Of a stretch of 64,000 nt of DNA, positions 1-64,000 are shown piece by piece. Made by a program: the position numbers and the translations under genes. The first letter of the stretch is position 1. Each line of letters starts with the position of its first letter. This DNA is from Torymus aiolomorphi. Taxonomy: Eukaryota > Arthropoda > Insecta > Hymenoptera > Torymidae. The stretch lies in NCBI GenBank assembly GCA_036365515.1, contig CM070874.1, positions 210,484,297 to 210,548,296 on the forward strand, written 5' to 3'. The notes under the pieces are model-generated. The model made no database searches. It was not told the origin of the DNA and saw only the letters and a program-made list of their open reading frames with translations.

Positions 1-1400
1 TTCTTGAAAGAATGTTTCAACATTTAAGAAAACTTTTCGGAAGCTTTCACGAGGTCTTCACGAAAGTTCAGATTGTCTAGGACAAATTACTTACATAAAG
101 CTTCCATGAAAGATCGCAGTCACCTTTCAAGAAACCTTTCAGGAAGCTTCCTCTAAAGTTTGCAGAAAGATGATTGTAAGCTTTCTGAAGGAAGAAGAAA
201 TCGTTCAGCAAGCTTTTCTGAAATAATGTAGCAAAATTCAAGAGAAAACTTGTAGGAAGCTTTCACAGAATCTTCGTGGAAGTTTCAAAACTTTATGAAA
301 GAAGATGGAATCTTTCAGCAAGCTTTCTTGAAAGAATTTAGCGAACACCAAGAGAAAACTTTTAGGAATCTTTCTCGGAATCTTCGGAGAAGTTCAAAAT
401 ACCTGGGACAAATTGCTCATCAAAAGATTCCTTGTAATATAGCAGCTACCTATCAGGAAAACTTTCAGCAAGCTTTTTTGAAAGTATTTTCCGAACTTCA
501 AAAAAACTTTTAGGAATCTTTCGCGGAATCTTCGGATAAGCTCAAGACATTTGGGACAAATTTCCTTGTAAGATAGCATCTACCTATCAGGAAACTTTTC
601 AGGGATGTTTCTTGAAAGTGTTTAGAAAGATAATTGAAAGCTTTGTGAAAGAAGGTAGTATCTTTGAGCAAGCTTTCTTGAAAGAATGTCGCGACCTTTA
701 AGGAAACTTTTAGGAAGCTTTCACGGAATATCCGCGAAAGTTCAAATACCTGGATCAAATTACTTATATAAGGTTTCCTTGAAAAATAGCAGTAACTTAT
801 CAGAAAACATTCCTGAAAGGATTCGTGATGGGTTACTGCTATTTTTCAAGCAATTTTCATATGAGTCATTTCTGCCAGATAGTTGAACTTGCACGGAAAT
901 TCCATGAAATCTTCCTAAAAGTTTTCTTAAAGGTCGCGACATTCTTTCAAGAAAGCTTGCTGAAAGATTCCAGCTTCTTTCATAAAGTTTTCAATTATCT
1001 TTCTAAGCACTTTAAAGAAAAATCCTTGAAAGATTTCCTGATAGGTAGCTACTATCTTACAAGGAATCTTCTTATAGTAATTTGTCCCAGATATTTTGAA
1101 CTTCTCTGAAGATTCCGTGAAAGATCCCTAAAAGTTTTCTCTTGAAATTCGTTTTTCTTTCAAAAAATTCTTTCAAAAAAGCTTACTGAAAGGTTTCCTG
1201 ATAGGTAGCTGCTATCTTACAAGGAATCTTCTTATGACTAATTTGTCCTAGATATTTTGAACTTCTCCGAAGATTCCGTGAAAGATTCCTAAAAGATTTC
1301 TCCTGAAGTTCGCTAAATTCTTTCAAGAAAGCTTGCTGAAAGATTCCATCATAAAGTTTTCAAACTTCCACGAAGATTGAGTCTCATTTAAGTATTTGAA
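1..1400. repeat. Imperfect long inverted repeat of degenerate tandem units
   Basis: The left half reads again on the opposite strand in the right half. For example, 778-797 pairs with 833-851 and the block beginning at 304 pairs with the block ending at 1350, placing the centre near 815-827. Within each arm, loosely conserved units of about 130-155 bp recur, each carrying AGCTTTC-type words (near 205, 312, 464 and 592). Short open frames on both strands look alike only because of the palindrome, so I do not call them genes. The units resemble, in word content only, the 383-bp array at 24.77-28.56 kb. Similarity fades beyond about 1400. Confidence 0.75.
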
Positions 1401-2269
1401 AGTGTACTTAGGTCTTTTCAACATGTTTTTGGGAAGGTTGCTGAATTCATTTATGAAAATTTGCTGAAATATTCTCTTATCATTCACAAAACTTCCAATA
1501 GCTTTTTCAAAAACTTGAATAAACGTTTCTGAAAAGTTTCATAGAAGTTTGTTGTAATTTTTGAAAAATTTTCTTGCTAGTTACTATTGAATTTTATATT
1601 AAAATTTTATATAGCTTTTGGGAAATATTCTTAAAAGTTCAAAATGCTTAGGCAAATTACTCATACAATGATTCTTTAAAAGATTGCTTTCTGAGAACCT
1701 TTTGGAAACCTTTTTGTTAAGCATTTAAAGACTTTAGTTAATGTATTGTCAAAGCAATCTTTAGCTAAAAAGATTTCATATAGATTTAAGAAAAATATTT
1801 AAAACGTTCTCATTTTTTATATATTTATTTACATCTTTCAGATAGCTTTGTCTTTAATTTGTTTTATGTATATTACAGTGGAAGATATTTTATTATCTAT
1901 ATATTTTATTATGATTAATTATTCAGGCAAAACTTACGTACAGCGTCGACCTCGAAATTATCACGTAAATAATAAGGAAAAGTACAACGGTGTAATCAAA
2001 AAATAATTTTAGTTTATTTTTTAAATCAATTAGATTTTAAAGTTACATTAGATAACTTACTCTCTAAAATGATGGCACTTCAGCACACCTACATGTAGAG
2101 ATGCATCTCTATATAGCAATATCAATACTCAGCCTTTTTATACAAACCTAAGACTAATAGCGAAGTTAGAGAACTAAAACTTTTTTTTTTATTAACTCAA
2201 AAACTAAGATGTTAACTTCAACTTATAAAAAATAAATAGAATAATTAAATAATTTATAATATATTTCAG
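1401..2269. other. AT-rich stretch without recognised feature
   Basis: Up to about 1700 there are faint traces of the AAGTTTC-type words of the preceding repeat. After that the sequence is AT-rich and unstructured. It lies just downstream of the last exon of the minus-strand DUF4806-type gene and may include its 3' untranslated part. No convincing poly(A) signal was chosen. Confidence 0.4.
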
Positions 2270-5200
2270 TTAATCCGAATCAGATTCAGCAAGCAATGAA
2301 ATTGGTTTAAACACCTTTGTTGCTTTAGTTTGTCCACTGAAAAAAAAAATTATATGAAGGAAGAACAACAAAAGTCTGTTGTATATAATGCTAATAAAGT
2401 ACTCACCCCGAATGTCTTTTAAAACGTGTATTTGAATTATCTAGCCATGCTGACATGACAATTTTCATGTCATTCTCATCTACGTTTTGAAATGCTAATC
2501 TGCAGGCTTCTAAAAATAAGTACAAATAGGTTAGAATCTCTTCAGGTGACTACTTAAATGAAAATAAAATAAAAAAATTAATCGTTTCATGCTTTGAAAA
2601 ATTATTTGATCATGACATAATTTAAACTAATTAAAATGAAATCATACTAAAAAATTATATCCATAAATAAAAAAAAAAAAAAACACAGTTTGACGCCGCG
2701 CATTTAGATTTTGGATAAACAGATTTTCATATATTTAATTTTCATTATTTTAAATGACAAAATAGTAAAATAAAAATCCTATAAGTACAATAATAATTTC
2801 GATTTCATTTTTTTTTATTTTTGAGTTTGAAACCTTTATTTTTATTTTAAAAGATTGAAACAACAGATTTTAATTCTTATTTTATGCATCCTAATCAAAT
2901 AAATCTTCAAATTCTTGACTGATTTCAATCACTACTTATTAAAGGGAATAAAAGTTTTGCTCTTATTTCACGCATTAGTTAACCTTTTAGCTGCGGGGGT
3001 AATCGATATATCGACCAGCAGTCAGGTCGACGACTCAACCTGAGATATCCAGTGATTTTATGTACAAATTTTGCCTTTTATAAGAGGTCCATTTGTACTA
3101 AAATTTCCCCTCAGCCAAAAGGTTAACATTAAATGAATATTTGATTCTTTTGTTTACGCCCTACTTTACTATAATAAAAATTCAATTTACCATAAATGCA
3201 GCTGCACAGTTCTAAAAGATTTTTTCTCAGTTTTACGGCCTGTGAAGTTATATCCATTCATCACCTCATCAGTCATGGCAGCAGACATCATATTATTAAT
3301 CAATTTTTTGTAGTCGCTTCCCCCTTTATTTTTTAGAAAATGAACCTAAAAGATTAGTTAATGAGCAACTTCATACGTACGACTTTGATACAAGTTATTG
3401 CAAGAAAAGCATTATATATCAAAAATATCATTCAATAAAAACGCTAGGAATATAAAAATGTCATTTGCGATAATTGTGGTGTTATTTTTACATTTGTGTA
3501 TGTGCGTCAGCTCATGTCACATGCGTATGAAAAATGTTACTAAATATAGAACATCGTGCAACAAGGGGAGAAAATAAGCTATTTCTAGCTAGGGTGAGGT
3601 GTTCTGCACGAGTCTAAGTTAAGGGCGTTATTGGCTCTCGAGACAGACGAATACTGAAAACACCTCACCCGAATCTGAAAAGCTTTTCTTCTCGTGTTAT
3701 ACATCGTTTTTTTTTTAACAAAGGCATGCAGAGCTTTTCCACGCGAGTGAGTTGAAGAGAGAATTGGGCATTTCGAGTCGTACATAATGCAGTTCCCGCG
3801 TGAAAGTATTATATGAGATCTTATAAGAACATCAAATATCAGAATATTTCTCACTACTTTTATAAAATACGCTCGAAATGAGAAATTTTCTTTCTTACTT
3901 TCAAGCGTAAAGATCAAAAATTTTTTTTTTTTGTGGTGATTTTAACCTTGTGTGACTTTTTTACCCTCACTTCACTTGGGCGCAAATGGTCACACGAGGT
4001 AAACATTTTCTCGTATTAGTATCAAAATGTACTATTATATAACAGCGTACAACAAATTTTATTTTTCAGGCTATTTTTGCATACGGAAAATGCCATATGA
4101 CCACACGTATTTAGTTAGCGTACCGAAAATAAATTTAGTATGCAGAAAATGTATTAAGCGTGTGAAAAATAAATTCAGCCTGCAGAAAATAAATTTTGCC
4201 TGTGATTTTTCTGCTCTCGTTAGGAAATAATACTTTCCGATACTGGTGTAAGAGAAGTATAATATAAATTCATGTAATTGACACACTCGCTTCACTTGGG
4301 CGACAAACTCACACTCGTACGAGAATCATCTCTGGCAAATAGCAAAATAAATTAGCATAGGCTGTTGTTATTTGATCATCAGACATAAGTTACACAGTTA
4401 TAGTGTGAGTTTCAAATTAATCTACTTTAACGTGTTTGTTTTTCAAATGTGCCTACAGAAATTAACTTTTCCACTAAACATTATTATATATCAAGTATAG
4501 AAATATCTGACGGTCAAATAGCAGCGACTACTTTTTTTTTTACTTGCGTTCAATATCAATATTTTATGATTATTTAAGAAAAATCCTCTACCCCAATATC
4601 AAATCATTAAATTCGAAATGTCAAATATTTTTGATGCACTTTTTCATACCTCACAAACTGAATAATCATCAAATAAGCAAATGTAAATTTAATTTCAAAA
4701 TAATAAAAAATATTTAATAATTTCCAACTTATAAAATTTAAAAGTATCTTGCATCTCACGTTTTAAATAAAATTTCCATGCAAAACATTACATATTAGTT
4801 CTTTTTTATTAAAACTTATTAATAGGAACATTTTTTTTATAATGAAATTTATTATACAACTTGTTTTGAAAATGTATGCGTCTGTAAGCATAATCCTGTA
4901 GAGCGCAAAATATTACAAGTACATATGACAAGTACTTTTTTTAATAACTGATGGGTCAAAATTGTTTGTTTTCAATAGTAATTGTATATCTATAGATATC
5001 ATCTTATAAACATAGGTATACAATTTCTATTAAAAACAAACAATTTAAACACACCAGTTACTAAAAAAGTACTGGTCATATGAAAAAATGGTAAAGGAAC
5101 TTTTTTCTTAGAATTCTACGCTCTACAGGATTATGTTTACAGGCGCATACATTTTCAGAACAGGTAGTATAAATATAGTTCTAGGTATAAATTTAGTTTT

Positions 5201-8200
5201 TGACAGATCTTTTTATGATTCAAGATAATGAAGATTCAAAATAAAGAGACCTATAAAGTCGAGTGTCTACAAATATAAGAATTAACTAATATAAGAAAAC
5301 ACAAGCTATTGTTAAAAATTTATTTCTAACAAAACATTTTATTGTTTTTGTTAGAAAACTGTATAAAATAAGATAATAACATGTTAACTTATATTTTTTA
5401 CTTCTCGTATAATAGCCATGCATGTAAGCTTAGAATTAGAAGAATAAAATGTAATCATTCTAGTAGAGTAATGTGCGACCAGTTTAACATTATAAAAGCC
5501 ATAAAGCATTTAAATATTTTCATCTCAAAACAAACATCTGTGAATCCATATGAAAATAAAGTGAAATCAATGTGAGTAATACAATGTGTGGATAAATTTG
5601 GGGTCAGTTATAACTTATGATGAAAGCTTTAAATTCATATTCAGAATGTAAAGATGAGAATCACGCAACTGCATACAATAAAACACATAACTACAGATAT
5701 TCGTCAACTTGCATCTTTCGTCTCTTGTAGCAATCATACATAAATCTAAAAACTAAAATAAAATTGATACCATTTACATAATGTGTATTCAGTTTCGGTA
5801 CTTCAGTTGTGGTATTCACATATTATTCGTTACCATGATGATGTTACCTACATAAAATGATTAGTTTTTAATAAGCTTTGATGTCTTTTGGGACTGGTTG
5901 ACCTAGGAGTACTTCAATCATTAAATGACTCGCCCACATCAAGTTTTATTATATTTTAATTTATTATTTAGAATTCTTAGTTTTTAAATATTTTATAAAA
6001 AAAAAAAAATAAATAAACCTTGGGGACTGACGAATTTGAATCACGCATTTAACTTAAGGATGTTGTGTCCTCAGATGACTTAAGCTACACATTACAATAA
6101 CGGATACGCTACAGTATGAAAAATATAAAACAGAAATACGTTTTTCAGTGGATGTGAGTATGTGTAAGACCTGTGCATATAAATATACGCTCACATAATT
6201 ACTTGAAAAAGCGTATCGGTCTCGAAAAATTCTCCTCTCGTACCATTTTTTCTTGAATATCTTGAGAAAATGCAGAGTTGAAAAAAATAACTCTTCTCCG
6301 AAACTACGTGCTATAAATTTGTGTTTTTGTTCATGCTTTTAACTATCATAATAAATAACAGGTTAGTCTTTCGAAATTATCTTAAGTAGCGTTTTCGAAC
6401 AATAAATGAAAATGCTATTTTTCCGATGGTCGTCCCTATGCTTCCCATCTTAAAAGACTTTCACACTGAATATCTCCTAATCGGTACATGTCGTTTGTCT
6501 GTGATTTTGCATATGCATAGATACTGGCAAAGTAAACATATAGCCGAAATTTGAAAACATTTTTAAGAAAATCAGTTTTTGACACAACATCCTTAAATGA
6601 TATGACGGCAAATAATATTCACATACTTAGAGATAATAAATTAAATTATGTAAACAAATTTTTTGCACGAAGAAAATATATAAGAAATACATAAAATTTT
6701 GTTAAATTATATATACTTTTATAATACACCGAGATGAAAATATAGTTACTATTACAATAATGTAGAGTGCAAAATCGTTACCAGCATATTTTTCCAATAA
6801 AAGTTACTATATTATAGTTGCATTTACAATAATTATAGTTAAAATTATTAAAATGTAGACTATAACCAATAAAATATTTTATTGAAAGAAAAGTGGAAAC
6901 CGAAACTACATTTTGCAACTAGACGATATAGTAGTAACGTCTACGCATATTTTTCTCAGTGTGAACAAGTCAAAAATAGTGTAAATATCAAAAACTAAAT
7001 GTAATAAGAATTATAAGTTATATTTACCACTATTTTTGCGAAAACCTTATCTTTTTCGGATAATTTTTTTTCAACGACATCAATTTTTTTATACTTGTTT
7101 TCTTGCACAGTATCTATGGGGACGTATCTGTTCATCATTACTATATCTTCAGCTGACAAGACCACATCATTTTGCAAATTTTTTTGTCGAATAGTACCCA
7201 CTTTCGACTCTAATTTTCCAATTTTAATACCATTTGCAGTTGTTTTTTCAACTAATTTTATTACTAACCCTGTAAATATGAATTATAAATAAGTCTTTCT
7301 AAACAAAAGACAACAAATTTTACGCTTTTTGATAAGAACTTTTACGGTGGCTTCAACGATTTTTTATAAATACCAACGGAATTTACACACGTGCTTTTTC
7401 TTACTTATTGTGCAACGATATCAAACGTTAAAGCCACCATAAATAATTCATAGCTAAGTATAAGACGCAGTAATTTGTATCAAAAATTCAAAATTTTTTT
7501 CGCTCACTCATATTCTGAACATTTAAAGGTATCTTTACAGGTAGTATGTTACTTGAATCGTTTGTAGGATCTTGTTCATTGCTATCGTTCTCATCACACG
7601 GATGGCTATCATTTAAGGCTATAAAAGAAGATGATAGATGAGATTTCATACCATTAAGATCTACTAGACGTTTTTTTAAAAAAAGCAAATTTGTTAAGGT
7701 TTGCAAAAATTACTGAACCAGTCTAGTAAATTTAACCTTTACAGGACGGGAAAATTGTTATATAAATTGACTTTTCATTTGACCTAAAATGTATGTATAA
7801 TTTCAACGGATTACTACTTTTACGTTACTAACTTTACAAGGAGCCTGAAGTTTGCAACGTTGGAGTGCAAGGAAACAAAATAAATAAAAATGGACTTTAT
7901 TATGCTGATTACTTGATGGTTTATAGTATAGAATAACTTTATTACAAAGGTGAAAAAAATTTTTTACCGTTTTAAAGCTTTAATTAATAGTCAAAAAATT
8001 ATTTCGTTGCATTCCAACGATACAAACTTCAGACCCATACTTAGAAGAAACTTTCGAAATATCGACCACCTCCGTCCTCTAAAAGTTAATAGGGATATCT
8101 ATATAATTTTTGTTTTATTTCAATTTTTGGAAAAATTATGGAATAGAAAATTTACTGAACAGAACGGTAAAAATATAAAAAACATTAAATTTTATAAAGC

Positions 8201-9524
8201 TAACAGTGAAATGAAAGAAATGTACTTAACAACTCAAATTTCAGTATACTTACTTTCTCGATTTGTTTCAGTTACTTCAGGTCTACTTTTTGCAGTTATG
8301 TTAAGACTGCTAGGAGGTATCAAGTTATCGCAGTTAGTCTCATCACTTTGTTTGGTATTAGTTGCTTTTTTGTGCGACCTTTTTTCCGGGGATGAATCGT
8401 TACTTACAGAATCTTCATCTATTTCATGGGACGTTTTGGATTTTTTCGACATTTCATCCCGTTCTTCCTTTTCATATTCTAATTTTCTTTTATGTCTTAA
8501 AGACCTCGACTTCTTTACTTTTTCGTCATCACTTGCATCAGTTAAATTCTCTAAATTTAGCAGTTTGGACTCAGTTACCGCTTCAGTATAATTGTCTATA
8601 AATGAAAATTTATATATACGCGTTTTATTAAAGTATATTACACGCAACATGTGGGTCCAGGTCATCTCAACGAGCACAATTCTGGCGACCTTCGTTGAGA
8701 TAATGTCCGTGGCACGCAAGAATAAAAAATTAATAAGAAGGTAATAAGATCAATTTCAGAAAATAATAAATAATGCTCTAGCTAGGGATGGGCGATACTG
8801 TATCGATATATGCCAATATATGGATACATCGCTTGATCAATATCGATATTTTGTATTGATATTTTACATAGGGATACAGTGGAGTATCGATACTAATAAC
8901 ATCGATACTCCGATCTATCACTATGTAAAATATCGATACAAAAAATAGATCGATACTAATAGTATCGATACTAATCGTATCGATACTCCGATGTATCATT
9001 ATGTAAAATATCGAAACAAAAATATCGATACATCGCTTGATCAACATCGATATTTTGTATCGATATTTTACATACTAATAGTATCGATACTCTGATGTAT
9101 CACTATCCAAAATATCGATACAAAATATCGATATTGATCAAGCGATGTATCCATATATTGTCATATATCGATATAGTATCGCCCATCCCTAGCTCTAGCT
9201 GCTTTAACGAGAGGTTTTATCTAACGTAAGTTCAAATTTTTGTATTTTATTTTCTGAATCAATTTAAGTATTTTTAAAATTAGAAAACTAGAATAAAAAT
9301 GTATACAAAAAGGAACTTGCTTACCATTAGATTTAATATACTTTGTAATCGGATATTTTTTCCAGTCACTGGCAACATCTTTTAACTTCATTACTGCATC
9401 ATTGATTTCTGATTTTTTTTGACAACGGAGGCCAGAACACAGCTTTTCTGTTGTCAGTCAACCATTTACTTGCTACAACCCTAATTGCATTCGCTTCATC
9501 TATTATTATAGAAAATTTCTTCAT
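2270..9524 (-). CDS. Seven-exon DUF4806-type gene (one or two frame problems)
   Basis: Exons on the minus strand, from GT/AG signals and frame: 9524-9325, 8595-8254, 7618-7508, 7269-7028, 3345-3191, 2509-2407, 2336-2270. Phases join cleanly at exons 1-2, 2-3, 3-4, 4-5 and 6-7. The product is about 405 residues: an N-terminal part with ASKWLTDNRKAVFWPP, a Lys/Glu/Ser-rich middle (exons 2-3), then a C-terminal part with GGSDYKKL, NGYNFTGRK and MSAWLDNSNTRFKR, ending in an acidic SDSD. By family knowledge the FWPP segment and this C-terminal pattern are those of insect DUF4806 proteins, whose biochemical role is unknown. Two defects: exon 1 is in frame only if its eight-A run (9415-9422 region) is one base shorter, and the exon 5-6 junction is off by one base. 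It may be a decayed or transposon-carried gene, or contain assembly errors. Exons are by eye; no transcript evidence. Confidence 0.65.
2983..3122. mobile_element. 140-bp MITE with TTAA target duplication
   Basis: TTAA at 2979-2982 and 3123-3126 flanks a 140-bp element. Its ends are inverted: CCTTTTAGCTGCGGGG at the left and CCTTTTGGCTGAGGGG as the complement of the right. TTAA duplications are the hallmark of piggyBac-type transposition, so a non-autonomous piggyBac-like origin is inferred. It sits in the intron between exons 5 and 6 of the DUF4806-type gene. Confidence 0.7.
3545..3960. repeat. Diverged copy of the dispersed repeat also found in the terminal palindrome
   Basis: The stretch around 3585-3800 shares the order of many short words with 61975-62200 and its inverted twin at 59880-60130, for example GGTGAG, GAAAACACCTC, CCGAATCTGAAA and a CGTGTTA(C/T)ACA block. 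Reading frames are not kept between copies, so this is repeat DNA, not a gene. It lies in intron 4 of the DUF4806-type gene. Its boundaries are uncertain. Confidence 0.5.
4857..5167. mobile_element. 311-bp MITE with TA target duplication
   Basis: Long terminal inverted repeats of about 45 bp: GAAAATGTATGCG near the left end and its complement near the right, extending inward through CATAATCCTGTAGAGCG-like sequence. TA at 4855-4856 and 5168-5169 suggests a Tc1/mariner-type target site. The interior is also roughly palindromic (AAACAAACAATT block). No coding capacity. It lies in intron 4 of the DUF4806-type gene. Confidence 0.65.
6058..6592. mobile_element. 535-bp TTAA-flanked element
   Basis: TTAA at 6054-6057 and 6593-6596 brackets an element whose ends are the perfect inverted repeat GGATGTTGTGTC / GACACAACATCC. 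The interior has no ORF of note. TTAA duplication and short perfect termini suggest a non-autonomous piggyBac-like element. It lies in intron 4 of the DUF4806-type gene. Confidence 0.6.
8783..9191. mobile_element. 409-bp hAT-type MITE with internal TATCGATA repeats
   Basis: The 8-bp direct repeat GCTCTAGC occurs at 8775-8782 and 9192-9199. The element begins TAGGGATGGGCGATACT and ends with the exact inverse; the inverted termini run on for about 100 bp. Between them are many degenerate copies of TATCGATA(C/T). An 8-bp duplication with TAGGG(A/G)TGGGC termini is characteristic of hAT elements. It is inserted in intron 1 of the DUF4806-type gene, on the side near exon 1. Confidence 0.85.
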
Positions 9525-10347
9525 TTTTTATTCTTTTGTTAAATCGACGTAGTTTCTACAAATGATAAAAAAATACATAACGCTAAAATCATAAAAGTAA
9601 AATTGCACTACACTATTATAGATACTATGCATACATAACAAATAATTAGTTGAAATATACATAATATATTGAAAAAGTATAATATTAATTAATATAGAAT
9701 GCTATAAGTAGGGTCTCATGTGCTTCTAAAAAACGATGGCTGGATTTTGTAAAACATTTAACGATTGATTTTAATTTGTCTGTAAGGAAGAGGCACTATA
9801 ATTCGCTATTCCCGTTAAACTTTATTTTTTTAAATTGAACATTTATTCTTAATAAAACTAAAGAATTAAATGAAATTAAAATAAAACAATTAATTTTTCT
9901 ATGCTTTTTCAATTACTGAAAAAAAATCATAATTAAACTATATAATCACAACCTCAAATACAATATAGTACGTGCGCAATTTGTTTGGATTTGGCTAATA
10001 AATAATAATAAGAGAAAATTCTTTCTTCGCGTCGTTCTCATATTGCAAACATAACCTGATTACTAACGTTATAGTCATCGCATAGGTGCATCCCACGCGT
10101 GAAAACAGCTAGGGAGAAATTTAATTAGTATATTTCTTGCGAAAAATATCTACGCTCTGTACTAATCGAAGAACAAACTCGTATTCTATCAAATATTAAT
10201 GTTTACTATAGCAATTTTAGATGATTTTATTAAAACCGTAACAATACAAGTTCTTTTACAAATGATTTAATACAAAATTTTCATTTACAATGTAGTTGAG
10301 TATAATATATAATATATAATACATAATTATATAACGCTAATGTGAGA
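9525..10347. other. Spacer between transposase ORF and DUF4806-type gene
   Basis: AT-rich, without an ORF of interest. It separates the end of the CACTA-like transposase from the start of the co-oriented DUF4806-type gene. A segment near 9755-9785 resembles a word found three times upstream of the transposase (12716-13035) and may be a subterminal repeat of the same element. Confidence 0.4.
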
Positions 10348-12627
10348 TCAATTGCTAAGGAACGTATGAATAATGGGATAAATAATATATCCACTAGTAC
10401 ATGAGACCATAAATATTTTACATAAAATCGAGTCACAAGGCCAATACTTTATTTCGCCAGGATTTTGTACAATATAAATACCTAACACTCCACTATTAAA
10501 CCCAGGAATAGTAAAAAAGTCTCTAGCAGTTTCAAATTTTCTTCCAATGATGTGCAACTTGTTATTTATACGAATAATATTCGATACAGTAATAACACTT
10601 GAATCCTTAAGCATCACGCAATTGTTTCGATCATCATCAATATTTAACCTCCAAGAATTACATTTTAGAATTTTGTACGCTTTTTCAACTTTTTCAATAA
10701 AGTGTCCGTCGTCACTGGAATGTTGCTTCTCAACTTGAAACCCTTCTTTTTCTGGTCTGTGACAATGCAAAAGATCATTCATTGTTTCGTATTCTGATAA
10801 CCTGTTCGAAATTTGTTGTAATGGTTTGTCCCCTTTTCGTATTAATTTTTTAATTGAACAAAGATAGCTTTCGAAAGGATAAGCACTGAATTTTTCTAAT
10901 GGGCCGTATATTTTTACGTCATCACTTATATGTGATAAAGCATGTAAATTGAAGGTAACATTCTCCTTGCCATAAATCTTTTGAAAATTTATTATAAAAT
11001 TTAAGTTTAAAATTTTAGCATATTCTACATTTGCAGGAATATTTACTTGAGAATTATTACTTAAGATTATCATGCTTATATGTAGCATAAGAAAATTGTT
11101 GTAAATATCGGGCTTCAAAATATCTCGCAAAACGATTGGACCAAAATACAGTAAAAAGTGACGAAATTCCGTTGCTTTCCACAGTTTCCAATAAGACAAT
11201 AATCTACATCTTCTATTGAAATCATCAGGCAGAATATATTTAAAACTTTCAAGCCTATCCGAAATTGTCTGAATTTGCCTTTGCGAGAGCTTATAATACT
11301 TGTTCAACATTCCCTTATCTCCCAGCCAATGTCTTATGAATTGCTTTACAATACCTAAATGTACTGCGTGCATACTGTCAATTGGTACGTTTGACACCAA
11401 TCCAACGTGAGGAAGTTCATTTAAAATACTAGATTCGTGTTGATATTCATCTAAATATTCTAAATTTTTAAAAGCCTCATCTGTTCTTAACAATTCATTA
11501 CAATATTTTAACAAACTTTCTTTGTTCGGCAGAGGAAAGCAAATACAACCATAGTATTCGCCTTCTATAAGACATTTACTACAGCTATTGTAGCCACTAT
11601 GGTATTTTGTGCACAAAACAAACGATTTAGCTGGAGAGTCTAAATTAAATCCATGTATTCTTATTCTATATAATTTTCCATTGTATTCTAAACCTGTAGT
11701 TATTAAAACTTTTGCCTCTTCTACAAACTCTTTTAAAAACACATTAGGATTTTCAGGTTTTTTTGTGCCATGATGGATACCCACAGCATAAACTGTTTCG
11801 CAATCATAATCCTTACATAAAATGGTCCACAACCCTTTCTCGGATGATTTCCCCGTAATGGGAGCTCCATCAATATTGATGAACAGATTGATAATAGCAA
11901 ATACATGATGTCGATCAGTGCGATTTTTAATAATTCTAATGACTTCATTTCCAAGTCCTAAATGACAGTAATGACCAATGTCCATGTTTACAACATTACT
12001 GTATTTTGGGGTTTTGAGTAATGTACGTGGATCTCTTGGAAGTGTCGCTTTAGTGTGTGTTATTAAAGTAAGTAACAGAGCTCTTAACGCATTTTGCCTA
12101 ATTTTATAATCTAGTGCCCATATTGCTAATTCGTCTTTGAAAATTTTGTTACGCACTTCTTCTTCATCTAAACAATCAAAATTTATGTCAGTATCTAAAT
12201 CAGCTGAATTAACATCTGGAAAAGAGTCGGCATCGCTGTCGCTAAATCTGTATATCTCCGAACTAGAGTCGCTGTCATTACTTTCATTTTCGCAAATGGT
12301 GTCGCTTCTAATTTGAATATCACTTACATCTATATCAGAATGAGTAAGTGTATCCTCGACAGTGCTTGCACCATGAACCCCTGATATACTGTCACAACTT
12401 GTATCATAAGATTGTGTATTCGTTTCAACAAAAAAAGATTGTATATCAACTTCAGAAGTAGCAGGTTCTGCTGATAAAGTGACGTCATCATTAACGTTTA
12501 CGTTTGCATCTCTAGAACTCATAGCGATCGTAATACATTCTCGTAAATCTGATTCAGTTTCACGTTTAGCCTGCCTTAAAACTTGCCGCGAAGATGGAAC
12601 GCGTTGTTTTTTTGGTTTATTAGGCAT
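10348..12627 (-). CDS. CACTA/EnSpm-like transposase, 759 residues
   Basis: One uninterrupted ORF from an ATG at 12627. Residues about 1-165 are charged, Ser/Asp-rich and low in complexity, with a basic start. A segment around residues 245-290 holds INIDGAP and YAVGIHHGTKKPENPNVF, the pattern around the first catalytic Asp in this group. A Cys/His cluster (YHSGYNSCSKC then YYGC) lies near 340-360, SMHAVHLG near 414, and HALSHISDDVKIYGPLEKF with YPFES near 559-595, which resembles the DUF4218 region of TNP2-type transposases. It would act in the nucleus, cutting and moving its element. The frame is intact, unlike most coding sequence here, so it could be recent or preserved. Terminal CACTA repeats were not found. 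An A-run lies just upstream of the ATG. An alternative is a domesticated host gene. Confidence 0.72.
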   Translation of the reverse strand: MPNKPKKQRVPSSRQVLRQAKRETESDLRECITIAMSSRDANVNVNDDVTLSAEPATSEVDIQSFFVETNTQSYDTSCDSISGVHGASTVEDTLTHSDIDVSDIQIRSDTICENESNDSDSSSEIYRFSDSDADSFPDVNSADLDTDINFDCLDEEEVRNKIFKDELAIWALDYKIRQNALRALLLTLITHTKATLPRDPRTLLKTPKYSNVVNMDIGHYCHLGLGNEVIRIIKNRTDRHHVFAIINLFINIDGAPITGKSSEKGLWTILCKDYDCETVYAVGIHHGTKKPENPNVFLKEFVEEAKVLITTGLEYNGKLYRIRIHGFNLDSPAKSFVLCTKYHSGYNSCSKCLIEGEYYGCICFPLPNKESLLKYCNELLRTDEAFKNLEYLDEYQHESSILNELPHVGLVSNVPIDSMHAVHLGIVKQFIRHWLGDKGMLNKYYKLSQRQIQTISDRLESFKYILPDDFNRRCRLLSYWKLWKATEFRHFLLYFGPIVLRDILKPDIYNNFLMLHISMIILSNNSQVNIPANVEYAKILNLNFIINFQKIYGKENVTFNLHALSHISDDVKIYGPLEKFSAYPFESYLCSIKKLIRKGDKPLQQISNRLSEYETMNDLLHCHRPEKEGFQVEKQHSSDDGHFIEKVEKAYKILKCNSWRLNIDDDRNNCVMLKDSSVITVSNIIRINNKLHIIGRKFETARDFFTIPGFNSGVLGIYIVQNPGEIKYWPCDSILCKIFMVSCTSGYIIYPIIHTFLSN

Positions 12628-13765
12628 TTTGATCTGAAAAAAAAAAAAAAAAAATCATGGATTCATATTACATTGACGGTGCAGCAGTATCCCTACTCAA
12701 AAAAGTGTTGAGCGGCCATGTTGAAGCATCTAAAGGCTTGATTTTGATTGGTCGATAAGAAGAAGGCGCGAGAAATTTATCGTGTTTGAATTTTTTAAAT
12801 GGAATTTTTATATTCAATGACTGAATGATTTTTAATTTAATCAAAATAAATTAATCTCTTAAACAAAATGATGACCGGAATTAGTGGCTCATTTAAAGAA
12901 TCGACGTGATTGGTTATTGGAAAAAAGTAAGAATATTTGAATTTTTTTTAGATTAAAAATGTATTTTTCCCATTTAAAAAAACGACGCCGAATGTTGTGA
13001 AGCATTTAAAGATTGCATTGATTTGATTGTTTTGTAACATTTTATTTTTTGCTTCAAAAATGTATCTAATTATCTTATAATTTAAACTACTAAACCTAAA
13101 TCATAGTGAAAAATAACGCTGATAACCTCAAAAACAAAATAGAACTCGCGAAGCGCGTTTGAATATTGCTAGTATAGTAAATTTCATAATAATTTTATTA
13201 TATTAAAATCTTCGCGTCTTTTATTCCTTTTTTACAAACGTTAAAAATTTAAATTCGTATGATAAACATTTATTTATTTATTAAAAATAATCAACTTTTT
13301 ATATTTTGATTTACATAATATTAATTTGATCAACAATACTTAATATATGATTCAATTTTGAGGTTAAAAACTTTATCACTTTATTTAAAAATGTTTGAAT
13401 ATTTTATCGTATAAATTTAAGTTCAAAATTAAAAAATCTTGTTATCGTGAACGAACCACGAATCTGCTTGCCATTAAGGGGACGTCGGAGTCAATGTAAT
13501 TTAAATGGAGGGTGACGCTGTATCCAGTATAACGCGTTTTTATTATATAAATTTAAAAATTCTTCTCTTTTTGGAATTTGGAGACTTGAGCGCGCTTTGG
13601 GTATTAATGTTTAGTTATTTCTCAAAATCGTAATTCAAACAATCAATTAATTGCAGAGAAAACCTTGAAAAACTTGCGCAGGTCAACATAACCTATAAAT
13701 GGCGAAATTGAAAGATAATAATTTTTAAAAGTTAGTGATTTCATTACAGTAGAAATAAATAGTAC
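12628..13765. other. AT-rich region upstream of the transposase with repeated word
   Basis: No coding sequence. A degenerate word of the form (A)AGCATYTAAAG...TTGAT..GATTGG occurs near 12725-12760, 12888-12918 and 12998-13032, all in the same orientation. It may be a subterminal binding-site array of the adjacent CACTA-like element. The rest is unstructured. Confidence 0.4.
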
Positions 13766-14099
13766 ATTACGATACGAGTGCGGAAAGTAGGTGATTTCCG
13801 CACAAGCGAAGTTTGTCGCTCGAGCGAAGATTGGAAATATTTATTTTCGATATAAGTATGAGAAGATCTCCCACGGGTGTAGTTTTGCTTCGCTCGGGCA
13901 ACAAAAACACCCGTGAACAAAATAAAATTCGGTTTCTTTCAAAGTTTTTGTAAAAACCACTTGACATTTCGACTTCAAACTTGTACTGGATGATAGATCT
14001 TTCAAAACTGCAGCGAAGTGTGCTCTTGATTTTTTGTGATTTTGTGTATTTCATTTTTAATAAGCTTGAAACTGTGCCAATTGCTCGGTCGGTAATGGT

Positions 14100-14330
14100 A
14101 GGACTATGGCACCCCTTTAAGAAGCTGTACGCGAAAGTTCAACTCGTGTAACCGCACGAATTTCCGAGTATTTAACGAAAACGTAAACATAACATCAAGC
14201 TTGGCGGCTTCGCACGGAGGTGCGCGGTAAAAGTTGAGCCGGTGTGCGGTGCGAGGGGAGTACCCCTCTCCTCGCCCCGCGGCATGACTGTTATGAACCT
14301 CCTTAATACTCAAAGCGCATGGTCACTTGT
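14100..14330. other. GC-rich island, unknown
   Basis: A sharply GC-richer block in AT-rich surroundings. It is open on the minus strand for 69 codons (14313-14104), but with no recognisable domain. It may be a dispersed repeat or a conserved non-coding piece. The flank at 13790-13920 also has GC-rich words (GCTCGAGCGAAG, TTCGCTCGGGCAA) and may be part of the same unit. Function unknown. Confidence 0.35.
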
Positions 14331-15216
14331 TTCATAGTACAGCATATAGCCCCTACTTGATCCATTGATATAAACATAACTAAAAACAGATCACTGAAGA
14401 GTAATTAAGCAGTCTAGTAATTTAAGAGGGCCAGCCTTAGTTAAAATGTCAAAAAAATTCATTTTTTTTATTTCATATTTATATAATAGCTAATTTAGCG
14501 AAGAAAATGTTCCTATAACTCCTTTATTTTTAAATAACTTGTTTTTATGAACCATAAGATCAATTCCCAGTTGCGTATGGAGCTTCTTTCTACCTTTCTC
14601 TAGAGACAATACGAATTGGATTGTCCATAAAGATCCATAAAGACAAGTTAAAGTCAATGTTACATATGTAACATTTATTATAATATGTTAAAATACTAAT
14701 ATTTTATCAACTTTATTGTTATTAATAATTAAAATTTTATTTACAAAAAAGTAATCCTTGTTGTCCTTAGTATGCACAAAAACAAACTAGTTAATTTGAA
14801 CCCTCGAAAACACTCAATAATGTGATCTGTTTGTTCCCAATTTGTTTCAAACCATTATCTATTTTTGATTTAAGAATATACAAAAAAGACCGATAGCGCC
14901 TTTAATTTGTTTTTTGTTTTAATTACACTTTTCCCCTTGTTTAGGATATTTATATAATTCGTACATTGATTTCTACTAATTTTTTCTTGATTTTTCTAGT
15001 CTTAATATACTCAAAATTCTCACTTCAAATATCTATATATACTGTATAAAATTAAAAAATAATATTAATATAGAGATAAAAGATAAATAATATAATTTAT
15101 GAACATTTTTGGGATTTTGGACAAAAATAAAATATTTGAATTTAAAACTTATAGCAGTTAAGTTGGCACTATAACAACCTGACTTATCGACATTCACTCA
15201 CTCCTTTATTGTAATA
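14331..15216. other. No feature seen
   Basis: AT-rich sequence without ORFs, repeats or recognisable signals. It ends at a short (TA)n run (about 15217-15240). Confidence 0.4.
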
Positions 15217-16258
15217 TATATATATATATATATATATATAGGTATATAAAAGTCAGTGCAAGCTACATTGTAAACATGTGTAGCTGTCATTTCAGATTCA
15301 TATAACTATGCTATGATGTAAGCAGTAAAAGGTTGATCTTAGTTTTTTTGCATATGTGAATGGATTTTGGAGTGAACATTTAGTATTTAAGATGTGAAGG
15401 TATATTGGAAAAGTTATTAACAGTGTCATATAAGTGTACAGTGACAGTGGAATTGAAGTTTTAGAAATAACTTTTTAGTACTTCAACTGTTATTGGAAAC
15501 TTTATTCTTAAAATAACAGGGATCGATACTAAAAACAAATTAAGTCCATACTGACTCTAACCAAAAAAATTTAGTGTACAGATTTAAATCAATTTGGAAA
15601 GGAAGCGAAGGATGTGATATTGTGTAGAAAAATATTATGGAACCTTCGCTTCTGCCAGAAAGCTACCATCATTAACCAACGACTGAATCTCAATATCATA
15701 TAATTGTCATTATATTTACTGAAGTGAAAACTGTTATGCAACTGTAATAAATATATATATTAGACGTATTGTCTTTATTGAGTAATACTGCTATATGCGA
15801 AAATGAGTAATGAAGGAAAAGTAAAAAATGTTCACTGTATCTGATATTAAAAAAGAAACAATGTAGGAGTGTTGCTGCTATAAAGACTTTTTTTAAGCAT
15901 TTGGCTATGGCGGTACTGGCTTCATAACATGGACTAATGATTTTGACTTTATCAACACATTCTACATTTACCACAGTACATAATTATGTGTAAATAAGGT
16001 TGTGAAAGTACACAGCATCAAAGGGAAATTATGTTTGACCATGCGACAATGCTTAACTAACTGATGTAGCTATGGCTGATGCTGATACGTGTGCTCATAT
16101 AGATTACAAGTCTAAAGGTCCATAAACTGAGGTATCAGAATATTTGTTTCAAATATAAAAGATTTTAAGCTAAAAAAATACTTTTTTATATTTCAGGGCA
16201 GCAAAGGAGTTACAGAAGAAATAAAGAAGTATTTTAGTGATTTTATCGTTTTTTCAAC

Positions 16259-17750
16259 ATGGCGTCGGAGGAGAAGGAGCCGCCCGATGCCTCTCTTAAT
16301 AAATATTACAAGTGGCATCCCAGCATTAGCGTTGGGGCAGTGGTGTGCATAGTGTGTGGAAACTTCTACCATACTGATGAAATAGTTACAAAATATAACA
16401 TAGGAAAACCAATTAAATTCCTCAGCAACTCATTTATTGTGTGCCAAGATCATCCTAACCTCTCACTAACCTCAAAGTTGCCATATGGCACGCTCAGTGA
16501 AGCAGCGTGGCAATTCATAGCACAGCTAAAACATGAAAACCGTGAACAAATTAAACAAGACATTGTGAATAACATAGTGCATGAGACAACAGAAGAAAAT
16601 GGTCTCAATAAAACCATATATGAAGATTACAATGAATCAGACTCACTGAAAATTGAAAATAACCTGCTAAAACAATTACTTAAAGAAACACAAGAAAAGA
16701 ACGCCTTACTAAACGAATTACTAATAAAAGAAAGACAAAATAACAATTTTAAAAACATCAAGCCCCACACTTATGCAGAAATTTTAACAAATACTAAACC
16801 CAAAGCTAAAAGAGTACCAAAACTAATTGTTAAAAAAAACAAACAACAAAGACAATATAAACCTAGAAAACACTGTACTGCATTATCTTGCTAAAGACAA
16901 AACAATCCAAACAAAAAAAGTGACAAAAATAAATAATGATACTATATTAATAAACTGTATGAACGAAGAAAGTATAAATGCAATTGAAAAGACCTTATCT
17001 AAAAAATTATCAACTAATGCAAAAATCAAAAAAGAAGAAATAAAAAAACCTATAGTGAAAATTATTAACATTGAAAAAGTGTTTAATGATAAAGAACTAG
17101 AACAAGATATTAATCAAAGAAACTTTAACAATATTGATGACAAGTGCAAAGTTCTACACATAAACTCAAGTGAAAAAGCTAAAACAATGAGTGCAATAGT
17201 TGAAGTAACGCCTACAATCTACAAACATATAAGAGACAATAAAAACAAGTTATTTATAGGGTTTCAAAATTGCAGAGTATTTGACGTAATAAACACAAAT
17301 CCATGTACTAAATGCTCAAGAGTCGGCCACAGTGGCAAAAAATGCGATAATGAGGACAAGTGCTACAAATGTGCAGGAAATCACGCAGCTGCTGAGTGTA
17401 AATGTGATACTCTTAAATGTGCAAACTGTGAATTTAACAACAACAAATACAAAACTAATTACAATATAAATCATAGTGCAATAGACAGTGATCAGTGTGA
17501 AGTGCTAAAACACAAAATAAAAAAATACATTGAAATGACAGACTATCCACTGCAGCCTACCTACCGTCGGTACTTTGGCAACCTAGAAATCGGCAAACAA
17601 AGCAATTCCCGCTCACAGCAATGGATAACTACTAGAAGAGTTAGATTAACGACCAACACATCTGCCGGTACATTATCTCCAGCAACCCCTACATCTACAG
17701 CTCAACCAAGATTTGATACGTTAGAAAATGAAAATGAAAATGAATCTTGA
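16259..17750 (+). pseudogene. LINE ORF1 (gag-like), split by a frame change at an A8 run
   Basis: Part one, 16259-16894 (211 residues from ATG), begins with a Cys/His segment (CIVCGNFYH, later CQDH) and a coiled-coil-like charged stretch. Part two is open in the next frame to 17750 and carries an RRM-like middle (KINNDTILINCMNEES) and Cys-rich knuckles near 17300-17440 (CTKCSRVGHSGKKC, CYKCAGNHAAAEC). The two overlap at 16827-16894. The protein sequence of the family continues across the A8 run at 16832-16839, where the frame changes by one base. LINE ORF1 proteins bind the element RNA and form the RNP. The stop overlaps the ORF2 start by 23 bases, suggesting coupled translation. The break may be a mutation, an assembly error or slippage. 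Confidence 0.75.
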
Positions 17751-20550
17751 TTCTCAAGAGATAATATTTGACAACGAACATATCACAAATAGTGTAACCG
17801 AATTAAATAGATGCCTAGCTACAGTCAAAGAATTTATTCTTTGCGTTAATATAAGAAGTTTAAATGCTAATTACAATAAACTATTAGTATTCTTAAACAG
17901 GCTTGTTACAAAGCCTTGTATTATAGTATGTACTGAAACATGGAAACTTGAACACCACGAATTTTTTAATATTCCAAAATATAGAATGTACTATAATGAA
18001 AGCAACATAAACCAATCGGATGGTGTAGTATTATATATAAGTGAAGACATCACAGAAACCACGGAAATTATACAAATAAATAAACTTAGAATAATGAACA
18101 CGAAAATCACACTTGAAAATAACAAAAACATAACATTATCATCAATTTACCGATCACATGACATACATAAAACTGAATTCTTAACGAATATTAAAAATTT
18201 TCTAAAAATAAGCAAGAAACAAAAAAATAATATAATAATAGGAGACTTCAATTTTGATATATTAAGCCAAGATGTTTTAGATCAAGACTTTTTACAAATA
18301 CTATTAGAAAATGGTTACTGCCCAGGATTTAAAAGTATAACTAGACCATCAGATATTAATAACAATAGCAATGGCACCTGTATAGATAACTTTTTCATTA
18401 AACTAGACAAAATTAAATATAAAACCTACTTACTAAAAACACCTTTTACCGACCATTTTCCCATAATGATGTCATTAAAAAATATTAAAAAACAATCCAG
18501 TACCAAATTAGGAAAAAGATTTAACTACAATAAATTGGAAAAAACAGCAGGAACTATAAAATGGGCAGATATCTCATTAATAACAGATCCCAACCAAGCC
18601 TTAAATAACCTTATACAAAAAATTCAAACATGCCTAAACAGGTCAATAATTAAGACGCATAGCAATAAACAAAACAACATGAAACCGAGGAAAAATTGGA
18701 TAACAAAAGCAATAATAAATTCGTGTAAAAATAAAGAAAAACTATATAATATATGGAAGAAGGATCCTACTAACTCTGTAAAAAAAGAAAATTACAAAAA
18801 CTACATTAAGATACTTAACCACATTATCAACCAAGTAAAAAAGGACCATGATAGAAAGCAAATACAATCAAACATGAACAATCAAAGGAATCTCTGGAGA
18901 TTAATTAATAACAAAATTGGAAAAAATAGTAAAATAAATAACAACATTAATTTTATCATGGATAATAACAATAAAAAAATAACCGACTCAAAAGAAATTT
19001 CTGAACATATCAACAACTTCTTCTGCAACGTTGGTAAACAACTGTGTGACAAAATTAAAACTCCACCAAACAAACGAGTAAGGCTGCCTACTAAGAATAA
19101 CAAGAGTATTTTTCTATATCCTACTAATCATCAAGAAATACAAAAAACAATATTAAACATGGAAAATAAAAATGGTGGGTGTGATGGTATTAACACACTC
19201 TCACTCAAAGTTATAATATCACACATCTCCGACCCACTGGTTCACATAACCAACTTATGCTTAGAGAAAGAAATTTGGCCTGATGCTTTAAAGATTGCGG
19301 ATATTATACCAATACATAAAGCCAAAGAAAAGCATCTGCCAACAAACTACAGACCAATTTCCCTGATCTCAAATGTTGCAAAAGTATTGGAAAAACTACT
19401 GCATAGTAGAATATCATCTTTCATAGATAAATTTAACTTGATCTCAAATAAACAATTTGGATTCAGGAAAAATAGAGGCACTAAAGATGCACTATATCAA
19501 ATAACTAACACAATCTATAACCACATAGATGCAAGCGACCCAATAGCTATTACATTCCTTGATCTAGCGAAGGCATTCGATACAGTAGATCATCAAATTT
19601 TGCTTGATAAACTATATAACTACGGCATCAGAGGTAGCGCATATAACCTCATAAAAAGTTATCTAAGTAATAGGAAACAAAGGGTGAAAATAGGTAATGA
19701 TTATAGCCAATACAACACTGTCTATATGGGAGTACCGCAAGGTACAATACTTGGACCACTGCTGTTCATTATTTATATTAATGATATGTTATCTTCAATG
19801 CCTGAAGATACAATATTGTCATACGCTGACGACACTGCGATCATAGCAATAGGTAAAACCTGGCAAGAACTAGAAACTAAAATGAACGACTACCTACAAG
19901 AAATAGCCGACTGGCTAGCACTAAATAAACTATCTCTCAACAAGGACAAAACAATATACATGGAATTCGGCAGCAATTATAAAAGCACGCCTAAAAATAT
20001 GAACATTTGCATACAAGGAAAAAACATCAAAAGAGTAGAAAACACCAAATACCTAGGAGTAACTTTCGATAGCAACATGAAATGGGATATACACACCAAA
20101 AATATATATAATAAGACCAAATACCTTACTTTCATTTTATACAAACTGTCTATTATAATGGACACAGACAATCTCCGTATGATTTACTATGCGTTGTTCC
20201 ACAGTATCACCTCCTACGGTATTATAGCCTGGGGAGGCGCTTACGCAGGTAGAACCAAAAGCTTACAAAGCCTGCAAAACAGACTGCTTAAACTTATAAA
20301 TAAAAACAATTTTATTTATGACAGAAATCCACTAAATATAGAGCAAATTTTTACCTTTGAGTCACTAATATTTCATTACAAAGAATTACAAGACAAATAT
20401 ATAGAATCCGACAAAGTAACGAGGAATAAAAGTATACCAATACCTAAACGTTGTAAACGCATCAGCATCAAAAACAGCTACATTAGAGCACTAACTACCT
20501 ACAACAAACTGCCTAATGACCTTAAAACAATAACGAATAAAAAAGTCTGA
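17728..20550 (+). CDS. LINE ORF2: endonuclease and reverse transcriptase
   Basis: 940 residues. The N-terminal endonuclease/exonuclease/phosphatase domain shows CTETWK near residue 70, IIIGDFNFDI near 170 and TDHFPI near 245, the expected metal and catalytic motifs for target nicking. The central reverse transcriptase (about residues 520-780) shows NYRPISLIS, NKQFGFRKNRGT, FLDLAKAFDTVDH, MGVPQGTILGPLLF and the catalytic SYADD near residue 698. The C-terminal part has the usual YGIIAWGG and YNKLPND segments. It would copy the element RNA into DNA at a nicked target. The frame stops at TGA 20548-20550 just after an A6 run; reading one base back extends it by about 15 codons, so the natural C-terminus may be slightly longer. 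All catalytic motifs seen are intact. Confidence 0.9.
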   Translation: MKMKMNLDSQEIIFDNEHITNSVTELNRCLATVKEFILCVNIRSLNANYNKLLVFLNRLVTKPCIIVCTETWKLEHHEFFNIPKYRMYYNESNINQSDGVVLYISEDITETTEIIQINKLRIMNTKITLENNKNITLSSIYRSHDIHKTEFLTNIKNFLKISKKQKNNIIIGDFNFDILSQDVLDQDFLQILLENGYCPGFKSITRPSDINNNSNGTCIDNFFIKLDKIKYKTYLLKTPFTDHFPIMMSLKNIKKQSSTKLGKRFNYNKLEKTAGTIKWADISLITDPNQALNNLIQKIQTCLNRSIIKTHSNKQNNMKPRKNWITKAIINSCKNKEKLYNIWKKDPTNSVKKENYKNYIKILNHIINQVKKDHDRKQIQSNMNNQRNLWRLINNKIGKNSKINNNINFIMDNNNKKITDSKEISEHINNFFCNVGKQLCDKIKTPPNKRVRLPTKNNKSIFLYPTNHQEIQKTILNMENKNGGCDGINTLSLKVIISHISDPLVHITNLCLEKEIWPDALKIADIIPIHKAKEKHLPTNYRPISLISNVAKVLEKLLHSRISSFIDKFNLISNKQFGFRKNRGTKDALYQITNTIYNHIDASDPIAITFLDLAKAFDTVDHQILLDKLYNYGIRGSAYNLIKSYLSNRKQRVKIGNDYSQYNTVYMGVPQGTILGPLLFIIYINDMLSSMPEDTILSYADDTAIIAIGKTWQELETKMNDYLQEIADWLALNKLSLNKDKTIYMEFGSNYKSTPKNMNICIQGKNIKRVENTKYLGVTFDSNMKWDIHTKNIYNKTKYLTFILYKLSIIMDTDNLRMIYYALFHSITSYGIIAWGGAYAGRTKSLQSLQNRLLKLINKNNFIYDRNPLNIEQIFTFESLIFHYKELQDKYIESDKVTRNKSIPIPKRCKRISIKNSYIRALTTYNKLPNDLKTITNKKV

Positions 20551-20603
20551 AATATAAAATCAAGATCTGGATAAAAGCAAACATCTAGCATAATAAAACA
20601 CCC

Positions 20604-21512
20604 ATGAATAATACTAATAATATTAACTGTAAACAGATAAAGCAACTATATTATTCACTAATAAAGATATCGGACACAGACCTCCCACATTGGAAGTCCA
20701 TGGGGAGTTTAGAGTCCGATAAACTGTTACTGGATATAAGAACATATATATGCGCACACGGGTTATGCACACTACATTATAAACATTCTCATCGTCGATT
20801 ATCTAATTACAACTGGAACAAAATCCGAAAACTCAATATTAATCAACAAATTATCATCGAAATTGCAAATATGATTGCTAACAGGTGGACGCTCTCAGAG
20901 AGCAACAAAAATACAACTTTAAGCAATAAGTGTTGTGACTATCGTATTACTAACGGAAATAATGAAATAAAACATATACACTTTGTCAAAGAAAAATCCA
21001 AAGATATTGAAATAAAAAAGGAACACAACAACGAAAAATATAATCCCATAGAAACTGTATTTAGTACGATAGATAAAATGGCTGAGGATAACAATACAAA
21101 AACCATGTCAATGGAAGCAAGTGGCGCACCGGGAAAGCCTATACTGCAAGATAACACCTACCGCATGTCTTACGGAGATCTCAACTATCTAGGCTGTAAT
21201 AAAGCACTACTGTATTTCGACAGAGGCATTCGAGGTAAAAAAACATTTACAAACTCAATGTATACTCTAGAACAGCACTCGAAATACAACGATCTCATAG
21301 TAGTAGACGACATTGTTTTTACATCAACATGTAAATGTGACTCAGCCAACCAACACAGATTGATGTTCCCACACTACAGAGTTACCTGTGCAGTGGGACT
21401 CACCTGCCCAACAAGACTAAACAGCTACGAAAGAATCATCTTTGCAAGAGACAGAAACGCATCCACGGAATCATTTACAACAGCAAGACAAATGTTGGTT
21501 AGATATTGGTGA
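20604..21512 (+). CDS. Third ORF of the LINE, unknown function (302 residues)
   Basis: Opens with ATG 54 bases after the ORF2 stop, in another frame, and stays open for 302 codons. The first third is Lys/Asn-rich with HRRLSNYNWNKIRKLNINQQ. After about residue 110 the composition changes (KEKSKDIEIKKEHNNEKY), and the last third, from MSYGDLNYLGCN, has a Cys/His pattern (CKCDSANQHR, then CAVGLTC) without a domain I recognise. A long ORF after the reverse transcriptase is not standard for Jockey/CR1-type LINEs. Alternatives: a captured gene fragment, an out-of-frame C-terminal extension of ORF2, or part of another element. Codon use is as AT-rich as ORF2, so origin cannot be told by composition. 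Confidence 0.55.
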   Translation: MNNTNNINCKQIKQLYYSLIKISDTDLPHWKSMGSLESDKLLLDIRTYICAHGLCTLHYKHSHRRLSNYNWNKIRKLNINQQIIIEIANMIANRWTLSESNKNTTLSNKCCDYRITNGNNEIKHIHFVKEKSKDIEIKKEHNNEKYNPIETVFSTIDKMAEDNNTKTMSMEASGAPGKPILQDNTYRMSYGDLNYLGCNKALLYFDRGIRGKKTFTNSMYTLEQHSKYNDLIVVDDIVFTSTCKCDSANQHRLMFPHYRVTCAVGLTCPTRLNSYERIIFARDRNASTESFTTARQMLVRYW

Positions 21513-21760
21513 TAGAAGAAAAGTCATGAATAATGTGTGGTTGTCGACTTGACTCCGTAGCTGCTAGCTACGGGGATACAAGATCGACAAACAATCAGGG
21601 ACAATATTTCAATTTAGTTTTAAGTTAGTTTAAGTCACCAGACCAGCATACAGGAAATACTTCCTCTGCTGGGTTACGCATGTAATGTAAAAATGTATAT
21701 TGATATTATTGTAATACCTATGTACTTACTCTGGTTTAATAAATAAATAAATAAAAATCT

Positions 21761-24240
21761 TTAAAGTTGTTTTCTACATAATTGAAGATTTTGGGCTCTG
21801 CCGTTGACTCCAGATCCAGGAACATATATTTTGATGTGACAGGTCCTAAAATCTTGGTATTTTGTAAGACTATGGACTGAAGAGTTGTATGTATCCAAAT
21901 TATTTAAGTAAATATTTTTTTGCGAACAAAAACAGCTCAAAAATCATAATTCTACTAAACTTTCAGATTTTTGATCAATTTTTGACCGTAAAAAAATAAA
22001 ATTCACTTTTTTAAACCAGGATCATTTTTAATTCAAAAACCATATTTTATACTTCCAAAGAAATGCCCTATAGTATTGTTATTCACACTTAATTTTATTT
22101 ATATTTTCTTTTAATTTTCTTTACAAAAATAAATATGGTACTAATATTGGAACAATATGGGTACTGTATGACCTGTATACGGCTCCAGGCATCAGGATTG
22201 CATATCTCCCATACGACATGACCAAATTTAATCTGCTGTCTTGATAAAAAAAAATAAAAGATTTCTATGTTTTTATATGACCATAGATAAATCATCTGCA
22301 ATGGAATGCGCAAAGTTGTTTTGGCAGTAAAACATGACTGAAACTCGAGTTACTAATTGAGTTGCCATAAATCAATAATCATGTAACTCAGCGATTCACA
22401 TTATTAATAGATAAAAGGATTAAAAAGTAAACAGCAGTTTATTTCCTGTAAAACGTGGGTATTATGTATAGTATGTAGACTCTCCAAATCTAAATCAACA
22501 AGGTCTTTTGCGTTTAAATAGGCAAGAAACTATTTCTTGATGAAATTGTTGGAAAGAAATTAAAAAAATAATATATTATAGTTTTAAACATTTCTACCCT
22601 ATTAAAACATATTTTTTAATATTCAAAGAAAACTTAACCTTAGGTATGAATGATATTTTCTGAAAACCTATTAGTTTTGAAGAAAAAAAATAAAATTGAC
22701 TTTTTTAATCCTGGATTATATGAAATTGGAAAATTATTATTTTTATAGAAAAAATCTAAATAACTTTTTTTGTTCTCTCTTTGTTTGGAATAAGTTACTA
22801 ATGTGTTGATATCTGCATGCTTCTCACTTTGGAAGTTGAAATATTGGGGGAAACAATAAGGGAATTAACAAGGACTCTTTAGTCGTTCTTCCCAAAAATT
22901 TCATCTTTTAAAGTAAAAGGCCCAGAGAAATAACAAAATTACTGGCTGATTCTACACAAAAAGAGAATCAAAAAAGGTAGGAATGATTTTTTCTGGAAAC
23001 AATAGTTTATAAGAAAAAAATAAAATTCACTTTTTCATTCCTGGACTATTTTTAATTGGAAAATTATTATTTTTACAGAAAGTCATAAATAACTTTTTGT
23101 GTTCTCTTTTTGTGTGGAATAAGTTAGTATTGTTTTGATATCAGTATGCTTCTCACTTCGAAAGTTGAAATATTGGGGAAGAATGAGAAAGGGAAAACAA
23201 AGTTTTGATTCTTTTGACGATCGCACCTAAAATTTCAACTTTTAAAGTAAGAGGCCCAATAAGCTCTTTCGACAAAAAAAGAATAATATGGAGTACGCAA
23301 AAGATAACAGACAAGAGAAAGCTTTAAAAGCAGAAAGAGCGAAAAAGAAAACCGTGAAATAGTAAGTAATATTGAATAATGACTTAATGGTAATATTAAA
23401 AAAGTATTGAAAAAGTACCTGTAGTTAAAACTCTTAAATAAATACTATTTCCAAGAATTGATATGAATCCAATGATTAAAACTCAAATAGTTTTGAGAGT
23501 ATCTTTACGTATAATAGTATCAAATGGAATCCAATCCAATAAAAATCTCAAATGAGAAGACTGCAGATGATTAATCTATAAAATTAATACATCATAATAT
23601 TAGCTTGATTGTGTAACTTAAGAGATCAAAATTTTTACAAATTCAAATAATTATATTTATTATGTTTATTAAATTAATTTAATAAAAATTAATGATATAA
23701 ATTTTAATTCGTAGAATATCTATAAAATGTGATTTTACAAAAACTAATATATATATATATATAAGTAATTCTAGATAACTAGTTTTTTCTATCTTCACCA
23801 ATAAATATTAAAATAATGTTTACTTTAAAAAAAGAATTAATTAAAAATTACCTGCAGCAAAAATCTTTCGAGGGATTTTTTTCGAAATTCCAATAAAGAC
23901 CAGAAAGGCGATAATGGTCTACGCATTCACACGTGGTCGTTTTGTGTGGATCAAACTATTCCAGTGCCATCCGCTATATAATCAAATATATATTATTTTA
24001 TCTGCTAAAAATAATTAATTCAAAACATAAAGTAATAGAAAATCATCAATATTTCTTACCTTTTAACTAATATAATTGGCAAATCGGTTCGTCGCGAAGG
24101 TTGCAATTTTCCAAGCACACGATGATTTTTATATACGTCTATGGCCGCTAACCATGCACTAAGTCATAAGTGCTGTATATAAGAGGAACAACGAACTTAG
24201 ATAAAGGGAACGTGTGTTCGGTGGCGCCAAAGTAGAATAT
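21761..24240. repeat. Non-coding region with degenerate direct repeats
   Basis: A block beginning AAAAAAATAAAATT(C/G)AC and running on through a GGAAAATTATTATTTTTA-type segment and TGCTTCTCACTT to GTTGAAATATTGGGG occurs at about 22681 and again at about 23011 (spacing 330). A weaker start is at about 21990. The rest, to the microsatellite at 24246, has no ORF or signal that I can support. Confidence 0.5.
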
Positions 24241-24243
24241 GCG

Positions 24244-24422
<179 letters not shown>

Positions 24423-24769
24423 TATATATCAGGGTGTGTGTGCACGTGTGCGTGCGTGTGCGTGCGTGTAACATATATGTAACACGCACACGCACGCACA
24501 CACTTTATACCATATGATAACTCATAATTTCATTTCATAAGTACGCAATTTCGGCGTCATATTCTCCACCCTTAAAGACTAAATACATCCACATAACAGT
24601 TTCACAGTAAACAAATACCTCAAAATCCGTATAGACAAGGCACCACAGACTTTTGAAATTACGGGTTCACACAACAAAAACGCTTTTTGGAAGTTTTAAA
24701 ATTTATCACAGAGAAAACCCCTTACATCAGCATCGCTTTTTGCAATATTACTAGTCACATTTCTGTAAG

Positions 24770-27700
24770 CTTCCCTCAAGGTTTCATATAATATTTCCAA
24801 GTCGGGTATTTCAAATCTTTTTGGTTATCTTTCGGAAAACTCGCGGGAAGCTTTCTTGAAACATCGATTTGGACAACTCCTTCAAGCTTCTGTTTTAACT
24901 TCACTGTAGGGAATTTGATAGCATTCTGAAATTTTTCGAGAACGCTTTCTGCAGTCTTTTTAGAAAGGTTTCGGCAAGGTTTAGTAAAATATTTCACGGG
25001 ACTCTGCAGTTGGGAAGATGATTTAAAAACTTTCTGTAAGCTTATACAGAATGTAACAATTTTAACTATCAAAGAGCTTAATGCAATCTTTAGCAAAGCT
25101 TTCATGTAAGATTCCATCATCATTTGTTTCAATTTTGTTGTGAGTTTCCTGCAAGCTTCCCTCGAGCTTTCATGTAATATTTCAAAGTTGGGTATTTTGA
25201 ATCTTGTGTGTTACCTTACGTAAATCTCGGGAGAAGATTTCTTAAAACATCGATTTGGAATACTTCTGCAAGCTTCTATTTTACCTTTATTGTAGGTAAT
25301 TCGTGAGCAATCTCAAATTTTTCTGGAATGCTTTCTGCAGTCTTTTGAGAAAGTTTTCTGTAAGCTTTAGTGAAATATTTCACGGGATGCTTCTAGAAAG
25401 ATAATTTAAACCTTGCTGTAAGCTTATACGGAATGTAACAATTTTAACTTTCAAAGAGCTCAATGAAATCTTTCATAAAGCTTTCATGTAAGATTCCAGC
25501 ATCCGTTGTTACAATTATGTTGAGAGTTTCCATCAAGCTTCCCTCAAGCTTTCATGTCATATTTCAAAGTCGGATAATTGGAACCTTTTTTGTTACCTTC
25601 CCAAAAATTCGCGGGAAGTTTTCTTGAAACACAGATTTGGACAACTCCGGCAAACTTCTGTTTTAACTTCATTGAAGGTAATTTGTTAGCAAACTCAACT
25701 TTTTCTAGAATGCTTCCTGCAGTCTTTTAAGAAAGTTTTCTGCAAGCTTTAGTGAAATATTTCACGGGATGCTTCTAGAAAGATAATTTCAAAACTTGCT
25801 TTAAGCTTATACGGAAAGTAACAATTATAACTTTCAAAGAGCTTAATGCAACCTTTCGTAAAGCTTTCGTGTAAGATTCCAGGCTCGTTTTTTGCAATCT
25901 TTTGTTGTGAGTTTCCTACAAGCTTCCCTCAAGCTTTCATGTCATATTTCAAAGTCGTAGATTTGAAACCTTTTATGTTACTTTTTGGAAAAGTCGCGGG
26001 AAGCTTTCTTAAAACATTCATTTGGAATACTTCTGCAAGTTACTGATTTAACTTGTTATAGGTAATTTGTTAGCTATCTGAAATTTTTCTAGAATGCTTT
26101 CTGCAGTCATTTTAGAAAGGTTTCGGCAAGGTTTAGTGAAATATTACACAGGATGCGTTTGGAAAGATGATTTAAAAACTTTCTGTAAGCTTATACGGAA
26201 TGTAACAATTATAACTTTCAAAGAGCTTAATGCAATCTTTCGTAAAGCTTTCATGTAAGATTCCAGCATCAGTTGTTACAATTTTGATGTGAGTTTCCAT
26301 CAAGCTTCCCTCAAGCTTTCATGTCATATTTCAAAGTTGAATATTTGGAACCTTTTTCGTTACCATCCGTAAAACTCGCAGGAAGTTTTCTTGAAACATA
26401 GATTTGGACAACTCCTGCAAACTTCTGTTTTAACTTCATTGAAGGTAATTTGTTGGCAATATGAAATTTTTTTAGAATGCTTTCTGCAGTCTTTTGAGAA
26501 AGTTTTCTGCATGCTTTAGTGAAATATTTCAGGGGATGCTTCTAGAATGATAATTTAAAAACTTTCTGTAAGCTTATACGGAAAGTAACAATTATAACTT
26601 TCAAAGAGCTTAATGCAACCTTTCGTAAAGCTTTCGTGTAAGACTCCAGCCTCGTTTTTTGCAATCTTTTGATGTCAGTTTCCTTCATGTTTCCCTCAAG
26701 CTTTCATGTCATATTTCAAAGCCTGATATTTGAAACCTTTTATGTTACTTTTTGGAAAAGTCGCGGGAAGCTTTCTTAAAACATCGATTTGTAATACTTC
26801 TACAAGTTACTGTTTTAACTTGTTATAGGTAATTTGTTAGCTATCTGAAATTATTCTAGAATGCTTTCTGTAGTCTCTTTAGAAAGGTTTCGGCAAGGTT
26901 TAGTGAAATATTTCACGGCATGTTTTTGGAATAGTATATTACATATCTAGGACAGTAAAATGGGAAATGTCTCAAATCATTTTTAATTTTCGGCCGAGGC
27001 GAAGCCGAGGTTGACTAACATGTGATGTGAGGCTTTTTTTACTGGACAAGGTGTGTGTAACATTTTTCTGCTCGACGGCGCCGGAAAGCGACAACTTCGT
27101 TTCGCGCTGCGGTCGGGAAGTTGGCGCTTTCCGGCCAAGGGCGGAAAAGATGATTTATAAACTTTCTGAAGTTTATACGGAACGTAGCAATTTTAACTTT
27201 CAAAGAGCTTAATGAAATCTTTCATAAAGCTTTCATGTAAAATTCCAGCATTGTTTCTTACATTTCTTATGTGAGTTTCCTGCAAGCTTCCCTCAAGCTT
27301 TCATGTAATAATTCATAGTCGGGTATTTTTAATTTTTTTGTTTACCTTTGGTAAAACTCGCGGGAAGCTTATTAAAACATCGATTTGGAATACTTCTGCA
27401 AGCTTCTGTTTCAACTTCAATGTAGGTAATTTGATAGCAACATGAAATTTTTCTAGAATGCTTTCTGCAGTCTTTTTAAGAAGGTTTCGGCAAGATTTAG
27501 AGAAATATTTCACGGGATGCTTCTGAAAAGATAATTTAAAAACTTGCTGTAAGCTTATACGGAAGGTAACAATCACAACTATCAAAGAGATTAATGTAAT
27601 CTTTCGTAAAGCTATCATGTAAGATTCCAGTATCGTTTGCTACAATTTTCTTGTGAGTTTCCGTCAAGCTTCCCTCAAGCTTTCATGTAATAATTCATAG

Positions 27701-28560
27701 TCGGGTATTTTTAATTTTTTTGTTTACCTTTGGTAAAACTCGCGGGAAGCTTTCTTAAAACATCGATTTGGAATACTTCTTCGAGCTACTATTTTAACTT
27801 GATTGTAGGTAATTTGTTAGCTATTTGAAATTTTTCTAGAATGCTTTCTGCAGTCTTTTTAGAAAGGTTTCGGCAAGGTTTAGTGAAATATTTCACGGGA
27901 TGCTTCTGGAAAGATAATTTAAAAACTTGCTGTAAGATTATACGGAAAGTAACAATTATAACTTTCAAAGAGCATAATATAACCTTTTGTAAAGCTTTCC
28001 TGTAAGATTGCAGCATCGTTTTTTGCAATCTTTGTTGTGAGTTCCCTGCAAGCTTCCCTCAAGCTTTCATACAATATTTGAAAGTCGGATATATGGAACC
28101 TTTTTTGTTACCTTCCGTAAAACTCGCGGGAAGCTTTCTTAAAACACCGATTTCGAATACTTCTGCAAGCTACTGTTTTAACTTGATTGTAGGTAATTTA
28201 TTAGCTACTTGAAATTTTTCTAGAATGCTTTATGCAGTCTTTTTAGAAAGGTTTGGGCATGATTTAGTGAAATATTTCACGGGATGCTTCTAGAAAGATA
28301 TTTTAAAAACTTGCTGTAAGCTTATACGGAAAGTAACAATAATAACTTTCAAAAAGCTTAATGTAACCTTTTGTAAAGCTTTCACGTAAGATTGCAGCAT
28401 CGTTTTTTGCAATCTTTTTTTGTGAGTTTCCTGCAAGCTTCCCTCAAGCTTTCATTTAATATTTGAAAGTCGGATATTTGTAACTTTTTTGTTACCTTCC
28501 GTAAAACTCGCGGGAAGCTTTCTTGAAACATTGCTAACGTAACTTTACTGAAAGTTTCAT
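24770..28560. repeat. 383-bp satellite array, about ten monomers
   Basis: The anchor AAGCTTTC(A/G)TGTAAGATTCC recurs at about 25096, 25478, 25861, 26245, 26628, 27226, 27608 (variant), 27992 and 28376. The spacing is 382-384 except for one of 598, explained by a 215-bp insertion. Monomers are roughly 80-90% alike by eye. Short frames on the minus strand (for example 25132-24776, 27618-27313) recur because the monomers do; they carry stops and are not genes. Confidence 0.9.
26931..27145. mobile_element. 215-bp GC-richer insertion in one satellite monomer
   Basis: Comparison with neighbouring monomers shows one extra block between GGA at 26928-26930 and GGA at about 27142-27144. The insert contains CCGAGGCGAAGCCGAGG and several GGCGC-type words unlike the satellite. 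A 3-bp duplication is possible but too short to trust. A SINE or MITE fragment is likely; the family was not recognised. Confidence 0.65.
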
Positions 28561-28629
28561 GTAGCTTCCTGACAGATAGAAGCAATCTTCCACTGGAAGC
28601 TATCTCGAAACCCTCCGCTGGAAGCTTTC

Positions 28630-31600
28630 ATGCTATGTGGGAAGGAGATCGTAGTATTCGAAATATTTCCACAACCTCGACTGTAATTCACCTAAATTTT
28701 GTATTACGTTTCTCGTGAGTAGAACGTATATATCATGATTTTCCCAAACCTTACCGAAACATAACATTTATCTTGTATGATGTTTTACGTAATTTAATCG
28801 TAAGATTTCAATTCGGTTTTCAAACTTTAAAAGAGTTGAACTGAGCCAAAGTTAATATAAACATATGAAGTATTTCCTAAGCCGAGTGCAAGATTCCTAT
28901 TTTTACACGAATATTGACGGAAACTTATCTGAAGTTCATATTAAGTTTCCTGTCTATGGTTGTGACAAGCTTTTTCTAAAGTATGACTGAAAGTATGGCT
29001 TAAAATATGGCTGAAAGTATGGCATGAAGTATGAATGAAAGTATGGCGTAAAGTATGGCTTAAAGTATGGCTTAAAGTATGGCTGAAAGTATGGCTTGAA
29101 GTATGGTTGAAAGTATGGATTAAAGTATGGCTTAAAGTATGGCTTAAAGTATGGCTGAAAGTATGGCTTATAGTATGGCTGAAAGTATGGCTTAATGTAT
29201 GGCTTACAGTATGGCTGAAAGTTAACGTTTAGATTCCGTAAGGAGATCGTAGGATTCGAAATATTTCCACAACCTTGACTGAAATTCACCTAAATTTTTT
29301 GTATTAAGTTTCCCGTGAGTAGAACGTATTTATCATTATTACCCCAAATTTTACAGAATCATAACATTAACCTTGTATGATGTTTTACGTAATTTAAACT
29401 TAAGATTTCAATTCGATTTTCCAAACTTTAAAAGAGTTGAACTGAGCCAAAGTTAATATAAACATATGAAGTATTTCCTAAGGCGAGTGTAAGATTCCTA
29501 TTTTTACACGACTTTGACGGAAACTAATCTGAAGTTCATATTAAGTTTCCTGTCGATGGTCGTGACATGCTTTTACTAAAGTATGACTTAAAGTATGGCT
29601 TAAAGTATGGCTGAAAATATGTCTCTAAGTATGGCTGAAAGTTATCGTTTAGATTTCGTAAGGAGATCGTAGTATTCGAATTATTTCCACAACCTTGACT
29701 GTAATTCACATAAATTTTGTATTACGTTTCTCGTGAGTAGAACGTATATATCATTATTTTCCCAAACCTTACCGAAACTTAACATTAACCTTGTATGATG
29801 TTTTACGTAATTTAGTCGTAAGATTTCAATTCGGTTTTCCAAACTTTAAAAGAGATGAGCTGAGCCAAAGTTAATTTAAACATATGAAGTATTTCCTAAG
29901 GCGAGTGTAAGATTCCTATTTTTACACGAACATTGACGGAAACTACTCTGAAGTTCATATTAAGTTTCCTGTCGATGGACGTGACAAGCTTTCTCTATAG
30001 TATGGCTTAAAGTATGGCTTAAAGTATGGCTGAAAGTATGGCTTGAAGTATGGTTGAAAGTATGGATTAAAGTATGGCTTAAAGTATGGCTTAAAGTATG
30101 GATGAAAGTATGGCTTAAAGTATGGCTGAAAGTATGGCTTAATGTATGGCTTAAAATATGGCTGAAAGTTAACGTTTAGATTCCGTAAGGAGATCGTAGG
30201 ATTCGAAATATTTCCATAACCTTGACTGAAATTCACCTAAATTTTTTGTATTAAGTTTCCCGTGAGTAGAACGTATTTATCATTATTTTCCCAAACTTTA
30301 CCGAAACATAACATAAACCTTGTATGATGTTATACGTAATTTAATCGTAAGATTTCAATTCGGTGTTCCAAACTTTAAAAGAGTTGAACTGTGCCAAAGT
30401 TAATATAAACATATGAAGTATTTCCTAAGGCGAGTGTAAGTTACCTATTTTTACACGAACATTGACGGAAACTAATCTGAAGTTCATATTAAGTTTCCTG
30501 TTGATGGTCGTGACAAGCTTTTTCTAAAGTATGGCTTAAAGTATGGCTGAAAGTATGGCTAAAAGTATGGCGGAAAGTATGGCTTAAAGTATGGCTGAAA
30601 GTATGGCTTACACTATGGATGAAAGTATGGCTTAAAGTATAGCTGAGAGTATAGCTTAAAGTATGTCTTAAAGTATGGCTGAAAGTTATCCTTTAGATTC
30701 CGTAAGCAGATCGTAGGATTCGAATTATTTCAACAACCTTGACTGAAATTCACCAAAATTTTTTGTATTAATTTTCCCGTGAGTAGAACGTATTTATCAT
30801 TATTTCCCCAAATTTTACCGAATCATAACATTAACCTTGTATGATGTTTTACGTAATTTAATCTTAAGGTTTCAATTCGGTTTTCCAAACTTTAAAAGAG
30901 TTGAACTGAGCCATATTTAAGATAAACATATGAAGTATTTCCTAAGGCGAGTGTAAGATTCCTATTTTTACACGAACATTGACGGTACCTAATCTGCAGT
31001 TCATATTAAGTTTCCTGTCAATGGTCGTGACAAGCTTTTACTAAAGTATGACTTAAAGTATGGCTTAAAGTATGGCTGAAAGTATGGCTTGAAGTATGGT
31101 TGAAAGTATGGATTAAAGTATGGCTTAAAGTATGGCTTAAGGTATGGCTGAAAGTATGGCTTAAAGTATGGCTGAAAGTATGGCTTAATGTATGGCTTAA
31201 AGTATGGCTGAAAGTTAACGTTTAGATTCCGTAAGGAGATCGTAGTATTCGAGTTATTTCCACAACCTTGACTGAAATTTACATAAATTTTTTGTATTAA
31301 GTTTCCCGTGAGTAGAACGTATTCATCATTATTTTCCCAAATTTTACCGAAACATAACATAAACCTTGTATGATGTTTTACGTAATTTAATCTAAGATTT
31401 CAATTCGGTGTTCCAAACTTTAAACGAGTTGAACTGTGCCAAAGCTAATATAAACATAAGAAGTATTTCGCAAGGCGTGTGTAAAATTCCTATTTTTACA
31501 CGACCATTGACGGAAACTAATCTGAAGTTCATATTATGTTTCCTGTAGATGGTCATGACAAGCTTTTTCTAAAGAATGCCTGAAAGTATGGCTTCAAGTA

Positions 31601-33828
31601 ATGTATAATTACCGACAAATTTTAGAATGTATATTTCTTTTGCAAATAATAATAGAATTACTAACAAAAAAAATTGAGTATAGTATTTACATATACGGAG
31701 CGACTGAAAGAGCTGTTTTTCCAAAAATTTACTCAGGATTTATTTAATTAAATAAAAGCCGCAATGCCGATAAGTAGGGATCTGTATACTTCGAATTTTG
31801 CCAGTTTTAAAAAGTGTTTATCTCATGGAAATGCTGATAGAATCGCAAAAAAAAAATCTGAGTATAGTATTTACATACACGGAGCGCCTGAAAGAATTGA
31901 TTTTCCAAATAAACGTTCGAATTTTTATCAATTAAATAATGAAATTGGGTTGATTTTGACGTTCACATCGCCTTAAAGTATGGCTGAAAGTATGGTTGAA
32001 GTATGGATGAATGTATGGCTTGAAGTATGGATGAATGTATGGCTTAAAGTGCGGCTTGAAGTATGGCTTAAAGTATGGCTGAAAGTATGGCTTAAAGTAT
32101 GGCTGAAAGTGAACGTTTAGATTCCGTAAGGAGATCGTAGTATTCGAGTTATTTCCACAACCTTGACTGAAATTTACATAAATTTTTTGTATTAAGTTTC
32201 CCGTGAGTAGAACGTATTTGTCATTATTTTCCCAAACTTTATCGAAATATGACATTAACCTTGTATGATGTTTTACGTAATTTAATCGTAAGACTTCAAT
32301 TCGGTTTTCCAAACTTTAAAAGAGATGAACTGAGCTAAATTTAATATAAACATATGAAGTATTTCCTAAGGCGAGTGTAAGATTCCTATTTTTACACGTA
32401 TATTGACGGAAACTAATCTGAAGTTCATATTAAGTTTCCGGTCGATGGTCGTGACAAGCTTTTTCTAAAGTATGGCTGAAAGTATGGCTTAAAGTATGGC
32501 TGAAAGTATGGCTTAAAGTATGGCTGAAAGTATGGCTGAAAGTATGGATGAAAGTATGGCTTAAAGTATGGCTGAGAGTATGGCTTAAAGAATGGCTTAA
32601 AGTATGACTGAAAGTTATCGTTTAGATTCCGTAAGGAGATCGTAGTATTCGAATTATTTCCACAACCTTTACTGAAATTCACCTAAATTTTTTGTATTAA
32701 ATTTCCCGTGAGTAGAACGTGTTTATTATTATTTTCCCAAACTTTACCGAAACATAACATTATTCTTGTATGATGTTTTACGTAATTGAATTGTAAGATT
32801 TGTATTTGGTTTTCCAAACTTTAAAAGAGTTGAACTGAGCCAAAGTTAATATAAACATATGAAGTATTTCCTAAGGCGAGTCTAAGATTCCTATTTCTAC
32901 ACGAGCATTGACGGAAACTAATCTGAAGTTCATATTAAGTTTCCTGTCGATGGTCGTGACAAGCTTTTTCTAAAGCATGGCTTAAAGTATGGCTGAAAGT
33001 ATGGCTTACTGTATGGATGGAAGTATGGATGAAAGTATGGCTTAAAATATGGCTTAATGTATGGCTGAATATATGTCTTAAAGTATGGCTGAAAGTTATC
33101 GTTTAGATTACGTAAGGAGATCGTAGTATTCGAATTATTTCCACAACCTTGACTGTAATTCACCTAAATTTTGTACTAGGTTTCTCGTGAGTAGAACGTA
33201 TATGTCATTAGTTTCCCAAACTTTACCGAAACTTAACATTGACCTTGTATGATGTTTTACGTAATTTAATCGTAAGATTGCAATTCGGTTCTCCACACTT
33301 TAAAAGAGATGAGCTGAATCAAAGATAATATAAACATATGAAGTATTTTCTACGGCGAGTGTAAGATTCCTATTTTTACACGAACATTGACAGAAACTAA
33401 TCTGAAGTTCATATTAAGTTTCCTGTCTATGGTCGTGACAAGCTTTTTCTAAAGTATGGCTTAAAGTATGGCTTAAAGTATGGCTGATAGTATTGCTTAA
33501 AGTATGGCTGAAAGTATGGCTTAAAGTATGGCTGAAAGTATCGCTTAAAGTATGGCTGAAAGTATGGCTTACAGTATGGATGAAAGAATGGCTTAAAGTA
33601 TGGCTTAATGTATGGCTTAATGCTAACGTTTAGATTCCGTAAGGAGATCATAGGATTCGAATTATTTCTACAACCTTGACTGAAATTCACCTAAATTTTT
33701 TGTATTAAGTTTCCTGTGAGTAGAACGTATTTGATAGTTCTTTTCCCAAACTTTACCGAAACTTAACATTAACCTTGTATGATGTTTTACGTAATTTAAT
33801 CATAAGATTTCAATTCGGTTTTCCAAAC
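28630..33828. repeat. Composite satellite, left part (about 0.5-kb units with 12-bp subrepeats)
   Basis: Each unit has a conserved part of about 330 bp (anchor GTGAGTAGAACGTAT near 28714, 29318, 29735, 30268, 30785, 31309, 32210, 32707, 33188 and 33716) and a variable run of the 12-mer AAAGTATGGCT(T/G). Because 12 is a multiple of three, the run stays open: on the minus strand it reads as PYFK/PYFQ repeats, on the plus as KVWL repeats. Minus-strand frames start MNFSQGCGNNSN or similar and end in a shared short tail at many units. Unit length varies with the 12-mer number. Spacing of 901 at 31309-32210 is due to an insertion. Confidence 0.9.
31600..31975. other. Foreign insertion in the satellite with an internal direct duplication
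   Basis: Sequence unlike the satellite replaces part of a 12-mer run. Inside it, a block of about 65 bp (GAGTATAGTATTTACATA, then CGGAGCG) occurs twice, near 31677 and 31859. No inverted termini were found. It may be a fragment of another tandem repeat captured by the array. Confidence 0.6.
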
Positions 33829-36519
33829 TGTAGCCGCGATCGCAAATTTTCCCTCCGGGAGAGGCAAAACCTGCATGATTCAATTTTTCAATTAGTTGTG
33901 AACTCTCTCTTGTCTTCCTACCTAGACCAAAAGGGGGGAAATTCGATTTAGTGCATAAAAACGAAGTGGGAAGCGGGTTGGAATTAATAAGAATAAATTC
34001 AAGGGTGATTTAAGTACTAAAATCAAAACATGGTTTTATTAAGTTATTGTGATAAAAGAAATTAAACAACTAATATGACAAGATCATAATGATTCTTAAC
34101 GGTAGTTATCAATAATACATCGGAAAAATCGCTTTTACGCGTTTTTTGGCATTGTGCGAGGAATTTTGTCTCGCCTTCCAGGATTTGTAAACACGCGCAT
34201 AACGTCAGAGTCAACTAAAGGCGCGTGACTAACTCTCCGACAACGATTCAAAATGGTTTTCTAACTTAAAAACGTAAATCGGCTGAAGATGGTCGGCATC
34301 TCGCCTCGAATAGCGATCCCTTGTGAGGATTTGATAACGGCTGAGGACAATCGCTGTGCCGCCCCTCTGAATGACTGCGAAAGCGACAGTTTCGGCTGAA
34401 GACGCACGACGTCCTGCCCCGTGCCGATCGTACGACTGATTACAGCATTTAATGCCTTGTTTGTGTTATAAAAACAGAACGCAACTACCCGTACTGCCCC
34501 TTCGTGCTGTATTTCACATGACATACTGTTTGAGAATTCCATAAATATTATACTGAGGACATGCTGTGGGTGTTTACAAAACAAATTGAGCCAAACACTT
34601 TGGTAAATTAAACTATAATATATTCACAATAACTATAAAAATATAATTTACTATTACAAATTTGTCGATATAAAAGTTGTTTCAAGAATAAGTATAAAAT
34701 ATGTGAGATGTTACAAGTGAATAGTTGAGTGTATGACTGTTACATAATTCTGAGTGTATGAGTGTTACAAATTCTGTGAGTATTGGTGAGTTTGCTGTTT
34801 GAGTGTATGAGTTTTCTGTGTGACGTTGCGAATCACTGATGAGTGTACTAACCATACAATAAGTAACACAATCAATTATTATTGAATTAATTGTGGTTGA
34901 GTTTTCAATGAGACGACACGATTAGGTATTACTGACCTAATCGTGCCCGAGTATTTCCCACTGTACAGCTTGGTTATGCTTTCCGTGTCGCAGCGTACCT
35001 TCGTATAAAATGGCCGCATGTATTTGAGTTGTTACCTTATAATACGTAGAGGTTATATTAATCTTTACGCCGACAAGTTGGTCCCGTGATGGTGATCCGC
35101 AACAAAGCTCAGCAGTGGAGAAGAACCGTATGTTGAGCATGATAACGAAAGATGAGATAAGCCGGTGAGTTGAGTGTGAGGATGCGAAGCAGCCGATGAG
35201 AGAAGCCAGTTGAGCAAAGCCGATTGAGAACTGCCAGTGTAATTTTCCTGCTTGAAAAAACCATGGCCAAATCCCGTTGATATTATTGATCACGGTGATC
35301 ATGAGTTTACTGCCGGTGTTGCATTGGTAAAAGTGCAGGTGTGAGCGAGAATCCGTGCAAAGTTGCTGAGTGAGTATATGCCATGTGAGGAGAAGCCGCG
35401 TGAGAAGCTGCCTTGTGAGACGCACTGCACTATGAATATGCCGTGTAAGATATTGCCTCGTGGCGCGCTCGAAGCATCGAGCGCCGATAAGAAGATGCCG
35501 CTTGTGTATCACCGCCGTGTGAGAAGTTTCCGTGTGAGAGACACTGTTGCGTGAAAACTTGCCGTGCTAGACGACGCCGTATGAGATGTTGCCGAGCAGC
35601 AGTCCATGTTGAGAGAGTGAGAAACACTACACTTGAATTTTTCACTTGAGAATCGCCGAATGTGTACAGTGAGTTTCTCTACGACACGAACCGCTACACA
35701 GAGTGAGTTGACCGAGAGAGAGAGCTCCATCACATGAGAATCGCCGGCACAGTAGATTTCCCTCATGGCAGACCATTACTGAGAGAGACTTTTAGTGAGA
35801 GGTTTGAGTGTATCTACTGAGAGCCAAGGTACCGTGAATTTTTCCACGAGGCGAACCATTACACGGATACTAACTGAGTGTGAGAATTAAGAGAGCACTT
35901 CCGTCTTCTTCCTCGTCTCGTTGTTACCGAGGAGTGAGTCAAATCACCGTCTCTCTCATTTACATGTGTGAGCATGAGAGAGACAGCATGAGTTTTGCCA
36001 TACTCGGCTAATCAGTATAGCGATTCAGCTGTTCCGCAGAGAACAGCTGCTGAGTGCTGCCGTCGTGCGGCCGCCTGCTGAATTATCCCTCAGTCGCGCA
36101 ACCGCGGGTAATTCAAAACTTGATATTTCCCAAACACATACCTTTCACGCGTTTTTGCACTCCGATGGAGGTGCTCAATGACGACTTCAACGGACTGTGC
36201 GGAAAATGATACGAGCCCTTGTGCGCTATACGAGGATGATGCTTCTTGCCCAAAAATTAACCTGCTCGATTTTCTTGGTGTCCTTTCAGCAACAACCGAA
36301 GAACGGCTCTCTCGCGCCGGCCTTCTATGTCCCTGCACCTTCCCGTCCGAACTTAGTCACTTATCGCCACGCATTCCCGGTTCACTCCCTCCAAAAAGAA
36401 ATACACACACATACCTCCATACTCGCACGCGCGACAGATTCGCAGCGCTGTGACGTGTCGCCCTCTGTCGCATGCATACACACGCCGACGCGCGCGTCTT
36501 TCGAGTTTTCGACGCAACA
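33829..36519 (-). repeat. 3' LTR, about 2.7 kb
   Basis: On the minus strand it begins TGTTGCGTCG right after a purine tract and ends CGGCTACA, giving TG...CA ends. Only the last 488 bp (33829-34316) has a partner at the other end. The middle (about 34690-35950) is a degenerate low-complexity stretch of GTGTGAG/GAGTGTATGAG-type words on the plus strand. The size rests on the purine tract and TG start. If the true LTR were only 488 bp, there would be no TG start at its edge. ORFs inside it (for example 36178-36574) have no recognisable product. Confidence 0.65.
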
Positions 36520-36531
36520 TCCTCCCCCCAT
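36520..36531 (-). promoter_or_regulatory. Polypurine tract
   Basis: Minus strand TGGGGGGAGGA immediately before the TG start of the 3' LTR. It is the expected primer site for plus-strand DNA synthesis in LTR retrotransposons. Confidence 0.65.
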
Positions 36532-36789
36532 TGCGATGATAATTGTGCAACTTACACTAACACTTAAGAACTAATTTATAAACGCATCGTCCTTGTATTC
36601 TAAAACTAGAACGGACTAACGATGTATTAAGTTTTCTCGACTAGAGTAACCGTTAGTTCGCGGATTGTTCGCTCGGAGAGATTTCGCATTGTCATAAGCA
36701 ATCCAGAGTTTCACAATGTGTGACCTTCGAAACGGAGCTTAAAGTACTAGCAATAAATAATGGGCATACTGCAGGGGGGTTGGCTCAAG

Positions 36790-39700
36790 CTATTGGGTTA
36801 CATGTGGTAGTGGACACAGTCGCGTAACATTTCGGACGTATTCACCTGATTTTGTGCGTAATTTGGCGACTCGAGTAATGCCATCGCTCCTCGGGTATAC
36901 TTCAACAACTACTCCCAGTGGCCATTGACTACACGACTGATTTTTATCGATTACAATGACTATCGAACCAGGTACAATTTCGCCCTTTCCCTCTATCCAC
37001 TTTTGTCGTTTTTGTCGTTCGGAGAAGTATTCGACGTGCCACCTCTTCCAAAAGTCTTGACGCGCTTTGGAGATGAAACGCCAGATGGTTAGACGATTGT
37101 GCGGTACTGAGGTGTAATCTCCCTGCGGTACCATTGTGAGAGGGCGACCGATCAGGAAGTGCGCGGGGGTGAGCACCGCGGTATCATTCGGATCAGTTGA
37201 CATTATACCTATGGGACGAGAGTTTAACACGCCCTCGATTTCAACCGCGAGAGTGTTAAACTCTTCGAAGGTGAGCATCTTGACCCCAACTACTCGGTGG
37301 AGGTGATACTTGCATGATTTTACCGCCGCTTCCCAAATACCTCCGAAATGTGGTGACAAGGGTGGGTTGAAGTGCCAAGTGATACCGCGATGAGTAGAAA
37401 AGTTGTTAACAGCATTGTGATACGGTTCCGAGGTGTTCAAACGGTATAATTCATGTAGCTGGTGATTAGCCCCGACAAAGTTCGTTCCGTTGTCCGAGTA
37501 AATATGCGACGGAATCCCTCTACGCCCGGTGAACCTTCGCAAAGCTGCCAGGAACCCCTCCGTTGAGAGGTCGCTAACGATCTCAATATGAATCGCTTTT
37601 GTCGCCATACAAATGAAAATACATCCATAGCCCTTAATAGTAGTGCGGTTTTTGAATTTTTTATCCTTTAATAACACCGGTCCGAAGAAATCGACGCCTA
37701 CATGGCGAAACACTGCCGATTGTTGCACGCGTGAGGGAGGTAGAACACTCATTTTGCTTTGTAGAGTGACTGGGCGAAACCGAATGCATGTGTTGCACCG
37801 TCGTATTATTTTTCGGACTTGCCCCTTCCCGTCGAGAAGCCAAAAGCGATGTCGTATGGCAAACAACGTGCTGTTCAAACCAGCGTGAAGTGATGCGATG
37901 TGCACTTCGCGAATTAGCAAGTCCGTTATGTGGTGGTAAGACGGTAATAATACTGGATGCCTTTGACAATCTGGTATTTGCGCATTGACTAATCGACCCC
38001 CCACTCGTAATACTCCCGATTCATCCATAAAGGGGGTGAACGCGGCTAATCTAGTTTTCTTTGTAGTACCGGTTTCCTTTATGCATTTAAGTTCCTTACC
38101 GAACCGCTCATTTTGTATGACCCTCCAGAGTCTTCGCTCTGCCTCGTCTCTTTCCGCTAGATCGAGAAACCTGGTCACATGTTTGTGGGGTCGAAAACGC
38201 AAGCAGTAAGCTACGACATTGATTAGAGTATAGTAAGACGAGAACTTATAGTAAATTGGTTTGTCATCGGAGTTCAGGAGTGGGCACGCGTACATTAAAC
38301 AACTGACGTTCTTTAATCCGGGCAAATCGTATACGTTTGTGGTCAGTGTTGCCGGCCAAGTATTCTCGGGCTGTCGCAAAAAATCACACCCATTAAACCA
38401 TGAATTGTTGCGCAAAAATTCCGCAGGAGTTTGTCCTCGCGATAACGCGTCAGCAGGGTTCACCTTACCGGGTACATGACGCCATTCGATGTTTTCCGAT
38501 GCCCCTTGGATTTCGGCGACTCGATTACCTTCGAACGTCTTTAAGAATTGGGGTGCCTTTTTAAGCCAAAGTAAGACAATTTTGGAATCCGTCCAAAACG
38601 TGATTTGTTGTATTGGAAGTATGAAGGCGTCCTAAGCTTCGCGGAACAGTCTCGTTAAAAGAACGGCACCACACAATTCTAGTCGCGGAATCGTTAACTG
38701 TTTGACCGGGGAGACTCGTGATTTCGCACACGCTAATCGTACCAACACACGGCCCTCAGCATCCTTTGACCGAACGTATATACATGCGCCGTACCCTAAT
38801 TGGCTAGCATCGCAAAACCCATGAATTTGCATTTCCACGTGATTAGGTAACAATAAATGTCGAAGGATCGTGAGGTTTTTTATCAACGGTAGTTGACTCG
38901 CGACGCATTGCGATTTAGTGTATAACGCTTGCGGGACAGTTTCGCCCCACCCGATTTTCGATTTCCAACATTCTTGAATCAGAACCTTCAACTCTAAAAT
39001 CACCGGTCCTAATAAGCCGAGAGGATCGAAGATTGTCGCAATTTCTGACTCGATGGTACGTTTTGTGATTTTTTTCTTATCAGTGACGGGCTTGACTGAA
39101 TAGATCAAATCATCGGACAGCGCGTTCCATTTGATCCCTAGTGCTCTATGCGTCCCATCGACTTCGTCCGAGACTGCGAGGTTTAGATCCTTTTGCTGGA
39201 GGCTGTCAAGTGCGTGTTGATGATTCGATGCCCATTTCCTTATGTTGAACCCACCGCGACGCAGTAATTCGCTAATTTCATCGCGCACTTGACTGACCTC
39301 GTCAAGTGTGTCGGCGCCGTAGAAGAAATAGTCCACGTAAAAATTCTCTTTCACCGCAACGCTAGCTCTGGGAAATCGATGCCTTTCGTCGTCCGCTAAT
39401 TGTTGTAGGGTAGGGATGGCTAGATATGGTGCCGCGGAAACCCCGAACGTCACGGTGTTCAGTTCGAATATTTCGACTCTTTCATCGAGCTGCCAAAAAA
39501 CCTGCTGGTATCGGCGATCGCGTGTATCTAGGAGAATTTGTCGATACATCTGCTCTATATCTGCCATTATTACATACTGGGGAAAGCGAATATAAAGCAG
39601 ATGTGTAAACAGTTTCGGTTGTATTAACGGACCGGTTAGTAACATTTGATTCAGTGAACACCCTTTCTCGGTTTTCGCGGACGCGTCAAACACTACACGC

Positions 39701-40647
39701 ACCTTCGTTGTGGTGCTAGTTGGCTTCAATACGGCGTGATGTGGCAAGAAGTACCCATCGGAGTGCTTTCGCTTAACTCGCGACATGTGTCCCTTACCAA
39801 GATAATCTTCAATGACCTTCGAGTATTCCCCCCGTAATCGTGTATCAGAACTGAGCTTACGTTGGAGTGAATTGAATCGGCGTAACGCTTGTTGTTTCGA
39901 GTCTCCTAAATGTATATTATCGATTTTGAACGGCAATCTAACTATATACCGTCCGTCGCTATTGCGTTTAGTATGTATTGTGTAATGCTCCTCACAGCGG
40001 ATGTCTTCTTGGCTCCGTACGGCCGTGCCGGTATATTCTTCTACCTCCCAAAATCTCGTTAACAGTTCCCTTAAATCTACGATATTGCATGAGACGGTTT
40101 CGCTCGGAGGGTTATTTATCCCCCCTACAACTACCCAGCCTAATAGTGTTTTTTGCATGAATAATTCACAGTTATCTCGCGATAGCTTAATTTGTCCGAT
40201 TGACAGTATGGCCATGGTGGTCCCCGAACAAATAAGTATATCCACAGCTCGCGGAAGGTGAAATTGCGGGTCGGCTAAAGGCACGTTAGCTGGTATTTCG
40301 ATTGCTTCTCGAGGAAAAACTGCGCTCAGTACGCGATCTTTAATTTCGGACACTACCACGCAGTGCAATTTTCTCTTACATCCTGTAACACGTGACCTTA
40401 TCAACACTTCGACGTTTCCCATCGATTCTGTGTGCATATTGTTCATGACGGCCAACTCGCATGATTGTACTGGCAAACATAATTTTTGTGCGAATTTTAC
40501 TGTGATGAAATTTGCGGTGGAGCATGTATCTAACAACGTTCGCGCTTCTGTATATCGTCCGTCGGCTCGCTGAACATGTACAACAGCACTCATCATCAGT
40601 TGAGATTGAGGCATTTGAGAAAGCACATTGAAAACTTCAGCTCCTAG
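36790..40647 (-). pseudogene. BEL/Pao pol, one in-frame stop and altered YxDD
   Basis: The frame is continuous with gag after its UGA stop (first ATG well inside; GTG at 40626). Order: aspartic protease of the DUF1758 type (LLDTCSTANFIT near the start; the usual Gly after DT is Cys), reverse transcriptase (PHHAVLKPTS, VVFDASAKT, MYRQILLD, then the catalytic box), RNase H-like part, zinc-binding HHCC domain, integrase core with Asp, YSDNGTNF and a Glu in GGIWEAAVK, and a DUF5641-like end. Two defects: TAG at 38632-38634 in the RNase H region splits the product into about 664 and 557+ residues, and the catalytic box reads YVDY instead of YxDD (39328-39330). The copy is therefore not expected to be active by itself. 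The integrase motifs look intact. Confidence 0.88.
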
Positions 40648-41925
40648 TCATGTAGTCGACGCGGTTTGAGATTGTGTGGTCGTTGAGTTTGCTGTGGAGC
40701 TCAGTGCATTTAACGATTCCGACTCTGATTCTGAATGCAACAATGTATTATGATACTTCTCACATGATTTACAATGACCCATTCCGCATTTGGCCTTGTG
40801 TTGTCGAAGGCAATTGAAACAGAGTTTGTGTATCTTCGCGACGTTCCATCGTTCTGCAACCGACAATCTCTTAAAACTCTCGCATCGATAAAGCGCATGA
40901 GCTCCCTTGCACTGCGGACATTGCGTATCGATGTTAGTAACTAAAACGCGCGCGCCATCGTTTCCCCTTTTAAATTTTGAAACGCGTGAATTTTCCGTGT
41001 TTCGTTTATCGTTTGTTGATTCCTTATCACGAATGGAGTCAGCTTCGAGAGTGCATAAACGAAATGTAGTCTCGTTGATAAATGTAAAGAGCCTTTCTAA
41101 ATCGGGAAATTCGTCTAAATCAAGAGCCTCCTCCCACTTCTCACGCACGGTCGCGCATAGGGCCTTCTCGACTAACCTAACAACAATCCTACAGTCGATA
41201 TTGACCTTTAGGGAATCGAGCATGTTTAACTGTTGCTTGTCTTCGTCTACCAAATAAGATAACTCCTTAGCTGTTGTGCCCTTTGCTGGAGAGATGCCCA
41301 AAATAGCGTCTATATGATTGGAAACAAGAATGTGCTTCCTCTCGTAATTAGTTGTAAGTGTGCGCCAGGCATTGGCATAATTCTCGGCTCGAATGTCATA
41401 GACTGCTATTTTGCGCAACGCGTCTCCTGCTAATGAGTTCCGCAGATATAAAAATTTTATTGTGTCATCGATCTCGGTTCGCGCGTCAACCATACTCGTA
41501 AACGCGTTTCTGTAAGACAGCCAATTGTTGTGGTTGCCGTCGAATTTGGGCAGCTCAGCAATTGGAAGTCTTAAGAGTTTCTGTTTCTCTAAAAATGTTG
41601 AATTAGCCGCAGGCCCTGCGTTGGGCTTAGTTTGATTGGCGAGAGTCGTCTCCGCTGTCTTTAGACTACCTACCTCTGATGCGATAGCGTAATACAAGTC
41701 ACGGATTTCACACCAATCCGCGATGTCCGTTTTTGTCTTATCTACAATAATCAAATTCTCATATGTCTCCTCGTACTTGCAAAATGACGTACCCAAATCC
41801 GCTAACGTAAGTAGAAGGTTTGGTTTGTCAATCACGTCCGCGGTTAACATTGTTTTCATTTGATTTATGTGATCTTTCAAGATCTTCGCTTTGATACGGA
41901 CTATTGCGGTCGCTTTCTCGCTCAT
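40648..41925 (-). CDS. BEL/Pao gag, 425 residues
   Basis: Starts at ATG 41925. The N-terminal half is helical and charged. The middle (ELPKFDGNHNNWLSYRNAFTSM) is the DUF1759 segment seen in BEL/Pao gag proteins. The C-terminal part carries Cys/His knuckles (CPQCKGAHALYRC, CFNCLRQHKAKCGMGHCKSC). It would form the particle and bind RNA. It ends with TGA at 40648-40650, followed directly by CTAG, and pol continues in the same frame. In most BEL elements gag and pol are one ORF, so the TGA is either a mutation or a leaky stop. Confidence 0.85.
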   Translation of the reverse strand: MSEKATAIVRIKAKILKDHINQMKTMLTADVIDKPNLLLTLADLGTSFCKYEETYENLIIVDKTKTDIADWCEIRDLYYAIASEVGSLKTAETTLANQTKPNAGPAANSTFLEKQKLLRLPIAELPKFDGNHNNWLSYRNAFTSMVDARTEIDDTIKFLYLRNSLAGDALRKIAVYDIRAENYANAWRTLTTNYERKHILVSNHIDAILGISPAKGTTAKELSYLVDEDKQQLNMLDSLKVNIDCRIVVRLVEKALCATVREKWEEALDLDEFPDLERLFTFINETTFRLCTLEADSIRDKESTNDKRNTENSRVSKFKRGNDGARVLVTNIDTQCPQCKGAHALYRCESFKRLSVAERWNVAKIHKLCFNCLRQHKAKCGMGHCKSCEKYHNTLLHSESESESLNALSSTANSTTTQSQTASTT

Positions 41926-42179
41926 AATTACTCACTTAAATGCTAATGGAACAATACAATATTTCGCGACATGACGCTGATTGTTGTTGATGAATTGTGT
42001 GACGTGTAGATAGGAGCTCGGTTAGCAGTTCTCGGTGTGATGCGTGGATAGAAACTCGGCGTGATGCGTGAATAAAAACTCGGGGAGCTGTTCTCGTTGT
42101 GATGCGTAGGTAGAAGTTCGGTGAGCTGTTCTCGGTGTATCGTGAGGATCGGAGATGTGAAGGTGCGAGCCGCACACCT

Positions 42180-42193
42180 CACAGGAGGCACCA
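42180..42193 (-). promoter_or_regulatory. Primer-binding site
   Basis: Just inside the 5' LTR end, after a TTT spacer, the minus strand reads TGGTGCCTCCTG. TGG is the complement of the CCA end of a tRNA, as expected for the minus-strand primer. The tRNA was not identified. Confidence 0.6.
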
Positions 42194-42196
42194 AAA

Positions 42197-42684
42197 TGTA
42201 GCCGCGATCACAAATTTTCCCTCCAGGGGAAACAAAACCTGTATGATTCAATTTTTCAATTAGTTGTGAACTCTCTCGAGTCTTCCTACCTAGACCAAAA
42301 GGGGGGAAATTCGATTAAGTGCATAAAAACGAAGTGGGAAACGGGTTGGAATTAATAAGAATAAATTCAAGGGTGATTTAAGTCCTAAAATCAAAACATG
42401 GTTATATTAAGTTATTGTGATAAAAGAAATTAAACAATGACAATGACAAGATCATAATGATTCTTAACGATAGTTATCAATAATACATCGAAAAAATCGC
42501 TTTTACGCGTTTTTTCGCATTGTGCGAGGGATTTTGTCTCGCCTTCACGGAATCGTAAACACGCGCTTAACGTCAGAGTCAACTAAAGGTGCGTGACTAA
42601 ACCTCCGACAACGATTCAAAATGGTTTTCTAACTTAAAAACGTAAATCGGCTGAAGATGGTCGGCATCTCGCCGCGAATAGCGA
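42197..42684 (-). repeat. Truncated 5' LTR (488 bp)
   Basis: Matches 33829-34316 over equal length without net indels. Similarity stops at TAGCGA, beyond which composite satellite resumes. The remaining about 2.2 kb of LTR, including its TG start, is missing, so the promoter part (U3) is probably gone. Confidence 0.75.
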
Positions 42685-45600
42685 ATAGCTGAACGTATTG
42701 CTTGAAGTATGGATGAAAGTATGGATTAAAGTATGGCTTCAAGTATGGATGAAAGTATGGCTGAAAGTATGTCTGAAAGTGATCGTTTAGATTCCGTAAG
42801 GACATCGTAGTATCCGAATTATTTTCACAGACTTGATGGAAATTCACCTAAATTTTGTAATTAGTTCCTCGTGAGTAGAACGTATTTATCATTATTTTCC
42901 CAAACTTTATCGAAACATAACATTAACCTTGTATGATGTTTTACGTAATTTAATCGTAAGACTTCAATTCGGTATTCCAAACTTTAAAAGAGATGAAATG
43001 AGATAAAGTTAATATAAACATATGAAGTATTTCCTAAGGGGAGTGTAAGATTCCTATTTTTACACGAACATTGACGGAAACTAATCTAAAGTTCATATGA
43101 AGTTTTCTGTCGAAGGTTGTGACAAGCTTTCTCTAAAGTATGACTGAAAGTATGTCTTAAAGTATGGATGAATGTATGGCTGAAAGTATGGCTTAAAGTA
43201 TGGCTTAAAGTATGGCCTAAAGTATGGATGATAGTATGACTGAAAGTATGGCTGAAAGTTATCGTTTAGATTCCGTGAGGAGATCGTAGGATCCGAATTA
43301 TTTTCACAGCCTTGACTGAAATTCACCTAAATTTGTAATTATTTTCTCGTGAGTAGAACGTATTTATCATTATCTTCTCAAACTTTACCGAAATTTAATA
43401 TTAACCTTGTATGATGTTTTAGGTAAATTCATCTTAAGATTTCAATTCGTTTTTACAAACTTTAAAATAGATGAACTGAGGCAAAATCTATATAAACAAA
43501 TGAAGTATTTCCTACGGCGAGTGTAAGATTCCTCTTTTTACACGAACATTGACGGAAACTAATCTGACGTTCATATTAAGTTTCCTGTCGATGGTTGTGA
43601 CAAGCTTTTTCTAAAGTATGGCTGTAGGTATGGCTTAAAGTACGGCTGAAATTATGGCTGAAAGAATGGTTTGAAGGATGAATGAAAGTATTGCTTAATG
43701 TATGGCGTAAAGTATGGATGAAAGTATGGCTTAAAGTATGGCTGAACGTATGGCTTAAACTATGGCTGAAAGTTATCGTTTAGATTTCGTAAGGAGATCG
43801 TTGTATTCGAATTAGTTCCACAACCTTGACTGTAATTCACCTAAATTTTGTATTACGTTTCTGGTGAGTTGAACGTATGTATCATTATTTTCCCAAACTT
43901 TACCGAAACTTAACATTAACCTTGTATGATGTTTTACGTAATTTAACCGTAAGATTACAATTCGGTTTTCCACACTTTAAAAGAGATGAGCTGAGCCAAC
44001 GTTAATATAAACATATGAAGTATTTCCTAAGGCGAGTGTAAGATTCCTACTTTTACACGAACATTGACGGAAACTAATCTGAATTTCATATTAATTTTCC
44101 TGTCGATGGTCGTGACAAGCTTTCTCTAAAATATGGCTGAAAGTATGGCTTAAAGTATGGCTGAAAGTATGGCTTAAAGTATAGCTGAAATTATCGCTTA
44201 AAGTATGGCTGAAAGTATGGCTTACAGTATGGATGAAAGAATGGCTTAAAGTATGGCTTCAAGTATGGCTGAATGTTAACGTTTAGATACCGTAAGGAGA
44301 TCGCAGGATTCGAATTATTTCCACAACCTTGACAGAAATTCACCTCAATTTTTTGTATTAAGTTTCCTATTTTTACACGAACATTTACAGAAACTAATCT
44401 AAAGTTCATATTAGGTTTTCTGTCGATGGTTGTGTCAAGCATTTTGTAAAGTATGGCTTAAAGTATGGCTTAAAGTATGGCTGAAAGTATGGCTTAAAGT
44501 ATGGCTGAAAGTATGGCTTGAAGTATGAATGAAAGTATGGCTTAAAGTATGGATGATTGTATGGCTGAAAGTATGGCTGAAAGTATGGCTGAAAGTTATC
44601 GATTAGATTCCGTAAGGAGATCGTAAGATCCGAATTATTTTCATAGCCTTGACTGAAATTCACCCAAATTTTGTATTTAGTTCCTCATGAGTAGAACGTA
44701 TTACCATTATTTTCTCAAACTTTACGGAAATTTAACATTAACCTTGTATGGTGTTTTACGTAAATTAATCTTAAGATTTCAATTCGGTTTTACAAACTTT
44801 AAAAGAGATGAACTAAGGCAAAATGAATATAAACAAATGAAGTATTTCCTAAGGCGAGTGTAAAATTCCTATTTTTACACGAACTTTGACGGAAGCTATT
44901 CTGAAGTTGATATTAAGTTTCCTGTCGATGGTTGTGACAAGCTTTTTCTAAAGTATGGCTGAAGGTATGGCTTAAAGTACGGCTGAAAGTATGGCTGAAA
45001 GTATGGCTGTAAGTATGGATACAAGTATGGCTTAAAGTATGGCATAAAGTATGGCTTAAAGTACGGCTGAAAGTATGGCTGAAAGAATGGCTGTAAGTAT
45101 GGATACAAGTATGGCTTAAGGTATGGCATAAAGTATGGCTTAAAGTATGGCTTAAAGTATGGATGAAAGTATGGCTTAAAGTATGGCTGAGTGTATGGCT
45201 TAAAGTATGGCTTAAAGTATGAATTAAAGTATGGCTGAAAATATGTCTTAAAGTATGGCTGAAAGTTATCGTTTAGATTTCGTAAGGAGATCGTAGTATT
45301 CGAATTATTTCCACAACCTTGACTGTAATTCACCTAAATTTTGTATTGCGTTTTTTGTGAGTAGAACATATATATCATTATCTTCCCAAACTTTACCAAA
45401 ACTTAACATTGACCTTGTATGATGTTTTACGTAATTGAATCGTAAGATTTCAATTCGGTTCTCAAAACTTTAACAGAGATGAGCTGAGCCAAAGATAATA
45501 TAAACATATGAAGTATTTCCTAAGGCGAGTGTAAGATTCCTATTTTTACACGAACATTGACGGAAACTAATCTGAAGTTGATATTAAGTTTCCTGTCGAT

Positions 45601-47480
45601 GGTTGTGACATTGGTTGTGATGTTGTAGCTTTTTCTAAAGTACGGCTGAAAGTATGGCTGAAAGTATGGCTTGAAGTATGAATGAAAGTAAGGCTTAAAG
45701 TATGGCTTAATGTATCGATTAAAGTATTGCTTAAGTATGGCTGAATGTATGGCTTAAAGTATGGCTTAAAGTATGGCTTAAAGAATGGCTGAAAATATGT
45801 CTTAAAGTATGGCTGAAAGTTATCGTTTAGATTTCGTGAGGAGATCGTAGTATTCGAATTATTTCCACAACATTGACTGTAATTCACCTAAATTTTGTAT
45901 TACGTTTCTCGTGTGTAGAACGTATATATCATTATTTTCCCAAACTTTACCGAAACTTAACATTAACCTTGTATGATGTTTTGCGTAATTTAATCGTAAG
46001 ACTTCAATTCGTTTTTCCAAACTTTAAAAGAAATGAACTGAGCTAATGTTAATATAAGCATATGAAGTATTTCCTAAGGCGAGTGTAAGATTCCTATTTT
46101 TACACGAACATTAACGGAAACTAATCTGAAGTGCATATTAAGTTTCCTGTCGATGGTTGTGAAAAGCTTTATCTACAGTATGGCTGAAGGTATGGCTTAA
46201 TGTATGGCTGAAAGAAATGGCTGAAAGTACGTCTTGAAGTATGGATGAAAGTATGGCTTAAAGTATGCCTTAAAGTATGGTTTAAAGTATGAGTGAAAGT
46301 ATGGCTTAAAGTATGGATGAATGTATGGCTTAAAGTATGTCTTATGGTATGGCTTAAAGTATGGCTTAAAGTATGGATGAAAGTATGGCTGAAAGTATGG
46401 CTGAAAGTTATCGTTTAGATTCCGTAAGGAGATCGTAGGATCCGAATTATTTTCAGAGCCTTGACTGAAATTCACCTAAATTTTTTGTATTAAGTTTCCC
46501 GTGAGTAGAAAGTACTTATCATTATTATCCCAAACTTTAACGAAACATAACATTAACACTGTATGATGTTTTACGTAATTTAATCGTAAGATTTCAATTC
46601 GGTTTTCCAAACTTTAAAAGGGATGAGATGAGCCAAAGTTAATATAAACCTATGAATTATTTCCTAAGGCGAGTGTAAGATTCCTATTTTTACACGAACA
46701 TTGACAGAAACTAATCTAAAGTTCATATTAAGTTTTCTGTTGATGGTTGTGACAAGCTTTTTCTAAAGTATGGCTGAAAGTATGGCTTAAAGTATTGCTT
46801 AAAGTATGGCTTAATGTACGAATGAATGTTTGGCTTAAAGTATCGCTTAAAGTATGGCTTAAAGTATGGCTTAAAGTATGTATGAAAGTATGGCTGAAAG
46901 TATGGCTCAAAGTTATCGTTTAGATTCCGTAAGGAGATCGTAGGATCCGAATTATTTTCACAGCCTTGACTGAAATTCACCTAAATTTTGTTTTTAGTTT
47001 CTCGTGAGTAGAACGTATTTATCATTATTTTCTCAAACTTTACCGAAATTTAACATTAACCTTGTATGATGTTTTACGTAATTTAATTGTAAGATTTCAA
47101 TTCGGTTTTCCAAACTTTAAAAGGAATGAGCTGAGCCAAAGTTAATATAAACCTATGAAGTATTTCCAAAGGCGAGTGTAAGATTCCTATTTTTACACGA
47201 AAATTGACAGAAACTAATCTAAAGTTCATATTAAGTTTTCTGTCGATGGTTGTGACAAGCCTTTTCTAAAGTATGACTGAAAGTATGACTTAAAGTATGG
47301 ATGTAAGTATGGCTTAAAGTATGGATGTAAGTATGGCTTAAAGTTGGCTGAAAGTTATCGTTTGGATTCCGTAAGGAGATGGTAGGATTCGAATTATTTC
47401 CACAACCTTGACTGAAATTCACCTAAATTTTGTATTAAGGTGGACCGTAAGTTGAACGTATTTATCTTAACGTATTTATC
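42685..47480. repeat. Composite satellite, right part
   Basis: Same organisation and orientation as the array at 28.63-33.83 kb. Unit anchors are near 42873, 43356, 43868, 44690, 45358, 45915, 46505 and 47009. The 12-mer runs are longest at 44950-45260, which gives the longest minus-strand frame (145 codons, 45333-44896). The last units near 47450-47600 decay. Confidence 0.9.
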
Positions 47481-48400
47481 TTTAAGTGAACATAAACATT
47501 TGGAGTATTTCTTAAGGCGAGTGTAAGATTCGTATTTTTACTTGAACATTGGCGGGAACTAATCTGAAGTTCATATTAACTTTTCCGTCGATGGTTGTGA
47601 CAAACTTTGTCTAAAGTATGGCTGAAAGTATGGTTTAAAGTATATCTTAAAGTATATCTGAAAGTATAGCTCAAAGTATGGCTGAAAGCATGGCAGCAAG
47701 TAGTGATAAAAGTACGGCTAAAGTATGTCTGAAATTATAGCTTTATGAAATTTTCAGAAAAGTTTTGGAAAACTTCTAATATTTCATTATTTTTTGCTAC
47801 AAACCTTTACGGTAGTTGAAGTTCTTTTATTGAACAGTGGCGTGTTGTTTTGCGAAGCCTGACATCCGTTGAGAAAAGTTTTTCTAAACTTTAGTAGAGG
47901 TTTACCCAAACTTCATCAGAGATTATTAAATTTTAAGAAAAACTTTCCCGGAATTTTGGTGAAACCCTTTCCAACTCAACGTCAACGTCTAGGAAAACTT
48001 TTCCGAAGTATCGCTGACATCTAGGTAAACTATTGCAAACTTTAGCGGCCGTTCGGGAAAACTTTACGAAAGCATAGCAAACGTTTAGTCTAAGTATGGC
48101 TAAAAGTATCGTCTAAAGTATGGCTGAGCCATGGGTGAAACTATGGCTAAAATTATGGCAATAAGTATGGCTTGGTTTATTGTTGAAAGTATGGGTGAAA
48201 GTATGGCTTAAAGTATGGTTCAAAGTATGGATTAATGTATAGCTTAAAGTACGGCTCAAAGAATGGTAGCAAGTAATGATAAAAGTATGGCTAGATTATG
48301 ACTGAAAGTATAGCTTTATGAAAGTTTCGATAAAGTTTTGGAAATCTTTATCAAAGTTTTCTTATCATTTGGTAAAAACCTTTACGGAAGTTTAAGTTAT
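47481..48400. repeat. Decayed satellite with 12-mers and AAAGTTT-type words
   Basis: AAAGTATGGCT-type 12-mers at 47610-47740 and 48070-48300, mixed with degenerate AACTTT(C/A)G words. The part from about 48270 is matched in inverse orientation at about 50090-50170. No ORF. Confidence 0.6.
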
Positions 48401-48669
48401 TATAGTGATTTTTTGAGATATGTTTTGCAAAGCCTGACATCCGTTGAGAAAACTTTTTGTAAACGCATGTCGGCTTTGCAAAACATCTCTGAACAAATCA
48501 CGAATTAAATTTAAACTTCCGTAAAAATTAATTGTTATGACGCTAATGTGCATAAAGGCAAAAAACAATCTCATGTCCTTTTTATTAAAGGCCCAAATCG
48601 AAAAAAGTTGTCAAAAATAAGAGATTATAACAATAAGTCAAACACTTATTGCAGTCTAAAAAATTCACG

Positions 48670-48734
48670 GGTGTTTCGTCCAGGCTACTAGATTGGACTC
48701 ATCAGTGATGATCTAGTAGCCGTCATCAGACACC
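48670..48734 (-). ncRNA. Type III hammerhead ribozyme, copy A
   Basis: On the minus strand: GGTGTC (stem III strand with cleavage expected after C at 48729), stem I TGATGA/TCATCA (six perfect pairs) with an 11-nt loop, core CTGATGA, stem II GTCCA/TGGAC with loop ATCTAGTAGCC, core GAAA, then CACC. GGTGT pairs with ACACC in stem III. All invariant core residues of the family are present. Cleavage activity is inferred from the fold, not shown. Confidence 0.87.
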
Positions 48735-48941
48735 TAGCGCTCCATCGTAGCGGCCAAAGGTTTATAGACTGAGCCACTCTTTTCACTAGTGGAAAAGAGA
48801 GGCTCCATCTGTCGGTCCGTTACACAAGCACCGCGTTAAATATAAATTTAAGTGAAGCTAATTGCCTAGTGTAATATTTAATAATTGTTATGACGCTAAT
48901 GTGCATAAAGGCAAAAAACAATCTCATGTCCTTTTTATTAA

Positions 48942-49659
48942 GGGGTCTGTCTAGTAACTCACTTTTGAAAAATCGTTTTTTTTTTTGAGACAGAAAAGAT
49001 TGGAAGAAAGTCAACTCTTCGAACAATCTGAAGGAATTTTGTACGGTCCAGGCATCGCTGACTAGGTGTAAGTAATTTTTTTTTAAGAATTTCATGTAAA
49101 AAAAACTTTAAACGCGTTTTTCTCGAAACAACGCTTTTACTCGCCTTGTTGATGAAATTTTCGAAACTACTCGACCGATCCTTATGAAATTTGAACCACA
49201 TATTCTTCAAACCTATCGCTATGTCCCCTATAAATTTTTTTTAAAAATTTTGATTTTTACTATATTTTTTTTTCGAAAATCGGCGAAAAAAAAACGGTTT
49301 TTTGAAAATTTTTCGTTTTTTCTTCACTACTTCTTTATTTTTTTAAATAATTGAATAAAATTCATAGGGGACATAGCCATTGTCATACCGAACCTAAAGC
49401 ACTTTGTATTTTTTGTTTCAGACAACACAGCTCCGAGATTTTATCAACAAGGCGGACCTACCTACTTTTCGAGGTGTTGCGTTTGGTTGACGTTTTTGGT
49501 TATAATACATGTAAAAAATAAAAGAAAAAAATTTTTTTATGTATTTGAAGAGTGTATTTACTCAGCCTAATAACTTTTATATCATTACCTTTATCCAGTA
49601 TCCCAAGAAATAATCACGAAAATCGCGTTTTTTTCGACGCGAGCTACTAGACAGACCCC
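48942..49659. mobile_element. 718-bp TTAA-flanked element inserted in the hammerhead element
   Basis: TTAA at 48938-48941 and 49660-49663. The ends are inverted: GGGGTCTGTCTAGTA at the left, TACTAGACAGACCCC at the right. Removing the insert joins the central terminal repeat exactly. The interior has a further inverted pair around ATAGGGGACATAG (about 49218-49235 and 49364-49378) and T-runs. A piggyBac-like non-autonomous element is likely. Confidence 0.8.
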
Positions 49660-49819
49660 TTAAAGGCCCAAATCGAAAGAAGTTGTCAAAAATAAGAGAT
49701 TATAACAATAATATTTAACGCGGTGCTTGTGTAACGCACCGACAGATGGAGCCTCTCTTTTCCACTAGTGAAAAGAGTGGCTCAGTCTATAAACCTTTGG
49801 CCGCTACGATGGAGCGCTA

Positions 49820-49884
49820 GGTGTCTGCTGACGGCTACTAGATCATCACTGATGAGTCCAATCTAGTAGCCTGGACGAAACACC
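49820..49884 (+). ncRNA. Type III hammerhead ribozyme, copy B
   Basis: Same architecture as copy A: GGTGTC 49820-49825 (cleavage expected after 49825), CTGATGA 49849-49855, stem II 49856-49860 with 49872-49876, GAAA 49877-49880 and CACC 49881-49884. Stem I here has one mismatch (TGCTGA against TCATCA), which copy A lacks. It may cleave less well. The core is otherwise complete. Confidence 0.87.
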
Positions 49885-50065
49885 CGTGAATTTTTTAGAC
49901 TGCAATAAGTGTTTGACTTATTGTTATAATCTCTTATTTTTGACAACTTTTTTCGATTTGGGCCTTTAATAAAAAGGACATGAGATTGTTTTTTTGCCTT
50001 TATGCACATTAGCGTCATAACAATTATTAAATATTACACTAGGCAATTAGCTTCACCTAAATTTA

Positions 50066-50620
50066 TTTTTTTTCCGTAAAAATTTTTAACAATCGATAAC
50101 GAAACTTTGGGACATGTTTTCAAAACTTTTTTTAAACTTTCATAAATCTATACTTTTCATTACTTACTGCCATACTTTGAGCCATACTTTAAACTGTACT
50201 TTCAGATATACGCTAAGCCATACTTTGAGCCATGCTTTAAGCCTTACTTTCAGATATACGCTAAGCCATACTTGGATCCATACTTTCAGATATACGCTAA
50301 GCCATACTTCGAGCCATACTTTAAGCTCTAATCTAAGCCATATTTTGGACCATACTTGAAGCCATAATCTAAGCTATACTTTGAGCCATACTTTAAGCCA
50401 TAATCTAAGCCATACTTTTAGCCATACTTTAAGCCATACTTCGCCCATACTTTTAGCCATGCCTTCCCGCATACTTTCAGCCATTCCTTCACCCATTCTC
50501 TATGTTATACTCTAAGCCACTTTTACCCATACTTTCAGCAATACTTTCACCCATATGTCCAGCCATTCTTTAGGTCATACTTTCAACCATACTCGGACAG
50601 TGCTCAAAATAAAGCTTGTT
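50066..50620. repeat. 12-mer satellite in inverted orientation
   Basis: From about 50160 the sequence reads AGCCATACTTT, the reverse complement of the 12-mer unit left of the hammerhead element. A degenerate TTCAGATATACGCTAAGCC block recurs three times within it (50201-50300). The orientation change shows that a larger segment than the element itself is inverted. A small plus-oriented 12-mer patch returns at 50805-50895. Confidence 0.8.
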
Positions 50621-50895
50621 CTGTCTACTTTTAGAATTTTTTTTCGCTCATATTCGTAACAGGAATACTTGCAGAGTTACATAAAATAGAAGAGACATCA
50701 TGTTTTAACAAAATAACATATTTTGAAGATAAGAATATTTTTTACTTTAAAACACGATCTTTCAATTTGGTACAAATCCGTGATCCAAAGGTTAGGCACT
50801 CCCCTTGTAAGTATGATTCAAAGTATGGCAAAAAGTATGGGTTAAAGATCGGCTGAAAGTATGGCTTAAACTATGTCTGAAAGAATGGCAAATAT

Positions 50896-52460
50896 ATACA
50901 CGAATAGTTTTCCTCAGGCAACCGATTTTAGTTTTTATGGTCTCCTTTGCTCCTTAATGAATTTCTTTAAAACTCGCCCGGGGAAAAATCCAAAATTATT
51001 CAATATTCAGAAGGTTATAACCATGGCCGCGGTTGATCATAAATTCGTGTAGGTGGTTAAAGAAATGTATTTTTTAAATTTCATTTAACTGAAGGTTTTG
51101 GATAATTTGAAATTTTTCTTCGGCAAGTCGCCATGAAATTAATTAAGAAACAAAATCTGATCATGAAAAATAAAATAGTTCGTGAATGAAAAAAGATCCC
51201 TGTGTTTTATCAATAACTGTTTATACTGACGAAACTGTTCCTGAAATATCGACATTTTGTTAAAAAATGTTCGTTTAGTTATATTAAATAGACTTTTTTT
51301 AGATCAGATTAACTATTTATGTTATTCGGAATGGCTTAATTACATTACAAATATTGCTCTTACATATTTTAGACAACGTCTTGATTTAACACCGCTTTAT
51401 TTTGGGAGTCGTGCATGAACCTCGTTAACTAGAAATACGATTTTTTGTTACCATTAATAGAAGTTTTCCTTTCAGTTCACATTCTGATTATCTACTTACG
51501 TTACAGTTTATTGAAGATAAGATGCATTATTCATTATTTCATATTAATTATTTTATTACTCATTTTTTTCTATTAAAATTAAAAATCTTAATGTTAAAGC
51601 GCGAAAACGTTAAGGCTGCGAAGTGACAGCGTTTCTAATTTTGCAATTTTTGTAACAAAAAATACTCTTGTGCATCATAGGGTGAAGCGTTAAGCTGCTC
51701 TAGATATTTTTACGAAGCCGATAGATTCATTTAAGCACGAGAACTCTTTACGTAAGGATACGAGGTGGCTGTGTACGCGATTTCTTGATTTCTAATCGTG
51801 GGCAAGCAATTTTTGGAGTAGGCTTGTCGCTGCATGGATGTATGCTGTTTACGAGTCTGAAAATAAAAATTGAACTGGCGACCAAACGAAACGAACGCTT
51901 CCCCGGTTTTCATCAAGAAATTCCCTGGTGCGACACGCGAAGTGTTAGCGATGTTTAAAACATGATTTAAACTAAAGAACTTTTCATGTAACGCTCTAAA
52001 ATATCAGTGCCGTCGATTTCAAATCAAAGCTGTTTGCCGCATACTTTATTGTTGTTTGTGCTATGAAAAAATATTTTATCATGCTTTAATTCTGAATACG
52101 TAAAATTATAGGATAATCAGATAATTTTTTAAAACGAAAAATTATTTTCATATTTTATGTTAATTTATTTATTTAGTTTATAATACCTAAAGTATAGAAA
52201 TTCAATATAAAAATTCAAATGTAACGAGTATAGCAAATCTTCACGCCTATTCTTTATGACCAATCTAAATCAATTTTCGAATGTTGCACAACATCAGGCC
52301 CACGTTTTTTAAGAAAAGAAATACATGACTCGCTCTGTATGTATCAACGAGAGATATCAACTATGATGCGTTCATAGTTCCGCTAGCTGTACGCGAGTCG
52401 CGAATATTTGGCCGATCAAACGAAAGCTTTCCTCGTCAGCTGTCTTAAAAATAAGTCCAG
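50896..52460. other. No feature seen
   Basis: AT-rich sequence with occasional GC-richer words (51600-51960). The 61-codon minus frame at 51916-51731 has no recognisable content. No repeats or signals could be supported. Confidence 0.4.
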
Positions 52461-52462
52461 TA

Positions 52463-53077
52463 TTGAAATCGACTAGTCACAAAATGACTGAATTCTGTTT
52501 ATAAGGTAAATCGAAGTCGACAAAAACAGATTTTGAAATTTGCAGCTCTCTCAGTTTCCCAGGGCTTCTATACGAAAACAACGTTCGTAAGTTTTATTTG
52601 CTTATATCTTGAATATAGCTTAGTCTACAATAAAATGGCCTGCATAAAACAAAAGAGCTTAAAATTTTGCATCGAAAACGATTTTGAACTCGATTCCGTT
52701 GAGTGCAAAGTTCCAAGATAATTAATGGAAAAGAAATAAACGCTGTGGGAGCGAGAGATACGGGAAGCATACCACGGCGAGGGAGGAAAGTCGGCGGTAT
52801 CTTCATTTCTTTTCGATTAATTATCTCGGAACTTCGCATTCATCGGAATCGAGTCAAAAATCGTTTCTGGTGCAAAATTTTACGCTCTTTCGTTTGGTGC
52901 AAGCTATTTTGTTGTAGACGAAGCGGTTCTCGAGATATAAGCAAATAAAACTTTCAAACGCTGTTTTCGCATAGAACCCTTGGACCTAGGAATCTGCAAA
53001 TTTCAAAATCGGTTTTTGCGACCTCGACTTACCTTATAACCAATATGCAGTCATTTCTGTGACAAGTCGATTTCACA
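52463..53077. mobile_element. Long imperfect inverted repeat (foldback or MITE-like)
   Basis: The left arm, about 52463-52740, is matched by the right arm, about 52795-53077, in inverse orientation at roughly 80% by eye. Examples are ATCGACTAGTCACA / TGTGACAAGTCGAT at the ends and GATTTTGAAATTTGCAG / CTGCAAATTTCAAAATC inside. A spacer of about 55 bp is GC-richer. Frames on both strands (52594-52948) mirror each other. No clear target duplication. Confidence 0.7.
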
Positions 53078-53945
53078 GCGATTTTTACTGCGGACTAAAT
53101 CGTTGCCTCGATTGCTCCGCTTCCCCCTTACCTCCCGCTTCCGTTAACGTACTCCATAGCAACGGTTGCCCCCCACTCTTTGCAGCGGCGGCCGCCGCTT
53201 GGCTCGCGCCGGCGCTGCCAGGACCGGCACTATGGGGGAAATTTTTCTGTGCATAATAGGGGTGCGGAAAACTTGCTGGAAAATTTTTGGGACCAAGTGA
53301 TCTTGACTCAGGTTTTCACGCTGATCACGTTGGTATATAAATGTTGTATTGTTTCAGAATCACCCTGTATATCATTTTTTTCCACCTTTGTACCAAGATT
53401 CGGGACGTCACACGACATAGTTCCAGTTATGTGGTACTTTATTCGCATAGGCGAATAAACCACATCCAATTTAATGTGAACATCACGGTAATTGCATAAT
53501 AGATGCTTACTTACTGCTGATTACTTTGGCTGGATACTGGGATACTGCTTATCATATCCAACAGGAACCGAAACCAGATCAGAGTAAAGTGACTTTTAGT
53601 AATAATGTCAGTTCATCATTATAAATTTACAAAAAGAGGATAAATATAAATGTTTAAATTTATGGAAGGTAATAAATAATCAGTCAATTGCGAAACTTTA
53701 ACGATACCATTGTAATTAACACAAAACATAAAATACATATAAAAAATAACATAAAATATAACATACAATTAGAATCAAATAAAACATACATTGTCGTGTT
53801 AAAACAAAATAATAAAATAAAAAATAGTACTGCGGAGAATCCCTTTAAAGTAAAAAAAAAATTATTCACTGCCTTCTTTTATTAACATTATTTAAAATTT
53901 TAAAATAATGTTAATAAAAGTAGAACAGCGATATATTAATTTATT
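53078..53945. other. GC-rich patch and 3' flank of the mariner transposase
   Basis: 53090-53270 is GC-rich with a GCGGCGGCCGCCGC palindrome, of unknown meaning. At 53354-53372 CAGAATCACCCTGTATA resembles the ends of mariner-type elements in insects, but no partner was found beyond the other end. The rest is AT-rich. Confidence 0.35.
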
Positions 53946-56900
53946 TTAAAGGTGAGGTTCGATTAGACCGCCGTTGTGTTCAATAACACAGCGTAAGCGC
54001 CGTTCGTAATGCCCCCGGACTTTGCGCAATTCTTGTGCGGTTATGCCTTGGAATGCATCGCGAATCCGCTGGATCATATTATCTCTAGTTGTGGGGGCTT
54101 CGCGATAGCTAATATCTTTTACTTTCCCCCACAGATATAAATCCAGCGAACTTAAGTCCGGGGATCGCGGCGGCCATATCGAGGGTCCGAGGTTTCCGAT
54201 CCAGCGCCGGCCAAAGTATCCGTTAAGGCAGTCACTGACAGCATCCGTGTTGTGCGCCGGCGCCCCGTCCTGTAACGACCACATGCGATTCATGGGGACA
54301 GGGTTATTTTCGGGGAGATCTGGCAACGTATTTCGTAAAAATTTACAATATAAATTGCCATTCAGGTTCTCCTCGAAAATAAATGGGCCTACAACTCGGT
54401 CACCGACAATGCCTGCCCAAACGATTACTTTCCACCGGACTTGATTTTCTACCGGGCGGACCCACCTGGGGTTTTCAGGTGCCCAGTTGCGCAGATTTTG
54501 TCTATTTACATTCCCTTTTTGTGTAAATATAGCCTCATCTGTGCAACACAGGCGCCTTAAAAACTTCGGGTCTCTCTGTATTCTCCGCAGCATTTGCGTT
54601 GCGTATCGCAATCGCTTTGGGAGATCGGGATCGTGGAGCTTGTGGTGTCCCTGGGGCTTGTACGGGAACCTAATCTCTCTTGCGATACGCCTGACGGACT
54701 CCCTTGGTGCACCTGAAACAAATAAAAATTTTATAAATATATACGACAGGCAACCAAAGATATTAAGTTATCAAACTTTAATATTAATTAGCCAAAATCA
54801 TTAATATATTTTTTTCCATGTTCGTATTATATGGAACGAAGTTAAAACTTTGCGGGCAAACCATCGCGCGCGCAAACATGTGGCAAAGCATAGCGCTAAT
54901 GAACACGCGCGGGCAGAGAGAAAATCGGCAGCGGCGCGCGCGAATGACATTCTAGTTTCCGCCTGCCATTGTGGCACACCGATAATAGTATATTGTATAC
55001 CTAGGGAGCGAAGTGGGTATTTTAGACAGAGTGTGGATTTTGCAGTACGAGTCGTAGGTGAGCTAGCACGAGCCGAAGACGAGTGTGTTTTGCGATCCGA
55101 AGACGAGTACTGCAAACACACGAGGTCAAACGGCCCACTTGGCCCTACGTGTACACCATATTTTTTGTGACTTATGTATTGATTTTCTGTATTTTTCAGC
55201 CCAAAAAGCAAGGCTAAATTGGTTTTTGCTTTATACGACAACGAAATAGTTGAAGTAATAAATAATAAAAAGACTTGTTAATAGTAATTAAAAATCCGCC
55301 ATAACATTTGTGCGAATGAAAATATGTTCATTTTGAAAGAAAAATAGTATACTGGATTTATCTCTGAATGAAAAAAAGTCATAAAAATATGCATTAACAA
55401 ATTTGTAGTAAATTAAGTTTAATTTTTGCGATTTTACGGAATTTTTGAGTAGCGGGCGCACTAGTATCCTTTATCCAATCGGTCAAAGAAAAAGTCACTT
55501 TACACAAAAACAAGTGTTGGTAACACATTAGAATGCATAAATTAAGCTAAATTTTTGCAAAGCACGCAACAGAAAATTAAGAAAAGACGTCTGTTCCTCA
55601 TATATCGTGCGAGCTTACTTAATTTCAATATATTCAATATATATTGCCAAGGTATTTCTAATATATTGCCGATATATACTCACACCAAGGAATTACCACT
55701 ACGGAATTAACAACAACAAGTACTAAGGAATTATCACTGTGTTAGATTAAAGTCTGATTTATAGTATAGCTAAAAAAATTAAAATCTCTAAAACTCTAAA
55801 ATCGTAATCTGTTTATACATATTGTAGAAATAGAATGGTATTACTCGCAGCCGTATATCGACGGCTGAGCGGAACAAGGTCGTATCTCACCGCGCGGATG
55901 AAGGAGTCGTATCTCAGCGCGCGGACTATATTAATCTTTAGACCACCGTAATTGTGGATACTTTAGCATATGAAGTAAGTTCCCAAATGCTATATTCAGA
56001 TATGAAATATAATGTATAAAAGTTCGTATTAAATGTAAAGTCTATATATATATATCGTCGCCTGGAAGGTAAAAGGTTACAACTCGATGCGGCGCGTAAG
56101 AAGATTACAACTCGGCTTGGCGCGAAAGAAGGGTACATCTCGGCTCGGCGCGTAAAAAGGTTACAACTCGGCTCGGCTCGTAAAAAGCTTACAACTCGGC
56201 TCGGCGTGTAAGAAGGTTATAACTCAATGCAGCGTGTAAAAAGCTTTGAAAAATGTCTTAAATATACGATATTAAGAAAAAATAATTTATAAAATTTACT
56301 TTCCTACAAAATAAGATTCATTGGGAAATAATTATATTGTGCATGAAAACCCGAATTACCACCATTTCTACAGCGATTCTCAACTCAAATAACATAGAAA
56401 AAATTAAGCAGCTGAGTTAACCATCTTACGCGCTGAGCCGAGTTGTACTTAACCTTCTAACGCGCCGAGCTGAATTGTAACTTTCTTACGCGCCGAGCCG
56501 AGTTGTAACCTTCTTACACGCCAAGTCCAGTTGTAACCTTTTTACGCACCGAGACATGTTGTAACCTTCTTACGCGCCGAGCCCAGCTGTAACCTTTTAC
56601 CTCCCAGGCGACGATATCTACATTTCACGATGGTCTTAAGGTCAACTTTACAAATTATTTATTCTGCGATAGGAAAAGACTAATCTAGGAATTAATAAAC
56701 TTACGCAGACGGTGTGCAAGTCCTCGCACACTTTGGATGCCATTCCGCTGCAGGCTCGCATTAACGACCTCTCGAAGAGGACCGTCGACGACCCTTCTCG
56801 CCATCCTGGCTCGCGGAGGATCGACGCGACCATGCTGTTGATAACGATCTACAATTCTGAAATATGCAATTATTTTTAAGATATTAATATTTAATATTTA

Positions 56901-57145
56901 ATACATTTATAAATAAATCGTAAAACTAACCCCATGAAACCTTGTCGAGATGGAAGTGGCTCCTGTGGCAACCCCGCAGCGTATAAATTACGTGCAGCAA
57001 TAATGTTATATTGCCCATCGTCGCCACGAGTGCGATGGAGCATCTCCAACATTCTCTGCCACCGTACAACACGCTGATTTGCAGCCATAGCTACGTGTGT
57101 CAGTATGCAAAGCACGCCGATGATAGAAGCTTCGGTGCATTGCAT
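53946..57145 (-). CDS. Three-exon DD41D mariner-type transposase, about 377 residues
   Basis: Exons 57145-56931, 56856-56705 and 54712-53946 join in frame (phases 2 and 1) with good GT/AG sites and no internal stop. The N-terminal part (MAANQRVVRWQRML through about residue 170) contains helix-turn-helix-like segments (RGLAHRLRAPRESVRRIARE). The DDE part shows CTDEAIFTQKG, the LQDGAPAH box and WPPRSPDLSSLDLYLWG. The second and last Asp are separated by 41 residues, as in DD41D (rosa-type) mariners. It would cut and paste its element in the nucleus. Mariner genes are usually intronless, so the two introns (74 bp and about 2 kb) are unusual. They raise the question of a host-recruited gene. Terminal repeats were not found. 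Confidence 0.82.
54840..55190. repeat. GC-richer block in the large transposase intron
   Basis: Open for 146 codons on the minus strand (55241-54801) and 106 on the plus. It is rich in CGCGCG and CGAAGACGAG words without a domain. It looks like a dispersed repeat inserted in the intron. Family and ends unknown. Confidence 0.4.
56052..56617. mobile_element. 566-bp MITE whose inverted ends are built of about 30-bp tandem repeats
   Basis: The left end, ATATCGTCGCCTGG, is the inverse of the right end. Inside each end, units of the form GGTTACAACTCGGCTCGGCG then CGTAAGAA repeat about five times (56075-56245), and the complement repeats at 56420-56600. The centre is AT-rich and unique. It lies in intron 2 of the transposase gene. 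Confidence 0.75.
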
Positions 57146-58081
57146 TTACAACGGTCATTTGTTTTACAATCATGAAAAGCAAATAAAGCGTGCTCAGCGC
57201 GCCTGCAACTTATAGTCAATATCAGATCGCTCTGATTGCAGACGACTGTGCTTCTAATGTTCGATGTTCAAATGGGCATATAAGGGCCAAAAAATTTTTA
57301 GGTTTAGAGATAATAAGAAGTACATTAAAAGTATGCATGTACTTACACAAACGAATGAGCATTTTTACTCAGTAACTTTTGACTGTAACTGAATAAAATT
57401 ACGCCAGTGTTTACTTTTTTTGTTTAATTACTACCGTTTGACTATTTAATAAAAAATATTATTTCTACAATTTTCGAACGAAATATCAAAATGGACGCGT
57501 TTTTCAAATAAAAAAACACCTCAAATATTAAATTTTAAGTGTTAAATAAATATTAATTAATTATTTTATTTTTAACTTTAAAATATGTATTTTTTAGTAT
57601 CAAATTTTTTATTAAATAAAGTACTTACAATATTTGCAACTGTAATAGTTAACTTGTAAATGTTCTGTAAGCTACAAAGTACTTCTTTACAATGTAAAAC
57701 TTTACAAAAAGTTAGCGAGTTCCCTGCACTTGTGACACGTAGTAACATCAATTTTTATTCGCAACTTTGCTTATACATACATAAACAGTTCCAGCACAAT
57801 AGATTCATAATTTATTTTCTAGTACCTAAGTGTGTAATTCTTTCTTTCGTTAAATGTAAATTTGACTCTATCTATAAAACTGAGATGCTCTCAAGATGAT
57901 GTAGTTAACGAACCAAAAGTTTGTATCCACGTTTAACAATCCAAAAATTATTATTAAAATCAAATTTTTGTTATTTGCACGCTACGATTTAAGAAAATAA
58001 AAATGGTCTTTTCAAAACGAATAAAATGCATGCATAAAATTCTTTAAAAAACAGTCAATCCCAATTTTGATTTCAAATGAT
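57146..58081. other. No feature seen
   Basis: Upstream of the transposase start and left of the visible palindrome arm. AT-rich; the 79-codon plus frame at 57660-57899 has no recognisable content. Confidence 0.4.
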
Positions 58082-61040
58082 AAATCAATTGGTGCAATTT
58101 TCCTTTCTACCGGACTCCTTTTCAAAATCCTAAGGTGCCCAGTGAAAAGTACCTTATGTATCGTAAATCTCTAAACCTTATACTTATAGAATTTAGATAA
58201 ACCTCCACCAAAGTTTAAGAAAAAATTGAAATGTCTGCCGTCGTCTACTTACAAAAATATTTATATAAAGGTTAGATTGATGTCCGCCAAAAATTTAAAA
58301 ATAATTCGACATTTAATACTATATTTATAAAAAGGTTTCTATGATGTTTGTGAAATTAATTTGAATTTCTTCGCTCTACTTACGAAAAAGTTCAATATTA
58401 AGTTTTGATAAATTTCCTTGAAAGATTTGAAAAAAAAAGCAGTTTACGAAATACTATTAGGAAAATTGGGTAACTTTTCTCCAATGTTTCGGGCAATATC
58501 GAAGGTCTACGGTCTATGTATAAATAGTTTTATATGATGTTTGTATAAAGCTCATATAAAGTTTGGAACAATTTTTCAAAAATTTCGAAAAAAGTCATTC
58601 GAATTCTTTTGCTCTACGTAAACAGCAGTTTAATATTAAAGTCCTGCAAAATATTGATACAATTTTCGTTGATCCTCAAAATTTGGATAAAGTTGTAATA
58701 TAAAAATTGTTGTGTAAAGTTTCGAAAAGCTTCACGTAAAACTTGCAATCTTCCATTATCTATTCGTAAGATTGGGTGAACTTTATAATAATTCTAGCGA
58801 AAGTTTGAGAAAAGTTTAGATAAATTTTGGCCGTAGATTATGGAACACATTTCAAAGTTACGGGAAGACTCATTAATCAGCTGTATGAAAAGTAGAGCCA
58901 AACGATAACTTCATACAAACTTTGATATGAGAAAAATTTTAGTCAACCAGTCGCATAGACTGTAAGGGTGCTTTTCTATTTGCAAATATCTTGTTGCAGG
59001 GTCGTATAGAACTTGTCCGATTTTGGGCCGGTGCTACATGAAGAAAAGACAGCTTCCATTCCAGTCTAGTAATACAGTACGGCTGAATTCTGTTGATTTC
59101 TTGCATAAGCTGCAGGAAATCTCATGTAGCGCTTACACTGAGAGGGCGACCGGAGCGTAGCAGCATACAGCGTGGTCGCAACGACGATGTTCAAAATGCA
59201 AAAGCTTAACTCTTGCGCGCGGCACTCACGGGGTAGCACGCAGCTTTCGTGACGAGCATATGCGCAGCTGAGTCGAACGCAACAACGTTGTTATACTCAA
59301 CTCGACCCCTTGGCGTATAAATAGTGTTAGCACTAGAACGTCTCGTATAAGTATAACTTTATTTATCTCAGTGAGCGCAAATATATTTTTTTCTATGTTC
59401 GCTGACTTAAAATAATCCATTTTGAAACTTCTTTAGTTTATTGCTTAAAAGTAATATTACATTTTCAATATAAGACTTTCAAATAGTGTGCTGTGTATAA
59501 ATAAGATTTGAGTATCTAATTATATTACTTGATAAGCTTTGCAAGTAAAACAATTGTCAACACGTGCATGAAACGGGCCTTTTTTCGGCCCTGAAAGCCA
59601 TGTAGAAAATCGCTCATTTCGAGCGTGATTTAGGAAAGAATGATTTTTCCCCCGCTCCAAGTGAATCATTGTAATATTTTTCTCTTATTGTTAAATTTAT
59701 ATATTTTATGGCTTTTTGGCCACTTTAGAATAATATAAAATAACTTTTAAAGATTAAATCGCAAAATAATAAACTTTTATAGATAGATATCAATAGAAAT
59801 AATTGCATGAGACTTTTATTTATAGTTTATAGTTATATGTTTAGTTTTTTATTAATTTTCAGTATTAATTCACTATTCGGTTGTGGACGACGCGAAATGC
59901 ACTATCCCCTACAGAATTTTTATGCATATAAAAAGGCCCTCTCATGCACTCGTTGAAAAAAATATGGTGTGTAACACGGGAAAAAGAGAAATTTCAGATT
60001 CGGGAGGTGTTTTCACCACTCGTTTCCGTCTCGGGCGCCCTCGACTACAACTCGTGCTGAACGTCTCACCCTCGCTTGAAATAGCTCATATTCTTGCTAG
60101 TTGCACAATGTACTATAAATTCTCAATACATACATAATTAATCAATAGTCAGTTTAAACGATAAAACATATCGTGTACTGCGTGGACGAAATATGTAAAA
60201 GGGCTCAGTGACTCGCAAAATACGTGAGTATAATGGCCTCGTAGGTAATGCAGTGGAAAATAGCTGCCAGTTATCTTAATAATGAATGAATAAAGCCAAT
60301 TTGGTTATTTTCTTCGATTTTATTCACAGTATTATCACTGTAACGGTGAGCTGTCTCGGCTACGGCAAATACGGCAAATACGGCGAGACGATAGTACGTG
60401 CGCGGCAGCGGCGTCATCTGTTGGGCATTTCGTGAACCAACAGCATTTGTAAACATTGCCACTAACATAACCCGGAACATACCCCATAATTTGATAAATA
60501 ATTTACACACACCGGTGAATAGAAATAGAATGCTATTCATGTTATCAAGCAATCTTTAAAGATTTAATGAAATTTCCAGAATATTCCGTTAGCTTGAATC
60601 AAGTATACGTTATGGCTATGTCAAGAGCACCCATCGGCCATTGCGTCATGAAGTTGCCGCTTGTTAGCTAGAGTCCGTTTATTCAAAAGACTTCCTTCTA
60701 TGAATTCCCGTTCCTCGAACGTCTGCGGTAATTCCCCTGTCCGGCTGAAAAAGCAGATTTTGATTATTCAATTAAAAATTGATTCATCCCCATATCGAGG
60801 TTGGGCAAAGTAGGTATGGTCTTTAAACTTAATGAACTTCGATAAATGGACATAAAAACCAAACCTTAAATATTTTTCAAAAAAATAATTTTGCTATCTT
60901 TTTTATTTTCTGTGTTACGTCAATTTTGACTGCACCATTGTGTTCCTCGGGATCCAAAACCCTTAGACTCACCGCTTTTCCAACCTTTTCGCAATTTTCG
61001 GGGGAGAAAATCCAATGTCAGGATAATTTGAGTCACTCAT
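58082..61040. repeat. Left arm of a giant palindrome
   Basis: Matches 61042-64000 in inverse orientation over the whole visible length. Paired positions sum to about 122082 throughout (for example 60271 with 61811, 59226 with 62856), with a few percent differences by eye. The outer part (58150-58960) is made of degenerate AAAGTTT-type words. The inner part contains the dispersed repeat of 3545-3960 (59880-60130). Frames such as 60552-60271 recur on the other arm and carry no known domain. Confidence 0.92.
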
Positions 61041-61041
61041 T

Positions 61042-64000
61042 TTATCAATTTATCGGACTTAAATTATCCTGACATTGGATTTTCTCCCCCGAAAATTGCG
61101 GAAAGGTTGGAAAAGCGGTGAGGTTTTGTGTCCCGAGGAACACAATGGTGCAGTCAAAATTGACGTAACACAGAAAATAAAAGAGATAGCAAAATTATTT
61201 TTCGAAAAATATTTAATGTTTGGTTTTTATGTCCATTTATCGAAGTTCATTAAGTTTAAAGACCATACCGCCTTTGCCCAACCTCGATATCGGGATGAAT
61301 CAATTTTTAATTGAATAATCAAAATCTGCTTTTTCGGCCGGACAGGGGAATTACCGCAGACGTTCGAGGAACGGGAATTCATAGAAGGAAGTCTTTTGAA
61401 TAAATGGACTCTAGCTAGCAAGCGGCAACTTCATGACGCGATGACCGATGGGTGCTCTTGACATAGCCATAACTTATACTTGATTCAAGCTAACGGAATA
61501 TTCTGGAAATTTCATTAAATCTTTAAAGATTGCTAGATAACATGAATAGCATTCTATTTCTATTCACCGGTGTGTGTAAATTATTTATCAAATTATGGGG
61601 TATGTTCCGGGTTATGTTAGTGGTAATGTTTACAAACGCTGTTGGTTCGCGAAATGCCCAACAGATGACGCCTCTGCCGCGCACGAACTATTGTCTCGCC
61701 GTATTTGCCGTATTTGCCGTAGCCGAGACAGTTCACCGTTACAGTGATAATACTGTGAATAAAATCGAAGAAAATAGCCAAATTGGCTTTATTCATTCAT
61801 TATTAAGATAACTGGCAGCTATTTTCCACTGCATTACCTACGAGGCCATTATACTCACGTATTTTGCGAGTCACTGAGCCCGTTTACATATTTCGTCCAC
61901 GCAGTACACGATATGTTTTATCGTTTAAACTGACTATTGATTAATTATGTATGTATTGAGAATTTGTAGTACATTGTGCAACTAGCAAGAATATGAGCTA
62001 TTTCAAGCGAGGGTGAGACGTTCAGCACGAGTTGTAGTCGAGGGCGCCCGAGACGGAAACGAGTGGTGAAAACACCTCCCGAATCTGAAATTTCTCTTTT
62101 TCCCGTGTTACACACCATATTTTTTTCAACGAGTGCATGAGAGGGCCTTTTTATATGCATAAAAATTGTATAGGGGATAGTGCATTTCGCGTCGTACACA
62201 ACCGAATAGTGAATTAATACTGAAAATTAATAAAAAACTAAAAATATAACTATAAACTATAAATAAAAGTCTCATGCAATTATTTCTATTGATATCTATC
62301 TATAAAAGTTTATTATTTTGCGATTTAATCTTTAAAAGTTATTTTATATTATTCTAAAGTGGCCAAAAGGCCATAAAATATATAAATTTAACAATAAGAG
62401 AAAAATTTTACAATGATTCGCTTGGAGCGGGGGAAAAATCATTCTTTCCTAAATCACGCTCGAAATGAGCGATTTTCTACATGGCTTTCAGGGCCGAAAA
62501 AAGGCCCGTTTCATGCACGTGTTGACAATTGTTTTACTTGCAAAGCTTACCAAGTAATATAATTCGATACTCCAATCTTATTTATACACAGCACACTATT
62601 TGAAAGTCTTATATTGAAAATGTAATATTACTTTTAAGCAATAGACTAAAGAAGTTTCAAAATGGATTATTTTAAGTCAGCGAACATAGAAAAAAATATA
62701 TTTGCGCTCACTGAGATAAATAAAGTTATACTTATACGAGACGTTCTAGTGCTAACACTATTTATACGCCAAGGGGTCGAGTTGAGTATAACAACGTTGT
62801 TGCGTTCAACTCAGCTGCGCATACTCTCGTCACGAAAGCTGCGTGCTACCCCATGAGTGCCGCGCGCAAGAGTTAAGCTTTTGCATTTTGAACATCGTCG
62901 TTGCGACCACGCTGTACGCTGCTACGCTCCGGTCGCCCTCTCAGTGTAAGCGCTGCATGAGATTTCCTGCAGTTTATGCAAGAAATCAACAGAATTCAGC
63001 CGTACTGTATTACTAGACTGGAATGGAAGCTGCCTTTTCTTCATGTAGCACCGGCCCGAAATCTGACGAGTTCTATACGACCCTGCAATAAGATTTTTGC
63101 AAATAGAAAAGCACCCTTACAGTCTATGCGACTGGTTGACTAAAATTTTTCTCATATCAAAGTTTGTATGAAGTTATCGTTTGGCTCTACTTTTCATACA
63201 GCTGATTAATGAGTCTTCCCAAAACTTTGAAATGTGCTGCATAATCTACGGGCAAAATTTATCTAAACTTTTCTCAAACTTTCGCTAGAATTATTATAAA
63301 GTTCACCCAACCTTACGAATAGATAATGGAAGATTGCAAGTCTTACGTGAAGCTTTTCGAAACTTTACACAACAATTTTTATATTACAACTTTATCCAAA
63401 TTTTGAGGATGAACGAAAATTGTATCAATATTTGGCAGGACTTTAATACTAAACTGCTGTTTACGTAGAGTAAAAGAATTCGAATGACTTTTTTCACGAT
63501 TTTTGAAAAATTTTTCCAAACTTTATATGAGCTTTATACAAACATCATATAAAACTATTTATACATAGACCGTAGACCTTCGATATTGCCTGAAACATTG
63601 GAGAAAAGTTACCCAATTTTCCTAATAGTATTTCGAAACTGTTTTTTTTTTCAAATCTTTCAAGGAAATTTATCAAAACTTAATATTGAACTTTTTCGTA
63701 AGTAGAGCGAACAAATTCAAATTAATTTCACAAACATCATAGAAACCTTTTTATAAATATAGTATTAAATGTCGAATTATTTTTAAATTTTTGGCGGACA
63801 TCAATCTAACCTTTATATAAATATTTTTGTAAGTAGACCGCGGCAGACATTTCAATTTTTTCTTAAACTTTGGCGGAGATTTATCTAAATTCTATAAGTA
63901 TAAAGTATAGAGATTTACGATACATAAGGTACTTTTTACTGAGCACCTTAGGATTTTGAAAAGGAGTCCGGTAGAAAGGAAAATTGCACCAATTGATTTA
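61042..64000. repeat. Right arm of the giant palindrome, running off the window
   Basis: Inverse copy of the left arm, still matching at the last base of the window, so the true arm is longer. Around the centre, 60994-61029 and 61062-61097 form a nearly perfect 36-bp stem with a loop of about 32 nt. Differences between arms include substitutions in the 62480-63060 part. Confidence 0.92.

Follow-up and report, generated by a model that had tools for sequence, protein, structure and literature searches.

The presence of two opposed hammerhead ribozymes in the window (the whole stretch of 64,000 nucleotides that was analysed) raises the question of what kind of element carries them and by which route such an element enters a chromosome. 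A sequence-only reading had assigned both motifs to type III and placed them in an inverted-repeat element with long inverted ends, unlike the plant retrozymes and the mostly type I animal hammerheads, and had suggested a new family of ribozyme-bearing element. The best reading of the locus, judged from its sequence, appears to be an animal non-LTR retrozyme, which would be a non-autonomous, non-coding retrotransposon, whose hammerhead is not of type I and is instead a kissing-loop type III, in which a long helix would join loop I and loop II.

The two 65-nt motifs lie, in opposite orientation, where they had been described, and the best Rfam match of each is RF00008, with 35.3 bits for the minus-strand motif and 30.8 bits for the plus-strand motif; the corresponding E values are 1.9e-5 and 3.5e-4 in a 1.6-kb search and 7.4e-4 and 0.014 in a search of the whole window. 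The Rfam gathering score of 48.5 is reached by neither motif, no Rfam match in the window stands at the gathering threshold, and a whole-genome search with RF00008, in which 68 of 148,516 candidates were scored, gave no match over the cut-off. The covariance scan proposed by the sequence-only reading has therefore a divided outcome, in which RF00008 is recovered while the scores, being under the gathering score, count against the claim as that reading had worded it, namely as a hit above threshold.

All the residues of the conserved core (CUGANGA, GAAA, and a UH cleavage triplet) are present in both motifs with stem III open, so that the claim of a complete type III core in each copy is sustained; the description of stem I is also accurate, this stem being formed by six perfect pairs (TGATGA/TCATCA) in the minus-strand motif (48734-48670) and interrupted by a single C-T mismatch in the plus-strand motif (49820-49884). 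When at least four pairs are required in all three stems, a type III descriptor recovers the minus-strand copy alone from the window (5, 6, and 5 pairs in stems III, I, and II, respectively), compared with five hits among 6,269 dinucleotide-shuffled versions of the window; a relaxed version with two pairs in stem I finds both copies and gives 30 hits in 6,269 shuffles. As copies of a single element, the two motifs do not count as independent occurrences. Among the 197 matches of our own model, weak hits antisense to each ribozyme are due to the near-palindromic character of the ribozyme letters.

A feature absent from the sequence-only reading is the complementarity of loops I and II over 10–11 nt. 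Because of it, minimum-energy folding favours a competing hairpin (-23.5 kcal/mol) over the nested hammerheads (-12.5 and -7.8), unless the loops kiss; the loop-loop duplex by itself is computed at -15.6. In these folding models the isolated RNA would prefer the long hairpin, and the same letters could make a kissing helix in the hammerhead. The predicted 354-nt circle contains the hairpin too, with consequent blocking of the ribozyme, and the linear minimum-energy fold behaves likewise; the circle folds at -91.5 versus -71.6 (sd 5.5) for its shuffles, one in 200 of which is as low. Pseudoknots between stem I and stem II are given as likely in about 40% of hammerheads in the available text of PMC3088659.

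An 11-bp hairpin as the minimum-energy fold and Rfam scores under the gathering score are what could be met if there were no ribozyme at all, only a DNA palindrome or an RNA hairpin resembling a hammerhead by chance, an explanation that is hardly credible considering the completeness of the core and the other hammerheads of the same genome. In a third subfamily, L089, found by the RF00008 model and about 76% identical to the monomer, stem III is altered on both sides (from GGTGT/ACACC to AAGTGT/ACACTT), and in the motifs of two unrelated sequences, L090 and L036, the core, the stems (compared by eye in L090), and the loop-loop complementarity are kept with different letters, so that core and stems persist through compensatory changes in all three. 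The observed complementarity is matched, out of 20,000 loop shuffles, by none for the first L090 motif, seven for the second, 82 for L036, and none for the window family. L089, L090, and L036 give comparative support to the fold, and to the kissing helix or the alternative hairpin alike.

The ribozyme is also less variable than the rest of the monomer, in a sample biased toward intact ribozymes: 35 of 8,076 cells differ from the majority within it versus 1,045 of 36,860 elsewhere. A second subfamily (L032, L083, and L084) has a BLAST identity to the monomer of 76–83% and carries the exact 65-nt ribozyme in all three loci, which were selected for the exact match; one L084 unit is identical at 63 of 65 positions within the ribozyme and at 227 of 269 outside. 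These three loci were excluded from the private-variant, conservation, and arm-consensus counts. The L036 motif is a third type III hammerhead (L036:765-1504, core near 1220-1292, 32.1 bits with our own model) located in a 465-nt direct repeat, the first copy of which has its start no more than about 2 nt from the predicted site of cleavage, a position suggestive of the insertion of a linear self-cut RNA. The exact core is found in none of the contigs of the viral collection; a loose type III pattern occurs in 19 viral and two prokaryote contigs and, of the two contigs scanned with our own model, L021 was matched at 36.3 bits and L020 was not among the matches.

As regards the element that carries the window motifs (Table 1), its exact 13-bp target-site duplications and the alignment of its flanks across the empty site (joined without the element, they match two paralogous segments within the flanking palindrome at 72% and 68%) indicate an insertion whose start and end are both defined. 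The long inverted ends previously noticed are real (284–316 bp, 99% identity); they are, however, two arms of tandem monomers and not terminal inverted repeats. In fact, both arms are copies of one monomer with the ribozyme sense directed outward, and the left arm holds a head-to-tail monomer junction; the locus is better called a retrozyme insertion than an inverted-repeat element, its arms being divergent and its target-site duplication 13 bp long. The monomer has 353/354 nt and 39% GC, and its longest stop-free stretch is of just 56 codons, on account of which an HDV-like agent was rejected.

Table 1. Coordinates of the retrozyme insertion in the window, of its parts, and of the LTR-type retrozyme found at another locus
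Feature	Position	Strand or ribozyme sense	Remarks
Left 13-bp target-site duplication	48517..48529		TTCCGTAAAAATT; only 2 copies in window
Whole insertion	48530..50071		Two divergent monomer arms, including later insert
Left arm	48530..49711	minus	About 1.3 monomers; outer end at site A, monomer about 201
Type III hammerhead, intact	48670..48734	minus	65 nt; predicted cleavage between 48729 and 48728
718-bp non-coding insert	48942..49659		Short inverted ends GGGGTCTGTCTAGTA; inside left arm
Right arm	49711..50071	plus	One monomer; outer end at site B, monomer about 245
Type III hammerhead, one stem I mismatch	49820..49884	plus	65 nt; predicted cleavage after C49825
Run of T	50066-50071		End of right arm
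Right 13-bp target-site duplication	50072..50084		TTCCGTAAAAATT
LTR-type retrozyme L090	527-1681 of L090		Contig C5:19268599-19271671; one locus

The 718-bp insert is bounded by a TTAA duplication (48938-48941 and 49660-49663) and split the left arm after the retrozyme insertion; by its TTAA target, we take it to be piggyBac-like. Other identities were considered for the window element and for its parts. A DNA transposon with terminal inverted repeats, a MITE, or a foldback element was discarded due to the outer ends, which fall at two points of the monomer separated by about 37 nt, and the same difference, together with the 13-bp length of the duplication, led to the rejection of a plant-type LTR retrozyme. 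A Pol III terminator is not supported as the source of the T-run, since at the left-arm junction the equivalent monomer position has no run of T after it.

The window insertion belongs to a large family. The genome searched, of 1.08 Gb in 21 contigs, contains 940 places (470+470) within three mismatches of the ribozyme, while the reversed control gives 0+0, and the search for further copies advised by the sequence-only reading was in this way answered. A sample of 30 loci, consisting of the window and of 29 loci picked for an exact match to the ribozyme (28 from contig C1, one from C2), was compared. The arms are divergent in all the 25 loci scored as two-armed and convergent in none; the remaining five of the 30 were scored as one-armed, among them L036, in which a short inverted arm is present but was removed by the filter. 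The outer ends cluster at two positions of the monomer, site A (199–212, near 206) and site B (238–247, near 243); both outer ends fall at a site in 20 of the 25 two-armed loci, in the combinations AB (10) and BA (10) and never AA or BB, and one outer end lies away from both sites in the other five. The best end repeat is exactly 13 bp long in 14 of the 30 loci and at least 13 bp long in 18, compared with four of 870 mismatched left/right end pairs used as control (largest, 24), and no end repeat of at least 13 bp was found in 12 of the 30. Taken together, 19 duplications are 83% AT.

Tandem arrays of near-identical units, with further satellite-like tandem DNA nearby, might suggest a satellite amplified and re-inserted at the DNA level through extrachromosomal circles or unequal exchange; such a process is very improbable, given that fixed outer ends, duplications fixed at 13 bp, and divergence in 25 of 25 loci are not expected from it. 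The retrozyme reading is favoured by the internal organisation of the arms, which are longer than one monomer in 39 of 55 cases and range from 55 to 4,563 nt, up to 12.9 monomers. Their inner ends are spread, one in 55 lying 3 nt or less from the cleavage site (0.93 expected). Copying of a linear self-cut RNA would halt at the cleavage site, and the occurrence of inner ends there at chance level only argues that the arms run through it. The inner ends show a pile-up at monomer 222–246 (six of 55 at position 233; e.g., L033, L034, and L078), which overlies a near-palindrome beside site B and perhaps derives from cDNA ending after whole turns, or from a BLAST boundary effect.

The variants carried by single insertions bear on the nature of the template. 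In L078, a change at monomer position 143 is present in 22 of 22 units, in both arms, and in none of the 46 other arms; such a presence throughout both arms would be expected if both target strands had been extended on a single circle. In general, variants fixed in one arm were compared with the opposite arm and were found there in 33 rows, absent in 18, partly present in one, and not applicable in 10; of the 18 absences, 15 are positions 204–218 of L031, a deletion or a junction artefact, and three remain. The arm consensuses of a locus lack any substitution between them in eight of 21 loci, and in only 14 of the 21 is the opposite arm of the same locus closer than the median of the other loci. 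A single template per insertion would be consistent with these shared private variants, its weakest evidence being the seven discordant loci, for which the lack of a closer own arm might be expected if they are old. Gene conversion between the arms may also lie behind the shared variants.

Templates of another kind would be long array transcripts, linear and uncut or partly cut, so that the ribozyme would be incidental to the insertion. Genomic arrays able to yield such transcripts exist, and a purified Penelope-like element (PLE) enzyme inserts unprocessed RNA, ribozyme cleavage being unneeded in vitro (PMC11167929); this explanation is nevertheless rather unlikely in the light of the L078 variant, of the variable lengths of the arms, and of the frequent likeness of the two arms of a locus, although a uniform parental array could mimic these features.

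The observations as a whole are probably explained by a type III kissing-loop non-LTR retrozyme copied from RNA circles, with a PLE as the most likely helper. Cleavage, circularisation, and reverse transcription would, as we infer them, follow one another in this order: the retrozyme arrays would be transcribed, the monomer RNAs would cut themselves after GUC, and a host ligase would close the cut unit into a circle. AT-rich DNA would then be cut with a 13-bp stagger by a helper enzyme and both DNA 3' ends would act as primers, site A (about 206) of the circle being the start for one strand and site B (about 243) the start for the other, while the reverse transcriptase would go round the circle repeatedly, sometimes more than ten times; joining of the cDNA ends would leave two divergent tandem arms between the 13-bp duplications. 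Priming of two strands at separate fixed sites of the circle would account for the divergent arms, the two fixed outer ends, the multimeric arms, the variable inner joins, and the constant stagger, and the outward direction of the arms means that the ribozyme strand served as the template.

Analogy with published biochemistry points to a PLE as the most likely helper, because a PLE enzyme cuts and extends both strands, prefers AT-rich DNA, and starts at two paired internal sites bounding a 30–40-bp 'tail' of genomic copies (PMC11167929). In the family examined here, the outer ends near 206 and near 243, one of each in 20 of 20 paired-end loci, agree with two internal start sites 30–40 nt apart; the targets are AT-rich, and the divergent arms can be read as the extension of both strands. 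Tandem organisation and the hammerhead are further traits shared with PLEs, which differ in encoding a reverse transcriptase and an endonuclease, unlike the non-coding retrozyme, and in the start sites, alike on both strands in the published PAc reaction (PMC11167929). PLEs have also been suggested as retrozyme helpers because the two co-occur, form tandem copies, and have type I hammerheads in common (PMC7229834). Since the insertion signature agrees with the biochemical behaviour of a purified PLE enzyme, the spread of animal retrozymes becomes directly testable; moreover, if the proposal is true, bidirectional rolling-circle priming could account for the optional 'tail' of PLEs.

The same retrozyme could have been mobilised by a LINE-type helper, through target-primed reverse transcription with twin priming. 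LINE twin priming yields 5' inversions, and a LINE-type ORF with an RVT_1 domain is present in the window. Large duplications, of 15 bp, have been termed LINE-like for Nematostella repeats in the accessible portion of PMC4918200. We regard a LINE helper as doubtful, as there is no poly(A), random twin priming is not expected to produce divergent arms in 25 of 25 loci with fixed ends one of each in 20 of 20, and R2 and L1 have been shown only to extend the bottom strand (PMC11167929).

The comparison with known systems defines what is new in this element, for which a PLE remains the preferred helper. According to the available text of PMC7229834, metazoan non-LTR retrozymes are small AT-rich non-coding tandem repeats of 150–450 bp with a hammerhead and without LTRs, are present in many copies, and are flanked by duplications longer than 4 bp, with PLEs proposed as helpers. 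The window element has, likewise, tandem non-coding repeats in this size range, with a GC content below 50% and a hammerhead in each, and a duplication of 13 bp. The hammerheads described there are of type I, whereas those of the window element are of type III, with stem III open; in addition, the ribozyme is mostly predicted free in the metazoan circles and hairpin-blocked in the circle predicted here, and the word 'inverted' is absent from the portion of that text available.

Plant LTR retrozymes, as described in the accessible part of PMC4918200, share with the window element the type III hammerhead, predicted to be blocked in the circle, and the nature of small non-coding retroelements; their LTRs of about 350 bp, primer-binding site, 4-bp duplications, and circles of 600–1000 nt are an LTR plan of which the window element has nothing. 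Complete type III LTR retrozymes have been identified only in dicots, as stated in the available text of PMC11722881. The element thus breaks the reported division of retrozymes into type I in animals and type III in plants, and the blocking of its ribozyme in the predicted circle recalls viroids and plant retrozymes.

Hammerheads of type III topology with a Watson-Crick pseudoknot between loop I and loop II are known in animal genomes from work on HDV-like agents and insects, the accessible part of which (PMC7936874) lists pseudoknotted motifs in two termites, Drosophila pseudoobscura, Rhagoletis, Musca, and Hermetia. These motifs have an extra hairpin on stem I and a pseudoknot of 4 nt (GCCR/YGGC), in contrast to the 10–11 nt found here, and in the same portion of text the termite motifs are isolated, with no retrozyme unit, duplications, or arrays described. 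The hammerheads of PLEs are minimal type I motifs, and insect elements with type III hammerheads were mentioned in 2020 in a review citing work in preparation, both according to the available sections of PMC7761336; the accessible text of a paper on the cave-cricket satellite names no type III (PMC2837043). Other hammerhead literature, available in part, includes the schistosome W-elements (PMC8490949), a hammerhead review (PMC6155905), and PMC11721086.

In a literature search with thin coverage of subscription journals and partial texts, no description of type III animal retrozymes or of divergent insertions was found, and the signature of the mechanism is sharper than that found in the literature. 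Because the element is a retrozyme insertion, its arms divergent and its duplication 13 bp long, the class is known and the variant new, so that the 'new family' of the sequence-only reading stands for the variant and not for the class, retrozymes being already known; the combination of type III hammerheads with a non-coding repeated element does differ, as that reading had indicated, from both the plant LTR retrozymes and the type I animal retrozymes. The roughly 940 ribozyme places in one genome also offer material for the study of circle-templated reverse transcription.

A second retrozyme of the same genome, L090, is of the LTR type. Its direct repeats (527-830 and 1376-1681) are 97% alike and have, by inspection, TG...CA ends; a primer-binding-site-like stretch follows the first repeat, a purine-rich tract precedes the second, and GAAT is duplicated as a 4-bp target site. 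Each repeat contains a type III kissing-loop hammerhead, the two being 850 nt apart. On the evidence of its sequence, L090 appears to represent the plan of plant LTR retrozymes in an animal genome, at one locus only. A more specific proposal, to which we give slightly better than even prospects, combines PLE-driven bidirectional rolling-circle target-primed reverse transcription of one circle for the window family with the LTR retrozyme, one ribozyme type thus being spread by two unrelated routes.

The surroundings of the insertion are rich in repeated DNA. Arrays of 12-nt units, of the AAGTATGGCTGA type, lie on either side of it (47586-48300, 50113-50600, and 50781-50900) and are opposite in orientation on the left and on the right, within an older palindrome. 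A further stretch of the window, 58081-64000, is 97% identical to its own reverse complement, forming a palindrome that is centred near 61040 and reaches the window end, and positions 269-1378 match their own reverse complement at 83%. A search of the window for tRNA genes found none. It contains ORFs of the BEL/Pao, reverse-transcriptase, and DDE_3 kinds, and blocks of satellite-like tandem DNA are located around the retrotransposon ORFs at 24728-33832 and 42685-47466.
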